Positions 1 to 64,000 of a DNA stretch of 64,000 bases are shown here, piece after piece (the first letter of the stretch is position 1; the number at the start of each line of letters is the position of its first letter). The DNA is from Microbacterium sp. cx-55. Lineage in GTDB: Bacteria; Actinomycetota; Actinomycetes; Actinomycetales; Microbacteriaceae. The stretch covers positions 2,232,001 through 2,296,000 of the forward strand of contig NZ_CP088261.1 of NCBI RefSeq assembly GCF_021117345.1, read 5' to 3'. A program made the translations under genes and the position numbers. The notes beneath the pieces are model-generated. The model had not been told where the DNA came from. It did no database searches and was given only the letters and a program-made list of their open reading frames with translations.

Positions 1-801
1 CGCGGGGTCCAGGATGCTGACGCCCGCGCGCTGCCACCGCCGCACAGTGCGCGCGTTCAACAGCCGCGCGGCCTCGGAGAGCTGCACCCGGTCGTTGACA
101 CCGAGAGCCGCGGCCGGGTCGGGCGCGATCCCGACGGCGATCCGCTCCCCCGCGCGGCGCGCGATCCCGACCACGTCGGTGAGGTACTTCTCACCCTGCG
201 CGTTCGCCTGCCCGACCTCGGGAAGGTGGCGGCGCAGCGCATCGGTCGTGAAGACGTAGACGCCCGCGTTGATCTCGTCGACCGCGGCCTCGTGATCGGT
301 GGCGTCCTTCTGCTCGACGATGCGCTCCACATCGCCCGCCGCGTCGCGGAGCACCCGCCCGTAGCCGGCCGGTTCAGCCAGCACGGCGCTCAGCAGGGTC
401 ACGGATGCGGACCGGTCGCGGTGGGTCGCGATGAGCGCCTCGAGGGTCACCGGCTCGAGCAGCGGCACATCACCGCTCAGCACGAGCACATCGCCGGCGA
501 AATCGCCGAGGCCGTCGAGACCGAGCTCCACCGCGCGTCCGGTGCCGGGCACGTCGTCCTGATCGACGACGACGGCATCGGGCAGAAGGTCGGCCACCGC
601 ACCGGCGACCTGCTCGCGCTCGTGCCGGACGACGACGACGATCCGCACCGGTGAGAGGGCAGCGGCCGTGTCGAGCACGTGCCCGACCAGGGGCCGGCCG
701 GCGAGCGGATGCAGCACCTTCGGCAATCGCGACCGCATCCGGGTTCCCTGGCCTGCGGCGAGCACGATGACGGCGAGCGGTGCGGTATGCGTCTCTGACA
801 T
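1..801 (-). CDS. glmU: Bifunctional GlmU (UDP-GlcNAc pyrophosphorylase / GlcN-1-P acetyltransferase), N-terminal part
   Basis: The reverse strand reads MSETHTAPLAVIVLAAGQGTRM, with the nucleotidyltransferase loop GQGTRM at residues 17-22 and the following Lys28. Further on are the uridyltransferase motifs LSGDVPLL, AGYGRVLRD, EQKDAT and EINAGVYVF. 267 codons are visible; the C-terminal left-handed beta-helix acetyltransferase domain lies beyond the left edge. GlmU makes UDP-GlcNAc in the cytoplasm for peptidoglycan and other envelope polymers. The ATG begins only one base after the discriminator base of the tRNA-Gln gene, so no conventional leader exists. No other in-frame ATG or GTG lies before the VIVLAAG core, which supports this start. 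Confidence 0.96.
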   Translation of the reverse strand, partial: MSETHTAPLAVIVLAAGQGTRMRSRLPKVLHPLAGRPLVGHVLDTAAALSPVRIVVVVRHEREQVAGAVADLLPDAVVVDQDDVPGTGRAVELGLDGLGDFAGDVLVLSGDVPLLEPVTLEALIATHRDRSASVTLLSAVLAEPAGYGRVLRDAAGDVERIVEQKDATDHEAAVDEINAGVYVFTTDALRRHLPEVGQANAQGEKYLTDVVGIARRAGERIAVGIAPDPAAALGVNDRVQLSEAARLLNARTVRRWQRAGVSILDPA

Positions 802-802
802 G

Positions 803-874
803 CTCCGCCGCCAGGATTCGAACCTAGACCTAACAGCTCCAAAGGCTGTCGTGCTGCCATTACACCACGGCGGA
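803..874 (-). tRNA. tRNA-Gln (anticodon TTG)
   Basis: The reverse strand folds as a complete cloverleaf. The acceptor is TCCGCCG paired with CGGCGGA, the anticodon stem is ACAGC/GCTGT around loop CTTTGGA (anticodon TTG, reads CAA), and the T arm is CTAGG-TTCGAAT-CCTGG. The discriminator is G73, usual for bacterial tRNA-Gln. CCA is not encoded: the bases after G73 are C and then the glmU ATG. It is probably cotranscribed with glmU. Confidence 0.97.
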
Positions 875-973
875 TCACCGCGCTTTCGGGCACGGCCGTC
901 CTCCAGTCTGCCATCTCGCCCGCGCTCTCACCCCGCACGCCGATCGGGACTCGCCCCCGGCCCCGGCACGCTC

Positions 974-979
974 GATAAT
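974..979 (+). promoter_or_regulatory. -10 element (GATAAT), leaderless promoter of the MarR gene
   Basis: GATAAT matches TATAAT at 5 of 6 bases and lies exactly 6 nt before the ATG at 986, so transcription should begin at or next to the start codon. No ribosome binding site is visible. Confidence 0.6.
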
Positions 980-985
980 GGGCAG

Positions 986-1483
986 ATGGCACACGAGTCC
1001 GATGAGGTCGACCGAATCGTCGGATCGTGGGTGACGCAGCGCCCCGACCTGGACTTCTCGCCGCTGGAGGTGCTCTCCCGCGTCGACCGGCTGTCACGCC
1101 ACCTCGACCGCGCGCGCCGCGACGCGTTCCGCCGCAGCGACCTCGAGCCGTGGGAGTGGGACGTGCTCTCGGCGCTCCGCCGGTCCGGCGAGCCGTTCCA
1201 GCTCAGCCCCAAGCAACTCCTGCAGCAGACGCTCGTCTCCAGCGGCACGATGACGAACCGCATCGACCGTCTCGTCGGCCGGCGCCTGGTCCGCCGCGAG
1301 GCCGACCCCGGCGATGGGCGCAGCATCCTCGTCATCCTCACCGACGACGGCCGCACGCGCGTCGACGCCGCCATCACGCGCCTGGTCGACGCCGAGGCGA
1401 TCCTGCTGCAACGCATCTCGCGCGGAGACCGCGACCGTCTCGCGGGGCTCCTTCGCAAGCTCTCGCTGGGATTCGACGCATGA
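986..1483 (+). CDS. MarR-family transcriptional regulator
   Basis: A 165-aa winged-helix regulator. It contains the MarR helix-turn-helix and wing: WDVLSALRRSG, LSPKQLLQQTLVSSGTMT as recognition region, then RLVRREADPGDGRSILV with the wing Asp and Arg typical of MarR proteins, followed by a C-terminal dimer helix. The ATG at 986 was chosen because the HTH lies at the usual distance and a -10 element sits 6 nt upstream. The stop overlaps the start of the next gene by 4 nt (ATGA), so the two are translationally coupled. The regulator may control the membrane protein behind it; its ligand is unknown. Confidence 0.9.
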   Translation: MAHESDEVDRIVGSWVTQRPDLDFSPLEVLSRVDRLSRHLDRARRDAFRRSDLEPWEWDVLSALRRSGEPFQLSPKQLLQQTLVSSGTMTNRIDRLVGRRLVRREADPGDGRSILVILTDDGRTRVDAAITRLVDAEAILLQRISRGDRDRLAGLLRKLSLGFDA

Positions 1484-2034
1484 GCGAGGGGACGCCCGAG
1501 AGCGTGGCCGGCAGCGACGGGACCGAGCCGGGACGCAGCGCACTCGAGCGATTCTTCGACGTGCGCTTCCGATCCGCCACCGCGATCTACGGTCTGATCG
1601 TCTTCACCTCGTTCATCACGATCTCCTCCGACGACATTGAAGAAGACGGCACGCCGATCTCGGCGGGCGGGATGCTGCTCGACGCGATACCGGCGCTCGC
1701 GATCTTCTACGCGGCGCACGTCTTCGCGCACACGCTCACCGATCACGGCGAGCGTGGCTTCGGAGTCGCGTTCCGCCGTGCCCTGCATCACTCGTCCGGA
1801 ATGCTCTACGCCGCGTTGCCGACCATCGTCGTGCTCGTGATCGGTTCGTTCACGGGCTTGACGGGACTCGACGCGTACAACTGGTCGGCGTGGGTTGCTG
1901 TCGTGGTGCTCGGCGTGCTCGGCTACGCGGCGTACAGCCGGCGCCGAAGCTCGGTCATCGTCCGGATCCTCGGCGCCGTCGGCACCGCGTTCCTCGGCTT
2001 CACCCTGATCATCCTCGAGTACGCGCTGCACTGA
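1480..2034 (+). CDS. Small integral membrane protein of unknown function
   Basis: 184 aa. An acidic N-terminal tail of about 35 residues is followed by about five hydrophobic segments: AIYGLIVFTSFITI, MLLDAIPALAIFYAAHVFAH, MLYAALPTIVVLVIGSF, WVAVVVLGVLGYAAYS, and VIVRILGAVGTAFLGFTLIIL. A His-rich stretch, AHVFAHTLTDHGERG, lies between segments 2 and 3. I do not recognise a named family with certainty. The start overlaps the MarR stop (ATGA), which suggests one transcript and a functional link. The last bases of the gene are included in the tandem repeat that follows. Confidence 0.8.
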   Translation: MSEGTPESVAGSDGTEPGRSALERFFDVRFRSATAIYGLIVFTSFITISSDDIEEDGTPISAGGMLLDAIPALAIFYAAHVFAHTLTDHGERGFGVAFRRALHHSSGMLYAALPTIVVLVIGSFTGLTGLDAYNWSAWVAVVVLGVLGYAAYSRRRSSVIVRILGAVGTAFLGFTLIILEYALH

Positions 2035-2113
2035 CTCCGGCCCGGCGGCGCGACCTCCCCGCACGCTCCGGCGGCCTCCGTCGCGCGCGCTGGCAACCTC
2101 CGTCGCGCGCGGC

Positions 2114-2176
2114 AACTCCTCCAGAATGCGGCATCCGGGGCTCCCCGGCCGGCCGACGCACGACTCTGGAGGAGTT
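2114..2176. repeat. REP-like palindrome, copy 1
   Basis: AACTCCTCCAGA at 2114-2125 and TCTGGAGGAGTT at 2165-2176 form a perfect 12-bp inverted repeat, extended outwards by CG-rich arms. It contains a GGAGG-like core. It lies between a plus-strand and a minus-strand gene end, so a role as a terminator is possible, but no T tract follows. Confidence 0.75.
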
Positions 2177-2282
2177 AGCGCGCGGCGAGCGTGCGCACCG
2201 AGGTCGCGCTGCACTGACGCCGGCCGGGCGGCGCGAGCCCCGCGCCCTCCCGCGAGCTCCAGCGACCTCCGTCGCGCGCTAC

Positions 2283-2345
2283 AACTCCTCCAGAACGCGG
2301 CTTCCGGGGCGTCCCGGCCTGCCGACGCACGACTTTGGAGGAGTT
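2283..2345. repeat. REP-like palindrome, copy 2
   Basis: AACTCCTCCAGA at 2283-2294 pairs with TTTGGAGGAGTT at 2334-2345, 11 of 12 bases, with GC-rich flanks as in copy 1. It ends 26 bp before the stop of the ABC-F gene on the minus strand. Confidence 0.7.
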
Positions 2346-2371
2346 AGCGCGCGGGCGGGGCGCGCACCGCC

Positions 2372-4159
2372 TCAGTCGGCGGTCTCGCTGAGCTCGAGCC
2401 AGCGCTCTTCGAGCTCGGAGTTCTCGCGCTCGAGCGCGCTGATCTCCGCCATCTCCGCCGCGAGACCCGCGTAATCGGACTGGTCGTGGTCGGCGAGCGC
2501 CGCCCGCCGCGTCGCGATCTGCTGGTCGAGCTTGCCGAGCCGGCGTTCGATGGCCGAGACCTCTTTCTGCACCGCGCGGAGATCGGCGCCGGAGAGCGCC
2601 TTCGCTCCGGATGCGGGAGCAGCCACCCGCTCCGACCCTCGCGGCACGTCGCGGCGCAGCCGCAGGTACTCCTCCACCCCGCCGGGGAGGTGCCGCAGAC
2701 GCCCGCCGAGGATGGCGTACTGCTGATCCGTCACCCGCTCCAGGAAGTACCGGTCGTGTGAGACGACGATCAACGTGCCCGCCCAGGAGTCGAGCAGGTC
2801 TTCGATCGCGGCGAGCATGTCGGTATCGAGGTCGTTGGTGGGCTCGTCGAGGATGAGCACGTTGGGCTGATCGAGCAGGATCAGCAGCAGCTGCAAGCGG
2901 CGCTTCTGCCCGCCCGACAGGTCTTTCACGGGCGTCGACAGCTGGGCCGAAGCGAACCCCATCCGTTCCAGCAGCTGCCCCGGGGTGAGCTCCTGGGCCT
3001 TGGAGCCGGCACCGATCGTGTAGCTCGTGCGCAGGTTCGAGATGACGACACGCACCGGGCTCTTCATATGCTCGTCAAGCTCGTCCATGCGCTGCGACAG
3101 GGTCGCGACCTTCACGGTCTTGCCGCGCTTGACGCGGCCGACGGTCGGCTGCACCGCACCTGAGACGAGCCCGAGCAGCGTCGACTTGCCGGCGCCGTTC
3201 ACCCCGAGGATGCCCGTGCGCTCGCCCGGAGCGATCCGCCACTCGACGTCGCGGAGAATCTCGCGCCCGTCGTAGGACACTCCCGCGTCCAGGAGGTCGA
3301 CGACGTCCTTGCCGAGGCGCGTAACCGCGAGCGACTGCAGCGAGACCCGGTCACGGATCTCGGGCACATCGGCGATGAGCTCGTTGGCCGCGTCGATGCG
3401 GAACTTCGGCTTCGTCGAACGCGCGGGGGCGCCGCGGCGCAGCCACGCGAGCTCCTTGCGGGCGAGGTTCTGCCGGCGCGCCTCGATCGCGGCCGACTGC
3501 CGGTCCCGCTCCACGCGCTGCAGGATGTACGCCGCGTACCCGCCGTCGAAGGGCTCGACGATGCGGTCGTGCACCTCCCAGGTGACCGTGCACACCTCAT
3601 CGAGGAACCACCGGTCGTGGGTGACGACGAGCAGACCACCGGAGCTGGCCGACCAGCGGCGCTTCAGATGCTCGGCGAGCCATGCGATGCCCTCGACGTC
3701 GAGGTGGTTCGTCGGCTCGTCGAGAGCGACCACGTCCCAGTCGCCCGCGAGCAGCTGCGCGAGCGCGACGCGCCGACGCTGCCCGCCGGAGAGCGTGCCG
3801 AGTGTCGCGTTCCAGTCGAGGTCGCCGACGAGGCCGGACAGGATGTCCCGGATGCGGGCCTCCCCCGCCCACTCGTGTTCGGGGGCGTCGCCGACGATCG
3901 CGTGACCGACGGTTTCGTCGTCGTCGAGCGTGTCGGCCTGGTCGAGCACGCCGACGGTCACGCCGCCGCGTCGAGTCACCCGGCCGCTGTCGGGTTCACG
4001 CCGGCCGGCCAGCATGGCCAGCAGACTGGATTTGCCGTCGCCATTTCGTCCGACGATGCCGATCCGGTCGCCCTCGTTCACGCCGAGTGAGACGGAGTCG
4101 AAGACGACGCGGGTGGGGTATTCGAGCTGAAGGGCCTCTGCCCCGAGAAGATGCGCCAT
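2372..4159 (-). CDS. ABC-F family ATPase (Uup-like)
   Basis: 595 aa with two ABC domains and no membrane segments. Domain 1 has Walker A GRNGDGKSS at residues 37-45, signature LSGGQRRRVALAQ and Walker B VVALDEPTNHLD. Domain 2 has [20 protein letters not shown] and [12 protein letters not shown]. Both carry the catalytic Glu. The linker between them is Arg-rich, and a C-terminal coiled coil (about the last 70 residues) resembles Uup. ABC-F proteins act on the ribosome in translation rather than in transport. The ATG at 4159 is preferred over one 22 codons upstream, because MAHLLGAEAL starts the domain and GGAAG precedes it. A resistance role is possible but not indicated. Confidence 0.93.
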   Translation of the reverse strand: MAHLLGAEALQLEYPTRVVFDSVSLGVNEGDRIGIVGRNGDGKSSLLAMLAGRREPDSGRVTRRGGVTVGVLDQADTLDDDETVGHAIVGDAPEHEWAGEARIRDILSGLVGDLDWNATLGTLSGGQRRRVALAQLLAGDWDVVALDEPTNHLDVEGIAWLAEHLKRRWSASSGGLLVVTHDRWFLDEVCTVTWEVHDRIVEPFDGGYAAYILQRVERDRQSAAIEARRQNLARKELAWLRRGAPARSTKPKFRIDAANELIADVPEIRDRVSLQSLAVTRLGKDVVDLLDAGVSYDGREILRDVEWRIAPGERTGILGVNGAGKSTLLGLVSGAVQPTVGRVKRGKTVKVATLSQRMDELDEHMKSPVRVVISNLRTSYTIGAGSKAQELTPGQLLERMGFASAQLSTPVKDLSGGQKRRLQLLLILLDQPNVLILDEPTNDLDTDMLAAIEDLLDSWAGTLIVVSHDRYFLERVTDQQYAILGGRLRHLPGGVEEYLRLRRDVPRGSERVAAPASGAKALSGADLRAVQKEVSAIERRLGKLDQQIATRRAALADHDQSDYAGLAAEMAEISALERENSELEERWLELSETAD

Positions 4160-4213
4160 GTTGCTTCCAGGGTAGGCGCTGCGCACGCGCCCGCGCCCCA
4201 CCCGCATCACAAC

Positions 4214-4241
4214 GGCCCCCGGCACCGGAGTGCCGAGGGCC
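4214..4241 (-). terminator. Terminator-like hairpin after the OpuC operon
   Basis: GGCCCCCGGCAC and GTGCCGAGGGCC form a 12-bp stem with one mismatch around a CGGA loop, 17 bp after the stop of the substrate-binding protein gene on the minus strand. No clear T tract is present, which is common in high-GC actinobacteria. Confidence 0.65.
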
Positions 4242-4258
4242 GCGCAGGGACGCGAACG

Positions 4259-5176
4259 TCAGCTCAGGTTGTTCTCCGCGAGCCAGTCCGCGGCGATGTC
4301 GGCGGCCGACTTCTCGTCGACGGTCGACTGCACGTTGAGGGCGACGAGGCCCTCGGGGGTCAGCGCGGCGCTGACCTTGTTGATCACGTCGGCGACCTGA
4401 TCCGCGACCGCGGAGCTGACGACCGGCACGACGTTGGACGCGAGGAACAGGCCCTCCGGGTCTTCGAGCACGACGAGGTCGTCGGTCTGGATACGGGGAT
4501 CGGCCGTGTACACGTTGGCGACGTTGACCGTGCCCGCGACCAGATCCTCGACCGTGGTGTCACCGGTCGGCGAGAACGCGACGTCAACGCCGTAGGTCGA
4601 CGACAGGCCGGTCGGGCCGTACGGGCGCTCGGCCAGCTCGGCCGGACCGCCGAGGGTCAACGGCACGTCGACGTTCGCGAGGTCGGCGATCGTCTTCAGG
4701 TTGTACTGCTCGGCGAAGGCCGCCGTGACCGTGTACGAGTCCTGGTCGCTGGCCGTCGACTGGTCGAGCACCTCGAGCCCCTCGGGGAGGGCGGCGGGCA
4801 GGGCCGCGTAGACCTCGTCGGAGGTGCGGGCCTCGGTCTCGGCGTCGAAGAACTGCAGCAGGTTGCCGGAGTACTCCGGGAACAGGCTGACCTCGCCGCT
4901 TTCGAGCAGGGGGATGTAGGCATCCCGCTGACCGATGTTGAACTGGCGCTCGACCGTGACGCCGGCACCCTCGAGGGCCTGCGCGTAGATCTCGGCGATG
5001 ATCTCGTTGGAGTAGTAGGCCTGCGAGCCGACGACGATGGTGGAGTCGGACCCCGTCGTGGCATCCGACCCTCCCTCGTCCAGCGGGTTGCTCGACGAGC
5101 AGCCCGCGAGCGCGAGTGCGGCGATCGCGACGCCGGCGAAACCGACGAGGCCCTTCCTGGTGCGTGCTGTGAACAT
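4259..5176 (-). CDS. Glycine betaine/osmoprotectant-binding lipoprotein (OpuAC/OpuCC-like)
   Basis: 305 aa. An N-terminal signal with lipobox LALAGC (Cys26) is followed by the QAT-family binding protein fold: IVVGSQAYYSNEIIAEIYAQ, FPEYSGNLLQFF, then YGVDVAFSPTGDTTVEDLVAGTVNVANVYTADPRI and a C-terminal LTPEGLVALN. These fit the OpuAC/ProX-type family that binds betaine, choline or carnitine. It is the last gene of the transporter operon, 46 bp after the second permease, and is followed by a hairpin terminator. The exact ligand cannot be told from sequence. Confidence 0.9.
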   Translation of the reverse strand: MFTARTRKGLVGFAGVAIAALALAGCSSSNPLDEGGSDATTGSDSTIVVGSQAYYSNEIIAEIYAQALEGAGVTVERQFNIGQRDAYIPLLESGEVSLFPEYSGNLLQFFDAETEARTSDEVYAALPAALPEGLEVLDQSTASDQDSYTVTAAFAEQYNLKTIADLANVDVPLTLGGPAELAERPYGPTGLSSTYGVDVAFSPTGDTTVEDLVAGTVNVANVYTADPRIQTDDLVVLEDPEGLFLASNVVPVVSSAVADQVADVINKVSAALTPEGLVALNVQSTVDEKSAADIAADWLAENNLS

Positions 5177-5222
5177 GATTCCTCTTTCTCGGTGGGAGTG
5201 CGTGGCCGGTCGACCGGGTGGG

Positions 5223-5975
5223 TCAGGCCGGAACGTTCGGGGAGGCGGCGACGGCTCTGCGGCGCCGCGCGGAACGGGAGGAGCCCGACGCGGAGACGGA
5301 TGCGGTGGCCCGTACGCCCTTCGGGACGGCGGCGTGCTGCAGAAGGGCGAACGCCCCGTCGAGGATCAGCGCGAGCGCGGCGACGAGGATGGCCCCGCCG
5401 ATGATGACCTCGAGCTGGCGCAGGGCGAGTCCGGTGATGATGTACTGCCCGAGGCCCCCGAGGCCGATGTAGGCCGCGATCGTCACGGTCGCGACGACCT
5501 GCAGGGTCGCGGCGCGAATGCCGCCGATCAGCAGCGGCAACCCGAGCGGCACTTCTATGCGCCAGAGGATCTGCCACTCCGTCATGCCCATGGCGCGGCC
5601 GGCGTCGATCACGCGTCGGTCGATCGCCTCGAAACCGGTGTACGCCCCCGCGAGCAGCGAAGGAACGGCCAGAACAACGAACGTGAGCACCGCCGCCTCC
5701 GGCTTGTGCAGCACCCCGAGCAGCAGCGTCAGCAGGATGAGCAGACCGAACGACGGGATCGCTCGCGCCGCGCCCGAGACCGCGATCGCGAACTCCCGTC
5801 CGCGGCCGGTGTGCCCGATGTACCAGCCGAGCGGGACGGCGATCACCGCCGCTACCGCCACCGACACCGCGGTGTAGCCGAGCTGCTGGGCGGTGGCGAC
5901 CGGGATCGACGTCATGGACGCGCTTCCGGCACCCCCGGAGAAGATCCACGCGATCGCGTCGCCGATGAGGTTCAT
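5223..5975 (-). CDS. Osmoprotectant ABC transporter permease (OpuCB/OpuCD-like)
   Basis: 250 aa with about six membrane segments and the permease EAA-type loop ALGMTEWQILWRIEVPLGLP (here with AMGMTE). The N-terminus MNLIGDAIAWIF leads into the first segment; the C-terminal tail is short, Arg/Ser-rich and cytoplasmic. The ATG at 5975 overlaps the stop of the preceding permease by 4 nt (ATGA). Together the two permeases form the heterodimeric channel expected for OpuC-type systems. Confidence 0.92.
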   Translation of the reverse strand: MNLIGDAIAWIFSGGAGSASMTSIPVATAQQLGYTAVSVAVAAVIAVPLGWYIGHTGRGREFAIAVSGAARAIPSFGLLILLTLLLGVLHKPEAAVLTFVVLAVPSLLAGAYTGFEAIDRRVIDAGRAMGMTEWQILWRIEVPLGLPLLIGGIRAATLQVVATVTIAAYIGLGGLGQYIITGLALRQLEVIIGGAILVAALALILDGAFALLQHAAVPKGVRATASVSASGSSRSARRRRAVAASPNVPA

Positions 5976-6661
5976 GCGCTCGCCCCCGCGGCCACGATCG
6001 GGGCGCGCCGTGCGCGCGGCACCGCGGCGCGGCGGGTCCACGGCATCAGCACGCGTCCGAGGACGACGAGCAGGCGATCGACGAGGAGCGCGAGAAGCAC
6101 CACGACGACGACGCCCGCGAGCACCTCCGGGATGATGCGGCGCTGCAGGCCGTTGGTGAACAGGTACCCGAGATTCGAGATGCCGACCAGGATGCCGACC
6201 GTCGCCAGCGAGATCGTGCTCGCGGCGGTGACGCGGAGCCCGGCGAGGATGACGGGCCCGGCGAGCGGGAAGTCGACGGCCCAGAAACGACGGAACGATC
6301 CGTACCCCATCGCCGTCGAGGCCTGCCGCACACCGGGATCGACCGAGTCGAGGCCGTCGGCGACCGATCGCACGAGGATCGCCACCGCGTAGATCGTCAG
6401 CGCGACGATGAGATTCGTCTCCGCGATGATCGAATACCACCCGGTGAGGCTCGGCAGCAGGATCAGCAACGCGAGCGAGGGGATCGTGTACAGGAGCCCC
6501 GTGATCGTGACGACTCCGCTGCGCACCAGACGGTAGCGCCAGGCGACCCAGCCGAGCGGGATCGCGACGACGAATCCGATGATCAGCGCCACGATGCTCT
6601 GACGCAGGTGCACGAGTGCCAACTCCCCGATCAGGGAGAGATTGTTCACCACCCAGTTCAC
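5972..6661 (-). CDS. Osmoprotectant ABC transporter permease
   Basis: 229 aa, about five to six membrane segments, with the coupling loop TAMGYGSFRRFWAVDFPLAGP that contacts the ATPase. Its start overlaps the ATPase gene stop by 4 nt and its stop overlaps the second permease start by 4 nt, so the three genes are translationally coupled. It belongs to the binding-protein-dependent transport inner membrane component family. Confidence 0.92.
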   Translation of the reverse strand: MNWVVNNLSLIGELALVHLRQSIVALIIGFVVAIPLGWVAWRYRLVRSGVVTITGLLYTIPSLALLILLPSLTGWYSIIAETNLIVALTIYAVAILVRSVADGLDSVDPGVRQASTAMGYGSFRRFWAVDFPLAGPVILAGLRVTAASTISLATVGILVGISNLGYLFTNGLQRRIIPEVLAGVVVVVLLALLVDRLLVVLGRVLMPWTRRAAVPRARRAPIVAAGASA

Positions 6662-7482
6662 GGCGTGGACTCACCCACGATCAGGCCCTGCGTGCGCCCC
6701 TCGGCATCCACGACGACCGTGCGGTCGCCCGTGCGACGCAGATGGAGGGCGCGCTTGCCCTTGTCGGCGCCGATGAACGCCGAGACGAAATCGTCTGCCG
6801 GGTTCTCGGTGATCTCGCTCGGGCTGCCGACCTGGAGCTTCTGCGCTCCCGCGGCGAGGATCACGACCTGGTCGCCGAGGAGGAACGCCTCGTCGATGTC
6901 GTGCGTGACGAAGACGACCGTCTTATCGAGCTCGCGCTGCAGCCGGATGAGTTCCTCTTGCAGCTCCGCCCGCACGATCGGGTCGACCGCCCCGAAGGGC
7001 TCGTCCATCAGCAGAATGTTCGGGTCGGCGGCGAGTCCCCGCGCGACGCCCACGCGCTGCTGCTGACCGCCCGAGAGCTGGCTCGGGTAGCGGTCGGCCA
7101 TCGCCTGGTCGAGGCCGACGACCTCCATCAGCTCGAGCGCCCGCCTCCGCGCGTCGCGCCGGCTCGTTCCGGTGAGGACGGGGACGGTCGCGATGTTCTC
7201 GGCGACCGTGAAGTGCGGCAGCAGGCCCGCGTTCTGCATGACGTACCCGATGCGGCGCCGCAGCTCGACGGCCGAGCCGTCGAGCACGTTCTCGCCGTCG
7301 ATCTCGATGACGCCCGCGGTCGGCTCGACCATCCGGTTGATCATGCGGAGCAGGGTCGTCTTTCCGCACCCGGAGGACCCGACGAAGACCGTCGTCTTGC
7401 GCGAAGGGATGACGAGGTCGAACCCCTGCACGGCGCGTGTGCCATCGGGGAACTCTTTGCTGACGCCGCGGAACTCGATCAT
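6658..7482 (-). CDS. Osmoprotectant ABC transporter ATP-binding protein (OpuCA-like, without CBS domains)
   Basis: 274 aa. Walker A GSSGCGKTT is at residues 35-43, then the Q-loop VMQNAGLLPHFTV, signature LSGGQQQRVGVAR, Walker B ILLMDEPFGAVDP and switch His in VFVTHDIDEA. OpuCA and ProV proteins usually carry two CBS domains that sense ionic strength. Here only about 40 residues follow the ABC core, so osmotic gating through CBS is absent. The ATG at 7482 is preferred over upstream starts because MIEFRGVSKEF begins the domain and GGAG lies 8 nt before it. DUF427 ends 19 nt upstream. Confidence 0.93.
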   Translation of the reverse strand: MIEFRGVSKEFPDGTRAVQGFDLVIPSRKTTVFVGSSGCGKTTLLRMINRMVEPTAGVIEIDGENVLDGSAVELRRRIGYVMQNAGLLPHFTVAENIATVPVLTGTSRRDARRRALELMEVVGLDQAMADRYPSQLSGGQQQRVGVARGLAADPNILLMDEPFGAVDPIVRAELQEELIRLQRELDKTVVFVTHDIDEAFLLGDQVVILAAGAQKLQVGSPSEITENPADDFVSAFIGADKGKRALHLRRTGDRTVVVDAEGRTQGLIVGESTP

Positions 7483-7501
7483 GCGTGACTCCGCCCGACG
7501 G

Positions 7502-7804
7502 TCAGGCCGACACCTCGACGCGCGGGTCGAACGCGACATAACCGGAGAAGTCCGACCCCACGCGCTCGATCGCGGTGGGGAGCGGATGCGGGTACGACCA
7601 CGCCAGATCAGCGTGCTGTTCGCCATCCGTCACGACGTGGAAGTACTGCGCGTCGCCCTTCCACGGACAGCGGTACGGCGTCGGGCTCTCGCTGAGCGCT
7701 CCCGCGGCGATGGACGCCGGCGGGAAGTACCAGTTGCCCTCGATGCGAAGGAGGTCCTCGTCTGCCGCCTCTGCCAATACCGCGTCGCCCAAACGTGCCT
7801 TCAT
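7502..7804 (-). CDS. DUF427 domain protein
   Basis: 100 aa, a complete DUF427 domain. It shows the family pattern WYFPP, then TPYRCPWKGDAQYFHVV, then DLAWSYPHPLPTAIE and GYVAFDP. DUF427 proteins are small beta-rich cytoplasmic proteins with no settled function. A GGGAGG ribosome binding site lies 6 nt before the ATG at 7804. Only 19 nt separate its stop from the ATPase gene, so it may be the first gene of the transporter transcript. Confidence 0.9.
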   Translation of the reverse strand: MKARLGDAVLAEAADEDLLRIEGNWYFPPASIAAGALSESPTPYRCPWKGDAQYFHVVTDGEQHADLAWSYPHPLPTAIERVGSDFSGYVAFDPRVEVSA

Positions 7805-7850
7805 GGTTGCCTCCCGGCCCCATCCGTGCCGCGGATCCGCAGCGTGTCAC

Positions 7851-7856
7851 ACGCTA
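7851..7856 (-). promoter_or_regulatory. Possible -10 element (TAGCGT) for DUF427 and the OpuC operon
   Basis: TAGCGT on the minus strand, 47 nt before the DUF427 ATG, in the 114-bp gap behind the acetyltransferase gene. It fits TANNNT, but no clear -35 is seen. Confidence 0.3.
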
Positions 7857-7918
7857 CCGGCGCCCACCGACACGAGGGCCGAGGATTGCGCTCCGTGACG
7901 GCGTATGGCAGGCCGAGG

Positions 7919-9235
7919 TCAGTACCAGTAGCTGAGGCGGGCGGGAATGTCCCAGCGGAACGTGCGATCGAGCGCGACCACGTCGGCGGTGCGGATGCGG
8001 CCGGCCGCAGCCAGCGTCACCGCCGACACCTGTCCGAGCACCAGCGCGGAGAGCTCGGCGACGCCGAGCTGCACCCGCACCGATCCTTCGGCGCCGGCGT
8101 CGCCCGCCTGCACCGTTCCGGCACCATCCGCATCGACGTCGAGGGTGTATTCGCCGGTGGTGAAGCCGAACGGGTCGTCGACATCGAGCACGAAGCGTCC
8201 CGGCGCGGCGTACCGGCGAGCGCCGAGCACCGCCGGCACATCGAGCACACGCAGGTAGTGGTGGTCGAACGTGGTGACGGTCGCCGCGCGCCGGTCGGAG
8301 ATCATCCAGAGGAGCGGCTCGTCGATCGACAGCTCGCTGGCCCGCACCGTCGCGATCAGGTCAAGCTCGACGAAGTACCGCCAGAGGGCCGCGTACGCGT
8401 CATCGCCGTCGGCGAGCAGCGAGTGCAGGGTGACCGACGACTTCGTGTAGTCCTGGTCGTTCTCGGTGACCGTGTACAGCGCAAGGCCGCGGACGACCCC
8501 CGCGACGTCGGCGTACTGGATCGCCCGCAGCTGGCCGGGCTTCTCCGCATCCGGGCGCGTGCCCGCGAAACGGTCCCAGTGCCCCCCGGGCATCTCGAAC
8601 TCACCGGGACGCACCGCGCGGATGCGGTCGAACACCTCCGGGGCCTGCGCGCGCCACCGGTCGCGCGAGATGAAGTCGATGCGCCCGTCGGGCACGGGAC
8701 CTGCCCAGGACGTGCGCTTCACGTCGAGCTCGAGCGATGCCACCGACGCGGCCGGGGCGAACCCGTACCGGCCGTAGATCGTCGATTCGGTCACGGTCAG
8801 CGACGCGATCGGCAGGCCGCTCTCGACGGCGACGCGAAGCTCGCCCTCCATCATGGCGCGGGCGAGTCCCCGCCGACGGTGGGTCGGCGAGACCGTCACG
8901 CCGCTGATCCCGCACGAGGGCAGCTGCCCGCCGGGCACCGAGAGGACGCCGACCCACGACGCGAACGTCGCGACGGGCTCGTCGGGCTCGGGCGCGCTGT
9001 CATCGAGCACCGCGATCAGCCGGCGGTATCGGAGCAGGTCGAAGCCCGTGTCGCGCTGCACCTCGGTGCGCTCGCCCTCGAGGAAGCCCCGGGTCACGGA
9101 GCGCTGCCAGGCGGCGAACTCGGCGAGGTCGTCGTTGCGGAGACGGGTGAGGCGGAGTCCCCGCCGGGCGACACGGGCGGCGGATGCGGGATCCGCCGGC
9201 ATGTCGTGGTGGGCGTTGACGAACGTGTCGTCCAT
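7919..9235 (-). CDS. Eis-like GNAT family N-acetyltransferase
   Basis: 438 aa, the size and three-part layout of Eis: an N-terminal GNAT domain with acetyl-CoA loop THRRRGLARAMM, a second degenerate GNAT fold, and a C-terminal SCP2-like domain. The motif ESTIYGRYGFAPA matches the Eis segment with the catalytic Tyr, and the chain ends SYWY, in line with use of the terminal carboxylate. Eis proteins acetylate lysines and amines of drugs or host proteins; the substrate here is unknown. No signal peptide is seen. It lies 39 bp behind ispE on the same strand and may be cotranscribed. Confidence 0.9.
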   Translation of the reverse strand: MDDTFVNAHHDMPADPASAARVARRGLRLTRLRNDDLAEFAAWQRSVTRGFLEGERTEVQRDTGFDLLRYRRLIAVLDDSAPEPDEPVATFASWVGVLSVPGGQLPSCGISGVTVSPTHRRRGLARAMMEGELRVAVESGLPIASLTVTESTIYGRYGFAPAASVASLELDVKRTSWAGPVPDGRIDFISRDRWRAQAPEVFDRIRAVRPGEFEMPGGHWDRFAGTRPDAEKPGQLRAIQYADVAGVVRGLALYTVTENDQDYTKSSVTLHSLLADGDDAYAALWRYFVELDLIATVRASELSIDEPLLWMISDRRAATVTTFDHHYLRVLDVPAVLGARRYAAPGRFVLDVDDPFGFTTGEYTLDVDADGAGTVQAGDAGAEGSVRVQLGVAELSALVLGQVSAVTLAAAGRIRTADVVALDRTFRWDIPARLSYWY

Positions 9236-9274
9236 GGGTCATCCCTTCGTGGAAGCGGGTGGTGTGCGGCGGGA

Positions 9275-10207
9275 TCAGTCCACGATGCGCGCGCCGGGCA
9301 CGGGACCGTGCACGTGACGGGCGACGTGACCGCTGGCGCTCAGCACGACCTGCAGGTCGATGGCGGACTCCGCGTCGGCGGCGAGGAACGCGATGGTGGG
9401 GCCGGACCCCGAGACGAGACCGGCGAGCGCGCCCGCGCCCTCCCCCTCTTCGAGGACCGGCACGAGATCGGGCCGAAGGTGCAGAGCGGGGGCCTGGAGG
9501 TCGTTGCGCGCGCAGGCCGCGAGCATCGCCGCGTCGCCCGCACGGATCGCGTGCAGCACATCGCGGTCGACGACCGGAGTGTGCGCGGCGGGTCCGATGT
9601 CGACGGCGTGACGCTCGCGATGCTCGTCGAGCGCCCGGTACACGGCCGGAGTCGAGAGACCGTGCGGGTTCGTCACGATGACCCAGTCGAAGCGTCCGCG
9701 CGCGAGCGCCGGGCTCAGCTCATCGCCGCGCCCGGTTCCGACGGCGGTGCCGCCCATGAGCGCGAACGGCACATCGGCGCCGAGGCGCGCGGCCAGGGCG
9801 TGGAGCTCTGCGGGCGGAAGACCCGCGCCCCAGAGCGCATCGCAGGCGAGCAGCGCGGCCGCCGCATCCGCCGACCCGCCGCCCATTCCGCCGGCGACCG
9901 GCACGCCCTTGCGGATCTCCAGGTGCACTCCGCCGCGGTGGCCGATCTCTGCGGCTAGCAGCCGAGCCGCTCGCACCGCGAGGTTGCGGTCATCGAGCGG
10001 CACGCCCGCGACGTCGACGGCGCCCGTGACCGAGACGGTGATCTCGTCGCTCTCGCTCGCCCAGACATCTTCGAAGGCAGAAACGGCCTGATAGGCCGAC
10101 GCGACCTCGTGGTAACCGTCGGGCTGCAGCTCGCCGACCTCGAGGAAGACGTTGATCTTCCCGGGGGCGCGAACGTGCACGCGCCGGGCCGACCGAGAAG
10201 TGCTCAC
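9275..10207 (-). CDS. ispE: 4-diphosphocytidyl-2-C-methyl-D-erythritol kinase
   Basis: 310 aa GHMP kinase. The N-terminal motif is [14 protein letters not shown] with the catalytic Lys and DGYHEV, the ATP loop is [18 protein letters not shown], and the C-terminal motif is [13 protein letters not shown]. It phosphorylates CDP-ME in the MEP isoprenoid pathway. The GTG at 10207 has a TAGGCT -10 element 6 nt upstream, so the mRNA is probably leaderless. In many actinobacteria ispE lies next to rsmA; here a Stealth gene and a phosphodiesterase gene separate them. Confidence 0.96.
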
Positions 10208-10213
10208 CCCAGC

Positions 10214-10219
10214 AGCCTA
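10214..10219 (-). promoter_or_regulatory. -10 element (TAGGCT), leaderless promoter of ispE
   Basis: TAGGCT on the minus strand ends 6 nt before the GTG start at 10207. Confidence 0.6.
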
Positions 10220-10290
10220 ACCAGCCCCGGCCCGCACGCCGGGTCCCGGATGCATCGGGCCCCGGTAACCCCGCCGTAACGCACGTGACC

Positions 10291-10296
10291 TACGCT
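10291..10296 (+). promoter_or_regulatory. -10 element (TACGCT), leaderless promoter of the Stealth gene
   Basis: TACGCT ends exactly 6 nt before the ATG at 10303. This favours the ATG at 10303 over an in-frame GTG at 10285, which lies upstream of the expected transcript start. Confidence 0.6.
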
Positions 10297-10302
10297 GACG
10301 AG

Positions 10303-11886
10303 ATGGTCTCGTTGTCCGCGCTCCCCACCGACCCGCACCCGTGGTCGTCGCTTCTGTCCCGTGAAGACGTCGTTCTCGATCACGGCGTTCTGCATGTGCG
10401 GCACGAAGACCTCTCGCCGGAAGAGGCCCGCATCGCCGACCTGCTGCGCATCGCGGAGGCTCTCGACGAGGTGGGCGTCGCCCACATCCTGATCCGGCAC
10501 GGACGACGTCAGCCCGCGCTGGCCGTCGACACGGCCGACCGCGAGCGCGCGTGGGCGGCGATCGTCGCGCTCTGCGACACCGAGCCGTTCTACGCCAAGC
10601 CCAAGGGTCTGACCGCGATTCCGGTTCCGGATCTCGCCGCCGAGCGCCGCGGACCGTCGTCGATGCGCGTGTTCCGGCCGCGGATCACCTCGGGCGGGCT
10701 GCGCTACGGCGCCGGCAGCGGCGTGCGGCTCGAGTTCTGGCGGATGGGTGCGGAGACGATCGAAGCCCCGCACGCCAACGCGCTGACCCGACGGGTCATG
10801 CCGACCGCCGACATCGAGTTCGCCGAGATCTCGCGCTACGGGCGCGGATGGCGAACGATCTCGGGCATGTTCGACGCGCACCCGGCGGAATTCACGCAGG
10901 ACATCGACATGGTCTTCTCGTGGGTGGACGGCTCGTCCAGCGAGTTCCAGCGCCAGCGCGCCGCGCAGATGGAAGGGTACGTCGTCGGCGAGGGCGACGA
11001 GGGCGCCGCCCGATACCGTCACGTCGACGAGCTGCGCTACGCGCTGCGGAGCGTGCACATGTACGCACCGTGGGTGCGGCGGATCTTCATCGCCACCGAC
11101 TCCCCGCAGCCCGCCTGGCTCGCGGACGACCCGCGGGTCACCGTCGTTCCCAGCGAAGAGTTCTTCGCGGACACCTCGGTGCTCCCGATCCACAACTCGC
11201 ACGCGGTCGAAGCGCAGCTGCACCGCATCGACGGGCTCGCCGAGCACTTCCTGTACTCGAACGACGACATGTTCTTCGGTCGCCCGGTCGAGCCGGAGCT
11301 CTTCTTCTCCCCCGCCGGGATCAGCCGCTTCGTGGAGTGCGACATCCGCATCGGCACGGGCGCGCCCGCCCCGCACCGGAGCGGCCACGACAACGCCCTG
11401 CGCGTCAACCGCGCTCTCCTGCACGAACGCTTCGACCGCACGATCACGCACGACCTCGAGCACTGCGCGACGCCGCTGCGGCGAAGCGTCATGAGCGAGC
11501 TCGAGCAGACCTTCCCCGACGACTTCGCGCGCACGGCCGCATCCCGGTTCCGTTCCGCGACCGACGTCTCGGTGACGAACAGCCTGTACCACTACTACGC
11601 GATGTTCACGGGGCGTGCGGTCGCGACGACCGCGCCCCGGACGCGCTACTTCCAGACGACTCTCGCCGACTCGCTGCGCCGGATGGAGCGGCTCTCCGAG
11701 CGCTCCGACGTCGACATGTTCTGCCTGAACGACGGCGGATCGGGCGTTGAAGTACCGGAAGAGGTGCGTGTGCGCGTGGTCACCGAACTCCTGGAGCGGA
11801 TGTTCCCCGTCCGCGCACCCTGGGAGGTGCCGGCGGTCAGCGCAGAATCGGCACAGGGGCCGTCGGAGGCATCCGGCGGGCGCTGA
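10303..11886 (+). CDS. Stealth-family sugar-phosphate transferase (capsule/wall polymer synthesis)
   Basis: 527 aa. It has the Stealth conserved regions in order: CR1 [14 protein letters not shown]2 from [20 protein letters not shown] to [13 protein letters not shown], and then [15 protein letters not shown] and CR3/CR4 regions with [10 protein letters not shown] and [16 protein letters not shown]. Stealth proteins resemble GlcNAc-1-phosphotransferases and link sugars by phosphodiester bonds in capsules and wall polysaccharides. There is no signal peptide. The gene stands alone and diverges from ispE; its 3' end overlaps the convergent phosphodiesterase gene by 50 bp. Confidence 0.93.
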
Positions 11887-12754
11887 CGTCCTGCTCGATC
11901 CCGGCCTCGTGCAGGCGCCGGAGGGCTTCGCTCGGGTCGATGTACTCGAGCGGGCGCGGCGCCTCGACCGAGACGACCGAGTGCACGACGGTGTCGGCGA
12001 AGACGTGCACGAGGTTGTAGGACTGCGAGCCGTCCTGCGGGCGCGTGCCGCCGACCGGAACCGTCAGGTCCTGGGCGTAGCAGGTGGATGACGCGACCGA
12101 CACCGGGATACCGGCGAAGGTCGCGAACGTCGAGTAGTGCAGGTGCCCGGCGATGATCGCGCGCACATCGGTGCCGCGGAGCACCGTCGCGAGCGAGCGC
12201 TGGTCGCGCAGCTCCACGCTGGCGGCGAGCGGCAGAACGCTCGGCACGGGCGGGTGATGGAGGGCCAGGATCGTGCCGAGCGGCGCGGGCGAGGCCAGCA
12301 CGCCGGAGAGCCATTCGAGCTGCTCGGGGCGCAGCTCGCCGTGGTGGTGCCCGGGCACGGAGGTGTCGAGGGTGATCAGGCGGAGCCCGTCGAGCTCGTC
12401 GACCCGATCGATCGGCGTGCCCTCGGCCGGGGCGTCGAGCAGGCGTTCGCGGAACGCACCGCGGTCGTCGTGGTTGCCCATGACCCAGAACACGGGGGCA
12501 CCCAGGCGTGCGGCGAAGGGTTCGACGAGCTCACGGAGCGCCGTGTACGCGTCGGCCTCGCCGAGGTCGACGAGGTCTCCGGTGAAGACGATTCCGTCGG
12601 GGGTGACCCCGCTCGCTTCGATGCCGTCGAGAGCGCGCTGCAGGCGGCGCTCTCCGTCCACCCGATCGAACAACAGGGGTCCCGGTGCACGCAGGTGCGT
12701 GTCACTCAGATGCAACAGGACTCGTTCGGCCGCGGGATGCTCCCCGGTTCGCAT
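11837..12754 (-). CDS. Metallophosphoesterase, CpdA-like (cyclic nucleotide phosphodiesterase type)
   Basis: 305 aa with every metal-binding motif of the class III phosphodiesterase fold: [10 protein letters not shown] (DxH), [10 protein letters not shown] (GD), VMGNHDDRG (GNHD), ALHHPPVPS and IAGHLHYST (GHxH). The active site is intact. The closest characterised group is CpdA and Rv0805 (cAMP or cGMP hydrolysis), but the true substrate is open. The ATG at 12754 follows GAGGAG by 8 nt. The 3' end overlaps the convergent Stealth gene by 50 bp. Confidence 0.9.
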
Positions 12755-12804
12755 GAGCGTGCTCCTCGCCCACGGACCGCAGATCGGGCCGTGTCGTGAG
12801 GAAA

Positions 12805-12810
12805 ATGCTA
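12805..12810 (-). promoter_or_regulatory. Possible -10 element (TAGCAT) of the phosphodiesterase gene
   Basis: TAGCAT on the minus strand, 50 nt before the ATG, in the 125-bp gap behind rsmA. It gives a leader of about 43 nt holding the GAGGAG site. Nothing else was seen in this gap. Confidence 0.35.
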
Positions 12811-12879
12811 CCGAACGGAGCCTCGCAGGCCTGGGAATAGACGATGAACGTCCGAAGAATCTCCGGGAGCGCGCTCGCG

Positions 12880-13722
12880 TCAGAGCGCGAGGGCGATGCG
12901 ATGGAAATCGTCGACCGTGAGCTGCTCGCCGCGTTCGGTCGGGTCGATGCCGGCAGCCTCCAGGACGACGGATGCGGCCGCCGCCGAACCGCCGAGCTCG
13001 CTCGAGAGCGCCTGCCGGAGCATCTTCCGGCGCTGCTGGAACGCCGCGTCGATCAGGCGGAACGTGCGCACCCGCTCCTCGTCGTCCGCGCGGAGCTGGT
13101 CGTCGCGCACGAATCCGACGAGCACGCTGTCGACGTTCGGAACCGGCCAGAACACCTGTCGCGACACGGTGCCCGCCAGCCGCCAGGTGCCGTACCAGGC
13201 GGCCTTGACGCTCGGGGCACCGTAGATCTTCGACCCGGGAGGCGCCGCCATCCGCTCTCCGACCTCCGCCTGCACCATGACGACGCCGCGCTGCAGATAC
13301 GGGAACGACTCGAGGAAGTGCAGCAGCACCGGCACCGACACGTTGTACGGCAGGTTCGCCACCAGCACGGTCGGTTCGCCCGGAAGGTCCCGGATGCGGA
13401 GGGCATCGGCGTCGACGACGCGCAGCATCCCGTCCCGCACGCCGTGCGCGCGCGCCGTCGCCGGCAGCCGCTCCGCGAGGCGGTGGTCGATCTCGACCGC
13501 GAGCACGCTCGCACCGGTCTCGAGGATCGCCAGCGTGAGCGAGCCGAGGCCCGGGCCTACCTCGACGACGTGCTCGCCCGCCGTGACGCGGGCGACCTGC
13601 ACGATCTTGCGCACCGTGTTGGCGTCGACGACGAAGTTCTGACCCAGCTTCTTCGTCGGGGTGACGTCGAGCTCAGCGGCGAGCGCGCGGATCTCAGCCG
13701 CGCCGAGCAGGTGCACGGTCAT
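12880..13722 (-). CDS. rsmA: 16S rRNA (adenine1518-N6/adenine1519-N6)-dimethyltransferase RsmA (KsgA)
   Basis: 280 aa. It carries the KsgA motifs [17 protein letters not shown], the SAM loop [14 protein letters not shown], acidic LAVEIDHRL and the catalytic [14 protein letters not shown]. It dimethylates two adenines in helix 45 during late 30S assembly. The ATG at 13722 has a TAGAGT -10 element 6 nt upstream, so the transcript is probably leaderless. It diverges from the sugar transporter gene across 69 bp. In mycobacteria an rpf gene lies between tatD and this gene; here the transporter takes that place. Confidence 0.97.
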
Positions 13723-13728
13723 TCCTCA

Positions 13729-13734
13729 ACTCTA
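13729..13734 (-). promoter_or_regulatory. -10 element (TAGAGT), leaderless promoter of rsmA
   Basis: TAGAGT on the minus strand ends 6 nt before the ATG at 13722. Confidence 0.6.
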
Positions 13735-13778
13735 ACCAGCCGTGGTGTCAATCACCCCGCCGTCGCTCCGGGGAGGTC

Positions 13779-13784
13779 TATCGT
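13779..13784 (+). promoter_or_regulatory. -10 element (TATCGT), leaderless promoter of the sugar transporter
   Basis: TATCGT ends 7 nt before the GTG at 13792. Confidence 0.5.
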
Positions 13785-13791
13785 TTCCTGA

Positions 13792-15249
13792 GTGAACAGC
13801 AGCGAGACCCTTCCTCCCGGCACGTTTTCGATGAAAAGCCCCTACGGGAGACGCGCCACGGCGCTGTCGATCGCCGCAGCCGTCGGCGGATTCCTGTTCG
13901 GCTTCGACTCGTCCGTCATCAACGGTGCGGTCGCATCGATCGAGTCCGAGTACACCAAGGACGCCCTCCTGACCGGCTTCGTCGTCGCGGTTGCGCTCCT
14001 CGGTTGCGCACTCGGCGCGATCATCGCCGGCGCCCTGTCGGACCGGTGGGGGCGGCTGCGGGTCATGCTGCTCGGATCGGCCATGTTCCTGATCAGCTCG
14101 ATCGGATCCGCCCTGACCTTCAGCGTCCCCGACCTGATCGTCTGGCGCGTGCTCGGCGGCATCGGTATCGGCATTGCCTCGGTCGTGGCCCCCGCGTACA
14201 TCGCCGAGATCGCCCCGCGCCAGGTTCGCGGCGGCCTCGCGTCGCTCCAGCAGCTCGCGATCACCCTCGGTATTTTCACGGCGCTTCTCAGCAACGCCGT
14301 CCTCGCGGGTGTCGCCGGCAGCGCCGACAACGTGCTGTGGTGGGGCCTCGACGCGTGGCGCTGGATGTTCCTCATCGGCGTCATCCCGGCCGCGGTCTAC
14401 GGCATCCTCTCGTTCACCATGCCGGAGTCACCGCGGTACCTGCTCGCGAAGGGCCGGAACGACGAGGCGCGCGCGATCTTCCAGCGCCTCGTGCCCGCCG
14501 CCGACCTCGACAAGACCATGAACGAGCTGATCAGCGGAATCGAAGACGATCGCAAGAACCGAAGCGCGTCGCTGCGCGGCAAAGCCCTCGGCCTTCAGCC
14601 CATCGTCTGGATCGGCATCATCCTGTCGGTGTTCCAGCAGTTCGTCGGCATCAACGTGATCTTCTACTACTCCACGACGCTCTGGCGGGCGGTCGGTTTC
14701 GATGAGAGCAACTCGCTGCTGATCAGCGTGTTTACCTCGGTGACCAACGTGCTGGTCACCCTGATCGCGATCTTCCTCGTCGACCGCATCGGCCGCAAGC
14801 CGATCCTGTTGGTTGGTTCGCTGCTGATGACCGTCTCGCTCGGCACCATGGCGCTGGCGTTCGCCTTCGCGCAAACGGTGGACGGCGAAGTCACCCTGCC
14901 CGGTGCCTGGGGACCGATCGCGCTGGTCGCCGCGAACCTCTTCGTCGTCGGTTTCGGCGCCTCGTGGGGCCCGCTCGTGTGGGTTCTCCTCGGCGAGATC
15001 TTCCCGAGCCGCATCCGCGGCAAGGCGCTCGGCGTCGCCGCCGGTGCCCAGTGGATCGCCAACTTCCTGGTCTCGTGGACGTTCCCGCAGCTGTCGGAGT
15101 GGTCACTCCCCCTCACGTACGGCATGTACGCGTTGTTCGCCGCGCTCTCGTTCGTGTTCGTGCTCTGGAAGATTCCGGAGACAAAGGGCATGGCGCTCGA
15201 GCAGACCGAGACGCTCTTCGTCCGGAAGCAGAAGCAGACCGCCACGTAA
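13792..15249 (+). CDS. MFS sugar porter (proton/sugar symporter family)
   Basis: 485 aa, 12 membrane segments. Family signatures are present: GGFLFGFDSSVINGA in TM1, DRWGRLR after TM2, VVAPAYIAEIAPRQVRG, PESPRYLLAKGR ending the N half, QQFVGINVIFYYS in TM7, DRIGRKPILL and the C-terminal PETKG. It resembles XylE, GlcP and AraE; the sugar cannot be fixed. The GTG at 13792 is supported by a -10 element 7 nt upstream; the alternative ATG at 13831 would also keep the whole TM region. A hairpin follows the stop. Confidence 0.93.
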   Translation: MNSSETLPPGTFSMKSPYGRRATALSIAAAVGGFLFGFDSSVINGAVASIESEYTKDALLTGFVVAVALLGCALGAIIAGALSDRWGRLRVMLLGSAMFLISSIGSALTFSVPDLIVWRVLGGIGIGIASVVAPAYIAEIAPRQVRGGLASLQQLAITLGIFTALLSNAVLAGVAGSADNVLWWGLDAWRWMFLIGVIPAAVYGILSFTMPESPRYLLAKGRNDEARAIFQRLVPAADLDKTMNELISGIEDDRKNRSASLRGKALGLQPIVWIGIILSVFQQFVGINVIFYYSTTLWRAVGFDESNSLLISVFTSVTNVLVTLIAIFLVDRIGRKPILLVGSLLMTVSLGTMALAFAFAQTVDGEVTLPGAWGPIALVAANLFVVGFGASWGPLVWVLLGEIFPSRIRGKALGVAAGAQWIANFLVSWTFPQLSEWSLPLTYGMYALFAALSFVFVLWKIPETKGMALEQTETLFVRKQKQTAT

Positions 15250-15258
15250 GACGATCCG

Positions 15259-15289
15259 GCCCGGGGTGCGGTGACCGCCCGCCCCGGGC
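15259..15289. terminator. Hairpin terminator between convergent genes
   Basis: GCCCGGGG at 15259-15266 pairs with CCCCGGGC at 15282-15289 and is followed on the plus strand by TTCGTCGTT. It lies between the sugar porter stop and the tatD stop and may serve both. Confidence 0.7.
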
Positions 15290-15305
15290 TTCGTCGTTCC
15301 CGGGG

Positions 15306-16190
15306 TCAGTCGAACGAGCCGTAGACGGCGAGCGTGTTCGCGGCGATCTGGGCGCAGAGTTCGTCGAGACCGATGCCGAGCTCTGCGGCCATGAACCGCA
15401 CCGTCACCGGCACGAGGTAGGGCGCGTTCGGGCGTCCGCGGTAGGGCGTCGGCGTGAGGAACGGTGCATCCGTCTCGACCAGGATCCGATCCAGCGGCGT
15501 CACCGCGAGCGCGTCGCGGAGGTTCTGCGCGTTCTTGAAGGTCACGTTTCCGGCGTACGAGAGCCAGTACCCGCGGTCCGTCGCGATCCGGGCCATCTCG
15601 GCGTCGCCGGAGAAGCAGTGGAAGACCGTGCGCTCCGGAGCGCCGACCCGCATCAGCGTCTCGAGCACCTCGTCGTGGGCGTCACGATCGTGGATCTGCA
15701 TGGCGATGTCGTGCTTTTTCGCGAGGGCGATGTGCGCCTCGAAGCTCTCGTACTGGGCGGGCACTCCGTCGGCATCCGTCCGGAAGAAGTCGAGGCCCGT
15801 CTCGCCGATCGCCCGCACCCGGGGCTGGGCCGCGAGGTCGTCCATCGCCGCGATCGCCTCGTCGAGCCGACCCGCGGCCGCGTACAGCGGCGCCTCGTTC
15901 GGGTGGATGGCGACGGCGGCGAGCACGCGGGGGTGGGATGCCGCGGCCCACGCCGACCAGCGGCTGGAGTCGATGTCCCCGCCGGCCTGAACGACACCCC
16001 GGACGCCGACGGCGAGCGCACGCTCGAGCTGCTCGTCGAGGCTCAGCGCATCGTCGCCATCCTGGATCTCGAGGTGGCAGTGGTTGTCGTAGACGGGCAC
16101 CGCGAGCGGCTCGGGAGGGTCGGGATAGCTGAGATCCCGCGTGCCCTTCTCGCGCTGCCGAACGTACTGGCTCGGATCGGTTCCGCTCAC
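15306..16190 (-). CDS. tatD: TatD-family metal-dependent deoxyribonuclease
   Basis: 294 aa. Metal ligands of the TatD TIM barrel are visible: YDNHCHLEIQ (HxH), GETGLDFF (Glu), QIHDRDAHDEVLE (His), VFHCFSGD (His) and ETDAPFLTP (Asp). The family shows 3'-5' DNase activity. The start lies 4 bp behind the metG stop, so it is cotranscribed with metG, as is common in actinobacteria. About 30 residues precede the barrel, including an Arg/Lys-rich stretch. Confidence 0.94.
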   Translation of the reverse strand: MSGTDPSQYVRQREKGTRDLSYPDPPEPLAVPVYDNHCHLEIQDGDDALSLDEQLERALAVGVRGVVQAGGDIDSSRWSAWAAASHPRVLAAVAIHPNEAPLYAAAGRLDEAIAAMDDLAAQPRVRAIGETGLDFFRTDADGVPAQYESFEAHIALAKKHDIAMQIHDRDAHDEVLETLMRVGAPERTVFHCFSGDAEMARIATDRGYWLSYAGNVTFKNAQNLRDALAVTPLDRILVETDAPFLTPTPYRGRPNAPYLVPVTVRFMAAELGIGLDELCAQIAANTLAVYGSFD

Positions 16191-16194
16191 CGGA

Positions 16195-17769
16195 TCAGGG
16201 GTTCTCGATGCGCGGGAACAGCGGCTCGAGCCCGTTCACCGAGGTGCCCGGGCGAAGGGTCCCCCACTCGCCGGCTCGGCGGAGCGGCTGGTCCTGCAGC
16301 CGGCCCAGGCTCTCGGCCGCGCCGAGCGCCACCCAGAGCTTCTCGGTGGCGACGGGCATGACCGGGGAGAGCAGCACGGCCAGCGCGCGGAGGCCCTCCG
16401 CCGCGGTGTACAGCACGGTTCCGAGCCGCGACCGCTCTGCGGGATCCTTCGCGAGCGCCCACGGCTCGTTCTCGGTGATGTACCCGTTCAGAGCGTCGAC
16501 GATCGTCCAGATCGCGGCGATGGCCTCGTCGATGCGGAATCGTTCGATCGCCGCATCCGCCGCCGATGCCGCATCCGCGACGATGCGCTGCACCGCGAGG
16601 TCGGCCTCGGTGTACTCGCCGGCGGGCGGCACGATCGACTCGAAGTAGCGGCCGACCATGGCGATCGTCCGCGACGCGAGGTTTCCGAACCCGTTCGCGA
16701 GTTCGGCCTGATACCGCGCCGCCAGGTCTTCCCAGGAGAACGACCCGTCCTGGCCGAAGGCGATCGCCGACAGGAAGTAGAACCGGTACGCGTCGGAGCC
16801 GAACACGTCGGTGATCTCGGACGGTGCGATACCGGTGAGCTTCGACTTGGACATCTTCTCGCCGCCGACGAGCAGCCAGCCGTGGGCGAAGACGCCCCGG
16901 GGCACCTCGAGGCCCGCCGCCATCAGCATCGCCGGCCAGATCACGGCGTGGAAGCGGAGGATGTCTTTGCCGACGACGTGGTACGCCGGCCACCGGCGCT
17001 CGAACTGCTCCTCGTCGTCGCCGTAGCCGATCGCCGTGGCGTAGTTCAGCAGCGCATCGACCCACACGTAGATCACATGCGACGGGTCCCACGGCACCTG
17101 GATGCCCCAGTCGAACGCGGACCGCGAGATCGACAGGTCCTTCAGACCCGATCGCACGAACGAGACGACCTCGTTGCGCGCGGACTCGGGGCGGATGAAG
17201 TCGGGCTGGTCCTTGTAGAGCGCGAGCAACGGCTCGGTGAACTCGCTGAGCTTGAAGAAGTAGTTCTTTTCCTGCAGCAGTTCGAGCGGCTTCGAGTGGA
17301 TGGCACACACCTTGAGGCCCTCGAACGCGCCCGTGCCGTCGAGGATCTCAGACTCGGGCTTGAACTCCTCGCAGCCGACGCAGTACAGCGCCTCGTACTC
17401 GCCCGCGTAGATGTACCCGCGGTCGAAGATGGCCTGCACGAAGCGCTTCACGCGCTCCTCGTGGCGTTCCTGGGTCGTCCGGATGAAGTCGTCGTTGGCG
17501 ACGTCGAGGGTGCGAAGGAGCGGGAACCAGGCCTCGCTCACGAGCTTGTCGACCCATTCCTGGGGCGTCACGCCGTTCGCCGCGGCCGCCCGCAGCATCT
17601 TCTGCCCGTGCTCGTCGGTGCCGGTCAGCATCCAGGTGTCGTCGCCGCCCTGGCGGTGCCAGCGCGCGAGCGTGTCGACGGCGACCGTCGTGTACCCGTG
17701 ACCGATGTGCGGAACATCGCTCGGGTAGTAGATCGGCGTCGTGATGTAGAAGGAATCCCCGGTGCTCAC
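16195..17769 (-). CDS. metG: Methionine--tRNA ligase
   Basis: 524 aa class I synthetase. HIGH is in VPHIGHGYTT, KMSKS in GEKMSKSKLTG, and the connective peptide contains CVGCEEF. The C-terminal anticodon-binding helical domain follows, with WTIVDALNGYI. The extra C-terminal tRNA-binding domain of long MetG forms is absent, as in the short actinobacterial type. The GTG at 17769 has TAGAAT exactly 6 nt upstream. tatD follows after 4 bp. Confidence 0.97.
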   Translation of the reverse strand: MSTGDSFYITTPIYYPSDVPHIGHGYTTVAVDTLARWHRQGGDDTWMLTGTDEHGQKMLRAAAANGVTPQEWVDKLVSEAWFPLLRTLDVANDDFIRTTQERHEERVKRFVQAIFDRGYIYAGEYEALYCVGCEEFKPESEILDGTGAFEGLKVCAIHSKPLELLQEKNYFFKLSEFTEPLLALYKDQPDFIRPESARNEVVSFVRSGLKDLSISRSAFDWGIQVPWDPSHVIYVWVDALLNYATAIGYGDDEEQFERRWPAYHVVGKDILRFHAVIWPAMLMAAGLEVPRGVFAHGWLLVGGEKMSKSKLTGIAPSEITDVFGSDAYRFYFLSAIAFGQDGSFSWEDLAARYQAELANGFGNLASRTIAMVGRYFESIVPPAGEYTEADLAVQRIVADAASAADAAIERFRIDEAIAAIWTIVDALNGYITENEPWALAKDPAERSRLGTVLYTAAEGLRALAVLLSPVMPVATEKLWVALGAAESLGRLQDQPLRRAGEWGTLRPGTSVNGLEPLFPRIENP

Positions 17770-17775
17770 TCGACG

Positions 17776-17781
17776 ATTCTA
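17776..17781 (-). promoter_or_regulatory. -10 element (TAGAAT), leaderless promoter of metG-tatD
   Basis: TAGAAT on the minus strand (5 of 6 bases of the consensus) ends 6 nt before the metG GTG. Confidence 0.65.
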
Positions 17782-17814
17782 GGCGGGGCGGATGCGGCAG
17801 GCCGCCCGTGTGAC

Positions 17815-18831
17815 TCAGGCGCTCTCGCGGACGATGAGCTCCGTCGGGAAGGTGACGGTGCGCGGGGCGCCGCCGGCGATCACCTCGAGCAGGAGCGTCA
17901 CCATCTCGGCGCTCAGGCGCTCCCACGGCTGGCGCATCGTGGTGAGCGGCGGATCGTGCGACGCCGCGAGACCCGAGTCGTCGAACCCGGCCACCGCGAT
18001 GTCTTCGGGCACCCGCAGCCCGGCTTTGCGGAGAGTGGCCACCGCGCCCGCGGCCATCATGTCGGATGCGGCGAACACGGCGTCGATGTCGGTCGTCCGC
18101 TCGAGCAGCTCGGCCATGGCCCGCGCCCCCGACTCGCGGCTGTAGTCGCCGCGCGCCACCAGCAGCGGGTCGAAATCGGCGCCCATCTCCTCGCGATAGC
18201 CGACCAGGCGGAAGCGTCCGCCGGGGGTGTCGTCGGGGCCGGTGATGGTCGCGACCCGCCGGTGGCCCTGCGCGCGGAGGTACCGCGTGATCTCGCGCGC
18301 CGAGCCCTCCTCGTCCACCGACACGGCGGCGAAGTCGCCCTGGTGCCCGAGGGGCAGACCGCACGACACGGTCGGCACCCCGGCCTCGAGGAGTGCGTCG
18401 AGGAGTGGTTCGGACTCGTGCGAGGAGATCAGCAGAACCCCGTCGACGTGGCCGGCGCTCACGAAGTGGGTGACGTTCGCCCGCTCCGCCGCCGTACCGG
18501 CAACCAGGAGCACGAGCGTCATCGAGCGCTGCGCGAGCGCCTCGGCGGCGCCGCGCAGGAGCAGCGAGAAGGTGGGGTCAGCGAACAGGAGGTGCTGGGG
18601 CTCGGTGAGCAGGAAGGCGAGCGACCCGGCGCGGCCGGTCGCGAGGCTTCGGGCGTGGTGGTTGGCGGTATACCCGGTGCGGCGGATCGCATCCTCCACC
18701 GCGGTTCGGGCGTCCGGAGACACCCAGTGCCCGCCGTTGATCACGCGCGACACGGTTCCGCGGGAGACGCCGGCGGCCGCCGCGACATCTCGGATCGTCG
18801 GCCGCCGCCGGACAGCCGTCGTCTCTTCCAC
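17815..18831 (-). CDS. LacI-family regulator of the galactan operon (GanR-like)
   Basis: 338 aa. The N-terminal DNA-binding domain reads TIRDVAAAAGVSRGTVSRVINGG, followed by the hinge RTGYTANHHARSLATG and a periplasmic-binding-protein-like sensor domain with VDGVLLISSHE, AVAGFDDSGLAASHDPPLTTM and a C-terminal TELIVRESA. It diverges from the GH42 gene across 181 bp that hold palindromes of the LacI type. It is therefore the probable repressor of the galactan genes and perhaps of itself. The GTG at 18831 has TAGAGT 6 nt upstream. The likely inducer is galactose or a galacto-oligosaccharide (inferred). Confidence 0.92.
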   Translation of the reverse strand: MEETTAVRRRPTIRDVAAAAGVSRGTVSRVINGGHWVSPDARTAVEDAIRRTGYTANHHARSLATGRAGSLAFLLTEPQHLLFADPTFSLLLRGAAEALAQRSMTLVLLVAGTAAERANVTHFVSAGHVDGVLLISSHESEPLLDALLEAGVPTVSCGLPLGHQGDFAAVSVDEEGSAREITRYLRAQGHRRVATITGPDDTPGGRFRLVGYREEMGADFDPLLVARGDYSRESGARAMAELLERTTDIDAVFAASDMMAAGAVATLRKAGLRVPEDIAVAGFDDSGLAASHDPPLTTMRQPWERLSAEMVTLLLEVIAGGAPRTVTFPTELIVRESA

Positions 18832-18837
18832 GCGAGG

Positions 18838-18843
18838 ACTCTA
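18838..18843 (-). promoter_or_regulatory. -10 element (TAGAGT), leaderless promoter of the lacI-type gene
   Basis: TAGAGT on the minus strand ends 6 nt before the GTG at 18831. Confidence 0.6.
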
Positions 18844-18884
18844 TCGCCCGGCGGCATCCGTGCCGGGTATTTCGGGAAACCGGC

Positions 18885-18900
18885 CTGTGACCGGTCACAG
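18885..18900. promoter_or_regulatory. LacI-type operator, perfect palindrome
   Basis: CTGTGACCGGTCACAG is a perfect 16-bp palindrome with the central CG step typical of LacI-family operators. It lies in the divergent region between the regulator and the GH42 gene. Confidence 0.8.
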
Positions 18901-18904
18901 TTCG

Positions 18905-18920
18905 GTAACGAACCGGTCAC
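18905..18920. promoter_or_regulatory. Possible degenerate operator
   Basis: GTAACGAACCGGTCAC shares ACCGGTCAC with the perfect operator 20 bp away, but the left arm matches poorly. It could be a half-site. Confidence 0.35.
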
Positions 18921-18952
18921 GGGGTTGCCGTCGCCGCGCATCCCGACCGAGA

Positions 18953-18968
18953 CTGTGACCGGTCCCAG
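18953..18968. promoter_or_regulatory. LacI-type operator near the GH42 gene
   Basis: CTGTGACCGGTCCCAG differs from the perfect palindrome at 18885 by one base; flanking A and T extend the dyad to 18 bp. It lies 45 bp before the GH42 start, where it could block the operon promoter. The two strong sites are 68 bp apart centre to centre. Confidence 0.7.
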
Positions 18969-19012
18969 TCTTACCCGGACGGCGACCTCACACCCCGACC
19001 CAATGGAGCGTC

Positions 19013-21034
19013 ATGACGGCGACACCCCGATGGCCCGAGCTCGATGCGATCGCGTACGGCGGCGATTACAACCCCGAGCAGTGGCCGCGTGAGACGTGGC
19101 GCGAAGACGTCACCCTGATGCGCGAAGCCGGGGTCAACCTGGTCAGCATCGGCATCTTCTCCTGGGCTCTGATCGAGACGTCCGAGGGGGTCTTCGACTT
19201 CTCTTGGCTCGACGAGATCATCGATCTGCTGCACGAGAACGGCATCCGCGTCGACCTCGGCACCCCGACGGCGTCGCCGCCCGCATGGTTCTTCGCCCGC
19301 TACCCGGACGCCCGCGTGATCAGCCGCGACGGCACCGTGATGGGCTTCGGCTCGCGCGGCATGGCGTCTCCCTCCTCGCCCGCCTACCAGCACGCGTCGG
19401 TGCGCATCGCCACCGAGCTCGCCCAGCGCTACGGCGGGCATCCCGCGATCGTGCTGTGGCACGTCCACAACGAATACGGCGTACCGGTCGGCGAGGACTA
19501 CTCCCCGAACGCCGTGGCCGCCTGGCAGGAATGGCTGCGCGCGCGCTACGGCACGCTGGACGCCCTGAACTCCGCCTGGGGCACGGCCTTCTGGGGCCAG
19601 CACTACGGGGAATGGGAGCACGTCGGCGCCCCCGCCGCCGCACCGTCGGTCGTGAACCCCGCGCAGCGACTCGACTTCGCGCGCTTCACCGACCACCAGC
19701 TGCGGGCGTGCTTCATCGCCGAGCGCGACGCGATCCGCGCTCACGCGACCCAGCCGATCACCACGAACTTCATGGCGAACCAGAGCCTCACGACCGATCT
19801 GTGGGCGTGGGCGCGCGAGGTGGACGTGGTCTCCGATGACCACTACCTGTGGGCGCCCGACCCCGAGGGCGAGATCGGACTCGCGATCGCGGCCGACCTG
19901 ACGCGTTCGGTCGGCGGCGGCAAGCCGTGGATCCTCATGGAGCACTCCACCTCCGCCGTCAACTGGCAGCCGCAGAACGTCGCGAAGCGTCCCGGCGAAA
20001 TGGCCCGCAACTCCCTCGCCCACCTCGGCCGCGGCGCCGACGCCATCCTGTTCTTCCAGTGGCGCGCCTCCCGCTCGGGTGCCGAGAAGTTCCACTCGAC
20101 GATGCTTCCGCACGCCGGCACGGACTCCCGCGTCTTCCGCGAGGTCGTGTCGCTCGGCGCCGACCTCGGAAAGCTCGCCGAGGTGCGCGGTTCGCAGGTG
20201 CGGGCGGATGTCGCCGTGCTCTGGGACTTCGAGTCGTTCTGGGCGCAGGATCTCGAGTGGCGCCCCTCCGATCTGCTCACCCACGCCGAGCGCGTGCGCG
20301 CCTACTACGAACGCCTGTGGCGCGACGGCATCACCGTCGACTTCGCCCTGCCCGGTCATGACCTGTCGGGCTACCGGCTGGTCGTCGTGCCCGCTCAGTA
20401 CCTGCTGACCCGCGCCGACGCCGACAACCTCACGCGCTACGTCGAGGGCGGCGGAACGCTCGTCGTCTCCTTCTTCTCGGGCATCGTCGACGAGCACGAC
20501 GCCGTGCATGAGGGCGGCTACCTCGCCCCCCTGCAGCAGGCGCTGGGCGTGCGCGTGGAGGAGTTCCTTCCGCTCCGCGAGGGCGCGACCGCCGGGATCG
20601 ACTGGAGCGGCGAGCGCCTGGCGATCGACGTCTGGGCCGAGGACGTCGCAGTCGTCGGCGCCGAGGTCCGCGCGACCTACCTCGACGGCCCGGCCGCGGG
20701 CGGCCCGGCCGTCACCCGCCACCGTCACGGCGCGGGCACCGGCTGGTACATCAGCACGCGACCGGATGCGGCCGGCCTCGCTGCGATCTTCCGCGACGTG
20801 TACGCCGATGCGGGTCTCGCCCCCGCCGACCTGCCCGCGGGCCTCGAGGTCATCCGCCGCCACGGTGCGGATGCGGACTTCGTCGTCGCCGTGAACCACG
20901 CCGAGACTCCCGCGACCTTCCCGATCGACGGGACCGACCTTCTCAGCGGCCACGCGGCCGAGGGCGAGTTCACTGTCCGCGCGGGCGGCGTCGCCGTCAT
21001 CCGCACCTCTCCCACCTCACGGAGCGGCCGCTGA
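19013..21034 (+). CDS. ganA: GH42 beta-galactosidase
   Basis: 673 aa with the GH42 domain order: TIM barrel, trimerisation domain and C-terminal beta domain. The barrel opens AYGGDYNPEQWPRETW. The acid/base Glu154 is in LWHVHNEYG and the nucleophile Glu310 in WILMEHSTSAVNWQ. No signal peptide, so it works in the cytoplasm, releasing galactose from imported beta-1,4-galacto-oligosaccharides. GGAG lies 5 nt before the ATG at 19013. It is the first gene of the galactan operon, directly under the LacI-type operators; neighbours match B. subtilis ganSPQAB in content, though not in order. Confidence 0.95.
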   Translation: MTATPRWPELDAIAYGGDYNPEQWPRETWREDVTLMREAGVNLVSIGIFSWALIETSEGVFDFSWLDEIIDLLHENGIRVDLGTPTASPPAWFFARYPDARVISRDGTVMGFGSRGMASPSSPAYQHASVRIATELAQRYGGHPAIVLWHVHNEYGVPVGEDYSPNAVAAWQEWLRARYGTLDALNSAWGTAFWGQHYGEWEHVGAPAAAPSVVNPAQRLDFARFTDHQLRACFIAERDAIRAHATQPITTNFMANQSLTTDLWAWAREVDVVSDDHYLWAPDPEGEIGLAIAADLTRSVGGGKPWILMEHSTSAVNWQPQNVAKRPGEMARNSLAHLGRGADAILFFQWRASRSGAEKFHSTMLPHAGTDSRVFREVVSLGADLGKLAEVRGSQVRADVAVLWDFESFWAQDLEWRPSDLLTHAERVRAYYERLWRDGITVDFALPGHDLSGYRLVVVPAQYLLTRADADNLTRYVEGGGTLVVSFFSGIVDEHDAVHEGGYLAPLQQALGVRVEEFLPLREGATAGIDWSGERLAIDVWAEDVAVVGAEVRATYLDGPAAGGPAVTRHRHGAGTGWYISTRPDAAGLAAIFRDVYADAGLAPADLPAGLEVIRRHGADADFVVAVNHAETPATFPIDGTDLLSGHAAEGEFTVRAGGVAVIRTSPTSRSGR

Positions 21035-21151
21035 CCGCATCCGCTCACCCCTCCCTCGGCGCCCGACTAACCGGTCGACGCCCACCCACCGGTCGTAACG
21101 GCGCGACGTCACAGACACGGCGCACCCCGGCCACAGCGTTCTGAAAGGAAC

Positions 21152-22378
21152 ATGTCCATGCGCAAGATCATCGGTATCGGCGTCGCGGCCGCGGCGTCCG
21201 CCCTCCTCCTCGCCGGGTGCTCCGGCGGGGCCTCCCCGGACGAGGAGACGGCGGCCTCGTCCGCCGAGCTCGTCATCTGGACCGACGCGGAGCGCGAGGA
21301 AGCCATCTCCGCGGCCGCCACCGCCTTCGAAGAGGAGACGGGTGCGACGGTCACCCTCGTGCAGAAGAACTTCGAGGACCTCCGCAACGACTTCATCTCG
21401 CAGGTGCCGACCGGCGAGGGCCCCGACATCACGGTCGGCTCGCACGACTGGCTCGGCGCTCTCGTCGCGGCCGGCGTCGTCGACACGATCGACCTCGGCG
21501 ACAAGTCCAGCGAGTTCGAGCCCGTCGCCCTCGAGGCGATGACCTACGACGGTCAGCTGTACGCGCTCCCCTATTCGCTCGAGACCGTCGCACTCGTGCA
21601 GAACGTCGACCTGGTCGGCGCCGAAGCCCCCGCGACGTGGGACGAGATGATCCAGAAGGGCATCGCTGCCGGCACCGAGCGCCCCTTCGTCATCAACACC
21701 GCCGGCGAGACCGGCGACGGCTACACGATGTACGGCTTCCAGACGTCGTTCGGCGCTCCGGTGTTCGTCCAGGACGCCTCCGGTTCGTACACGAGCGAGG
21801 TCGGGATGAAGGGTGCGCAGGGCGAAGCGTTCGCCCAGTGGCTGCACGCGAACGGCTCGGCGGGTACCGGCTACCTCTCGACCACGATCGACTACGACAT
21901 CAACAACGAGCTGTTCGCGTCGGGTAAGGCCCCGTACACGATCCAGGGTCCGTGGGCCATCAGCTCCTTCCCCGACGTCAACGTCGCCGTGAACCCGATC
22001 CCGTCGGCGGGTGGCGAACCGGCCGCTCCGTTCGTGGGCGTGCAGGGCTTCTACCTCAGCTCGCAGAGCAAGAACGCACTGCTCGCGCAGGAGTTCCTGG
22101 TCAACTACCTCGGAACCGAAGATGCCCAGCGTGCGCTCTACGAGGCCGATCCCCGCATCCCGGCGTGGACCACGCTCGGCGAGGAAGTCGCATCCGACCC
22201 GATCATCGCCGGATTCCGTGCGTCGTCGCAGAACGGCGTCCCGATGCCGTCGATCCCCGAGATGGGATCGGTCTGGGACTTCTGGAACTCCGCGGAGGCC
22301 CAGATCATCAACGGCGCCGACCCGGCGACGACGTGGAACCAGATGACCACGGACCTCGAGGGAACCCTCGCCGGTTGA
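21152..22378 (+). CDS. ganS: Galacto-oligosaccharide-binding lipoprotein of an ABC transporter
   Basis: 408 aa. The signal peptide ends in lipobox LLLAGC (Cys23). The mature part is a maltose-binding-protein-type fold: LVIWTDAEREEAISAAATAFEEETG, EGPDITVGSHDWLGALVAAGV, YALPYSLETVALVQN and GKAPYTIQGPWAIS. AAAGGA precedes the ATG at 21152; a second ATG lies 2 codons later. It delivers sugar to the permeases encoded downstream. The 117-bp gap before it holds two ACCGGTCG direct repeats but no gene. A strong hairpin follows the stop. Confidence 0.92.
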   Translation: MSMRKIIGIGVAAAASALLLAGCSGGASPDEETAASSAELVIWTDAEREEAISAAATAFEEETGATVTLVQKNFEDLRNDFISQVPTGEGPDITVGSHDWLGALVAAGVVDTIDLGDKSSEFEPVALEAMTYDGQLYALPYSLETVALVQNVDLVGAEAPATWDEMIQKGIAAGTERPFVINTAGETGDGYTMYGFQTSFGAPVFVQDASGSYTSEVGMKGAQGEAFAQWLHANGSAGTGYLSTTIDYDINNELFASGKAPYTIQGPWAISSFPDVNVAVNPIPSAGGEPAAPFVGVQGFYLSSQSKNALLAQEFLVNYLGTEDAQRALYEADPRIPAWTTLGEEVASDPIIAGFRASSQNGVPMPSIPEMGSVWDFWNSAEAQIINGADPATTWNQMTTDLEGTLAG

Positions 22379-22384
22379 GCGCAC

Positions 22385-22413
22385 GGCGGGGCGGGCACCA
22401 CGCCCGCCCCGCC
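22385..22413 (+). other. Intra-operon hairpin behind the binding-protein gene
   Basis: GGCGGGGCGGGC and GCCCGCCCCGCC form a perfect 12-bp stem with loop ACCAC, 7 bp after the stop of the binding-protein gene and 33 bp before the permease gene. No T tract follows, so it is more likely an mRNA-stabilising or attenuating element than a full terminator. Confidence 0.7.
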
Positions 22414-22445
22414 CGCTCGACCCCCATCCCCCGACGGGAGAAGAC

Positions 22446-27333
<4,888 letters not shown>

Positions 27334-27347
27334 CCGACGATCACCCC

Positions 27348-27390
27348 TGAGCGTCCTGCCCGCGTGCTGTCCGCGCGGGCGGGGCGCTCA
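27348..27390. terminator. Hairpin terminator shared by galactan operon and rsmI
   Basis: TGAGCG at 27348-27353 pairs with CGCTCA at 27385-27390, with further GC pairing inside (CCTGCCCGCG against CGCGGGCGGGG). The last three bases of the right arm are the rsmI stop codon, so the rsmI stop is embedded in the stem. Confidence 0.65.
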
Positions 27391-28206
27391 GCTCTTTGCG
27401 GCGAGCGCCGCCTGGTACAGCTCGCGAGACGAGTGACCGGTATGCGCCGAGACCTCGCCCGCCGCATCCTTCAGGCGCATGCCGCCCGAGACGAGTTCCT
27501 GCACCCGGGCCACGGCGTCGGGGAAAGGCAGAGCGGATGCGGCGGCGCCCTCGACGACCAGCACGATCTCTCCGCGGGTGCCCGGCTCCGCCCACGCCAC
27601 GAGGTCGTCGAGCGGGCCGCGGACGACCTCCTCGTGCAGTTTCGTGAGCTCACGGCAGACGGCCGCGCGACGGTCGCCGCCGAACGCGGCGGCCATGTCG
27701 GCGAGGGTGTCGGCCACCCGCGACGGCCCCTCGAAGAAGACCATCGTGCGCGGCTCGGCGGCGAGCGACGACAGTATCCGGCGGCGATCCCCGGACTTCC
27801 GCGGCGGGAACCCCTCGAACGTGAAACGGTCGGTCGGCAGACCCGCGACCGCGAGCGCGGTGAGCACGGCGGACGGCCCCGGGAGCGCGGTGACCGTCAC
27901 CCCCTGCGCCGCGGCCTCCGCCACGACCCCGTAGCCCGGATCGCTGACGGTCGGCATCCCGGCGTCGCTCAGCAGCAGCACGTCTTCGGATGCGGCGCGC
28001 CGCACGAGTTCCGCGGCCCGCTGCTTCTCGTTGTGGTCGTGCAGCGCGATCAGCTGCGGCCGATTGTCGATGCCGAGCGCGGCGAGCAGACGCTGCGTCG
28101 TACGGGTGTCTTCGGCCGCGATGACGGTGGCCGTCTCGAGCGCGGTGACGAGACGACGGGTGACGTCGCCGAGGTTACCGATGGGCGTCGCCGCGAGGAT
28201 GATCAC
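27388..28206 (-). CDS. rsmI: 16S rRNA (cytidine1402-2'-O)-methyltransferase RsmI
   Basis: 272 aa tetrapyrrole-methylase fold. Motifs: ILAATPIGNLGDVT, VIAAEDTRTTQRLL, LLSDAGMPTVSDPGY, VTALPGPSAVLTALAVAGLPTDRFTFEGFPPRK and MVFFEGPSRVADTL. It methylates the 2'-OH of C1402 in the ribosomal P site. The GTG at 28206 follows TATGCT by 6 nt. The gene diverges from PMT over 23 bp, an arrangement of these two genes also found in mycobacteria. Confidence 0.97.
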   Translation of the reverse strand: MIILAATPIGNLGDVTRRLVTALETATVIAAEDTRTTQRLLAALGIDNRPQLIALHDHNEKQRAAELVRRAASEDVLLLSDAGMPTVSDPGYGVVAEAAAQGVTVTALPGPSAVLTALAVAGLPTDRFTFEGFPPRKSGDRRRILSSLAAEPRTMVFFEGPSRVADTLADMAAAFGGDRRAAVCRELTKLHEEVVRGPLDDLVAWAEPGTRGEIVLVVEGAAASALPFPDAVARVQELVSGGMRLKDAAGEVSAHTGHSSRELYQAALAAKS

Positions 28207-28212
28207 CGGCCC

Positions 28213-28218
28213 AGCATA
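28213..28218 (-). promoter_or_regulatory. -10 element (TATGCT), leaderless promoter of rsmI
   Basis: TATGCT on the minus strand ends 6 nt before the rsmI GTG and shares two base pairs (TA) with the -10 element of the divergent PMT gene. Confidence 0.65.
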
Positions 28219-28222
28219 GGCT
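28217..28222 (+). promoter_or_regulatory. -10 element (TAGGCT), leaderless promoter of PMT
   Basis: TAGGCT ends 7 nt before the PMT GTG at 28230 and overlaps the rsmI -10 on the other strand. Confidence 0.6.
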
Positions 28223-28229
28223 GGGGGCC

Positions 28230-29807
28230 GTGACCACGAGCGCCCCGCCGTTGCTGCCGACGCGGCGCCCGACGGTATTCGACCGCTGGCGCGACACGGT
28301 GCGCGCGAGCCCCGTCCTCTCGCGTCGGGTGGACCTGTGGACCCCGGTCGCGCTCGTGCTGCTGGCCGCGATCACGCGATTCGTGAATCTCGGTCATCCG
28401 CAGTCGATCGTCTTCGACGAGACCTACTACGTGAAGGACGCCTGGTCGCAGTGGCTGCTCGGCTACACCGCCGACTGGCCGGACGGCGCCGATGCCGCGT
28501 TCGCCGCGGCCGCCCCGCTCGAGCCGCTCGCCCGCGGCAGCTATTCGGTGCATCCGCCTCTCGGCAAGTGGCTGATCGGGGCGGGGATGTGGCTGTTCGG
28601 CCCCGGCGACGCGTTCGGCTGGCGCTTCGCCGCGGCCCTGTTCGGCACGGCGACCGTCCTGCTGGTGTTCCTCGTCGCCCGCACCCTCACCGGATCGACC
28701 GCGGTCGCCGGGCTCGCCGGCTTCCTGCTCGCGATCGACGGGCTCTCGATCGTGCTCAGCCGGATCGCGCTGCTCGACGGCTTCCTCGCGTTCTTCCTCC
28801 TGCTCGCCTTCTGGTTCGTCCTCCTCGATCGCCGCACGCACCTCGCACGACTCGCCGCCCGGATAGGTGCACGCGACGAGCCACCGCAGTGGGGACCGGT
28901 GCGGTGGAACCGCCCCTGGCTGCTGGCCGCCGGCCTCGCGGCCGGTGCCGCCACCGGCGTCAAGTGGTCGGGGCTGTACGTCCTCGCCGCCCTCGGCATC
29001 TACGTCGTCGTGACCGACGCGCTCGCCCGTCGGCGGCTCCGTGTGTGGCAGTGGCCGATGGATGCCGTCCGCCAGGGCGCCGCATCCTTCCTGCTCCTGG
29101 TTCCCGTCGCCGCGGTCGTGTACCTCTCCACCTGGACGGGGTGGCTGCTCACCTCCGGAGGCTACGACCGGCAGAGCGTCGTCGACGGGGCCGGCGACGC
29201 GTGGGCGTGGGTGCCCGCGCCCCTTCAGAGCCTGTGGGCTTACCACGAGGCGATGTACGCGTTCCACGTGGGGCTCGTGACCCCGCACAGCTACGCGAGC
29301 CCCGCGTGGCAGTGGCCGCTGCTCGTGCGGCCGACCTCGATGTACTGGCAGCAAACCGGTGATTCGGTCGAGGCGGTCTCCAGCATCCCGAACCCGCTGA
29401 TCTGGTGGGCGGGGATCGCCGCGGCGATCTTCATGATCGTGCTGTTCGTGCGGCGCCGCGATGCATCCGCCGCTCTCGTTCTGACCGGAATCGCCGCAAC
29501 GTACCTGCCCTGGCTGATCTATCCGGACCGCACGATCTTCCAGTTCTACACGGTGGCGATGATGCCGTTCCTCGTGATCGCGATCGCGCTCGCGGCGCGT
29601 GAGATCGTCGGCGGTCCGAGGGCCGCGGCAGCGGTCGGAGCTCCTCCGGATGCCGTGGCCGCACGCCGCGTGATCGGCCAGCGACTCGTCTGGGTGTTCG
29701 TGATCGCGGTGACCCTGGTGTCGCTGTTCTGGTACCCCGTCTGGACGGCGATGCCGGTGCCCTACGACTTCTGGCGCCTGCACAACTGGCTGCCCACCTG
29801 GGTCTGA
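28230..29807 (+). CDS. Dolichyl/polyprenyl-phosphate-mannose--protein mannosyltransferase (PMT family)
   Basis: 525 aa, about ten membrane segments. The first extracytoplasmic loop holds the family motif VFDETYYVKDAWSQWLLGY with the DE pair, followed by HPPLGKWLIGAGMWLFG. A region with PWLIYPDRTIFQFYTVAMMPF and the C-terminal PYDFWRLHNWLPTWV matches the PMT four-TM domain. It O-mannosylates secreted proteins from polyprenyl-phosphate-mannose. The neighbouring galactanase and giant surface protein could be substrates (inference). Its closest well-known counterpart by position is mycobacterial Pmt next to rsmI. Confidence 0.95.
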   Translation: MTTSAPPLLPTRRPTVFDRWRDTVRASPVLSRRVDLWTPVALVLLAAITRFVNLGHPQSIVFDETYYVKDAWSQWLLGYTADWPDGADAAFAAAAPLEPLARGSYSVHPPLGKWLIGAGMWLFGPGDAFGWRFAAALFGTATVLLVFLVARTLTGSTAVAGLAGFLLAIDGLSIVLSRIALLDGFLAFFLLLAFWFVLLDRRTHLARLAARIGARDEPPQWGPVRWNRPWLLAAGLAAGAATGVKWSGLYVLAALGIYVVVTDALARRRLRVWQWPMDAVRQGAASFLLLVPVAAVVYLSTWTGWLLTSGGYDRQSVVDGAGDAWAWVPAPLQSLWAYHEAMYAFHVGLVTPHSYASPAWQWPLLVRPTSMYWQQTGDSVEAVSSIPNPLIWWAGIAAAIFMIVLFVRRRDASAALVLTGIAATYLPWLIYPDRTIFQFYTVAMMPFLVIAIALAAREIVGGPRAAAAVGAPPDAVAARRVIGQRLVWVFVIAVTLVSLFWYPVWTAMPVPYDFWRLHNWLPTWV

Positions 29808-29835
29808 CCGCGCAGGCTCTGCCCCGTCACCCGGT

Positions 29836-29915
29836 TGCATGTCCCACTTTTTGCCGCTCTGAGCAACCGATAGCGGCAAAAAGTGGGACACGCGCCGCGA
29901 AAAGTGGGACATGCA
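29836..29915. repeat. Intergenic palindromic element with competing arms
   Basis: The 19-bp arm at 29840-29858 (TGTCCCACTTTTTGCCGCT) is perfectly complementary to 29872-29890. In addition TGCATGTCCCACTTTT at 29836-29851 is perfectly complementary to AAAAGTGGGACATGCA at 29900-29915. The left arm can thus pair with either right arm. It lies 28 bp after the PMT stop and may act as terminator or be a REP-like mobile repeat. The AT-rich core stands out from its surroundings. Confidence 0.8.
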
Positions 29916-29952
29916 CGGCGGCGGGAGAGGCACGGCGGCGGGAGAACCCGCT

Positions 29953-30011
29953 CGGGTCAGCGGCCGGGGGTTGACGCCCGCGAGAGAAGCCGGTCGGGTC
30001 AGCGGCCGGGG
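29953..30011. repeat. Short tandem repeat that includes a gene 3' end
   Basis: CGGGTCAGCGGCCGGGG occurs at 29953-29969 and again at 29995-30011, an offset of 42 bp. The second copy contains the stop codon of the small minus-strand gene. GCACGGCGGCGGGAGA is also repeated just before it. No gene was seen in 29808-29998. Confidence 0.7.
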
Positions 30012-30253
30012 TCGGCTCCCGCGGCGAGGATCTCTTCGGCGCCCGACTCGACATCGATCGGGATGGCGACCGGACGACCGCCGGTGAACGCCTCGTGCTC
30101 GCGCACGAGCACCGCCTCGATGTCGACCGTGCGGATGTGCGGGAACCGCGTGGCGAGGCGCTGCACGACCCCCGCATACGAGGTGAGGAGCCACCCGTCC
30201 ACGATGGGGCTGTCGGAGGTTCCTCCCGCGAGCGGGAACGGGATCGAGGTCAC
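29999..30253 (-). CDS. Small uncharacterised protein, possible three-helix bundle dimerisation domain
   Basis: 84 aa. The part VVQRLATRFPHIRTVDIEAVLVREHEAF resembles the actinobacterial small domain in which two helices with a conserved RF and an acidic V-x-x-V-x-x pattern pair as a dimer, but I cannot confirm the family. The codon use is ordinary for the genome. The start is GTG 30253, with GAGG close by and no better alternative. It converges with PMT and stands alone; no function can be assigned. Confidence 0.6.
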   Translation of the reverse strand: MTSIPFPLAGGTSDSPIVDGWLLTSYAGVVQRLATRFPHIRTVDIEAVLVREHEAFTGGRPVAIPIDVESGAEEILAAGADPGR

Positions 30254-30350
30254 GACCTCATCGTCGCACCGGATGGGGCGAAACGGGCCCGTTCGCCGGG
30301 GTAGGTAGGTACGTGAGCAAGAATGCCCGCGAGCCTTCCGAATCCGGAGC

Positions 30351-30383
30351 GATCCCCGCGTCTGCGCGGCGGGGCGCGGGATC
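30351..30383 (-). terminator. Possible terminator of the MarR gene
   Basis: GATCCCCGCG pairs with CGCGGGATC with one bulge around a GC-rich loop. It overlaps the first two bases of the MarR stop codon. Confidence 0.35.
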
Positions 30384-30936
30384 AGCGGGTCGCCGGCTCC
30401 TGCGCGTCGACCTGATCGACCGCGGACTGCAGGCGCGCGAGGCAGTCCATGACGATGAGGGTGTCGGCCGGCGACATGTCGATGACGGCGCCCAGCATCC
30501 GCTGGTGCATGTCGCCGAGGGTGGCGCGCACTTCATCGTCGGTGTCGACCGTGGGCACGACGTAGATGCTCCGGCGGTCGGTCGCGTGCCGTTCGCGGCG
30601 CACGTGACCCGACTTCTCGAGTCGGTCGATGATCGCGGTCATCGACGCGGTCGACACCGCGAGGTAACGAGCGAGTTCACCGGGAGAGACCATCTCGCTG
30701 CGCTGCTTGGCTTTCAGGAGGTAGCGGAGCACGAGCAGGTCGTTCTCGCCCATCGACATCGACTCGCGGGTGCGGCGGCGCATGGCGACCTCCGCGGCAC
30801 GGTAGAGACGGAAGGCCTGCAGCAGATCGATGGCGCGACGGCGCTGCGCTTCATCGCTGGCTTCGTACCAATATCCGCTGTTCGGATCGCTCGGGTCCGG
30901 CATGAGTCCGATGATAGACGTGGCTTCCATCGTCAT
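30382..30936 (-). CDS. MarR-family transcriptional regulator
   Basis: 184 aa. The winged helix reads MGENDLLVLRYLLKA, VSPGELARYLAVSTASMTAIIDRLEKSGHVRRERHATDRRSIYVV, with the usual wing Asp-Arg-Arg. A longer N-terminus than usual (about 35 residues, Asp/Pro-rich) precedes the dimer helix. The ATG at 30936 was chosen because a strong GGAGGA site lies just before it; a GTG 13 codons upstream has none. A palindromic box lies 44 bp upstream, so autoregulation is likely. Ligand and other targets are unknown. Confidence 0.9.
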   Translation of the reverse strand: MTMEATSIIGLMPDPSDPNSGYWYEASDEAQRRRAIDLLQAFRLYRAAEVAMRRRTRESMSMGENDLLVLRYLLKAKQRSEMVSPGELARYLAVSTASMTAIIDRLEKSGHVRRERHATDRRSIYVVPTVDTDDEVRATLGDMHQRMLGAVIDMSPADTLIVMDCLARLQSAVDQVDAQEPATR

Positions 30937-30979
30937 GGCGCCCTCCTCCGCGGTGTCGATCCTGAGATAGCTCACAGTT

Positions 30980-30990
30980 TAACTAAGTTA
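30980..30990. promoter_or_regulatory. MarR-type operator
   Basis: TAACTAAGTTA is a perfect 11-bp dyad (TAACT-A-AGTTA) in an unusually AT-rich patch between the MarR start and the gene upstream. It overlaps the stop codon of the DUF255 gene. MarR boxes in actinobacteria often have this TTAACTNAGTTAA form. Confidence 0.65.
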
Positions 30991-32850
30991 GCGAGCTTTC
31001 GGCTCCGTCTCCACTGCCAGATCCGCCGGGACGTGAACCGGAAGCAGACACACGAAGCCGCGGCAGTCGTAGGCGGTGCTCCGCCCGCCCACCGCGGTCC
31101 GGTCCGCCAGCAGCGAGAACCCCGCCTCCGCCCACGCCGCCGCCCCCGCGACATCGACCCGCACCACGGTGTCGGCGTCGGCGGCGAACGCCGCCCGCGC
31201 CAGCGGATCACCCGCAGCCTCGGCGACGACCACGACGATCTGTCGCGGAGCCGTGGTCAGTCGCGCTGCCACGCCCAGCAGCGAACCGTGCGCGAACGGC
31301 TCGGCGACGGCCCGGGCGATCCCGTCTCGCACGATGCGCTCCGCGATCCCGCGGTACTCCTCACCGACTCCGAGCTCCCAGAGGGTCAGCGCCGCATCCG
31401 CCACCGCCGACGCACCGCCGGGGCGATCGATGTCAGCGTCATCGACGGGCGGCGCCGCGAGCCCGGCGAGCACCGGATCTCGGCCGCCGGGGGTCCGGAG
31501 CGCGCCCTCGACGATGCAGAGGTCAACCAACCGGCGGGCCTCGCGCGCATACGCCAGCTCGCCCGTCACCATCGCCAGCCGGAGCAGACCCCCGGCGTAT
31601 GCGCCGTAGTCCTCGAGCGTCGCGGATGCGGGCGAGCGGATCTCATCCAGCGATGCCCGGCGCAGGAAGCCGTCGGCGTCGACGTTGGCCTCCTGCACGG
31701 CGTCGACCGCCTGCCGCGCGGCGGCGATCAACGCCGGAGCATCCCGGCGAGCGCCCGTCCTCGCGAGGGCGGCGATCGCGGAGCCGTTCCAGGCCGTGAC
31801 GACCTTGCCGTCCACGGCGGGCGCAGCCAGGGACACGCGCTCCGCGGCGCCGGCCAGGTAGAACCCGCCCTCCGTCCGGCGCTCGTCGATGACGGACTCC
31901 GAGTCCTGAGCGGCGCCGAACCCGCCCGACGCGACCTGCAGCGTGTCGAGGAGGAACCCCGCGACACCCTCCGCGATGTCACCCCGGCCCGCGTCGAGGG
32001 CGACCTCAATGAGTCCCGCGTTGTCGGTCAGCATCCGCTCGTAATGGGGCACGGTCCAGTCCCGACGGGTGGCGTAGCGGAAGAACCCGCCGTCGACCGA
32101 GTCGCGCAGCGGTGAGTCGGCCATCGCGTCGAACGTCCGGGCGGCGAGCGCCGCCGCATCCGGTCGCTCAGATCGCAGACCCCGCTGCTGCAGAAAACGC
32201 AGCACCGGAATGGTCGGGAACTTCGGGGTCTCGATCGGGGCGTCGGATGCGGCGAAACCGCCGAAGATGCGATCCTCGCGCGCCGCGATCTCGTCGACGA
32301 GGGCGGCGAGATCCGCCCCGGAGGGGAGCGCCGACGAGGACTGCACCTCGGCGGCCGCGGCGACGAGCGCACGCTGCAGAGCCTCCGCGGTCTCCCCGAC
32401 CGCATCGCGCCGTTCCGTCCACGCCTCCGACACCGCGGCGACGACGTCGCGGAACGCCGGGTGCCCGGCCCGCGCCTCCTTCGGCCAGTAGGTGCCGGCG
32501 AAGAACGGGCGCCCCGCCGGCGTCGTGAACACCGACAGCGGCCAGCCCAGGTTCGGAGTGAACGCGGATGCTGCCGCCATCATCACCGCATCCACCTCCG
32601 GATGTTCCTCCCGATCGACCTTGATCGCGACCAGATCGCGGTTCATCAGGGCCGCGGTATCGGCATCCGAGAACGACTCCGCGGCCATCACGTGGCACCA
32701 GTGACAGGTCGAGTAGCCGATCGAGACGAGCACCGGCACATCGCGTCGCCGCGCCTCTGCGAAGGCTTCTTCGCCCCACGGATACCAGGCGACGGGCTGT
32801 CCGGCGTGACTGCGCAGGTACGGGCTGGCGGATGCGGAGAGCCGAGACAT
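30988..32850 (-). CDS. DUF255 thioredoxin-fold / six-hairpin protein (YyaL, SPATA20-like)
   Basis: 620 aa. N-terminal thioredoxin-like domain with [26 protein letters not shown] and [10 protein letters not shown]; the CxxC cysteines are 49 and 52. The remaining about 400 residues form an (alpha/alpha)6-like barrel with [21 protein letters not shown] and [13 protein letters not shown]. The biochemical role of this family is not settled. ATG 32850 has TACCCT exactly 6 nt upstream, so a leaderless mRNA is likely. It diverges from the kinase operon across 126 bp. Confidence 0.92.
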
Positions 32851-32856
32851 GCAGCA

Positions 32857-32862
32857 AGGGTA
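32857..32862 (-). promoter_or_regulatory. -10 element (TACCCT), leaderless promoter of the DUF255 gene
   Basis: TACCCT on the minus strand ends 6 nt before the ATG at 32850. Confidence 0.5.
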
Positions 32863-32976
32863 ATCAGGGCGTCGCGCAACCCGTCGGGGTTGCTCGCAAC
32901 GCTGTGGTAGGAAAGGTGGACGACCTCCGCGCTCGGGGCTCGTCTGGGTTTGGCTGTACGCCCGAAGGGGGATGGG

Positions 32977-34116
32977 GTGGCGCAAAGACTGCCCGCTGCG
33001 CCTCCGGTTCTGCCCGGGTTCACGTACGTGCGCCCGCTCGGGACCGGCGGCTTCGCCGACGTCTTCCTGTTCGAGCAGGACATGCCCCGGCGACCCGTCG
33101 CGGTCAAGGTGCTTCTCGAGGACCTCGTCGACGACGGTCTGCTCCGGATGTTCAACGCCGAAGCCGATGTGATGGCCCGGTTGAGCGCGCACCCCTCGAT
33201 CTTGACGATCTACCAGGCCAGCATCTCCTCCGACGGTCGCCCGTACCTCGTGATGGAGTACTGCCCGAGCTCGCTGGGCTCGCGGTACCGGCGCGAGGTC
33301 ATTCCGGTCGCGGAGGTGCTCCAGGCGGGCATCAAGATCGCGTCGGCACTCGAGACCGCGCACCGTTCGGGGCTGTTGCACCGCGACATCAAGCCGTCGA
33401 ACCTGCTGATCACCGCGTTCGGAGCGCCGGTGCTCGCCGACTTCGGCATCGCGACGGCCGTCGGTGGCCGCGGCGAAGAAGAAGTGTTCGCGATGTCGGT
33501 GCCGTGGAGCGCGCCCGAGATCATCGACGAGCGCGTCGCCGGTTCGGTGCCGGCCGAGGTGTGGAGCGTGGGGGCGACCGTGTACTCGCTGCTCGCGGGT
33601 CGGAGCCCCTTCGAACGCGCCGGCTCCGGGCAGAACTCCCGCGACCAGCTGAAGACCCGCATCCGGCGTGCCGCGTACACGCCGATCGGGCGCTCCGACG
33701 TGCCGGCCAGCCTGGAGGCCGTGCTGAGCCGGTCGATGCAGCGCGACCCCGCCGCACGCCAGCCGTCCGCCGCGCAGTTCGCGTACGAACTGCAGCTCGT
33801 CCAGCACGAGCTCGGACTCCCGCACACGCCGATGGAGGTCGCGGTCGACGAGTGGGCATCGGCCGGCGCCGCGGTCGACTTCGCCGACGACCGCGCCCGC
33901 GGTCCCGTGCGACCGAGCGTGCAGTACGAGTCCCGTCGCCCCGAGCGCGTCCGCGGCGCCGGCGCGCACCGCCCCGACGAGGGCACCGTGCTCGCGGGCG
34001 CCGAACCCCGCGGACGGCGTCTCTCCGGCGGACTCATTGCCGCGATTGCGGTCGGCGCGGTCCTGATCGTGGCCGCCGCGGTCGTCGTCACCGCCATCGT
34101 CGTGGGAGGTCGCTGA
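32977..34116 (+). CDS. Membrane-anchored serine/threonine protein kinase
   Basis: 379 aa. Kinase domain about 15-275: Gly loop GTGGFADV at 22-29, Lys44 in VAVKVLL, catalytic HRDIKPSN with Asp137, ADFG and SAPEI. A flexible juxtamembrane stretch leads to one TM (about 351-375) with almost no extracellular tail, so no PASTA or other sensor. Just before the TM lies DEGTVLAG (Thr337), which matches the acidic-x-Thr-x-Leu motif repeated eleven times in the last protein of this operon. GTG 32977 is preferred, with AGGGGG upstream; no ATG precedes the domain. First gene of an eight-gene operon. Confidence 0.92.
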
Positions 34117-34117
34117 C

Positions 34118-37100
34118 GTGTCGAGCTCTTCCGACAGCCCCCGCATCCCGCGCCGCACGTGGATCATCGGCAGTGCGATCACGGCCGTCCTCGCGCTCGT
34201 CGTGACCCTCGCGGCGGTCTGGCCCGGGTTCGACGCCCAGCAGACGCCCCCCGACGACGGCACGATCTGGGCCATGCAGTCGGGCGAGGGCCGCCGTTAC
34301 GCCCGCGTGAACACGACGGTGAACGAGATCGACACCGTCAAGCAGGTCGAGAACCCCAGCGGAATCGTGCAGAACGCGAACCGCCTCTTCGTCTACGCCG
34401 AGGGCGACACCCGATTCGCCGACGTCGACATGGCCACCCCGGTCGACCTCGACGCCGACGCCGAGGACGCCTTCCAGAACACCCCCGCCGGCACGGTCGA
34501 CGTCGTCTCGCAGGGAGACGTCATCGTCTACCGGACCGACGGCGGCGCCGTGTACGCCTCCTCGCTTTCTTCCGGCGCGACGGCGATCTCGATCGACCCC
34601 TACGCCGAAGACGAGCCCGCCGAGGGCGAGGACCGCCGCACGTTCGTCGCATCGGCCGTCTCGGTCGGCACGGATGGCACCGTCTACGCGTACTCCGGCG
34701 CGGAGCAGCGCGTCATCCGGGCGGATGCGGTGTCCGGACGCGTGCTCGGAACCGACGACGTCACCGACGGCCCGGCCGAGGGCGCTCAGCTGAGCGCGAT
34801 CGGCGATTCGTGGGCCCTTCTCGACACCGAATCCGGCGCCCTCTGGGTGCGCGGACGCAACGAACCGCTCGAGTCCGGAACGACGGGCGGCGTGCTACAG
34901 CGCCCCACGACCGACCGGGACGACCTCTACATCGCCGATACGACCGGACTCGTCGCCGTGCCGCGCGACGGTTCCGCGCCCGAACGCGCCGACGACACGG
35001 CGCAGGGCACCCCGGCCGCGCCCGCCGAGCTGAACGGCGTCGTGTACGGCGCGTGGCTGCCCGACAGCGGCGGGGCCGGCACGCTCTGGTCGAGCGAGAA
35101 CGGCGCGTCCGACCTCGACTACCGCGGCGGCACGCTCGGCGACGAGATCGAACCCGAGTTCGTCACCAACGGCTCACGCATGATCCTCAACGAGACGCGC
35201 TCGGGATGGGTGTGGACCCTCCCCGACGGTGAGCTCGTCCCCTCGTCGCAGGAGTGGAACTCCGAGGACGACCAGCCGACCGTGCAGCAGGACGAGGTCG
35301 AGGCCGAGCGCGTCATCGACCCGAAGCCGCCGGTCGCCGTGAACGATGCGTTCGGTGTGCGCGCGGGCCGAAGCGTGGTGCTCCCGGTCATGCTCAACGA
35401 TCACGATCCGAACGAGGACGTGCTCAGCGTCGTGGCCGCCTCGGTCGAGGGCCTCGATCCCGCGTTCGGCACGGTGGGCACGGCCAACGAGCAGCAGGAG
35501 CTCGTCGTCCGGGTGTCTCCCGAGGCCACCGGCACGGCCACGTTCCGCTACCGCGTCACCGATGGCACGACGACCGACGGACTGACCTCCGAGGCCGCAA
35601 CCGTGACGCTCACAGTCGCCCCCGACACGCAGAACTCCCCGCCGGTCTGGTGCGGCGTCGAGGGTTGCCTCTCCACCTGGCCGAACCCCCAGGTCGTGCC
35701 CGGCGGCACGGTGGCGGTCAACGTGCTCGAAGGCTGGGTCGACCCCGACGGCGACCCGATCTACGTGTCGTCGGCGGTGAACCAGTCCGGCATCGGGTCG
35801 CTCGCGCTCGACCCGCAGGGCACCGTGACGTTCCAGCATCCGAACCCCAACGCCACCGAGGCGCAGAGCATATCAATCGCGGTAACCGTGTCGGATTCGC
35901 GCGGGCAGTCCGCCGACAAGCCTCTCGAGATCTCCGTCACCCCGAGTCCGCAGCTCACGGCGCAGTCCTTCGCCGCCGTCGGATCGGCGGGTCAGCCCAC
36001 CACGATCGACGTGCGGCCGCATGTCACGGGCGTCAAGGGCGGTCTGTCGATGCGTTCGGCGAACACCCTCGACCAGGGCGGCGCCGACATCGCGGTCAAC
36101 AGCGTCGCCGGCACCTTCCAGTTCTCCGCGCCGAACCCGGGTTCGTACCTCGTGCAATACGTCGTGGCCGATGAGATCGCGGAGTCGACCGGCACCGTCC
36201 GCATCACGCTCGTGGACCCGGCGCAGACGCAGATCTCCACCCCGCCGCTGACGGCCTTCGTCCGCCCGGGCGAGGACGCCACGGTCGATGTCATCTCCGC
36301 CGTGGCGAACCCGGCCGGACTCGTGCTGCTCGCCAGCGACGTGCAGACGAACCCGGATGCGTCGGCCACCCTGACCGTCGACCTCGTCGGCCAGAGCATG
36401 CTGCGCGTGGCCGGCGCGACCGACAACGGTCAGCCCGGCGTGCTGGGCGTCATCTCGTACACCGTCTCGGACGGTACCGGCAACGGGTACACCACCACCT
36501 CCGGCGAGGTCACGGTCGTGCTGCTGCCGGCCGCCGAGGCCGAACCCCCCATCGCGGTCGACGACGCGGTGACCGTGCGTGCGGGCACGCAGATCGACAT
36601 CCCGGTGCTCGACAACGACACCGCGCCGGCCGGCGCCCTGTTCGCGATCGACGCGTCCGCCATAACGAACGAGTCCGGCGAGGGCCTCGCGTTCGCGACC
36701 GGTCGCCTCCTCCGCTACCTCGCTCCGTCGGCGCCCGGGTCGTACGCGGTCGGCTACACGATCTACCGCATGGGGTTCCCCGACATGACCGACACGGCGA
36801 CCGTGACGGTCACCGTGCTGCCGGATGAGGCCAATACCGCTCCCGTGCCACGGACGCTCGTCGGCCGCGTCCTGAGCGGATCGACCGTGTCGATCCCGTT
36901 CGATCGCTTCGCCGTCGACCCGGATGGCGACGCCGTGACGCTCGACCGCATCGTGGCGCAGCCCGAGCGCGGATCGGCGACGGTTTCCGCCGAGGGCGAC
37001 GCGATCGTGTACACGAGCAACGCCGGCGACAGCGGGCAGGTGTCATTCACGTACCAGGTGCGCGACGCGCAGGGCGCGACCGGCACGGGCGAGGTGCGGG

Positions 37101-40100
37101 TGGGCGTGCTCGACGCCGAAGCCGATCCGAGCCCGGTCACGTACAGCGACTACCTGCAGGTGCAGGCCAACGACGACGGTGAAGCCGTGGTCCGGCCCGC
37201 CGACAACGACATCGACCCCTCGGGCAGCAGCCTCGAGGTCATCGACGTGCGCCCGAACGCCGAGGTCGGCACCGCCGAGTACCGCACCATGGAGGAGATG
37301 CTCGACGGCATCGATGCCAACGAGGTCCGGCTGCTCTCCGGCACCCAGCTCGGCACATACTCCTTCGCGTATACGGTGCGAAACGGCAACGGCGACACCG
37401 CGATCGGCCTGATCGTGCTGAAAGTCGTTCGCGACCCCGTGCCCGACTACCCCGTCATCCGCGACACGACGCTGACCGTCGAAACGCGCGAGGACTTCCC
37501 CGACGGCGTCGACGTGCTGAGCGGGAAGGTCTCGTGGAGCGGCGGCGACGCAGCATCGCTGTCACTGTCGCTCTGGAACGCCCCCGACGGCATCGAGGTC
37601 GACGGTCGACGCATCTCGGGGCGAATCCCCGAGCGCACCCTCCTCATCCCGTTCCAGGTGACCGGTACGTCCTTCGACGGCCGCGAGGTCACCTCCTACG
37701 GCTTCCTCCGCGTCCCTGGTACCAACGACCTACAGTTGACGCTGCGAAACTCCGCCGCGACCGTCGAGGTGGACGAGCGGGCCAGCGTCGACATCGACAT
37801 GCAGCGCTCCGTCGCCCTCCCCGCGGGAACCGACATCGAGATCGACGGCTCCCGGATCGCGACGGGCGGCGCCCGCGCCGAAGCGGGGTGCGCGCTCACG
37901 TCCGGCACGACCGTGCGGTACACCGCAGGCGCCGGGGCCCCGTGGCGCGACACGTGCACGATCCCCGTGCGCCTGGTCGGCCAGGACGACTACACCTTCC
38001 TCACCGTGCAGGTGCAGATCATCGCGGAAGACCCCCAGCCCGAGCTCCGCCCGGCCTCCCTCACCGTCAGCCCCGGGTCATCGGCCACGTACGACCTGAC
38101 CGACATGACGACGTGGGCGGGCACCGAGGACTGGGCGGCGCTCAGCTACGGGTTGCGGTACAGCGGCGACCAGTTCACGGTCGAGCAGGCCGGCAGCCAG
38201 GTGACGGTCACGGCCAAGGACGCCTCCCGCCCGGGCCGCCAGGAACCCGTCACGATCACGCTGCCGAGCCACCCCGACACTCCCCCCGCGACGCTGGCCC
38301 TGACCGTGGGACCTGCCCCCTCCACCCTGCCGAAGGGTGCGAGCCTGACGCAGACGTGCTCGCAGTCCGCCGGCAACAGCTGCACGATCAACGTCATCGG
38401 CGCCGGCGGCGAGGTCAACCCGCTGCCGGGCACCCCGCTGCGCCTCATCTCGGTCGGCGGCGGCGCCGGCGGCAGCTGCACGGGTGTCACGTTCTCGGTC
38501 GCGAGCGCCACCGCACTTCAGGCGAGTTGGGCGGCGGATGCGGAAGGCACCCGCTGCACCGTCGGCTTCACCGTCGAGGACGCCCAGGGACGCCAGTCGA
38601 GCGGAGACCGCAACGGCCAAGTGACCCTCGACCTGCAGGGCTACCCGAAGGCGCCGAACGCGGTTACGCAGACGGCGTTCGGCGACAAGTCGATCACGCT
38701 GCGCGTGGATGCGGGCGCCGCCGGCAACGCCTACCCGGCGCTCCAGGGCTTCCGGATCTTCGACGGCGGCCAGCAGGTCACGACGTGCGCCTCGAACGGT
38801 GTCTGCCAGCCCTTCACGGTCGGCGCAAACGGCGACCAGCGCACCTACGAGGCGCGGGCCTACAACAGCGTCGGCGACTCCCGGGCCGGCGTCACGGCGC
38901 GCGCCTGGGCCTACCGCTCCCCCACCGTCGGCCAGGTTACGGCGGAGCCCATCTACCAGGAGGGACGCACGAGCAACGACTCGGGCGTCGTCCGCATCCG
39001 CATCCAGAACAGCGATCCCGAGGTGCGCACGTACGAGGTGACCGGCGCCGGCGCCCCCGTGCGGAAGTCGGGCAGCGAGTACACCGAGCTCGCCGTTCAG
39101 CTCCCCGTCGGGGGAACGACCATCACGGTGACGCCCACGAGCAACAACGAGGCGCCCGACGGCAGCGGCTCCGTCGGCTCTTCGGGTCAGGCCAGCGTGA
39201 ATGTCGCGGGCCTTCCCCGCACCGGCGACGTCTCGGTCGCCGCGGAGGCGAAGAACGCGATCCGAGTGAGCGATGCCCCTCTCGATCGGAACGGCAGCAG
39301 CCGCGCGAACGAGATCATCTACGTCGCCGTTCCCCGCGGTGCGGACTTCTCCTGCTCGGTGGGCTCCGACGGCACCGGGCTGCGCGTGTCGGGCGGCCAG
39401 GAATCGTCGTCGTCCACGATCTCCGGACTCCAGGAGAACCGCGAGTACACCGTGGGCGCCTGCGTCAGCAACGGTTTCGGAGCCGCGAAGACCGGAACAG
39501 CAACCGGCTGGGCCTGGAACCAGGCCGGAGCGCCGGTCCCCCAGAACCCGACGTACGAGATCCCGGATGGGCGCGGCAACGGCAACGGCACGTATCTCGT
39601 GCGGTCGGCACCCAACGTGAACGCGCCGCTGGGCTACGAGACCGTGTTCTTCGGACACCAGGGAGAGTCCACCCAGTGGCAGCAGCCCGCGATCGGTGCC
39701 GAGGGTTCCATGCAGGTGAAGTTCTGCGTGCAGGGCTCGAACCTCTCGCGCTGCGGCGCACCCGTCCGGATCACGGCTGCCGATGCGTCGCGCGCGAAGC
39801 AGGTGCAGCTCGCCGATCCCGCCCTGACCACCTGCATCGTCGGATCGCGGCTCCAGGCCGCAGTCGGCCAGAACCCCGGCGGCCTGGGGACCCTGGCCAT
39901 CAAGTCGACCGATCCCGCTCCGCGCTTCTACAGCGAGGGGATTCTCGGCGGCGTCTTCGCGTCCGAGCTCGATCCCGACCCGAATGATCCGCTGAAGGTG
40001 CCCAACGGCACGTCCCGTGCCACGGCACGACTCGCATTCACCTGGACGGACCCCGCCGCCCAGTACGGCACGCTTGGATTCGACGTGACGTATCGCGGAT

Positions 40101-40159
40101 GCACCGGCAGCGTCGCTCCCGAGCCCACTCCCACGAACACCCCGCCCACCGGAGGCTAA
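34118..40159 (+). CDS. Giant membrane-anchored surface protein with propeller-like, Ig/cadherin-like and Fn3-like domains
   Basis: 2013 aa. A short Arg-rich cytoplasmic start and one TM (about 15-37) give a type II topology with the bulk outside. Residues about 40-395 show repeated beta strands such as [18 protein letters not shown] and [12 protein letters not shown], as in PQQ/WD-type propellers. From about 404 come Ig/cadherin-like repeats: [28 protein letters not shown] (about 809) and [13 protein letters not shown] (about 930). Fn3-like domains follow from about 1508. Cysteines come in pairs, suggesting disulfides. No sorting signal; the tail is Pro/Thr-rich. GTG start lies 1 nt after the kinase stop. 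Function unknown; adhesion or wall sensing is plausible. Confidence 0.85.
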
Positions 40160-40163
40160 TTCC

Positions 40164-41129
40164 ATGACCGTCACCCCCGAGCAGACGACCTGGTTCCAGG
40201 AGACGTTCGGCGCGCTCGTCGAGAACGTCGAACAGGTGGTGCTCGGTAAGCGCCACGTCATCGAGCTGGCGTTCACCGCGCTCGTCTCCCAGGGCCACCT
40301 GCTGCTCGAGGACTTCCCCGGCACCGGTAAGACCGCGCTCGCCCGTGCGATCGGTCAGACGATGCAGGGTCAGAACTCCCGCATCCAGTTCACTCCCGAC
40401 CTGCTCCCGGGAGACGTCACCGGCATCACGGTCTACGACCAGAAGCGCGGCGAGTTCGAGTTCCACTCCGGACCGATCTTCGCGAACATCGTGCTCGCCG
40501 ACGAGATCAACCGGGCGAGCCCGAAGACGCAGTCAGCGCTCCTGGAGGTCATGGAGGAGGGCCAGGTCACGGTCGACGGCGTCTCGCGCAAGGTTCCGGT
40601 GCCGTTCCTCGTCGTCGCGACGCAGAACCCCGTCGAGCAGGCCGGCACGTACCGCCTCCCCGAGGCGCAGCTCGACCGCTTCCTCATGAAGACCTCCCTC
40701 GGCTACCCCGACCACGCCGCCACCGTCCGCATCCTGGAGGGGTCCGGGAACGGGCGCCGCGAGGTCAACGCCGTCATCACCCCCGAAGCGGTGCAGACGA
40801 TGTCGGCGATCGCGCAGGACGTCTACCTCAACCCGCTCGTCCTCGACTACATCTCGCGGGTCGTCGAAGCCACGCGCCAGGCGGCGCAGGTGCGTCTGGG
40901 CGTCAGCGTCCGCGGCGCGCTCGCGCTCACCCGCGCCGTCAAGACCTGGGCGGTCGCCCACGGCCGCGCCTACGTGACCCCCGACGATGTGAAGGCCCTC
41001 GCCGAGCCCGTGCTCGCACACCGCCTCATTCTGGACGCCGAGGCGGAGTTCGACGGGGTGACGCAGGGGGCCGTGATCGGGCAGGTCATGCTCGAGGTGA
41101 ATCCCCCGACCCAGCGCGAGTCCGCGTGA
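40164..41129 (+). CDS. MoxR-family AAA+ ATPase
   Basis: 321 aa. Walker A GTGKT at 53-57, Walker B and MoxR signature VLADEINRASPKTQSALLEVMEE, sensor 1 VATQNPVEQAGTYRLPEAQLDRF, and sensor 2 region RGALALTRAVKTWA. MoxR proteins remodel or activate partner proteins and usually pair with DUF58/VWA proteins, as here. GGAGG lies 8 nt before the ATG, 4 bp after the giant gene. The stop overlaps the DUF58 start by 4 nt (GTGA). Confidence 0.95.
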   Translation: MTVTPEQTTWFQETFGALVENVEQVVLGKRHVIELAFTALVSQGHLLLEDFPGTGKTALARAIGQTMQGQNSRIQFTPDLLPGDVTGITVYDQKRGEFEFHSGPIFANIVLADEINRASPKTQSALLEVMEEGQVTVDGVSRKVPVPFLVVATQNPVEQAGTYRLPEAQLDRFLMKTSLGYPDHAATVRILEGSGNGRREVNAVITPEAVQTMSAIAQDVYLNPLVLDYISRVVEATRQAAQVRLGVSVRGALALTRAVKTWAVAHGRAYVTPDDVKALAEPVLAHRLILDAEAEFDGVTQGAVIGQVMLEVNPPTQRESA

Positions 41130-42490
41130 CGAACGACACCTCGTCCCGCATCACCCGCATCTCGTCGACATCGACGTCGACGGCGGGGTCGAGCACGCGC
41201 ACGCGCTACGACACGTCGAGCCAGACGACCGTCATCGTCGTCGGCGGCATCCGCTTCTGGCGCCGCATCCGGCGCGCCGCGAAACAGAGCGCGACCGCCG
41301 TCGGGAACACGGTCACCCCGGGCGGATGGCTGCTCGTCGGCGCGGCGGTGCTCGGACTCGGACTCGGTCTTCCGCTCGGGTGGATCGAGTTCGCCGTCGC
41401 CGGCTTCGTCGCGCTCATCCTCCTCGTCTGCGCCGCCCCCTTCCTCTTCAGCTCGCGCGCCTACGACGTGTCGCTCGGCCTCGCGCACGACCGTGTCGTC
41501 GCGGGAAGCGAAGTGGCCGCATCCCTCCGCGTCACGAACGTCGGGTCGGGCGTCGCGCTCCCCGGCCGCGTCGACGTGCCGATCGGCGCGGGCCTCCTCG
41601 ACGTGCCGATCCCGCTCCTGCGCAAGGGCGCCGTCCACGACGAGCAGCTCTCGGTGCCCGCGCTCCGTCGCGGCGTGCTCGATGTCGGGCCCGCCCGCGC
41701 CGTGCGCGGCGATCCCCTCGGCATCCTCCGCCGCGAGGTCGTCTGGGAAGACGTGCACACGCTCTACGTGCACCCGGTCACGACCTCCATCCCGAGCACG
41801 GCGACCGGCTTCGTGAAAGACCTGGAGGGAAACCCCTCCTCGCTCGTCGTCGACGCCGACATCTCCTTCCACGCGATCCGCGAGTACGCGCCCGGCGACT
41901 CCCAGCGCCAGATCCACTGGAAGTCGACCGCCAAGACCGGCACCCTGATGGTGCGCCAGTACGAAGAGACCCGTCGGTCGCGGATGGTGATCGTGCTCGC
42001 CTGCGGCGACGAGGAGTTCGCGAACGACGACGAGTTCGAGCTCGCCGTGAGCGCCGCCGCGTCGCTGGGCGTCCGCGGCATCCGCGACGGCCGCGACGTC
42101 TCCATCGTCGTCGGCGGCGAGGTGCCCGAGTTCGCACGACGTGCGGTACGCACCTCCCGCGACCTCACAACCATCACCGCGCGCACCCTCCTCGACGATC
42201 TCGCGGGACTCGAAAAAGGCGAGCGCATCACCCCGCTCGGCGACGTCGCTAGCCTCGCGGTCGAAGGGCACTCCGACGTGTCCATCGGCTTCCTCGTCTG
42301 CGGTTCGACCCCCACGCCCCGGATGCTGCAGCACGCGGCCCTCGCCTTCCCCGCCGACGTCGGCGTCGCGGCTCTCATCTGCGACCCCACGACCGAGCCC
42401 GGGTACCGGACGCTCGGGTCCACCTCGATCGTGACGATCGGTCTGCTCGACGACCTCCGGCACATCCTCGCCCGGAGCGCGAAGTCGTGA
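41126..42490 (+). CDS. DUF58 membrane protein
   Basis: 454 aa. A low-complexity Ser/Thr-rich cytoplasmic tail (residues 1-35, including SSTSTSTAGSSTRTR) precedes two TM segments (about 69-110). The DUF58 core reads FHAIREYAPGDSQRQIHWKSTAKTGTLMVRQYEE, followed by a VWA-like part. DUF58 proteins work with MoxR. The Ser/Thr-rich tail is an obvious candidate target for the operon kinase (inference). GTG start and stop each overlap the neighbouring gene by 4 nt. Confidence 0.93.
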   Translation: MTNDTSSRITRISSTSTSTAGSSTRTRYDTSSQTTVIVVGGIRFWRRIRRAAKQSATAVGNTVTPGGWLLVGAAVLGLGLGLPLGWIEFAVAGFVALILLVCAAPFLFSSRAYDVSLGLAHDRVVAGSEVAASLRVTNVGSGVALPGRVDVPIGAGLLDVPIPLLRKGAVHDEQLSVPALRRGVLDVGPARAVRGDPLGILRREVVWEDVHTLYVHPVTTSIPSTATGFVKDLEGNPSSLVVDADISFHAIREYAPGDSQRQIHWKSTAKTGTLMVRQYEETRRSRMVIVLACGDEEFANDDEFELAVSAAASLGVRGIRDGRDVSIVVGGEVPEFARRAVRTSRDLTTITARTLLDDLAGLEKGERITPLGDVASLAVEGHSDVSIGFLVCGSTPTPRMLQHAALAFPADVGVAALICDPTTEPGYRTLGSTSIVTIGLLDDLRHILARSAKS

Positions 42491-44997
42491 GCGTCGACGC
42501 CGCCGGCCGTCGTGCCCGCGCCCGCCGCGACGCCGGGCGACGCGAGCGCGACCTCACGTTCACGATCGGCAACGTCGCCTTCATCGACGGACTGCTGGTC
42601 GTCGGCGCCGCCGCCTCCTGGACGATCTCGCAGAGCCTGTGGTTCGTGCTGCTCGCGGGGGTCGGCATCGCCGCTGCCACCGCGATCGCGCTGGTCGGGG
42701 CCATTCGCGGCTGGGCGTGGTGGCTGGTGGCCGCCGTCACCGCCGGCGTCTACGTCGTGGCGGGGGTTCCGCTCGCCGCGCCCACCATGATCACCGACCC
42801 GGCGACGATCCTCGGCGCGGTCGTCGGTGTGCTCACCGCGCCCGTCACCGGGTGGAAGAACCTGCTGACCCTCGAGCTGCCGATCGGCATCTACCAGGCG
42901 ACGCTCGCGCCGATCCTGCTCCTCATCCTGGCGCTCGGCGTGCTCGCCCATTCGCTCGCCCTGCGCGCGCCGCGCGCGTGGGTGCTGGCCGCCCCGACCG
43001 CGCTCCTTCTCACCGTCTTCGGCGTGGCCTTCGGATCGAGCGCCGTCTCGGGCGCATTCACGGTCGGCCCGTGGCGCCTGACCGGCGCATGGGAGGCGAC
43101 GGTCGGTCTCGCGGCGCTCCTGGTCGCCTTCGGCTGGTATCTGTGGCGCAGCATCCACAGCCGTCGGTCCGCGCTCCGCGCCGCACGCAACGCCAACGGC
43201 GCCCGGCTCACCGGACGCGCGAACCGCACGCTCGGCACGCGCATCGCCCTGTCGGCCGGGATGCTGGTGGTCGCGCTTCTGGCCGGCGTGCTCGTCGCCC
43301 CCTGGGCCATCGCCGGCAGCACCCGTGACGTCATCCGCACCGCCGTCGACCCCGAGCTGCGCGTCCGCGAGGCCCTCACCCCTCTCGCCGACTACCGCAC
43401 CGCGTTCACCGACGACCGCTACGACCAGGTCATGTTCACCGTGTCCGCCGACGAGTCCGTGGACCGCATCCGGCTCGCGACGCTGCCGTTCTACGACGGC
43501 CGGGTGATGCGCGCGACCGACCCCCTCACCGGCACCGCCGGCGACACCGCGTTCACGCGCGTTCCGGCGACGCTCACCGGCGACAGCGGTCAAGAGGTCA
43601 CCGCCGACATCCGCATCGGCGCCTACTCGGGCATCTGGGTGCCGACGGCCGGCGACCTCGTCTCGATCGACTTCGACGGCTCCTCACGCGCCGCTCTTGC
43701 CGACGGGTTCTACTACAACAGCGACGCAGCGATGGGCGTCGAGCTGGCCGACCCGGGGCTGCAGGACGGCGTCGCGTACGAGCAGATCGGCCGGGTATCG
43801 GGCACGGTCCGCGACCCCGGCACTCTGACGCCCGCGCTGTCGAAGCCGGCCGTCGACCCCGCGTACGTTCCGGAGAGCCTGATCTCCTGGATCGAGACGC
43901 AGGATGCGCCGACGGGCGGTGCGGGTCTCGCGGAGCTGATCCAGCGGCTGCGCGCGCGCGGACTTCTGAGCCACGCTCTGTCGATCGATCCCGCGACTCC
44001 CCCGACGTGGATGGGCGATCTCGGCCAGTACACGTTCGAGCCGAGCCGCGCCGGCCACTCGACCGACCGCATCGGCGCGCTCTTCACCGCTCTTCTCGAC
44101 AAGCAGAACGAGGTCGGCGGCACAGACGACGCGCAGCTCGTCGCCGCGTCGGGCGATGATGAGCAGTTCGCCGTCGCCGCCGCGCTGATCGCCGACCAGC
44201 TCGGCTTCCCCGCCCGCGTCGTGCTCGGCACGCGCCTGTCCACGACCGACGACTCCTTGTCGACGTGCGAGGACGGGGAATGCACGAGCGGGGACCTCGC
44301 GGCCTGGATCGAGGTGGCGGATGCCGACGGCACCTGGACGGCGATCGACACGAGCCCCCAGTACGCGGTCTCGCTCTCGCCCGACATCCAGCAGCGTCGC
44401 GACCCGCAGAACACGACCGAGGTCGAGCCGGAGCAGGCCGACACGGTGCTCCCTCCCGAGGCCGACCCGGCCGACTCCACGAATCAGGAGGAGGAGGAGC
44501 CGAACGCGCCCGTCGACCTCGCCTGGCTCTGGGCCACGCTCCGCATCTCGGGCATCGTCGTGTTCGCGCTGCTGATCCTCCTGCTGCCCGTGTTCACCGT
44601 GCTGATGGCGAAGCTGATGCGCCGCCGCGCTCGCCGCGAATCCCCGGATCCGCTCGACCGGGTGGTCGGCGGCTGGGAGGAGTACGTCGACACGGCGGTC
44701 GATCACGGAAAGCAGCCTCCGCAGGCGGCCACGCGCACCGAGACCGCCGAGGCGCTCTCCACAGGCATCGGATCGGACGGGAGTCGCCTCGCCGTGCTCG
44801 CCGACCGGTCGGTCTTCGCGCCGGTACCGCCGACAGACGACGACGGCGCGCGGTTCTGGGAGCTCGTTGACGCCGAACGCGCACGTCTGCGCGACGAACT
44901 CGGCTGGTGGGGCAGATGGAAGGCGCGGCTCTCGCTGCGCTCCTTCGCGCGCGGCGTGCGTCAGCTCGCCGCCCGGACACGGGCAGGTGGGCGATGA
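42487..44997 (+). CDS. TgpA-like membrane protein with a degenerate transglutaminase domain
   Basis: 836 aa. Six or seven N-terminal TM segments, an extracellular region about 275-675, a further TM about 678-705 and a cytoplasmic tail of about 130 residues. The transglutaminase core is recognisable by QLGFPARVVLGTRL and WTAIDTSP. At the catalytic Cys position the sequence is SGDDEQFA (555-562), with no Cys; at the usual HAW the sequence is AAW (605-607). Only the Asp (621) remains, so cross-linking activity is unlikely. GTG start overlaps DUF58 by 4 nt; stop overlaps PP2C by 4 nt (ATGA). Confidence 0.88.
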   Translation: MSVDAAGRRARARRDAGRRERDLTFTIGNVAFIDGLLVVGAAASWTISQSLWFVLLAGVGIAAATAIALVGAIRGWAWWLVAAVTAGVYVVAGVPLAAPTMITDPATILGAVVGVLTAPVTGWKNLLTLELPIGIYQATLAPILLLILALGVLAHSLALRAPRAWVLAAPTALLLTVFGVAFGSSAVSGAFTVGPWRLTGAWEATVGLAALLVAFGWYLWRSIHSRRSALRAARNANGARLTGRANRTLGTRIALSAGMLVVALLAGVLVAPWAIAGSTRDVIRTAVDPELRVREALTPLADYRTAFTDDRYDQVMFTVSADESVDRIRLATLPFYDGRVMRATDPLTGTAGDTAFTRVPATLTGDSGQEVTADIRIGAYSGIWVPTAGDLVSIDFDGSSRAALADGFYYNSDAAMGVELADPGLQDGVAYEQIGRVSGTVRDPGTLTPALSKPAVDPAYVPESLISWIETQDAPTGGAGLAELIQRLRARGLLSHALSIDPATPPTWMGDLGQYTFEPSRAGHSTDRIGALFTALLDKQNEVGGTDDAQLVAASGDDEQFAVAAALIADQLGFPARVVLGTRLSTTDDSLSTCEDGECTSGDLAAWIEVADADGTWTAIDTSPQYAVSLSPDIQQRRDPQNTTEVEPEQADTVLPPEADPADSTNQEEEEPNAPVDLAWLWATLRISGIVVFALLILLLPVFTVLMAKLMRRRARRESPDPLDRVVGGWEEYVDTAVDHGKQPPQAATRTETAEALSTGIGSDGSRLAVLADRSVFAPVPPTDDDGARFWELVDAERARLRDELGWWGRWKARLSLRSFARGVRQLAARTRAGGR

Positions 44998-45836
44998 CCG
45001 AGGGAATCGTACTGGTGACGGGCGCACGCACCGATGTCGGACGCGTGCGGGAGATCAACGAGGATGCGGTGCTGGCGCAGCATCCGGTGTTCCTCGTCGC
45101 CGACGGCATGGGTGGGCACGAGGCCGGCGAACTCGCGAGCGCCGAAGTCGTGGCGGCGTTCCAGCCGTTGGTCGGGCGTCAAGACGTCGAACCCGCCGAT
45201 GTGGTGGATGCGGTCGCCGCCGCCCATGCCGCGGTCGCCCGCCTGTCGCGCACGCACGCGCGCGGCGCCGGCTCCACCGTGTCGGGGATCGTCGCGGTCG
45301 TGCAGAACGGCGTGCACAGCTGGTTGGTCGTCAACATCGGCGACTCACGGGTGTACCGCCTCGTCGGCAGCACCCTCGAGCAGCTGACGGTCGACCACTC
45401 GGTCGTGCAGGAGCTCGTCGACGAAGGTCGCATCACGCGCGCGGAGATGTCGACCTACCCGGGACGCAACGTGATCACCCGCGCGGTGGGCGATCAGTCC
45501 AGCGCGGCCGACTACTGGCTCGCGCCGATCGTCACGGGTGAGCGCCTGCTGGTCTGCTCCGACGGACTCTCGAACGACCTGAGCGATGAGGCGCTCCGCG
45601 CGGGCCTGTCGCTCGGCGGGTCGGCACAGCAGACGGCGCACGGGCTGGTCGACCAGGCACTCGCGCGCGGTGGTCGCGACAACATCAGCGCGGTCGTCGT
45701 CGACGTGCGATCGGGCGGGCTCGCCCAGCGCGCCGACGAAGTCACCGGCGGGTTCGCCACGAGTGCTGAGGCCACCGTGCATACGATCGACATCGACACC
45801 CATACCTCCGAACGACAGCGAGCCCGCCGTGACTAA
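44994..45836 (+). CDS. PP2C-family serine/threonine protein phosphatase
   Basis: 280 aa, cytoplasmic, with the full metal site: REINEDAVL, FLVADGMGGHEAGELAS, GSTVSGIVAV, NIGDSRVYRL, LTVDHSVVQELVDEG, NVITRAVG, LLVCSDGLSNDLSD and RDNISAVVV. It is the expected opposing enzyme to the operon kinase. No membrane segment, unlike mycobacterial PstP. ATG 44994 overlaps the previous stop; the 3' end overlaps the FHA gene by 8 nt. Confidence 0.95.
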   Translation: MTEGIVLVTGARTDVGRVREINEDAVLAQHPVFLVADGMGGHEAGELASAEVVAAFQPLVGRQDVEPADVVDAVAAAHAAVARLSRTHARGAGSTVSGIVAVVQNGVHSWLVVNIGDSRVYRLVGSTLEQLTVDHSVVQELVDEGRITRAEMSTYPGRNVITRAVGDQSSAADYWLAPIVTGERLLVCSDGLSNDLSDEALRAGLSLGGSAQQTAHGLVDQALARGGRDNISAVVVDVRSGGLAQRADEVTGGFATSAEATVHTIDIDTHTSERQRARRD

Positions 45837-46776
45837 GCGCACCTGGTTCGACGGCGACCTTCCCGCCGTCGCCACGGATCGGCTCGCCGTGCTGGTCGGG
45901 GGCGCGGATGGTGTGCCCGCCGCCCGCCGCGTGCTGGCGATCACCGGCGCCTCCCCCGACCCGACCGAGGTCCTGGATGCCCTCGTCGCCGAGGGGATCG
46001 CGGCGGTTCCCGCGTTCGCGATCGTCGCCCTCGACGAGGGTCATCTCACGGCGTTCCTCCGTGGGCCGTTCGCCCTCCGTTTCGAAGACGGCGGGCGCCG
46101 CGTGTGGCGCGTGGACGGCGTCGGGGCGCACACCTGGCGCGAGGTCGCCGCCGAGGGCGTCACGCGCGCCTGGGCCGGCGCCCCGGGTGCCGAGCCGCGT
46201 CTCCTCGATCTCGGCACGACCCCCGAGCGGCCCGTCCGCTCCGGCCCCACCACCGCCACCGGTGTGGTGCTGCGCACCGACCCCGCCGTCCGCCGGAGCG
46301 ATCCGGTTGCGGTGCCTCCCGCGCCGGCGAAGGCGCCGGTCCGCATCCCGCTCCCGCCGGGGGTCTCCGCGCCTCCGCCCTTGCCGCACGGGATCGCCGC
46401 CCCGCCTCCCGTGCCGACGCCGCGCGCACCGCGTATCCCGCGCGCGATCCTCCTCCCCGACGGCGAGCGGGTGCCCATCGAAGGCACCCTGCTCGTGGGC
46501 CGCGGCCCCCGCACCGAACGCGTCGACGGCGAGCACCTGCCGACGCTGGTTCCGATCCCGCAGGCCCCGCGCGATGTCTCCCGCAGCCACGTGCGGATCT
46601 GGTCGGACGGAACGCGCGTGCAGATCGAGGACCTCGCGACATCCGGCGGCACGGCGCTCGTCGACGCCGGCGGCGTCGCGGTGCGCCTCATCGCGGATCG
46701 TCCGGCCGAAGTACAACCGGGCTCCGTCGCCGAGTTGCCCGGGGGCGCCCGCATCCGATTCGTGGAGGACGAGTGA
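45829..46776 (+). CDS. FHA-domain protein
   Basis: 315 aa. An N-terminal domain of about 130 residues that I do not recognise, a Pro-rich linker about 165-205, and a C-terminal FHA domain. The FHA shows TLLVGRGPRT, DVSRSHVRIW (the phospho-binding Ser-x-x-His set) and LATSGGTALVDAG. The usual Asn-Gly of the last loop is Gly-Gly here. FHA domains bind phosphothreonine peptides; the obvious partner is the Thr-repeat protein encoded next. GTG start overlaps PP2C by 8 nt and the stop overlaps the next start by 4 nt. Confidence 0.9.
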   Translation: MTKRTWFDGDLPAVATDRLAVLVGGADGVPAARRVLAITGASPDPTEVLDALVAEGIAAVPAFAIVALDEGHLTAFLRGPFALRFEDGGRRVWRVDGVGAHTWREVAAEGVTRAWAGAPGAEPRLLDLGTTPERPVRSGPTTATGVVLRTDPAVRRSDPVAVPPAPAKAPVRIPLPPGVSAPPPLPHGIAAPPPVPTPRAPRIPRAILLPDGERVPIEGTLLVGRGPRTERVDGEHLPTLVPIPQAPRDVSRSHVRIWSDGTRVQIEDLATSGGTALVDAGGVAVRLIADRPAEVQPGSVAELPGGARIRFVEDE

Positions 46777-47759
46777 GCACGCCGACGGGCGACAACGCCC
46801 CCGATCCCCTCGACGACAGCACCCGCATCGTGTCGCGTCCCGCGCCCGCTCCCGCCGCGGCACCCGAAGAGCCCGACGACGGCACGCTGCTCGTGCGGCG
46901 GCCCGCCGCGCCCGATGCGACCCCGCCACCGGTCGAGGAGCCCGACGACGGCACGCTGCTCGTGAGGCGGCCCGCCGCACCGGCCGCGCCCGAGTCCTCC
47001 CCCGACGACGCGCACCTCGCCGAGGACAGCACCCGTATCGTGGCGCGCCCCGCGACCCCGGCACCCGCCGACGAACCGGAGGACGGCACGCTGCTCGTGC
47101 GGCGTCCGGCCGCGAGCGCAACCGCGCCGGTCACCGCCGCCGAAACCGAAGACGCGACGCGTCTCACGCGCCCTCGCGCCGAGGCACCCGCTCCCGCGGC
47201 CACTCCGGCGGAACCGGCCTCCGACGACGCCACCCGCCTCACCCGGCGCCCTCCCACAGGCGACGCCACGCGCATCACCCGGCGCCCGGCATCCGACACC
47301 CCGCGCACCGCCGCGCCCCTCCCGGACGCCGACGACCGCACGGCGCTCGGCACCCGTCAGCCCGCGGAGGCAGCGGATGCGGAGCACACCCGCCTCGGCG
47401 GACGCCGCGCCGGCGCCGCGGCGCCGACGGATGCCACCGGTCTCTCGCCGCGGAGCCGCCGCTCGGCGCGCACGCGTGCCGCGAAGGCCGCGGCGGCGAA
47501 ACCCGACGCGGTCCTCGCACCGCCGCCGGTCGATGACCGCCCGATCCCGGAGCGCTACGCGATCCGCACGCGTCAGGTCGGCGCCGCCCCGCAGAATGCG
47601 CCGACCGCACAGCCCGCACTCGCCGCGGGCGACGGCGGCCTGGCCGCGCGCACGGCCCGTCGACGCGCGCTCCGCACCCGCCTGACCGTGCTGGTCTCGT
47701 CGGCCGCGGTGCTGACGCTCGGCTCGATCGTCGGCCTCGTGCTGCTCATCACCGCGTGA
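46773..47759 (+). CDS. Tail-anchored protein with eleven acidic-Thr-Leu repeats, predicted phosphothreonine scaffold
   Basis: 328 aa. Residues 1-230 are disordered and carry eleven copies of [DE]-x-T-x-[LI], with Thr at 17, 38, 61, 87, 106, 129, 154, 166, 190, 206 and 222. In ten of eleven, Arg lies at +5 (for example DDGTLLVRRP, DATRLTRRP). A basic stretch RRRALRTR and one TM (about 307-326) end the chain, so the repeats face the cytoplasm. No enzyme fold is seen. Position beside kinase, PP2C and FHA genes suggests multi-site phosphorylation and FHA docking (inference). DNA of three DDGTLLV copies is nearly identical, showing recent internal duplication. Confidence 0.8.
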   Translation: MSTPTGDNAPDPLDDSTRIVSRPAPAPAAAPEEPDDGTLLVRRPAAPDATPPPVEEPDDGTLLVRRPAAPAAPESSPDDAHLAEDSTRIVARPATPAPADEPEDGTLLVRRPAASATAPVTAAETEDATRLTRPRAEAPAPAATPAEPASDDATRLTRRPPTGDATRITRRPASDTPRTAAPLPDADDRTALGTRQPAEAADAEHTRLGGRRAGAAAPTDATGLSPRSRRSARTRAAKAAAAKPDAVLAPPPVDDRPIPERYAIRTRQVGAAPQNAPTAQPALAAGDGGLAARTARRRALRTRLTVLVSSAAVLTLGSIVGLVLLITA

Positions 47760-47773
47760 GCCCCGGCTCGGGT

Positions 47774-47779
47774 TAGCAT
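47774..47779 (+). promoter_or_regulatory. -10 element (TAGCAT), probable leaderless promoter of hrpA
   Basis: TAGCAT ends 8 nt before the GTG at 47788, only 28 bp after the repeat-protein stop; no ribosome binding site is visible. Confidence 0.5.
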
Positions 47780-47787
47780 CGAAGGCT

Positions 47788-50700
47788 GTGTCCACGCCAG
47801 AACCCGTCATCTCCTACCCGCCCGAGCTGCCCGTCAGCGCCGCGCGGCACGAGATCGCGCGCGCTATCGCCGAGAACCAGGTCGTGATCGTCGCCGGCGC
47901 GACCGGTTCGGGAAAGACGACGCAGCTCCCGAAGATCTGTCTCGAACTTGGCCGCACCCGCATCGCGCACACCCAGCCGCGGCGGATCGCGGCCCGCACG
48001 ATCGCCGAACGGATCGCGAGCGAGTTGCAGGTGCCGCTCGGCGGCGCGGTGGGCTACAAGGTGCGTTTCACCGACAAGGTCTCGGCCGACACGGTCGTCG
48101 CCCTGGTCACCGACGGCATCCTGCTCAACGAGATCCACCGCGACCGGCTGCTCCGCCGGTACGACACGATCATCATCGACGAGGCGCACGAGCGCTCGCT
48201 CAACATCGACTTCCTGCTCGGGTATCTGCGCCGCATCCTGCCCGAACGTCCCGACCTGAAGGTCATCGTCACGTCCGCGACGATCGACCCGGAGAGCTTC
48301 GCCCGCCACTTCGCAGACGCGAACGGCGTGCCCGCCCCGGTCGTGGAGGTGTCCGGGCGCACGTATCCGGTCGACATCCGGTACCGCCCGCTCGTTCCGG
48401 ATGCGGTCGACCCCGATGAGCCCGACGACGACGAACCCGGCGCTCCCGCATCCGGTGACGAGGACGAGGTCTCCGCGATCGTGGCGGCCCTCCGCGAACT
48501 CGATCGCGAAGCCCCGGGCGATGTGCTCGTGTTCCTGCCGGGCGAGGCCGAGATCCGGGACGCCGCGGATGCCGTCCGTGGCGCCTACGCGAAGGACGCG
48601 GCCCCCACCGAGGTGCTGCCGCTCTACGGGCGCCTGTCGGCTGCCGAACAGCACCGGGTGTTCGAACGGTCGACCGTCGCCGGTGTGCGCCGCCGCGTGA
48701 TCCTCGCCACGAACGTCGCCGAGACGAGCCTGACGGTTCCCGGCATCCGGTACGTCGTCGACGTCGGCACCGCGCGCATCTCGCGATATAGCAACCGCAC
48801 CAAGATCCAGCAGCTGCCGATCGAGGCGATCTCGCAGGCCTCGGCGCAGCAGCGCGCCGGCCGGGCCGGCCGCACGGCACCCGGCATCGCGATCCGGTTG
48901 TTCTCCGAGCAGGATTTCGAGCGGCGGCCCGAGTTCACCGAACCCGAAATCCTCCGCACGTCGCTCGCGTCGGTCATCCTGCAGATGCTGTCGCTCGGGT
49001 TCGGCGACATCTCCGCGTTCCCCTTCCTGACCCCGCCCGACTCGCGCGGCGTCCAGGCCGCGTTCGATCTGTTGGTCGAGCTCGGTGCGGTGCAGCGCAC
49101 GCGGCAGAGCACCACGCTGACGCCGCTCGGTCGTGAGATCTCGCGGCTGCCGATCGACCCCCGTTTCGCCCGGATGCTGATCGCCGCGCGCGAGGACGGC
49201 GTCCTCCGCGACGTGCTCGCGATCGTCGCGGGTCTGTCGATCCAGGACGTCCGCGAGCGACCCGAAGAGCGGCGGGAGGAAGCCGATCGCCAGCACGCCC
49301 GCTTCACCGATCCGACGAGCGACTTCCTCACCCTCCTGAACCTCTGGAACCACCTGCGCGAGCAGCAGTCCGAGCTCGGCTCGAGCGCCTTCCGGCGCCA
49401 GTGCCGAGCCGAGTTCCTCAACTACGTGCGCGTGCGCGAGTGGGTCGACGTGCACCGGCAGCTCAGCCAGCTGATGAGCCTGCCGCGGAACGCCGGCGAT
49501 TCCGGCGGCGGGAGCGCGGATCCGGATGCGGTGCACCGCGCCATCCTCTCCGGACTCCTCTCGCACATCGGCGTGCTCGATGAGCGCGAGAAGCCGCGCG
49601 ACGGCCGCGCGGCCAAGCCGGAGTATCGGGGTGCGCGCGGCGCGCGTTTCGCCCTGTTCCCCGGGTCGGGACTGCGCAAGAAGCGCCCGCAGGCCGTCAT
49701 GGCGGCGGAGCTCGTGGAGACCAGCCGGTTGTTCGCTCGCACCGCCGCGGCCATCGATCCCGAGTGGGCCGAGCCGCTCGCGGGCGATCTGGCGAAACGG
49801 CAGCTGAGCGATCCGCACTGGTCGAAGGATGCGGGCGCCGCGGTGGCCGTCGAAAAGGTCACGCTCTTCGGCGTCGAGATCATCCCCCGTCGCCGCGTGC
49901 AGCTGGCGCGCTTCGATCGCCCGCTCGCGCGGGAGATGTTCCTCCGGCACGCGCTCGTCGAGCAGGAGTGGGATCCCTCTGCTTTCCCGAAGACGCTCAC
50001 GGCCTTCGCCCGACGCAATCATGAGCTGCGCCGCCGACTCGAGAAGGTCGAGGAACGCGAACGACGACGCGACATCCTCGCTGGCGACGAAGCGGTCTAC
50101 GCGTTCTACGACAGCCGGCTGCCCGCCGACGTCTTCGACGTGCGATCTTTCGAATCGTGGTGGCGCGACGCCGCGACCCGCACACCGAAGCTGCTGGATC
50201 TCACCGAGGACGATCTGCTCGAGAAGAACTCGCGCGCCGACGAACGCGATTTTCCGACGCGCTGGACGCAGGGCGACCAGGTGCTGACCCTGGCGTATCG
50301 GTTCGAGCCGGGTGCGGCCGATGACGGCGTGACCGCGGTCGTCCCGATCGCTCTGCTGGCGCAGATCCGCCCCGACGGCTTCGACTGGCAGGTACCCGGG
50401 ATGCGCGACGAGCTCATCACGGCGCTGCTCCGCGCGCTGCCCAAAGCGATCCGACGTCACGTGGTGCCGGCGGCCGACTGGGCCGCTCGATTCGCCGAGG
50501 ACCTGGCCGAGGCCGGACCGGAGAATCACGGCGGACTCCCCCGCGAGACCCTCGCCGCCGCGCTCGCCGCCCGCATCCAGCGGGTGGCGAACCAACCGGT
50601 GACCGCGGCCGACTTCGAGTTCGACCGTGTTCCCGCGCATTTGTCGATCTCGTTCCGCGCCGTCGACGAGCGCGGGCGCCCGGTCGGCTCCGACCGGGAT

Positions 50701-51702
50701 CTCGTCGCCCTGCAGGCGCGGTTCGCGGATCGCGCGCGCACCTCGGTCGCCCGTTCCCTCGCGCGTCCCCGCGCGGGCGCACCGGCCGCGATCGCCGCGG
50801 TATCGGGCGTCGCCCCCGCCGCATCCGGTGCGGTGACCGAACGCACGGGCCTGACCGACTGGTCGTTCGGCGACCTGCCGGCGCTCGTCGACTCACCCGT
50901 GGCCGGCGGCATCGTCCGCGGGTACCCGGCCCTCGTCGACGCGGGCGCGTCCGTGACGCTCCGAGTGGAGGCGACCCCCGAGGCGGCCGCGCGCGAGACG
51001 AGGGCCGGCGTGCGGCGCCTCGTGCTGCTGGCCGTGCCCTCACCCGTGTCGTACGTGCTCGATCACCTCACCGCGAGCGAGAAGCTCGCCCTGGTCACGT
51101 CGCCGTACCAGAACGCGAAGGCTCTCGTCGAAGACGCCCGCGTGGCCGTTGCCGATGCCGTCATCGCGGGCATCGCCGCCGACGGCATCGTGCGTGATCG
51201 CGCCGCGTTCGAACGGCTGCGCGACGCATTCTCGGCGGCCGTCACCGACGAGCTGTTCCGCACCGTGTCGCTGAGCGCCCGCATCCTGCTCGCCCTCCGC
51301 GAGGTCGAGCGCGCCATGAAGCAGCAGAACTCGCTGACGCTCCTCGGGGCGCTCGGAGACGTCCGCGGGCAGCTCGCCGGACTCGTCTACCCCGGCTTCC
51401 TGTCGCGGACGGGGCTCGCGCGCCTCGCGCACCTGCCGCGGTATCTGCAGGGCGCGAAGGAACGCGTCGAGGCCCTCGCGGATCAGCCCGGACGCGACCG
51501 CGCCCGCATGACCGAGTTCGAGCGGATCGCGGATGGGTACGCCGAGGCGGGCGGCACAATCCCCCTGCCCGCGGATGCGCCCGCCACTCTCGTTCGCGCC
51601 CGGTGGCTGCTCGAGGAGCTGCGGGTGAGCCTGTTCGCGCAGCGCCTCGGGACCGCCGAGCCCGTGTCGGCGCAGCGCATCGCGAAGACGCTCCGGGAAT
51701 AG
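47788..51702 (+). CDS. hrpA: ATP-dependent RNA helicase HrpA (DEAH box)
   Basis: 1304 aa, the full length of the HrpA family. Motif I GATGSGKTTQ at about 37-46, motif II IIDEAHERSLN, motif III TSATID, motif V ATNVAETSLTVPGI and motif VI QRAGRAGR. After the helicase core come the winged-helix/ratchet region and the long HrpA-specific C-terminal half with SYADWAARF-like spacing (here AADWAARFAEDL). It acts on RNA in the cytoplasm, probably on ribosome or mRNA structures. Start GTG 47788 supported by the -10 element. Confidence 0.96.
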   Translation: MSTPEPVISYPPELPVSAARHEIARAIAENQVVIVAGATGSGKTTQLPKICLELGRTRIAHTQPRRIAARTIAERIASELQVPLGGAVGYKVRFTDKVSADTVVALVTDGILLNEIHRDRLLRRYDTIIIDEAHERSLNIDFLLGYLRRILPERPDLKVIVTSATIDPESFARHFADANGVPAPVVEVSGRTYPVDIRYRPLVPDAVDPDEPDDDEPGAPASGDEDEVSAIVAALRELDREAPGDVLVFLPGEAEIRDAADAVRGAYAKDAAPTEVLPLYGRLSAAEQHRVFERSTVAGVRRRVILATNVAETSLTVPGIRYVVDVGTARISRYSNRTKIQQLPIEAISQASAQQRAGRAGRTAPGIAIRLFSEQDFERRPEFTEPEILRTSLASVILQMLSLGFGDISAFPFLTPPDSRGVQAAFDLLVELGAVQRTRQSTTLTPLGREISRLPIDPRFARMLIAAREDGVLRDVLAIVAGLSIQDVRERPEERREEADRQHARFTDPTSDFLTLLNLWNHLREQQSELGSSAFRRQCRAEFLNYVRVREWVDVHRQLSQLMSLPRNAGDSGGGSADPDAVHRAILSGLLSHIGVLDEREKPRDGRAAKPEYRGARGARFALFPGSGLRKKRPQAVMAAELVETSRLFARTAAAIDPEWAEPLAGDLAKRQLSDPHWSKDAGAAVAVEKVTLFGVEIIPRRRVQLARFDRPLAREMFLRHALVEQEWDPSAFPKTLTAFARRNHELRRRLEKVEERERRRDILAGDEAVYAFYDSRLPADVFDVRSFESWWRDAATRTPKLLDLTEDDLLEKNSRADERDFPTRWTQGDQVLTLAYRFEPGAADDGVTAVVPIALLAQIRPDGFDWQVPGMRDELITALLRALPKAIRRHVVPAADWAARFAEDLAEAGPENHGGLPRETLAAALAARIQRVANQPVTAADFEFDRVPAHLSISFRAVDERGRPVGSDRDLVALQARFADRARTSVARSLARPRAGAPAAIAAVSGVAPAASGAVTERTGLTDWSFGDLPALVDSPVAGGIVRGYPALVDAGASVTLRVEATPEAAARETRAGVRRLVLLAVPSPVSYVLDHLTASEKLALVTSPYQNAKALVEDARVAVADAVIAGIAADGIVRDRAAFERLRDAFSAAVTDELFRTVSLSARILLALREVERAMKQQNSLTLLGALGDVRGQLAGLVYPGFLSRTGLARLAHLPRYLQGAKERVEALADQPGRDRARMTEFERIADGYAEAGGTIPLPADAPATLVRARWLLEELRVSLFAQRLGTAEPVSAQRIAKTLRE

Positions 51703-51730
51703 CCCCGCGGATGCGCCGGTTTTCCCGAAG

Positions 51731-52672
51731 ATGACACACGCGATCGTCTACTCCGAACACGGCGGGCCCGATGTGCTCCGCCTCATCGAGCTCGACACCC
51801 CCGCCCCCGGGCCCGGGCAGGTCGCCGTCCGCGTCGAAGCGGCCGGCGTGAATCCGATCGACGGCAAGCTGCGTTCGGGCTTGCGCGGACCGGGGCCGAT
51901 GACGGCTCCGCGCCGGATCGGTAATGACGGCGCCGGTGTCATCACCGCCGTCGGCGAGGGCGTCGACGGGTTCCGGCCGGGCGACGAGGTCGTTCTGTTC
52001 GGGGCGAGCGGCGTCTACGCGACCGACGTCGTCGTGACGGTGTCGGCCGTGCAGCCGCGGCCTCCGCAGGTGAGCGCGGCGCAGGGCGCGGCCCTCGGCA
52101 TCCCGGTCGGCACCGCCTACCAGTCGCTCCGCTCCCTCGCGGTGGGCCCGGGCGACACCGTGCTCGTGCACGCCGGATCGGGCGCCGTCGGACAGGCTGC
52201 TATCCAGCTCGCCGCGCTCTGGGGCGCGACCGTCATCGCCACCGCCTCGCCCGCGCGTTTCGACCGGCTCCGCGAGCTCGGCGCCGTCCCGGTGGCCTAC
52301 GGCGACGGCCTCGAAGAACGCGTTCGGGCCGCCGCGCCGCAGGGCGTGACCGTCGCCCTCGATGCCGCGGGCACCGACGAGGCGATCCAGACTTCGCTCG
52401 CTGTCGTCGCCGACCCCACGCGCATCGCCACGATCGTGCGCGGTCCGGATGCCGCGGGATTCGGCATCCGCGCATTCTCCGGCGGCAGCCCCGAACCGCT
52501 CACCGACCAGCAGCAGGCGTGGCGGGCCGAGGCCGTGCCCGTGGTGCTTGCTCTGATGGCCGCCGGTCGTTTCACGGTCGAGGTCGGCCCGGAGTTCGCC
52601 CTCGCGGACGCCGTCGAGGCGCACCGTGTGCTGGCATCCGGAGCGAACGGCAAGATCACCCTCGTTCCCTGA
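51731..52672 (+). CDS. NADP-dependent quinone-oxidoreductase-like MDR protein
   Basis: 313 aa, medium-chain dehydrogenase/reductase of the zeta-crystallin type. N-terminal GroES-like domain with AAGVNPIDGKLRSG, Rossmann part with VLVHAGSGAVGQAAIQLAALWGATVIATASP. Structural and catalytic zinc ligands are missing, as in quinone reductases. It stands 28 bp behind hrpA. The substrate is unknown. Confidence 0.92.
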   Translation: MTHAIVYSEHGGPDVLRLIELDTPAPGPGQVAVRVEAAGVNPIDGKLRSGLRGPGPMTAPRRIGNDGAGVITAVGEGVDGFRPGDEVVLFGASGVYATDVVVTVSAVQPRPPQVSAAQGAALGIPVGTAYQSLRSLAVGPGDTVLVHAGSGAVGQAAIQLAALWGATVIATASPARFDRLRELGAVPVAYGDGLEERVRAAAPQGVTVALDAAGTDEAIQTSLAVVADPTRIATIVRGPDAAGFGIRAFSGGSPEPLTDQQQAWRAEAVPVVLALMAAGRFTVEVGPEFALADAVEAHRVLASGANGKITLVP

Positions 52673-52686
52673 GCCACCGGCACCGA

Positions 52687-52759
52687 CCGCGAGACCGCAA
52701 CTGCGCGACGAGACGTTGGTTCTGAACCAACGTCTCGTGCCCCATCTGCCGTCTCGCGG
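52687..52759. repeat. Nested palindromic intergenic repeat
   Basis: Inner arms ACGAGACGTTGGTT (52708-52721) and AACCAACGTCTCGT (52725-52738) form a perfect 14-bp stem with a 3-nt loop. Outer arms CCGCGAGAC (52687-52695) and GTCTCGCGG (52751-52759) pair around it. Because GAGAC and GTCTC occur in both arm pairs, alternative pairings exist. It lies between two convergent genes. Confidence 0.85.
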
Positions 52760-52767
52760 CACAATCA

Positions 52768-52801
52768 CGAAGAGCCCCGTCCGATCGGACGGGGCTCTTC
52801 G
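52768..52801. terminator. Strong bidirectional terminator
   Basis: A perfect 34-bp palindrome: arms CGAAGAGCCCCGTCC and GGACGGGGCTCTTCG around GATC. It separates the convergent MDR oxidoreductase and sugar permease genes and ends in a T-containing flank in both directions. Confidence 0.85.
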
Positions 52802-52810
52802 TGTGCGGGC

Positions 52811-54055
52811 TCAGTTACCGGAGCGGCGCTTGTTGTAGACGTCGAACGCGACGGCGAGGAGCAGAACGAGGCCCTTGACGGCCTGCTGCCACTCGATGCC
52901 GATGCCCATGATCGACATGCCGTTGTTCAGCACACCGATGATCAGACCACCGATGATCGCACCGCCGATGGTGCCGACACCACCCTGCACCGCCGCGCCA
53001 CCGATGAAGGCGGCGGAGATCGCCTCGAGCTCGAAGCCGTCACCGGCCTTCGGGCCGGCGAGGTTCAGGCGAGCCGTGAAGATGAGGCCGGCGAGCGCCG
53101 CCAGGAAGCCCATGTTGACGAACAGCCAGAAGTCGACGCGACGGGTCTTGATGCCCGACAGTTCGGCGGCGTGGCGGTTGCCACCGATCGCGTAGATGTG
53201 ACGACCGAACACGGTGCGGTTCATCACGATGCCGTAGACCATCACCAGCACCGCGAGGATGATCAGCGTGACCGGGATGCCCTTGTACGAGGCGAGCGCC
53301 CAGGCGAACCAGCCGATGACGACCGAGATGAGGGCGAGTTTCAGCACGAACCACGCGAGCGGCTCGGTGTCCTGACCGTACTTCTGTCGGCCCCCGCGTG
53401 TGCGGAACTGCTGCACGATGAGCGCGACGATCGCGACCGCGCCCAGCACGAGCGTGAACAGGTCGAGGTCCGCCGCACCGAACACGTCGGTGAGGAAGCC
53501 GTTGCCGAGCGCACGGTACTCGTCGGGGAACGAACCGATGTTCGCGTTGCCGAGCACGACGAGCGCGAGGCCGCGGAAGATCAGCATGCCGGCCAGCGTC
53601 ACGATGAACGCGGGAATGCCGACGAAGGCGATCCAGAAGCCTTGCCACGCACCGACCAGCGCGCCGATGCCGAGCGAGAGGATGACCGACAGCCACCACG
53701 GCAGGCCCATCTGCACCGCGAATACGCCCGAGACGGCGCCGACGAACGCGGCGACCGATCCGACCGACAGGTCGATGTGACCGGCGATGATGATCATCAC
53801 CATGCCGATGGCGAGAACGAGGATGTAGCCGTTCTGCACGACCAGGTTCGAGATGTTCTGGGGCCGCAGCAGGATGCCGTCGGTCATGATCGCGAACAGC
53901 GCCACCACCGCGATGAGCGCGATGAAGATGCCGTTCTTGCCGAGGTCGCTGAGCACGTGGGTCAGCCAGCGGGTGAACCGGTTCTCGGTGGGGTTGACGA
54001 GGCCGCCGGCGGCGGTCGACGAGTCGCCCGGGGAGGGGGTGATGTCATTCGACAT
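52811..54055 (-). CDS. gguB: Multiple-sugar ABC transporter permease (GguB/MmsB/XylH-like)
   Basis: 414 aa, about ten to eleven membrane segments, ribose/xylose-type permease. Signature stretches: IIIAGHIDLSVGSVAAF, VGIPAFIVTLAGMLIFRGLA, YAIGGNRHAAELSGIKTRRV and SAAFIGGAAVQGGVGTIGGA. The long insert between segments 6 and 8 is typical of GguB and XylH. Last gene of the araD-chvE-gguA-gguB operon, 23 bp behind gguA. Confidence 0.94.
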   Translation of the reverse strand: MSNDITPSPGDSSTAAGGLVNPTENRFTRWLTHVLSDLGKNGIFIALIAVVALFAIMTDGILLRPQNISNLVVQNGYILVLAIGMVMIIIAGHIDLSVGSVAAFVGAVSGVFAVQMGLPWWLSVILSLGIGALVGAWQGFWIAFVGIPAFIVTLAGMLIFRGLALVVLGNANIGSFPDEYRALGNGFLTDVFGAADLDLFTLVLGAVAIVALIVQQFRTRGGRQKYGQDTEPLAWFVLKLALISVVIGWFAWALASYKGIPVTLIILAVLVMVYGIVMNRTVFGRHIYAIGGNRHAAELSGIKTRRVDFWLFVNMGFLAALAGLIFTARLNLAGPKAGDGFELEAISAAFIGGAAVQGGVGTIGGAIIGGLIIGVLNNGMSIMGIGIEWQQAVKGLVLLLAVAFDVYNKRRSGN

Positions 54056-54078
54056 GAGTGTGAGTCTCCTGCAAGCCC

Positions 54079-55608
54079 CTAGCGGGGCTTCTCCATGGTC
54101 ATGAGCTTGAGGACGGATTCGGGGGTGGCCTGCTCGATCGGCAATTCACCGGTGATGCGACCCTCGGAGAGGGCGTAGACGCGGTCGGAGATGCCGAGCA
54201 GCTCGGGCAGCTCGGAGGAGATCACGATGATCCCCTTACCCGCGGCCGCGAGCTTGTTGATGATCGTGTAGATCTCGTACTTCGCTCCGACGTCGATCCC
54301 GCGAGTGGGCTCGTCGAGGATCAGCACGTCGGGATCGGAGTAGATCCACTTCGACAGCACGACCTTCTGCTGGTTGCCGCCGGAAAGCTTGCCGGTCTTG
54401 GCGAGCACGTTCGGGGCCTTGATGTTCATGCTTTTGCGGTACTCGTTGGCGACCTTGAACTCTTCGTTGTCGTTGACGAGCCCTGCCTTCTCGAGCTTCT
54501 TCAGCGACGCCATCGAGACGTTGCGCTTGATGTCTTCGATGAGGTTCAGACCGTAGGTCTTGCGGTCCTCCGTCGCGTAGGCGAGGCCGTTGTCGATGGC
54601 TTCGGAGACCGAGCGCATCTTGACCTCCTTGCCCCGCATGAAGGCCCGGCCGGTGATGCGGGTGCCGTAGCTCTGACCGAACAGACTCATCGCGAACTCG
54701 GTGCGGCCGGCGCCCATGAGGCCCGCGATACCGACGATCTCGCCGGCGTTGACGGTGATCGAGACGTCGTCGACGACGACGCGGGTGGGGTCCTGGGGGT
54801 GGTGCGCGGTCCAGTTCTCCACGCGCAGCAGCTCTTCGCCGATGTGCGGTTCGTGATCGGGATAGCGGTGCTCGAGGTCGCGACCCACCATGTCCTTGAT
54901 GATGCGGTCCTCGGTGACGTCCGCCTTCGCGATCGTCTCGATGGTCTTGCCGTCACGGATGACGGTGACGGTGTCGGCGACCTTTTTGATCTCGTTCAGC
55001 TTGTGGCTGATGATGATCGACGTGATGCCCTGGCCGCGCAGGCTCAGGATCAGCTCGAGCAGGTGATCCGAGTCGTCGTCGTTGAGGGCGGCGGTCGGCT
55101 CGTCGAGGATGAGCAGCTTGACTTCTTTCGAGAGCGCCTTCGCGATCTCGACGAGTTGCTGCTTTCCGACACCGATCTGCTTGACCGGTGTCGTCGGGTT
55201 CTCGCGGAGTCCGACGCGCTTCAGCAGCGCGGCGGCCTCCTGGTTGGTCTTGTTCCAGTCGATGATCCCCAGCGCGTTCTTGCGCTCGTTGTTGAGGAAG
55301 ATGTTCTCGGCGATCGACAGGTACGGGCTCAGCGCCAGCTCCTGGTGGATGATGACGATGCCCTTCGCCTCGCTGTCGCGGAGGTTCTTGAACTGCACCT
55401 CCTCGCCCGCGTAGACGATCGTGCCGTCGTACGTGCCGTGCGGGTAGACGCCCGACAGCACCTTCATCAGCGTGGACTTCCCCGCGCCGTTCTCGCCGCA
55501 GATCGCGTGGATCTCTCCACGCTCGACGGCGAAGTTGACGTTCGACAGCGCTTTCACGCCGGGGAACGTCTTGGTGATGCCACGCATCTCCAGGATGTGC
55601 TCGACCAT
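54079..55608 (-). CDS. gguA: Multiple-sugar ABC transporter ATP-binding protein (GguA/MmsA-like)
   Basis: 509 aa with two ABC domains, as in RbsA and XylG. Domain 1: [16 protein letters not shown], Walker [12 protein letters not shown]. Domain 2: [16 protein letters not shown] (degenerate Walker A), [29 protein letters not shown]. Only the first domain has a full Walker A, the usual state for this class. GGAGAG precedes the ATG. Cytoplasmic partner of GguB and ChvE. Confidence 0.95.
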
Positions 55609-55642
55609 CCGTACTCTCCTTGCCAGGTTGCCTGGTCGGTCG

Positions 55643-55678
55643 GGCCCAGCCGGGCGGCTCGCGCCGCCCGGCTGGGCC
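55643..55678 (-). other. Intra-operon hairpin between chvE and gguA
   Basis: GGCCCAGCCGGGCGGC and GCCGCCCGGCTGGGCC form a perfect 16-bp stem with loop TCGC, 14 bp after the chvE stop. On the minus strand no T tract follows, so partial termination or RNA stabilisation is more likely than full stop. Confidence 0.75.
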
Positions 55679-55692
55679 GTCTCATTGCGGTA

Positions 55693-56817
55693 TTAGCCGC
55701 CGATTTCGTCTTCGGTCCAGTAGCCGCTGTCGACCAGCGTCTCCTTGATGTTGTCCTTGACGACGATCTGCGACTCGAGCAGGTACGAGGGAACGACCTT
55801 CACGCCGTTGTCGTAGTCCGTCGTGTTGTTGACCTCGGGCTCTTCGCCGTTGAGGATCGCGGCCGCCATGTCGACGGCGACCTTGGCCAGCTCACGCGTG
55901 TCCTTGAAGATCGTCGCGTACTGCTCGCCCGCGTTGATCGCCTTGACGGAGTCGAGCTCCGCATCCTGACCCGAGATGATGGGCCACTCTGCGCCGGTCG
56001 AGTATCCCGCGCCCTCGAGCGCCGAGATGATGCCTCGCGAGATGCCGTCGTAGGGCGAGAGGATCGCGTTGACCTGCGTGCCGTCCGAGTAGTTCGCCGT
56101 GAGGATGTCTTCCATGCGGCTCTGGGCGGTCTCGCCGTCCCAGCGGAGCGTGGCGACCTGCTGGAAGTCCGTCTGACCCGACTTCACGACGAGCGTGTCG
56201 TCGTCGATGTAGGGCTGGAGGACGTCCATCGCACCGTTGAAGAAGAACGTGGCGTTGTTGTCGTCGGGCGAACCGGCGAACAGCTCGATGTTGAACGGGC
56301 CCGCGGGGGCGCCGTCGATCGGGGTGCCGTCGAGCTCGACGAGTCCGAGACCGTTGAGAACCGACCACGCCTGCTGCTGACCGACGACGAAGTTGTCGAA
56401 GGATGCGTAGTAGTTGACGTTCTCGCTGTCGCGGATGAGGCGGTCGTAGGCGATGACGGGGATGTCGGCGTCTGCGGCACTCTGCAGCACCTCGGAGAGC
56501 GTGGTGCCGTCGATCGAGGCGACGATCAGGGCCTTGGCGCCCTTGGTGATCATGTTCTCGATCTGCGAGACCTGCGTGGGGATGTCGTCTTCTGCGTACT
56601 GCAGGTCGACGGTGAACCCCTGGTCCTCGAGCTGGCTCTTGACGGCGTCGCCGTCCTGGATCCAGCGCTCGGAGCTCTTGGTGGGCATTGCGACGCCGAT
56701 GAGGCCGCCGTCGCTCTCGCCACCGCTGCCTCCGGTCGAGCCGCCGCCGCATGCGGAGAGCATGAGGGCGCCGGCGGTGAGGGTGGCCGCAGCGAAGAGG
56801 ATCTTCTTGGCTTTCAC
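55693..56817 (-). CDS. chvE: Multiple-sugar-binding lipoprotein (ChvE-like)
   Basis: 374 aa. Signal peptide with lipobox LMLSAC (Cys23), then a type I periplasmic-binding fold: [87 protein letters not shown] and [28 protein letters not shown]. ChvE-type proteins bind L-arabinose, D-galactose or D-xylose. GTG start with AAAGGA 7 nt before. It follows araD by 65 bp. Confidence 0.94.
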
Positions 56818-56882
56818 TGTCGTTCCTTTCCAGGTGACTGCACTGTCTTGGTGGGTGTTTCGGGTGACCGCGCCCAGGTGGG

Positions 56883-57617
56883 CTACCGGCGGTCGTCGGT
56901 GTTCTGTCCGTACACGTTCTGGTATCGGGAGTAGAGCGCGTCGATCCGTTCCTGAGGGAGCGGGACGAGCGCACCGCCCTCACGGGCGATGTGTACGGTT
57001 CGGGCGGCGTCCTCGCACATGACGGCCGCTTTCACGGCGTCTCGCGGGCTGACGCCGATCGTGAAGGGGCCGTGGTTCTGCATCAGCACGGCGCGGGAGC
57101 GGTGACCGCGGAGAGTGTCGACGATCCCGCGGCCGATCGAGTCGTCGCCGATGATCGCGAACGGTCCGACCGGGATGGGCCCCCCGAACTCATCGGCCAT
57201 GCCGGTGATGACGCAGGGGATCTCTTCACCGCGCGCGGCCCACGCGACGGCGTAGGTCGAGTGCGTGTGCACGACCCCGCCGACCTCGGGCATGTTGCGG
57301 TAGACGTAGGCGTGTGCGGCCGTGTCGCTCGAGGGAGCGCGGTCGCTACCCGGGGTGCCCTCGACGACCGCGCCGTCGAGCGTGCACAGGATCATGTTCT
57401 CGGGGGCGAGGTCATCGTAGGTCACGCCGGAGGGCTTGATCACGAAGAGATCGGCACCGGGAACACGGCCGGAGACGTTGCCGCCGGTCCAGACGACGAG
57501 GCCGTTGCGCACCAGTTCGGCGTGCAGCGACGCGACATCGGCGCGGACCCGGGCGATCGCCACTTCGGTCTTCACCCCGGTGACGTAGAGGTCGCGCTCG
57601 TCGGCGGATGCGGACAC
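56883..57617 (-). CDS. araD: L-ribulose-5-phosphate 4-epimerase
   Basis: 244 aa class II aldolase/epimerase. TGGNVSGR and [10 protein letters not shown] bind phosphate, [14 protein letters not shown] gives the His-x-His zinc ligands, [10 protein letters not shown] the third His. It converts L-ribulose 5-phosphate to D-xylulose 5-phosphate, the last step of arabinose entry to the pentose phosphate path. araA and araB are not in the window. GTG 57617 follows GAAGGAG by 7-8 nt. First gene of the transporter operon, which supports arabinose as a substrate. Confidence 0.93.
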
Positions 57618-57658
57618 GGGTTGACTCCTTCGTCTGTCGTAACCCCGGTGTGACGATC

Positions 57659-57676
57659 AATGTGACCGTTCACATT
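57659..57676. promoter_or_regulatory. LacI-type operator at the araD transcription start
   Basis: AATGTGACCGTTCACATT: 7-bp arms AATGTGA and TCACATT around CCGT. It covers the expected start site downstream of the TACAGT -10 element, a position for simple repression. Confidence 0.8.
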
Positions 57677-57681
57677 GCGCC

Positions 57682-57687
57682 ACTGTA
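57682..57687 (-). promoter_or_regulatory. -10 element (TACAGT) of the araD operon
   Basis: TACAGT on the minus strand, 64 nt before the araD GTG. The start expected about 7 nt further on falls inside the operator at 57659-57676. Confidence 0.5.
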
Positions 57688-57745
57688 GCCCACGACCGCG
57701 GGCGGGTTTCAACCTGTGCTGGTCTCGGATTGATAACGGCCGGAA

Positions 57746-58762
57746 TCAGCGCGGGAGAAGCGCCGCGGACGAACCGCGCACGATCAATTCCGGCACGATC
57801 GTGCTCGCCGCCGGCTCCACGCCGTCGGCAGGACCGAGCAGCAGATCGACGCAGCGACGCCCGAGTTCCGCGAAATCCTGCCGCACAGAGGTCAGCGGCG
57901 GCCAGAAGTGCGCGGCCTCCGGGATGTCGTCGAACCCCACGATGCTGATGTCGCCGGGCACGTCCAACCCCTCCGCCCGCACGGCGTGCATGAGCCCGAG
58001 TGCCATCTGATCGTTCGAGGAGAACACCGCGGTGAAGTCACGAACGCGCAGCAGTTCCCGGCCCGCGTAGTACCCGAAGTCCGCCGTCCAGTCCCCCAGG
58101 ATCGGCGCCGTCGTGGGAATGTCGTGGGCGCTCATCTCCTCGAGGAATCCCCGCATCCGCGCCTCGGCCTCGATCCAGTCCTGCGGGCCGGCCAGGTGGT
58201 AGATGCTGCGATGCCCGAGTTCGATCAGGTGCCGCGTGGCGAGGCGCGCGCCCGCGATCTGGTCGACCGACAGCGCGTGCTGGGGATCGAGCTCGGGCGA
58301 CTGCAGGGTCACGTACGGAATGTCGAGGGGCTGGGCCTCGAGGGCCCGAAGAACGCGCACCTGGGGCGCGATCACCACCAGGCCCTCGATCGACTGCGCC
58401 GTCAGATGCGCGAGGCCCGCGGGAATCGATGCCGGGTCGTTCGGCACGATGTTCGCCGTGCTCACCCAGTAGCCGCGGGCTCGCGCGGCTTCTTCGATCG
58501 CCGCGATGCTCGACGCGGGGCCGTACTGCGTGCTGGAGGCGGAGAGGATTCCGATGGTCTGCGACCTGCTCGTCACCAGGGCACGAGCGGCGCGGTTCGG
58601 GCTGTACTGCAACCGCGTCATCACCTCGATGACGCGCTCGCGCGTCTCGGGCCGGATGCTCGGGTGGTTGTTGATCACGCGCGAGACCGTTTGGTGCGAG
58701 ACCGCCGCGAGGCGCGCGACATCGCGGATGCTGGGTCTGCGACCCGCCGCCTCGTCGCTCAT
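57746..58762 (-). CDS. LacI-family regulator of arabinose genes (AraR-like)
   Basis: 338 aa. HTH SIRDVARLAAVSHQTVSRVINNH, hinge LQYSPNRAARALVTSRS, sensor domain with IEGLVVIAPQ, HLIELGHRSIYHLAGP, FTAVFSSNDQMALGLM and SIVGFDDIPEAAHFWPPLTSV. The ATG at 58762 was chosen over one 16 codons earlier, since GGAG precedes it. It reads toward araD. Matching TGTGA-N-TCACA palindromes lie before araD, before itself and before the unknown gene at 58937, so it is their probable common regulator. Arabinose or an arabinose derivative as inducer is inferred. Confidence 0.9.
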   Translation of the reverse strand: MSDEAAGRRPSIRDVARLAAVSHQTVSRVINNHPSIRPETRERVIEVMTRLQYSPNRAARALVTSRSQTIGILSASSTQYGPASSIAAIEEAARARGYWVSTANIVPNDPASIPAGLAHLTAQSIEGLVVIAPQVRVLRALEAQPLDIPYVTLQSPELDPQHALSVDQIAGARLATRHLIELGHRSIYHLAGPQDWIEAEARMRGFLEEMSAHDIPTTAPILGDWTADFGYYAGRELLRVRDFTAVFSSNDQMALGLMHAVRAEGLDVPGDISIVGFDDIPEAAHFWPPLTSVRQDFAELGRRCVDLLLGPADGVEPAASTIVPELIVRGSSAALLPR

Positions 58763-58812
58763 GGGGTCGGTCTCCGTTGATGGGGGATGTGCACGGTCAC
58801 ACGCCTGCACAC

Positions 58813-58818
58813 ATTATG
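58813..58818 (-). promoter_or_regulatory. Possible -10 element (CATAAT) of the AraR-like gene
   Basis: CATAAT on the minus strand (5 of 6 consensus bases), 50 nt before the ATG. An imperfect half operator, TGTGCACGGTCACA at 58789-58802, lies just downstream of the expected start. Confidence 0.45.
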
Positions 58819-58846
58819 CACAGATCACCGTATCCCGGCTCCGGAA

Positions 58847-58859
58847 TGTGACAGTCACA
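58847..58859. promoter_or_regulatory. LacI-type operator
   Basis: TGTGACAGTCACA, a perfect 13-bp dyad (TGTGAC-A-GTCACA) in the divergent region of the AraR-like gene and the unknown gene. Confidence 0.7.
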
Positions 58860-58884
58860 CGGCCGAGCCGCCTGTGGAGGAATC

Positions 58885-58904
58885 GAATGTGACTTGTCAC
58901 ATTC
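58885..58904. promoter_or_regulatory. LacI-type operator over the -35 region of the unknown gene
   Basis: GAATGTGACTTGTCACATTC has perfect 9-bp arms with a 2-nt spacer. It ends 20 bp before the -10 element at 58925, so it covers the -35 region of the gene at 58937. Same half-site as the araD operator. Confidence 0.8.
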
Positions 58905-58924
58905 CGCCGCCGCGACCGGAGGCG

Positions 58925-58930
58925 TAGCCT
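58925..58930 (+). promoter_or_regulatory. -10 element (TAGCCT), leaderless promoter
   Basis: TAGCCT ends 6 nt before the ATG at 58937. Confidence 0.6.
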
Positions 58931-58936
58931 GTGCAC

Positions 58937-59488
58937 ATGGCGGACTTCGCCCAGCATCTTCCTCTCAGCCAGCGAGCCGGCGTCGACGAATCGAACGTCA
59001 GCTCGGATCGTCGCGCGGCTGTCGCAGACGTCGTCGTCGAGGCCGCCCGCATCCTGGGCATCGCCACGCACGACGACGCGGCGCACCAGGCGCGTGCGCG
59101 TCGCTTCCTCGACGAAGCCGGTCTCGGCACCGGTGCCACGGGCGGCTCGGCGACCGACCTCCGGCATCTCGCGGAGACGCTCCGGACGGGCCGGCGCCGC
59201 CGCATCGGGATGCTGGTGAACGCCGTGCGGGCGCTTCTGGTGCTCGCCGACACGGTCGGTGTCGCACCGCACCTGGATCCCGCCGTCAGCGGAGCGGTCG
59301 CTCTCGCCGCCGAGGGCAAGGCCGCCTTCGCGCGACGCGCGGTCCTGCGCGGCCACACGGTGCGGGCCACCGACGAGGGCTGGGGCTTCGGCTACGGGCC
59401 GGTGCTGCAGGGCACGGGGCGCAGCATCCTGCGCTTCATCCTCGAGCTCGAGGACACCCCGCCGCAGCCGCTCAACTCGCCGCGATGA
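58937..59488 (+). CDS. Uncharacterised alpha-helical protein under AraR-like control
   Basis: 183 aa, no signal peptide, no TM. Mostly helical by composition: VADVVVEAARILGI, RARRFLDEAGLG, LRHLAETLRTGRRRRIGMLVNAVRALLVLADTVG. A Gly-rich C-terminal part contains GWGFGYGPVLQGTGRSILRFILELED. I recognise no family. The promoter is leaderless and its -35 lies in a LacI-type operator shared with araD, so pentose-dependent expression is likely. The start at ATG 58937 fits that promoter; a GTG two codons earlier would lie before the transcript start. The 3' end overlaps the convergent peptidase gene by 17 bp. Confidence 0.75.
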   Translation: MADFAQHLPLSQRAGVDESNVSSDRRAAVADVVVEAARILGIATHDDAAHQARARRFLDEAGLGTGATGGSATDLRHLAETLRTGRRRRIGMLVNAVRALLVLADTVGVAPHLDPAVSGAVALAAEGKAAFARRAVLRGHTVRATDEGWGFGYGPVLQGTGRSILRFILELEDTPPQPLNSPR

Positions 59489-60800
59489 GGTCCCGGTAGA
59501 AGCCGATCCCGCGAAGCCACACGTCGACGCGGATGCTCTCGTCGTGCGCGTGCAGTGCGTCGCGTTCGGAGCGCGTGAGGTGGAACGGCGTGAAGCGGTA
59601 GACGTGCGGGCTGATGGCGGTGAACCATCGGCTGTCGCTCGCACCGAGCTGCAGGTACGGCGTGGCCACGATGTCGGGGTCCAGCGCGGAGGCGATCGCG
59701 CCGGCCAGCCGACGCCACGGTTCACCCCGCCACGGCGACACCGGCGAGGGATCGGTGCCGTGGCGCACCTCGATCTCGATACCGTCGTCCGCGATCACAC
59801 GGTGCAGGCGCGCCGTGGCGGAAGCGATGGTGTCCCCGGTCAGCAGCCGGATGTTGACGGCCGCCCGCGCGGAGGTCGCCAGCACGTTCTCGGCCGGTGC
59901 ACCCTGCAGTTCGGTGGCGACGGCGGTCGTTCGGACGAGCGCGTTCGTCTCCGGCCCGAGGTGTGAGAACACGGCCGCGATCAGCGGGCCGGTGACGCCG
60001 AGACGGCGGAAGAGGATCGCCAGCGCACGCGGCGCGTGCGGCGCGACGGTGGTCAGCATCGCGCGCACCGGCGGGCTGATGCGCCGCGGGAAGGGATGGC
60101 GCTGCAGCCGCACGATCGCCCGCGCCAGCCGCGCGGTCGCCGGCATCGCAGCGGGCGTCGAGGCGTGACCGCCGATCTCGCGGGCGGTGAGCCAGGCGGT
60201 CATGATGCCGCGCTCCGCCACCCCGATCATCGCGGTGGCACGCGCGACGCCCGGGAGCACGCCGTCGACGACCGCGCCGCCCTCGTCGAGGACGAGTCCG
60301 GGCCGTACACCCCGGGAGCGCAGCAGGTCGACGATCGCGCCGGCGCCATCCCCCGCCGTCTCCTCGTTGTGCCCGAACGCGAGATAGACGTCCCGCGCGG
60401 GGACGTGACCCTCGGACACGAGGGCCTCCACCGCTTCCAGAATCGCGACGAGCGCGCCCTTGTCATCGATCGCCCCGCGGGCGACGATCCGCGCATCCGT
60501 TCCCTCGTCGACGATGTCGGCGCCGAACGGATCGCGGCTCCACTCGGCGGAGACGACGGGAACGACGTCTTGGTGCGCCATGAGAACGAGCGGGTCCGCG
60601 GCGACGCGCCCGGGCCAGCGGTAGAGCAGCGCGTGCCCCGACACGACGTCTCGCTCGAGGTGAGCGTGCGTCGCGGGATAGAGGCGCTCGAGCGCGCGCT
60701 GGAAATCATCGAAGACGGCGAGGGCCGCGGCATCATCCGGCGCCGCGGAGACCGTCGGGATGCGCAGCAATTCGCGGAATCTCTCCAGAGCGCTCGTCAC
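59472..60800 (-). CDS. M20-family metallopeptidase (carboxypeptidase S-like)
   Basis: 442 aa. Zinc ligands: LMAHQDVVPV (His, Asp), ARGAIDDKGAL (bridging Asp), GHNEETAGDGA (Glu-Glu), and a late His in FTPFHLTRSERDAL. A dimerisation lid domain lies in the middle with GGHASTPAAM. It cleaves N-acyl amino acids or short peptides; the substrate is unknown. GTG 60800 has TAGGCT 6 nt upstream. It diverges from the oxidoreductase over 41 bp. Confidence 0.92.
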   Translation of the reverse strand: MTSALERFRELLRIPTVSAAPDDAAALAVFDDFQRALERLYPATHAHLERDVVSGHALLYRWPGRVAADPLVLMAHQDVVPVVSAEWSRDPFGADIVDEGTDARIVARGAIDDKGALVAILEAVEALVSEGHVPARDVYLAFGHNEETAGDGAGAIVDLLRSRGVRPGLVLDEGGAVVDGVLPGVARATAMIGVAERGIMTAWLTAREIGGHASTPAAMPATARLARAIVRLQRHPFPRRISPPVRAMLTTVAPHAPRALAILFRRLGVTGPLIAAVFSHLGPETNALVRTTAVATELQGAPAENVLATSARAAVNIRLLTGDTIASATARLHRVIADDGIEIEVRHGTDPSPVSPWRGEPWRRLAGAIASALDPDIVATPYLQLGASDSRWFTAISPHVYRFTPFHLTRSERDALHAHDESIRVDVWLRGIGFYRDLIAAS

Positions 60801-60806
60801 GCGCCG

Positions 60807-60812
60807 AGCCTA
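60807..60812 (-). promoter_or_regulatory. -10 element (TAGGCT), leaderless promoter of the M20 peptidase
   Basis: TAGGCT on the minus strand ends 6 nt before the GTG at 60800. Confidence 0.6.
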
Positions 60813-60829
60813 CTGGGGTGGCCCCCGAG

Positions 60830-60835
60830 TACGGT
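60830..60835 (+). promoter_or_regulatory. -10 element (TACGGT), probable leaderless promoter of the oxidoreductase
   Basis: TACGGT ends 6 nt before the ATG at 60842. The GGGGAG between them touches the start codon and is too near to act as a ribosome binding site. Confidence 0.5.
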
Positions 60836-60841
60836 GGGGAG

Positions 60842-61840
60842 ATGACCGCCGATCACTCCCCCGGCCTGCGCTGGGGCATCCTCGCCACGGGTGGAATCGC
60901 CCATCAGTTCACGTCCGACCTCCGCACGGCGGGGCTCGATGTCCGCGCCGTGGGGTCGCGTTCGGCCGCCGGCGCAGAGGCCTTCGCGTCCGAGTTTGAG
61001 ATCCCCCGCGCGCACGCGTCGTACGAGTCGCTCGTCGCAGACGACGACATCGACATCGTGTACATCGCGACGCCGCATCCGATGCACGCCGAGAACGCCC
61101 TCCGCGCGATCGAGAACGGCAAGCACGTGCTCGTCGAGAAGGCGTTCACGCGCGACGGCGACGAAGCGGCATCGGTGCAGTCGGCCGCCGAGGCCGCCGG
61201 AGTGCTCGCGATGGAGGCGATGTGGACGCGATACCTGCCCCACATGATCCGCATCCGGGAGCTCATCGCGGCCGGAGATCTCGGCGAGCTCCGGGTCGCG
61301 CACGCCGACCACAGCCAGAAGCTGTCGGCCGACCCGAACCACCGCCTCAACGCGCTCGAGCTGGGCGGGGGCGCGCTCCTCGACCTGGGCATCTACCCCG
61401 TGTCGTTCGTCTGGGATGTGCTCGGTGCACCCACGTCGATCTCCGCGCACGGCCGCCTCGGCGAAACGGGGGCCGACACCGAGGTCGCGACCGTCTTCAC
61501 GCACGCGGGGGGCGCCGTGTCGACCACGGTGTCGTCGTCCCGCGCTGCGGGCCCCGTGACCGCGCACGTCGTCGGCATCGAGGGCCGGATCGACATCGAT
61601 CGCACCTGGTACGCGCCCGCATCCTTCCGACTCACCCGTCCCGACGGCACGGTGGCGGAAGAGTACGTGTCGACGATCGACGGGCGCGGGATGCAGTTCC
61701 AGGCGCTCGCCGCGGAACGGTTCATCGCCGAGGGGCGCCGCGACAGCGATCTGCTCCCGCTCGCCGAAACCGTCGCCATCATGCGCGCACTCGATGACAT
61801 CCGCACGCAGATCGGCGTGCGCTACCCCGGGGAGCACTGA
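60842..61840 (+). CDS. Gfo/Idh/MocA-family NAD(P)-dependent oxidoreductase
   Basis: 332 aa. N-terminal Rossmann fold with WGILATGGIAHQFTSDL, IVYIATPHPMHAENALRAIENGKHVLVEKAFT (the family EKP is EKA here), then MEAMWTRYLPHMIRIREL and a C-terminal substrate domain with LGGGALLDLGIYPVSFVWDVLG. It resembles dihydrodiol/sugar dehydrogenases. Start ATG 60842 fits the leaderless promoter. The NYN gene begins 2 bp after the stop and is probably cotranscribed. Confidence 0.92.
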   Translation: MTADHSPGLRWGILATGGIAHQFTSDLRTAGLDVRAVGSRSAAGAEAFASEFEIPRAHASYESLVADDDIDIVYIATPHPMHAENALRAIENGKHVLVEKAFTRDGDEAASVQSAAEAAGVLAMEAMWTRYLPHMIRIRELIAAGDLGELRVAHADHSQKLSADPNHRLNALELGGGALLDLGIYPVSFVWDVLGAPTSISAHGRLGETGADTEVATVFTHAGGAVSTTVSSSRAAGPVTAHVVGIEGRIDIDRTWYAPASFRLTRPDGTVAEEYVSTIDGRGMQFQALAAERFIAEGRRDSDLLPLAETVAIMRALDDIRTQIGVRYPGEH

Positions 61841-61842
61841 CC

Positions 61843-62706
61843 ATGCCCGATCTGACCATCCCTCGCGTCGCGGTCTACCTCGACTTCGACAACATCGTCA
61901 TGAGTTGGTACGACCGCGTGCACGGTCGGAACGCCTACTCCCGCGATCGGCAGCGGATCGCCGAGAACCCCAAGGACCCGGAGATCGCCGAGAAGCTCGC
62001 TCGCGCCACGGTCGACGTCGGCGCGATCATCGACTACGCCGCCTCCTTCGGAACCCTCGTGCTCACCCGGGCGTACGCCGACTGGTCATCGCCGGTGAAC
62101 GCCGAGTACCGCTCGCAGCTCGTCGCGCGCGCGGTCGACCTCGTGCAGCTGTTCCCGGCCGCCGCCTACGCCAAGAACGGCGCCGACATCCGGCTCGCGG
62201 TCGACACGGTGGAAGACATGTTCCGCCTGCCCGACCTCACGCACGTCGTGATCGTCGCCGGCGACTCGGACTATGTGCCGCTCGCCCAGCGCTGCAAGCG
62301 GCTCGGGCGCTTCGTGGTCGGCGTGGGGGTGGCGGGGTCGACGGCCAAGTCGCTCGCCGCTGCCTGCGACCGTTTCGACTCGTACGACTCGCTTCCCGGG
62401 GTCGGTTCTCCCGAGCCGACGAAGAAGGAGGAATCGGCCTCTCGGGCGCGGGCGCGCAAGCGGTCCGTCGACCCGGCGACCGATCTGCTCGAGCGAGCAC
62501 TGCGGCTGGAGAACGACAAGGACCCCGCGCAGTGGCAGCACGCGTCCGCGGTGAAGAGCCTCATCACGCGGCTGGATCCCTCGTTCACCGAGAAGGCGCT
62601 CGGGCACCGCAGCTTCACCGAGTTCATCTCCGCGCATCCCGACATCGCCGAGATGGACGACACCGACAACATCGTCCGCATCCGGCTCGTCGCCGATAAG
62701 CGCTGA
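61843..62706 (+). CDS. NYN-domain nuclease-like protein with C-terminal OST-HTH (LOTUS)-like domain
   Basis: 287 aa. The NYN/PIN-like fold (1-180) keeps the acidic site: VAVYLDFDNIVMSWYD, KNGADIRLAVDTVEDM and VIVAGDSDYVPLAQRCKRLGR. A charged linker with TKKEESASRARARKR leads to a helical domain (about 205-285) with VKSLITRLDPSFTEKALGHRSFTEFI, typical of OST-HTH/LOTUS. Such LabA-like proteins are thought to act on RNA. It is probably the second gene of a two-gene transcript. Confidence 0.92.
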   Translation: MPDLTIPRVAVYLDFDNIVMSWYDRVHGRNAYSRDRQRIAENPKDPEIAEKLARATVDVGAIIDYAASFGTLVLTRAYADWSSPVNAEYRSQLVARAVDLVQLFPAAAYAKNGADIRLAVDTVEDMFRLPDLTHVVIVAGDSDYVPLAQRCKRLGRFVVGVGVAGSTAKSLAAACDRFDSYDSLPGVGSPEPTKKEESASRARARKRSVDPATDLLERALRLENDKDPAQWQHASAVKSLITRLDPSFTEKALGHRSFTEFISAHPDIAEMDDTDNIVRIRLVADKR

Positions 62707-62721
62707 CGGCTGGAACGACCG

Positions 62722-62761
62722 GAACGGGGTCGACGGGGCACTCGCCCGGTCGACCCCGTTC
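62722..62761. terminator. Hairpin terminator
   Basis: GAACGGGGTCGAC and GTCGACCCCGTTC form a perfect 13-bp stem with a partly paired loop, between the NYN stop and the convergent transporter stop. Confidence 0.8.
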
Positions 62762-62768
62762 TGCGTCG

Positions 62769-64000
62769 TCAGGTGAGGAAAGGGATGACGCCGGTCAGCA
62801 CGCCGACCGCGAGCATCACGAGCGACACGATCGTCGCGCGCCACAGCACCTTCTTGTGGTGGTCGCCGAGATTGACGCCGGCGAGCGAGACGAGCAGCAG
62901 GATCGCCGGCACGAGCGGGCTCTGCAGGTGCACCGGCTGGCCGGTGATCGATGCCCGTGCCATCTCGACCGGGTCGATGCCGTAGGCCGAGGCGCTCTCG
63001 GCGAGCACGGGGAGGATGCCGAAGTAGAACGCGTCGTTCGACATGAAGAACGTGAACGGGATCGAGAGCACACCGGTGATCACCGCGAGGTAGGGCCCGA
63101 GGGAGTCCGGAATGACCTGGGTGATCCAGTTCGCCATCGCCGTGACCATGCCGGTGCCGTTCAGCACGCCCACGAGCACGCCCGCCGCCAGCACCATCGA
63201 CACGACGCCCACGATGCTCGGGGCGTGCGCCACGATCTCGTCGGCCTGCGTCTTCAGCTTCGGGAAGTTGATGATGAGGGCCACCGCAGCGCCGACCATG
63301 AACACGAAGGCCAGCGGGAAGACATCCATGACGAGCAGCACCATGACCGCGAGGGTCAGCGCGAGGTTGAACCAGATGAGCTTCGGCCGGAGCGTCGCCC
63401 GGTTCGGGTCGAGCATCGTGTCGGCCATCGCGGTGTCGGCCGTATCGACGAGCTCGGATGCGGCCACTCCCCGCCGCCCGCCGGCGACGGTCACGATGTT
63501 GCCGGTGCGCAGCAGCGCCCGCGCACCCACCGTGCGGTCGGCCCCGCGGAACACCCGCGGCGCCCGGAGCGGGCCGTCGCCGGAGGACACGAGGCGCGAC
63601 GTGTCGACGCTGCCCGCGAGGCGGCGGCGCTCGGAGAGACCGAGGAACCAGGCGAAACCGAGCGAGACGATGATTCCGGCGATGAGGGCCGGCACCATGG
63701 GCACGAAGATGTCGGTCGGCTGCAGCCCGAGCGCGGCGGCCGCGCGGACGGTCGGACCGCCCCACGGCACGATGTTCAGCGTGCCGTTCATGAGTCCCGC
63801 GACGCAGGTGAGTACCACGGGGCTCATCCCGAGCCGCAGGTAGATCGGCAGCATCGCCGAGGTCGTGATGATGAAGGTCGTCGACCCGTCGCCGTCCAGC
63901 GACACGGCGCCGGCGAGGATCGCCGTGCCCAGCACGACCTTCGCCGGGTCATCGCCGAGCAGCCGGGTGATCGCGCGGATGAGCGGGTCGAAGAGGCCGA
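62769..64000 (-). CDS. CitMHS-family citrate (metal-citrate) transporter, N-terminus off the window
   Basis: At least 410 residues are visible and the frame stays open to the right edge, reading GLFDPLIRAITRLLGDDPAKVVLGTAIL there. Further on: GDGSTTFIITTSAMLPIYLRLG, MNGTLNIVPWGGPTVRAAAALG, and near the end FFMSNDAFYFGILPVLAESA and SPLVPAILLLVSLAGVNLGDHHK. About nine TM segments are visible. CitM-type carriers import citrate with Mg or Ca and protons. It ends beside the hairpin at 62722. Confidence 0.93.
   Translation of the reverse strand, partial: GLFDPLIRAITRLLGDDPAKVVLGTAILAGAVSLDGDGSTTFIITTSAMLPIYLRLGMSPVVLTCVAGLMNGTLNIVPWGGPTVRAAAALGLQPTDIFVPMVPALIAGIIVSLGFAWFLGLSERRRLAGSVDTSRLVSSGDGPLRAPRVFRGADRTVGARALLRTGNIVTVAGGRRGVAASELVDTADTAMADTMLDPNRATLRPKLIWFNLALTLAVMVLLVMDVFPLAFVFMVGAAVALIINFPKLKTQADEIVAHAPSIVGVVSMVLAAGVLVGVLNGTGMVTAMANWITQVIPDSLGPYLAVITGVLSIPFTFFMSNDAFYFGILPVLAESASAYGIDPVEMARASITGQPVHLQSPLVPAILLLVSLAGVNLGDHHKKVLWRATIVSLVMLAVGVLTGVIPFLT

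Follow-up and report, generated by a model that had tools for sequence, protein, structure and literature searches.

What is the role of the last gene of an operon that encodes, in one run, a Ser/Thr kinase, a giant surface protein, a MoxR-type ATPase, a phosphatase and a phospho-reader? The operon lies in the window, a stretch of 64,000 nucleotides of the Microbacterium sp. cx-55 genome (contig NZ_CP088261.1, positions 2,232,001 to 2,296,000), which measures 3.27 Mb. Judged from the sequences, its core of kinase (K), giant protein (G), MoxR (M), DUF58 protein (D) and TgpA/TGM-like protein (T) places it in a family of operons for giant surface proteins that is widespread among actinobacteria and whose described case is the PFNA operon of Bifidobacterium. 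The core combination is already known, but it is wider than published; what looks new is the Thr-motif protein of gene 8, R, with its code. The threonine tags of R are probably written, erased and read from within the operon, by its kinase, its phosphatase and the proteins that recognise the tags.

Gene content of the operon

Eight genes occupy one strand between 32977 and 47759, with junctions that are either gaps of 1-4 nt or overlaps of 4-8 nt, confirming the tight same-strand run described in the first-pass annotation. The operon opens with K (32977..34116, + strand), a Ser/Thr kinase of 379 aa (Pkinase, E 8.7e-40) with VAVK at residue 41, HRDIKPSN at 135, DFG at 155 and a C-terminal transmembrane (TM) helix. 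G (34118..40159, +), a giant membrane-anchored surface protein of 2013 aa with Big_9 matches in five stretches, has an N-terminal TM helix at residues 12-34, followed by a beta-propeller base of about 7-8 blades (about residues 46-381; 34253..35260, +) and then by Ig-like repeats. The propeller is supported by fold matches, and the AF2 model of residues 1-430 has a pLDDT of 85.6. Pfam fn3 gave no match at E 0.1 in this giant or in that of locus L118, whereas fn3 matches were found in the giants of L176, L140, L153 and L163. M (40164..41129, +) is a MoxR-type AAA+ ATPase (AAA_3, E 3.4e-62; AAA_lid_2, E 7.2e-24) and D (41126..42490, +) a DUF58 protein (PF01882, E 2.8e-11).

T (42487..44997, +) is a TgpA/TGM-like membrane protein whose transglutaminase domain (Transglut_core, E 4.1e-7) is dead: the catalytic Cys position holds Asp558 (44158-44160) and the His position Ala605, with Asp621 kept. 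P (44994..45836, +) is a PP2C phosphatase (PP2C_2, E 1.3e-8; Stp1-type, E 8.1e-55, which is below that model's cut-off) that matches four of the five PP2C motif patterns, and the fifth, SDG, is present as CSDG in the translation. F2 (45829..46776, +) joins a PP2C-like (RsbX-like) N-domain, residues 1-151, to an FHA domain, residues 202-315, the latter a sub-threshold match in the family scan of the window. No PP2C motifs are evident in residues 1-151, and we infer from the sequence that this first domain is inactive. R (46773..47759, +), a tail-anchored protein of 328 aa, has no meaningful match in the family scans.

The surroundings were also inspected. A gene for a 1304 aa protein, helicase-like by appearance, starts 28 bases after the operon, and a DsbH-like thioredoxin is encoded upstream on the opposite strand. 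An open reading frame at 30313-32115 (+), in the same upstream region as the thioredoxin, has no family match and is probably not a gene.

Distribution of the operon family

Excerpts of the PFNA literature describe the cluster as pkb2-fn3-aaa-atp (MoxR)-duf58-tgm with up to 8 genes, joined in B. longum by prpC, an unknown gene and fha, as co-transcribed in that species and as unique to bifidobacteria (PMC8430577, PMC6803598, PMC12067865, PMC10688814). The view that this combination has no assigned function, taken in the first-pass annotation, is thus wrong in the narrow sense: the core of PFNA is arranged in the same order, and a role in host signalling has been proposed for that operon. For the Thr-motif protein, or for the operon family outside Bifidobacterium, we found no description in the titles and abstract starts of the open-licence literature.

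Relatives of the TGM-like protein (E up to 0.001) occur in 112 of 119 Microbacterium genomes and in 108 of 198 genomes of the order (39 of 72 genera), although among the weakest of these matches there may be TgpA-like proteins of other kinds. A query with the first 561 residues of G matched 12 of 148 genomes sampled from the class, three of the 12 in the Ig part only. Locus L176, identified by a 100% identical protein as B. asteroides DSM 20089, has the same K-G-M-D-T order. In its genus the TGM protein is matched in 25 of 27 genomes, five of them weakly and partially (E between about 5e-12 and 6e-10); in a sister genus within that family it is matched in 35 of 41, one of them weakly. The catalytic Cys is missing from all 73 TGM-like proteins aligned, that of Bifidobacterium L176 included. 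By this residue, the published view that TGM is an enzyme, presumably a transglutaminase or a cysteine protease, does not hold even for PFNA.

Is the gene set constant across the family? In addition to the window we mapped 75 loci, each of 20 kb except one of 11.4 kb, and kept the 72 of 76 in which the MoxR, DUF58 and TGM labels stand together, dropping L037, L038, L047 and L048. A kinase is labelled in 69 of the 72 and a giant in 70; PP2C was labelled in 44 and an F2-type FHA protein in 43, counts that are to be read knowing that many FHA proteins of other types escape the F2 label and that some mapped regions stop short, at the end of a contig or of the fetched stretch. The mapped regions of L128-L136, a sub-branch that mostly keeps R, yielded no PP2C. 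Kinase and giant are near-constant, and the repeat protein is split by clade rather than missing at random; the counts for the phosphatase and the F2-type reader speak against a rigid set.

The clade-specific protein R

Ten strict copies of the motif [DE]xTx[LIVM]xxR lie between 46815 and 47453 (+) of the window, with their Thr codons at 46821, 46884, 46953, 47031, 47088, 47232, 47268, 47340, 47388 and 47436. A simple repeat expansion is ruled out: the motifs are spaced by 12-48 residues, and their number is far above that in shuffled sequences. The motif is common to the R homologues, which in clade A usually carry 1-12 copies. In a midpoint-rooted tree of MoxR, DUF58 and TGM, the R-bearing loci form this one clade, clade A, with R in 30 of its 31 tips and a support of 1.0; L133, whose R is degenerate, and L134 entered the 30 by visual inspection. 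R is absent from L132. A motif-blind criterion, a disordered open reading frame after T with a TM helix at its very end, identified such a frame in 29 of the 30 clade-A loci with room for it and in none of 40 others.

The same search in a second set of loci gave a similar picture. Of 80 named loci 51 were kept (14 were duplicates, and 15 more were dropped because the T gene was not recognised or the room was insufficient), and 49 of these 51 contain such a frame, at a composition threshold of 0.7 and a minimum room of 4.6 kb that were both chosen after the motif counts were visible. At least one motif is present in 47 of the 49; the frame lacks it in L235 and L252, and no such frame was found in L199 and L202. 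One member, L194, appears to coincide with P0020, a protein used to define the motif. Motif number in this set varies from 0 to 12. R is evidently dispensable at times.

The central residue of the motif is strongly biased. In the 49 proteins of the second set it is Thr 193 times, Ala 19 times and Ser 4 times, and in the first set the count is 128 Thr against 1 Ser, where at least one Thr motif per protein was required and one protein was added by hand. The background to this bias is an overall content of 7.9% Thr and 6.6% Ser. Since the clade-A sequences are related, these counts are not independent trials, and a binomial value calculated for the bias cannot be taken as a fair probability.

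A profile search had placed R in 9 of 119 Microbacterium genomes, but a limitation to a few Microbacterium is rejected, as R is also found in Agromyces (L034) and Demequina (L225). Position and topology recover R in nearly all clade-A loci, so the profile under-detects a fast-evolving disordered protein. A phage origin of R was rejected, the single R query having no relative in viral contigs.

On which side of the membrane does the motif part lie? In the window the C-terminal TM helix (47682..47756, +) directly follows RRRALRTR. Across 29 proteins, 3-8 Arg/Lys are found in the 20 residues before the helix and no more than 7 residues after it, and by the positive-inside rule the motif part of R should therefore be cytoplasmic.

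Kinases and FHA proteins of the clade

The first kinases of clade A lack the ectodomain. All 30 have 0-6 residues after the TM helix, and window K, with 1, has no ectodomain, whereas 42-129 residues follow the helix in the 35 kinases of other clades for which one was found (none was found in five more). A second kinase-like protein with an R module fused to it is found in five loci, L119-L123; the module is the tail of a kinase with HRD and DFG in L119-L122, and both are missing in L123. The corresponding count of kinase-fused R in the second set, 0, comes from an HRD-type pattern that is unreliable for degenerate kinases.

In most clade-A loci an FHA protein, F1, comes directly after T, with an N-terminal DUF5684 domain in the three that were scanned. 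The motif stands just before the FHA domain in 21 of 25 F1 proteins, which were chosen by hand with motif counts visible; candidates left out of this choice (L034, L144, L145 and L148) also have it. Over all FHA-like reading frames the motif is found in 26 of 45 in clade A and in 2 of 33 in other clades, always with Thr, and the Ser form is absent from both. Matches to the motif pattern anywhere in whole FHA proteins are less biased (22 Thr against 14 Ser), several of them inside the FHA domain, and chance matches in other operon proteins have no Thr bias at all (giant, 15 Thr and 21 Ser; DUF58, 8 and 9; T protein, 6 and 6). An F1 FHA piece had no match among PDB sequences at E 0.01.

F2 lacks such a motif before its FHA domain in most loci, and its phosphothreonine pocket residues R225, S251 and H254 do not vary across 24 F2 proteins. 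PP2C comes directly after T in the window and in L118; because no F1 was found there, F2 would be the sole reader in these loci. In the FHA linkers of other clades, different conserved Thr stretches are seen, DHDGxT[IV] and LWGxT[IV].

A related element is found on the phosphatase. The tails of PP2C proteins from other clades carry [DE]x(0-1)TxPx(0-1)R in 17 of 22 cases and its Ser form in none; in clade A the TxPxR form is found in only 2 of 22. A looser acidic-T/S-Arg pattern has Ser forms in 6 of 22 and 8 of 22 tails.

Kinases generally accept serine. FHA domains are specific for phosphothreonine (PMC3146460), and the preference for Thr over Ser in the motif therefore points to an FHA reader. 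The scheme of writer, eraser, reader and substrate put forward in the first-pass annotation is supported by anatomy, namely kinase and PP2C motifs, an invariant FHA pocket and a near-universal R confined to one clade; that interpretation thus has partial support, while its statement on function does not stand.

Proposed mechanism and alternatives

We favour, as the rather likely reading of these sequences as a whole, that R is a multisite phosphothreonine platform under the control of kinase, PP2C and FHA proteins, which would gate the MoxR-DUF58-giant machine. Tail-anchored K would phosphorylate the Thr motifs of tail-anchored R. F2, with its PP2C-like pseudo-phosphatase domain, and in most other members F1, would dock on the phosphothreonines, collecting on R at the membrane, and PP2C would erase the marks. 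The loaded platform would then gate a complex of MoxR, DUF58 and the pseudo-transglutaminase whose action on the propeller-based giant would be to assemble it, export it or pull on it. A review among the PFNA sources cited above reports that Pkb2 of B. longum phosphorylates the MoxR of PFNA and 11 other substrates. From gene order and this reported MoxR phosphorylation we infer that the output of the platform is the giant protein, reached through MoxR, DUF58 and T; given the published Pkb2 substrates, the kinase may also act on the machine directly.

LAT and MDC1 arrays are multisite phospho-platforms, and R could be regarded as a bacterial counterpart in this analogy. Going further, and tentatively, we consider it possible, with the balance against it, that R is a membrane-tethered, multivalent phosphothreonine string that nucleates a switchable FHA cluster under MoxR-DUF58 and replaces the missing sensor of the kinase. 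The cluster, not an ectodomain, would report the state of the giant, and [DE]xTx(hydrophobic)xxR would be a dedicated code that R shares with F1 and with kinase tails, and PP2C tails would bear a related element.

Could R instead be a decoy that competes for the kinase as a substrate and acts as a sink for the phosphatase, setting a threshold for the phosphorylation of the real target, MoxR or F1, with no FHA scaffolding? The variable motif number (0-12), the fusion of R modules to a second kinase-like protein in five loci and the reported phosphorylation of MoxR by Pkb2 would all suit such a buffer. A sink has no obvious need for Thr over Ser, though, and the strict preference (193:4) points to a phosphothreonine-specific reader, which makes the decoy unlikely. 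Much less probable is that R acts outside, as a Thr/Pro-rich surface stalk that is possibly glycosylated and linked to the giant; indeed, we give this the least credit of all the readings. R is Thr/Pro/Ala-rich, disordered, membrane-anchored and encoded by the last gene of a surface operon, as a stalk might be, but its sole TM helix lies at the very C-terminal end, where 3-8 Arg/Lys immediately precede it and no more than 7 residues follow, and in the fused proteins the R module follows a kinase-like domain within one chain.

The operon as a whole might be a host-sensing or cytokine-binding system, as has been proposed for bifidobacteria. Core genes and their order are those of PFNA, an FN3 fragment of B. 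longum is reported to bind TNF-alpha and the FN3 protein to mediate adhesion (PFNA sources above), and the names of some relatives suggest animal sources (Microbacterium pullorum, M. gallinarum and Marseille isolates). Against this, the window giant has no Pfam fn3 match and the window kinase no ectodomain. Relatives are found also in Cryobacterium, Demequina, Glaciihabitans, Leifsonia, Agromyces and Cellulomonas, genera not known to be animal-bound. We regard host sensing as very improbable here, and return to the phosphothreonine platform as the preferred reading.

Three published views of PFNA would change: its restriction to bifidobacteria, the enzymatic nature of TGM, and host immune sensing as the best account of what the operon does. 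The breadth of the family within the order and the shared core suggest a general envelope function. Being small, confined to one clade and marked by a clear sequence code, R as a candidate multisite substrate makes a Hanks-kinase/FHA writer and reader directly testable.

Comparison with known systems

In GarA and OdhI one chain holds both a Thr motif and, after it, the FHA domain. These two are found, with DgcB, which has a phosphorylated N-terminal peptide, among the FHA fold neighbours of F2. F1 resembles GarA/OdhI and Bdellovibrio DgcB in having a Thr motif before the FHA domain of one chain, but here the motif also recurs, many times over, on a membrane protein of its own and is found on a kinase tail as well. 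PppA is the phosphatase of the T6SS threonine phosphorylation pathway. In that system (PpkA, Fha), phosphothreonine 14 on TssL recruits Fha and activates an envelope machine (PMC3953482). The proposal for the window, with its kinase/FHA set and phosphothreonine on a membrane component, works alike without being a member: none of the eight genes is a T6SS gene, TssL has a single site whereas R would be a multisite scaffold, and the machine here is a Gram-positive surface one.

A MoxR ATPase combined with a propeller component is shared with the MoxR-vWA-beta-propeller ternary systems (Kaur et al. 2020), and the window MoxR scores 47.2 bits against the bpMoxR profile (cut-off 27). In those systems, mostly from other phyla, the propellers are in the vWA and third components, and DUF58 is unmentioned in the excerpts of that work used here; in the window the propeller sits on the giant, and the DUF58 protein shows DUF58 alone in Pfam.

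The closest system is PFNA, which the mycobacterial moxR operon is also said to resemble (2025 review among the PFNA sources). The window shares with it the core order, a homologous giant, MoxR, DUF58 and TGM by profile, and PP2C and FHA genes downstream. It differs in a kinase without an extracellular sensory region, a giant without the Pfam fn3 match seen in L176, an FHA protein that carries a PP2C-like N-domain and, as gene 8, R, where the B. asteroides family loci L264 and L265 have an unrelated protein of 250-255 aa after PP2C (no such protein follows PP2C among the genes selected for L262 and L263). In the strict sense the operon of the window is not PFNA; both are members of a wider family.

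Genomic neighborhood of the operon

The gene of the tail-anchored Thr-motif protein R, the last of the operon, is separated by 28 bases from a helicase-like gene (window 47788-51702, + strand) encoding a 1304 aa protein, HrpA by appearance, and in the related locus L118 a long ORF also lies 28 bases past R. The helicase-like gene and the operon may be carried on one transcript. Upstream of the kinase gene and on the opposite strand lies a DsbH/DUF255 thioredoxin-like gene (window 30988-32727, - strand); an ORF on the + strand (30313-32115) that overlaps it looks spurious and is unlikely to be a gene. Directly downstream of the giant-protein operon in loci L128, L130-L133 and L135 is, as it reads, the rpsL-rpsG-fusA ribosomal operon, assigned from the sequences by eye in L132 and L133 and from ORF sizes in L128, L130, L131 and L135.

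Paralogous loci and variant components

Three paralogous giant-MoxR-DUF58-TGM loci are found in the single genome G094 (L035, L036, L043) and three in G117, taken as Agromyces sp. CF514 (L034, L039, L040), each locus with its own kinase and PP2C. The window's genome carries two additional MoxR (AAA_3) genes (G000:C1:2568533 and G000:C1:931705). Within the stretches fetched for L038, L047 and L048, giant-like proteins were present with no labelled MoxR-DUF58-TGM set; the L038 giant is an orphan, and those of L047 and L048 are weaker Ig-type matches.

Because neither HRD nor DFG is present in the second kinase-like protein of L123 (15734-17092), which has a fused Thr-motif tail, it is likely a pseudokinase. 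Alignment of F2 proteins, in which a linker joins a PP2C-like N-domain to an FHA domain, reveals DHDGxT[IV] and LWGxT[IV] stretches conserved in the linkers of other clades, possibly another FHA ligand code. In L264 and L265, two B. asteroides-family loci of the PFNA type, gene 7, which follows PP2C, encodes a repeat-like protein of 250-255 aa that is, by appearance, unrelated to R.
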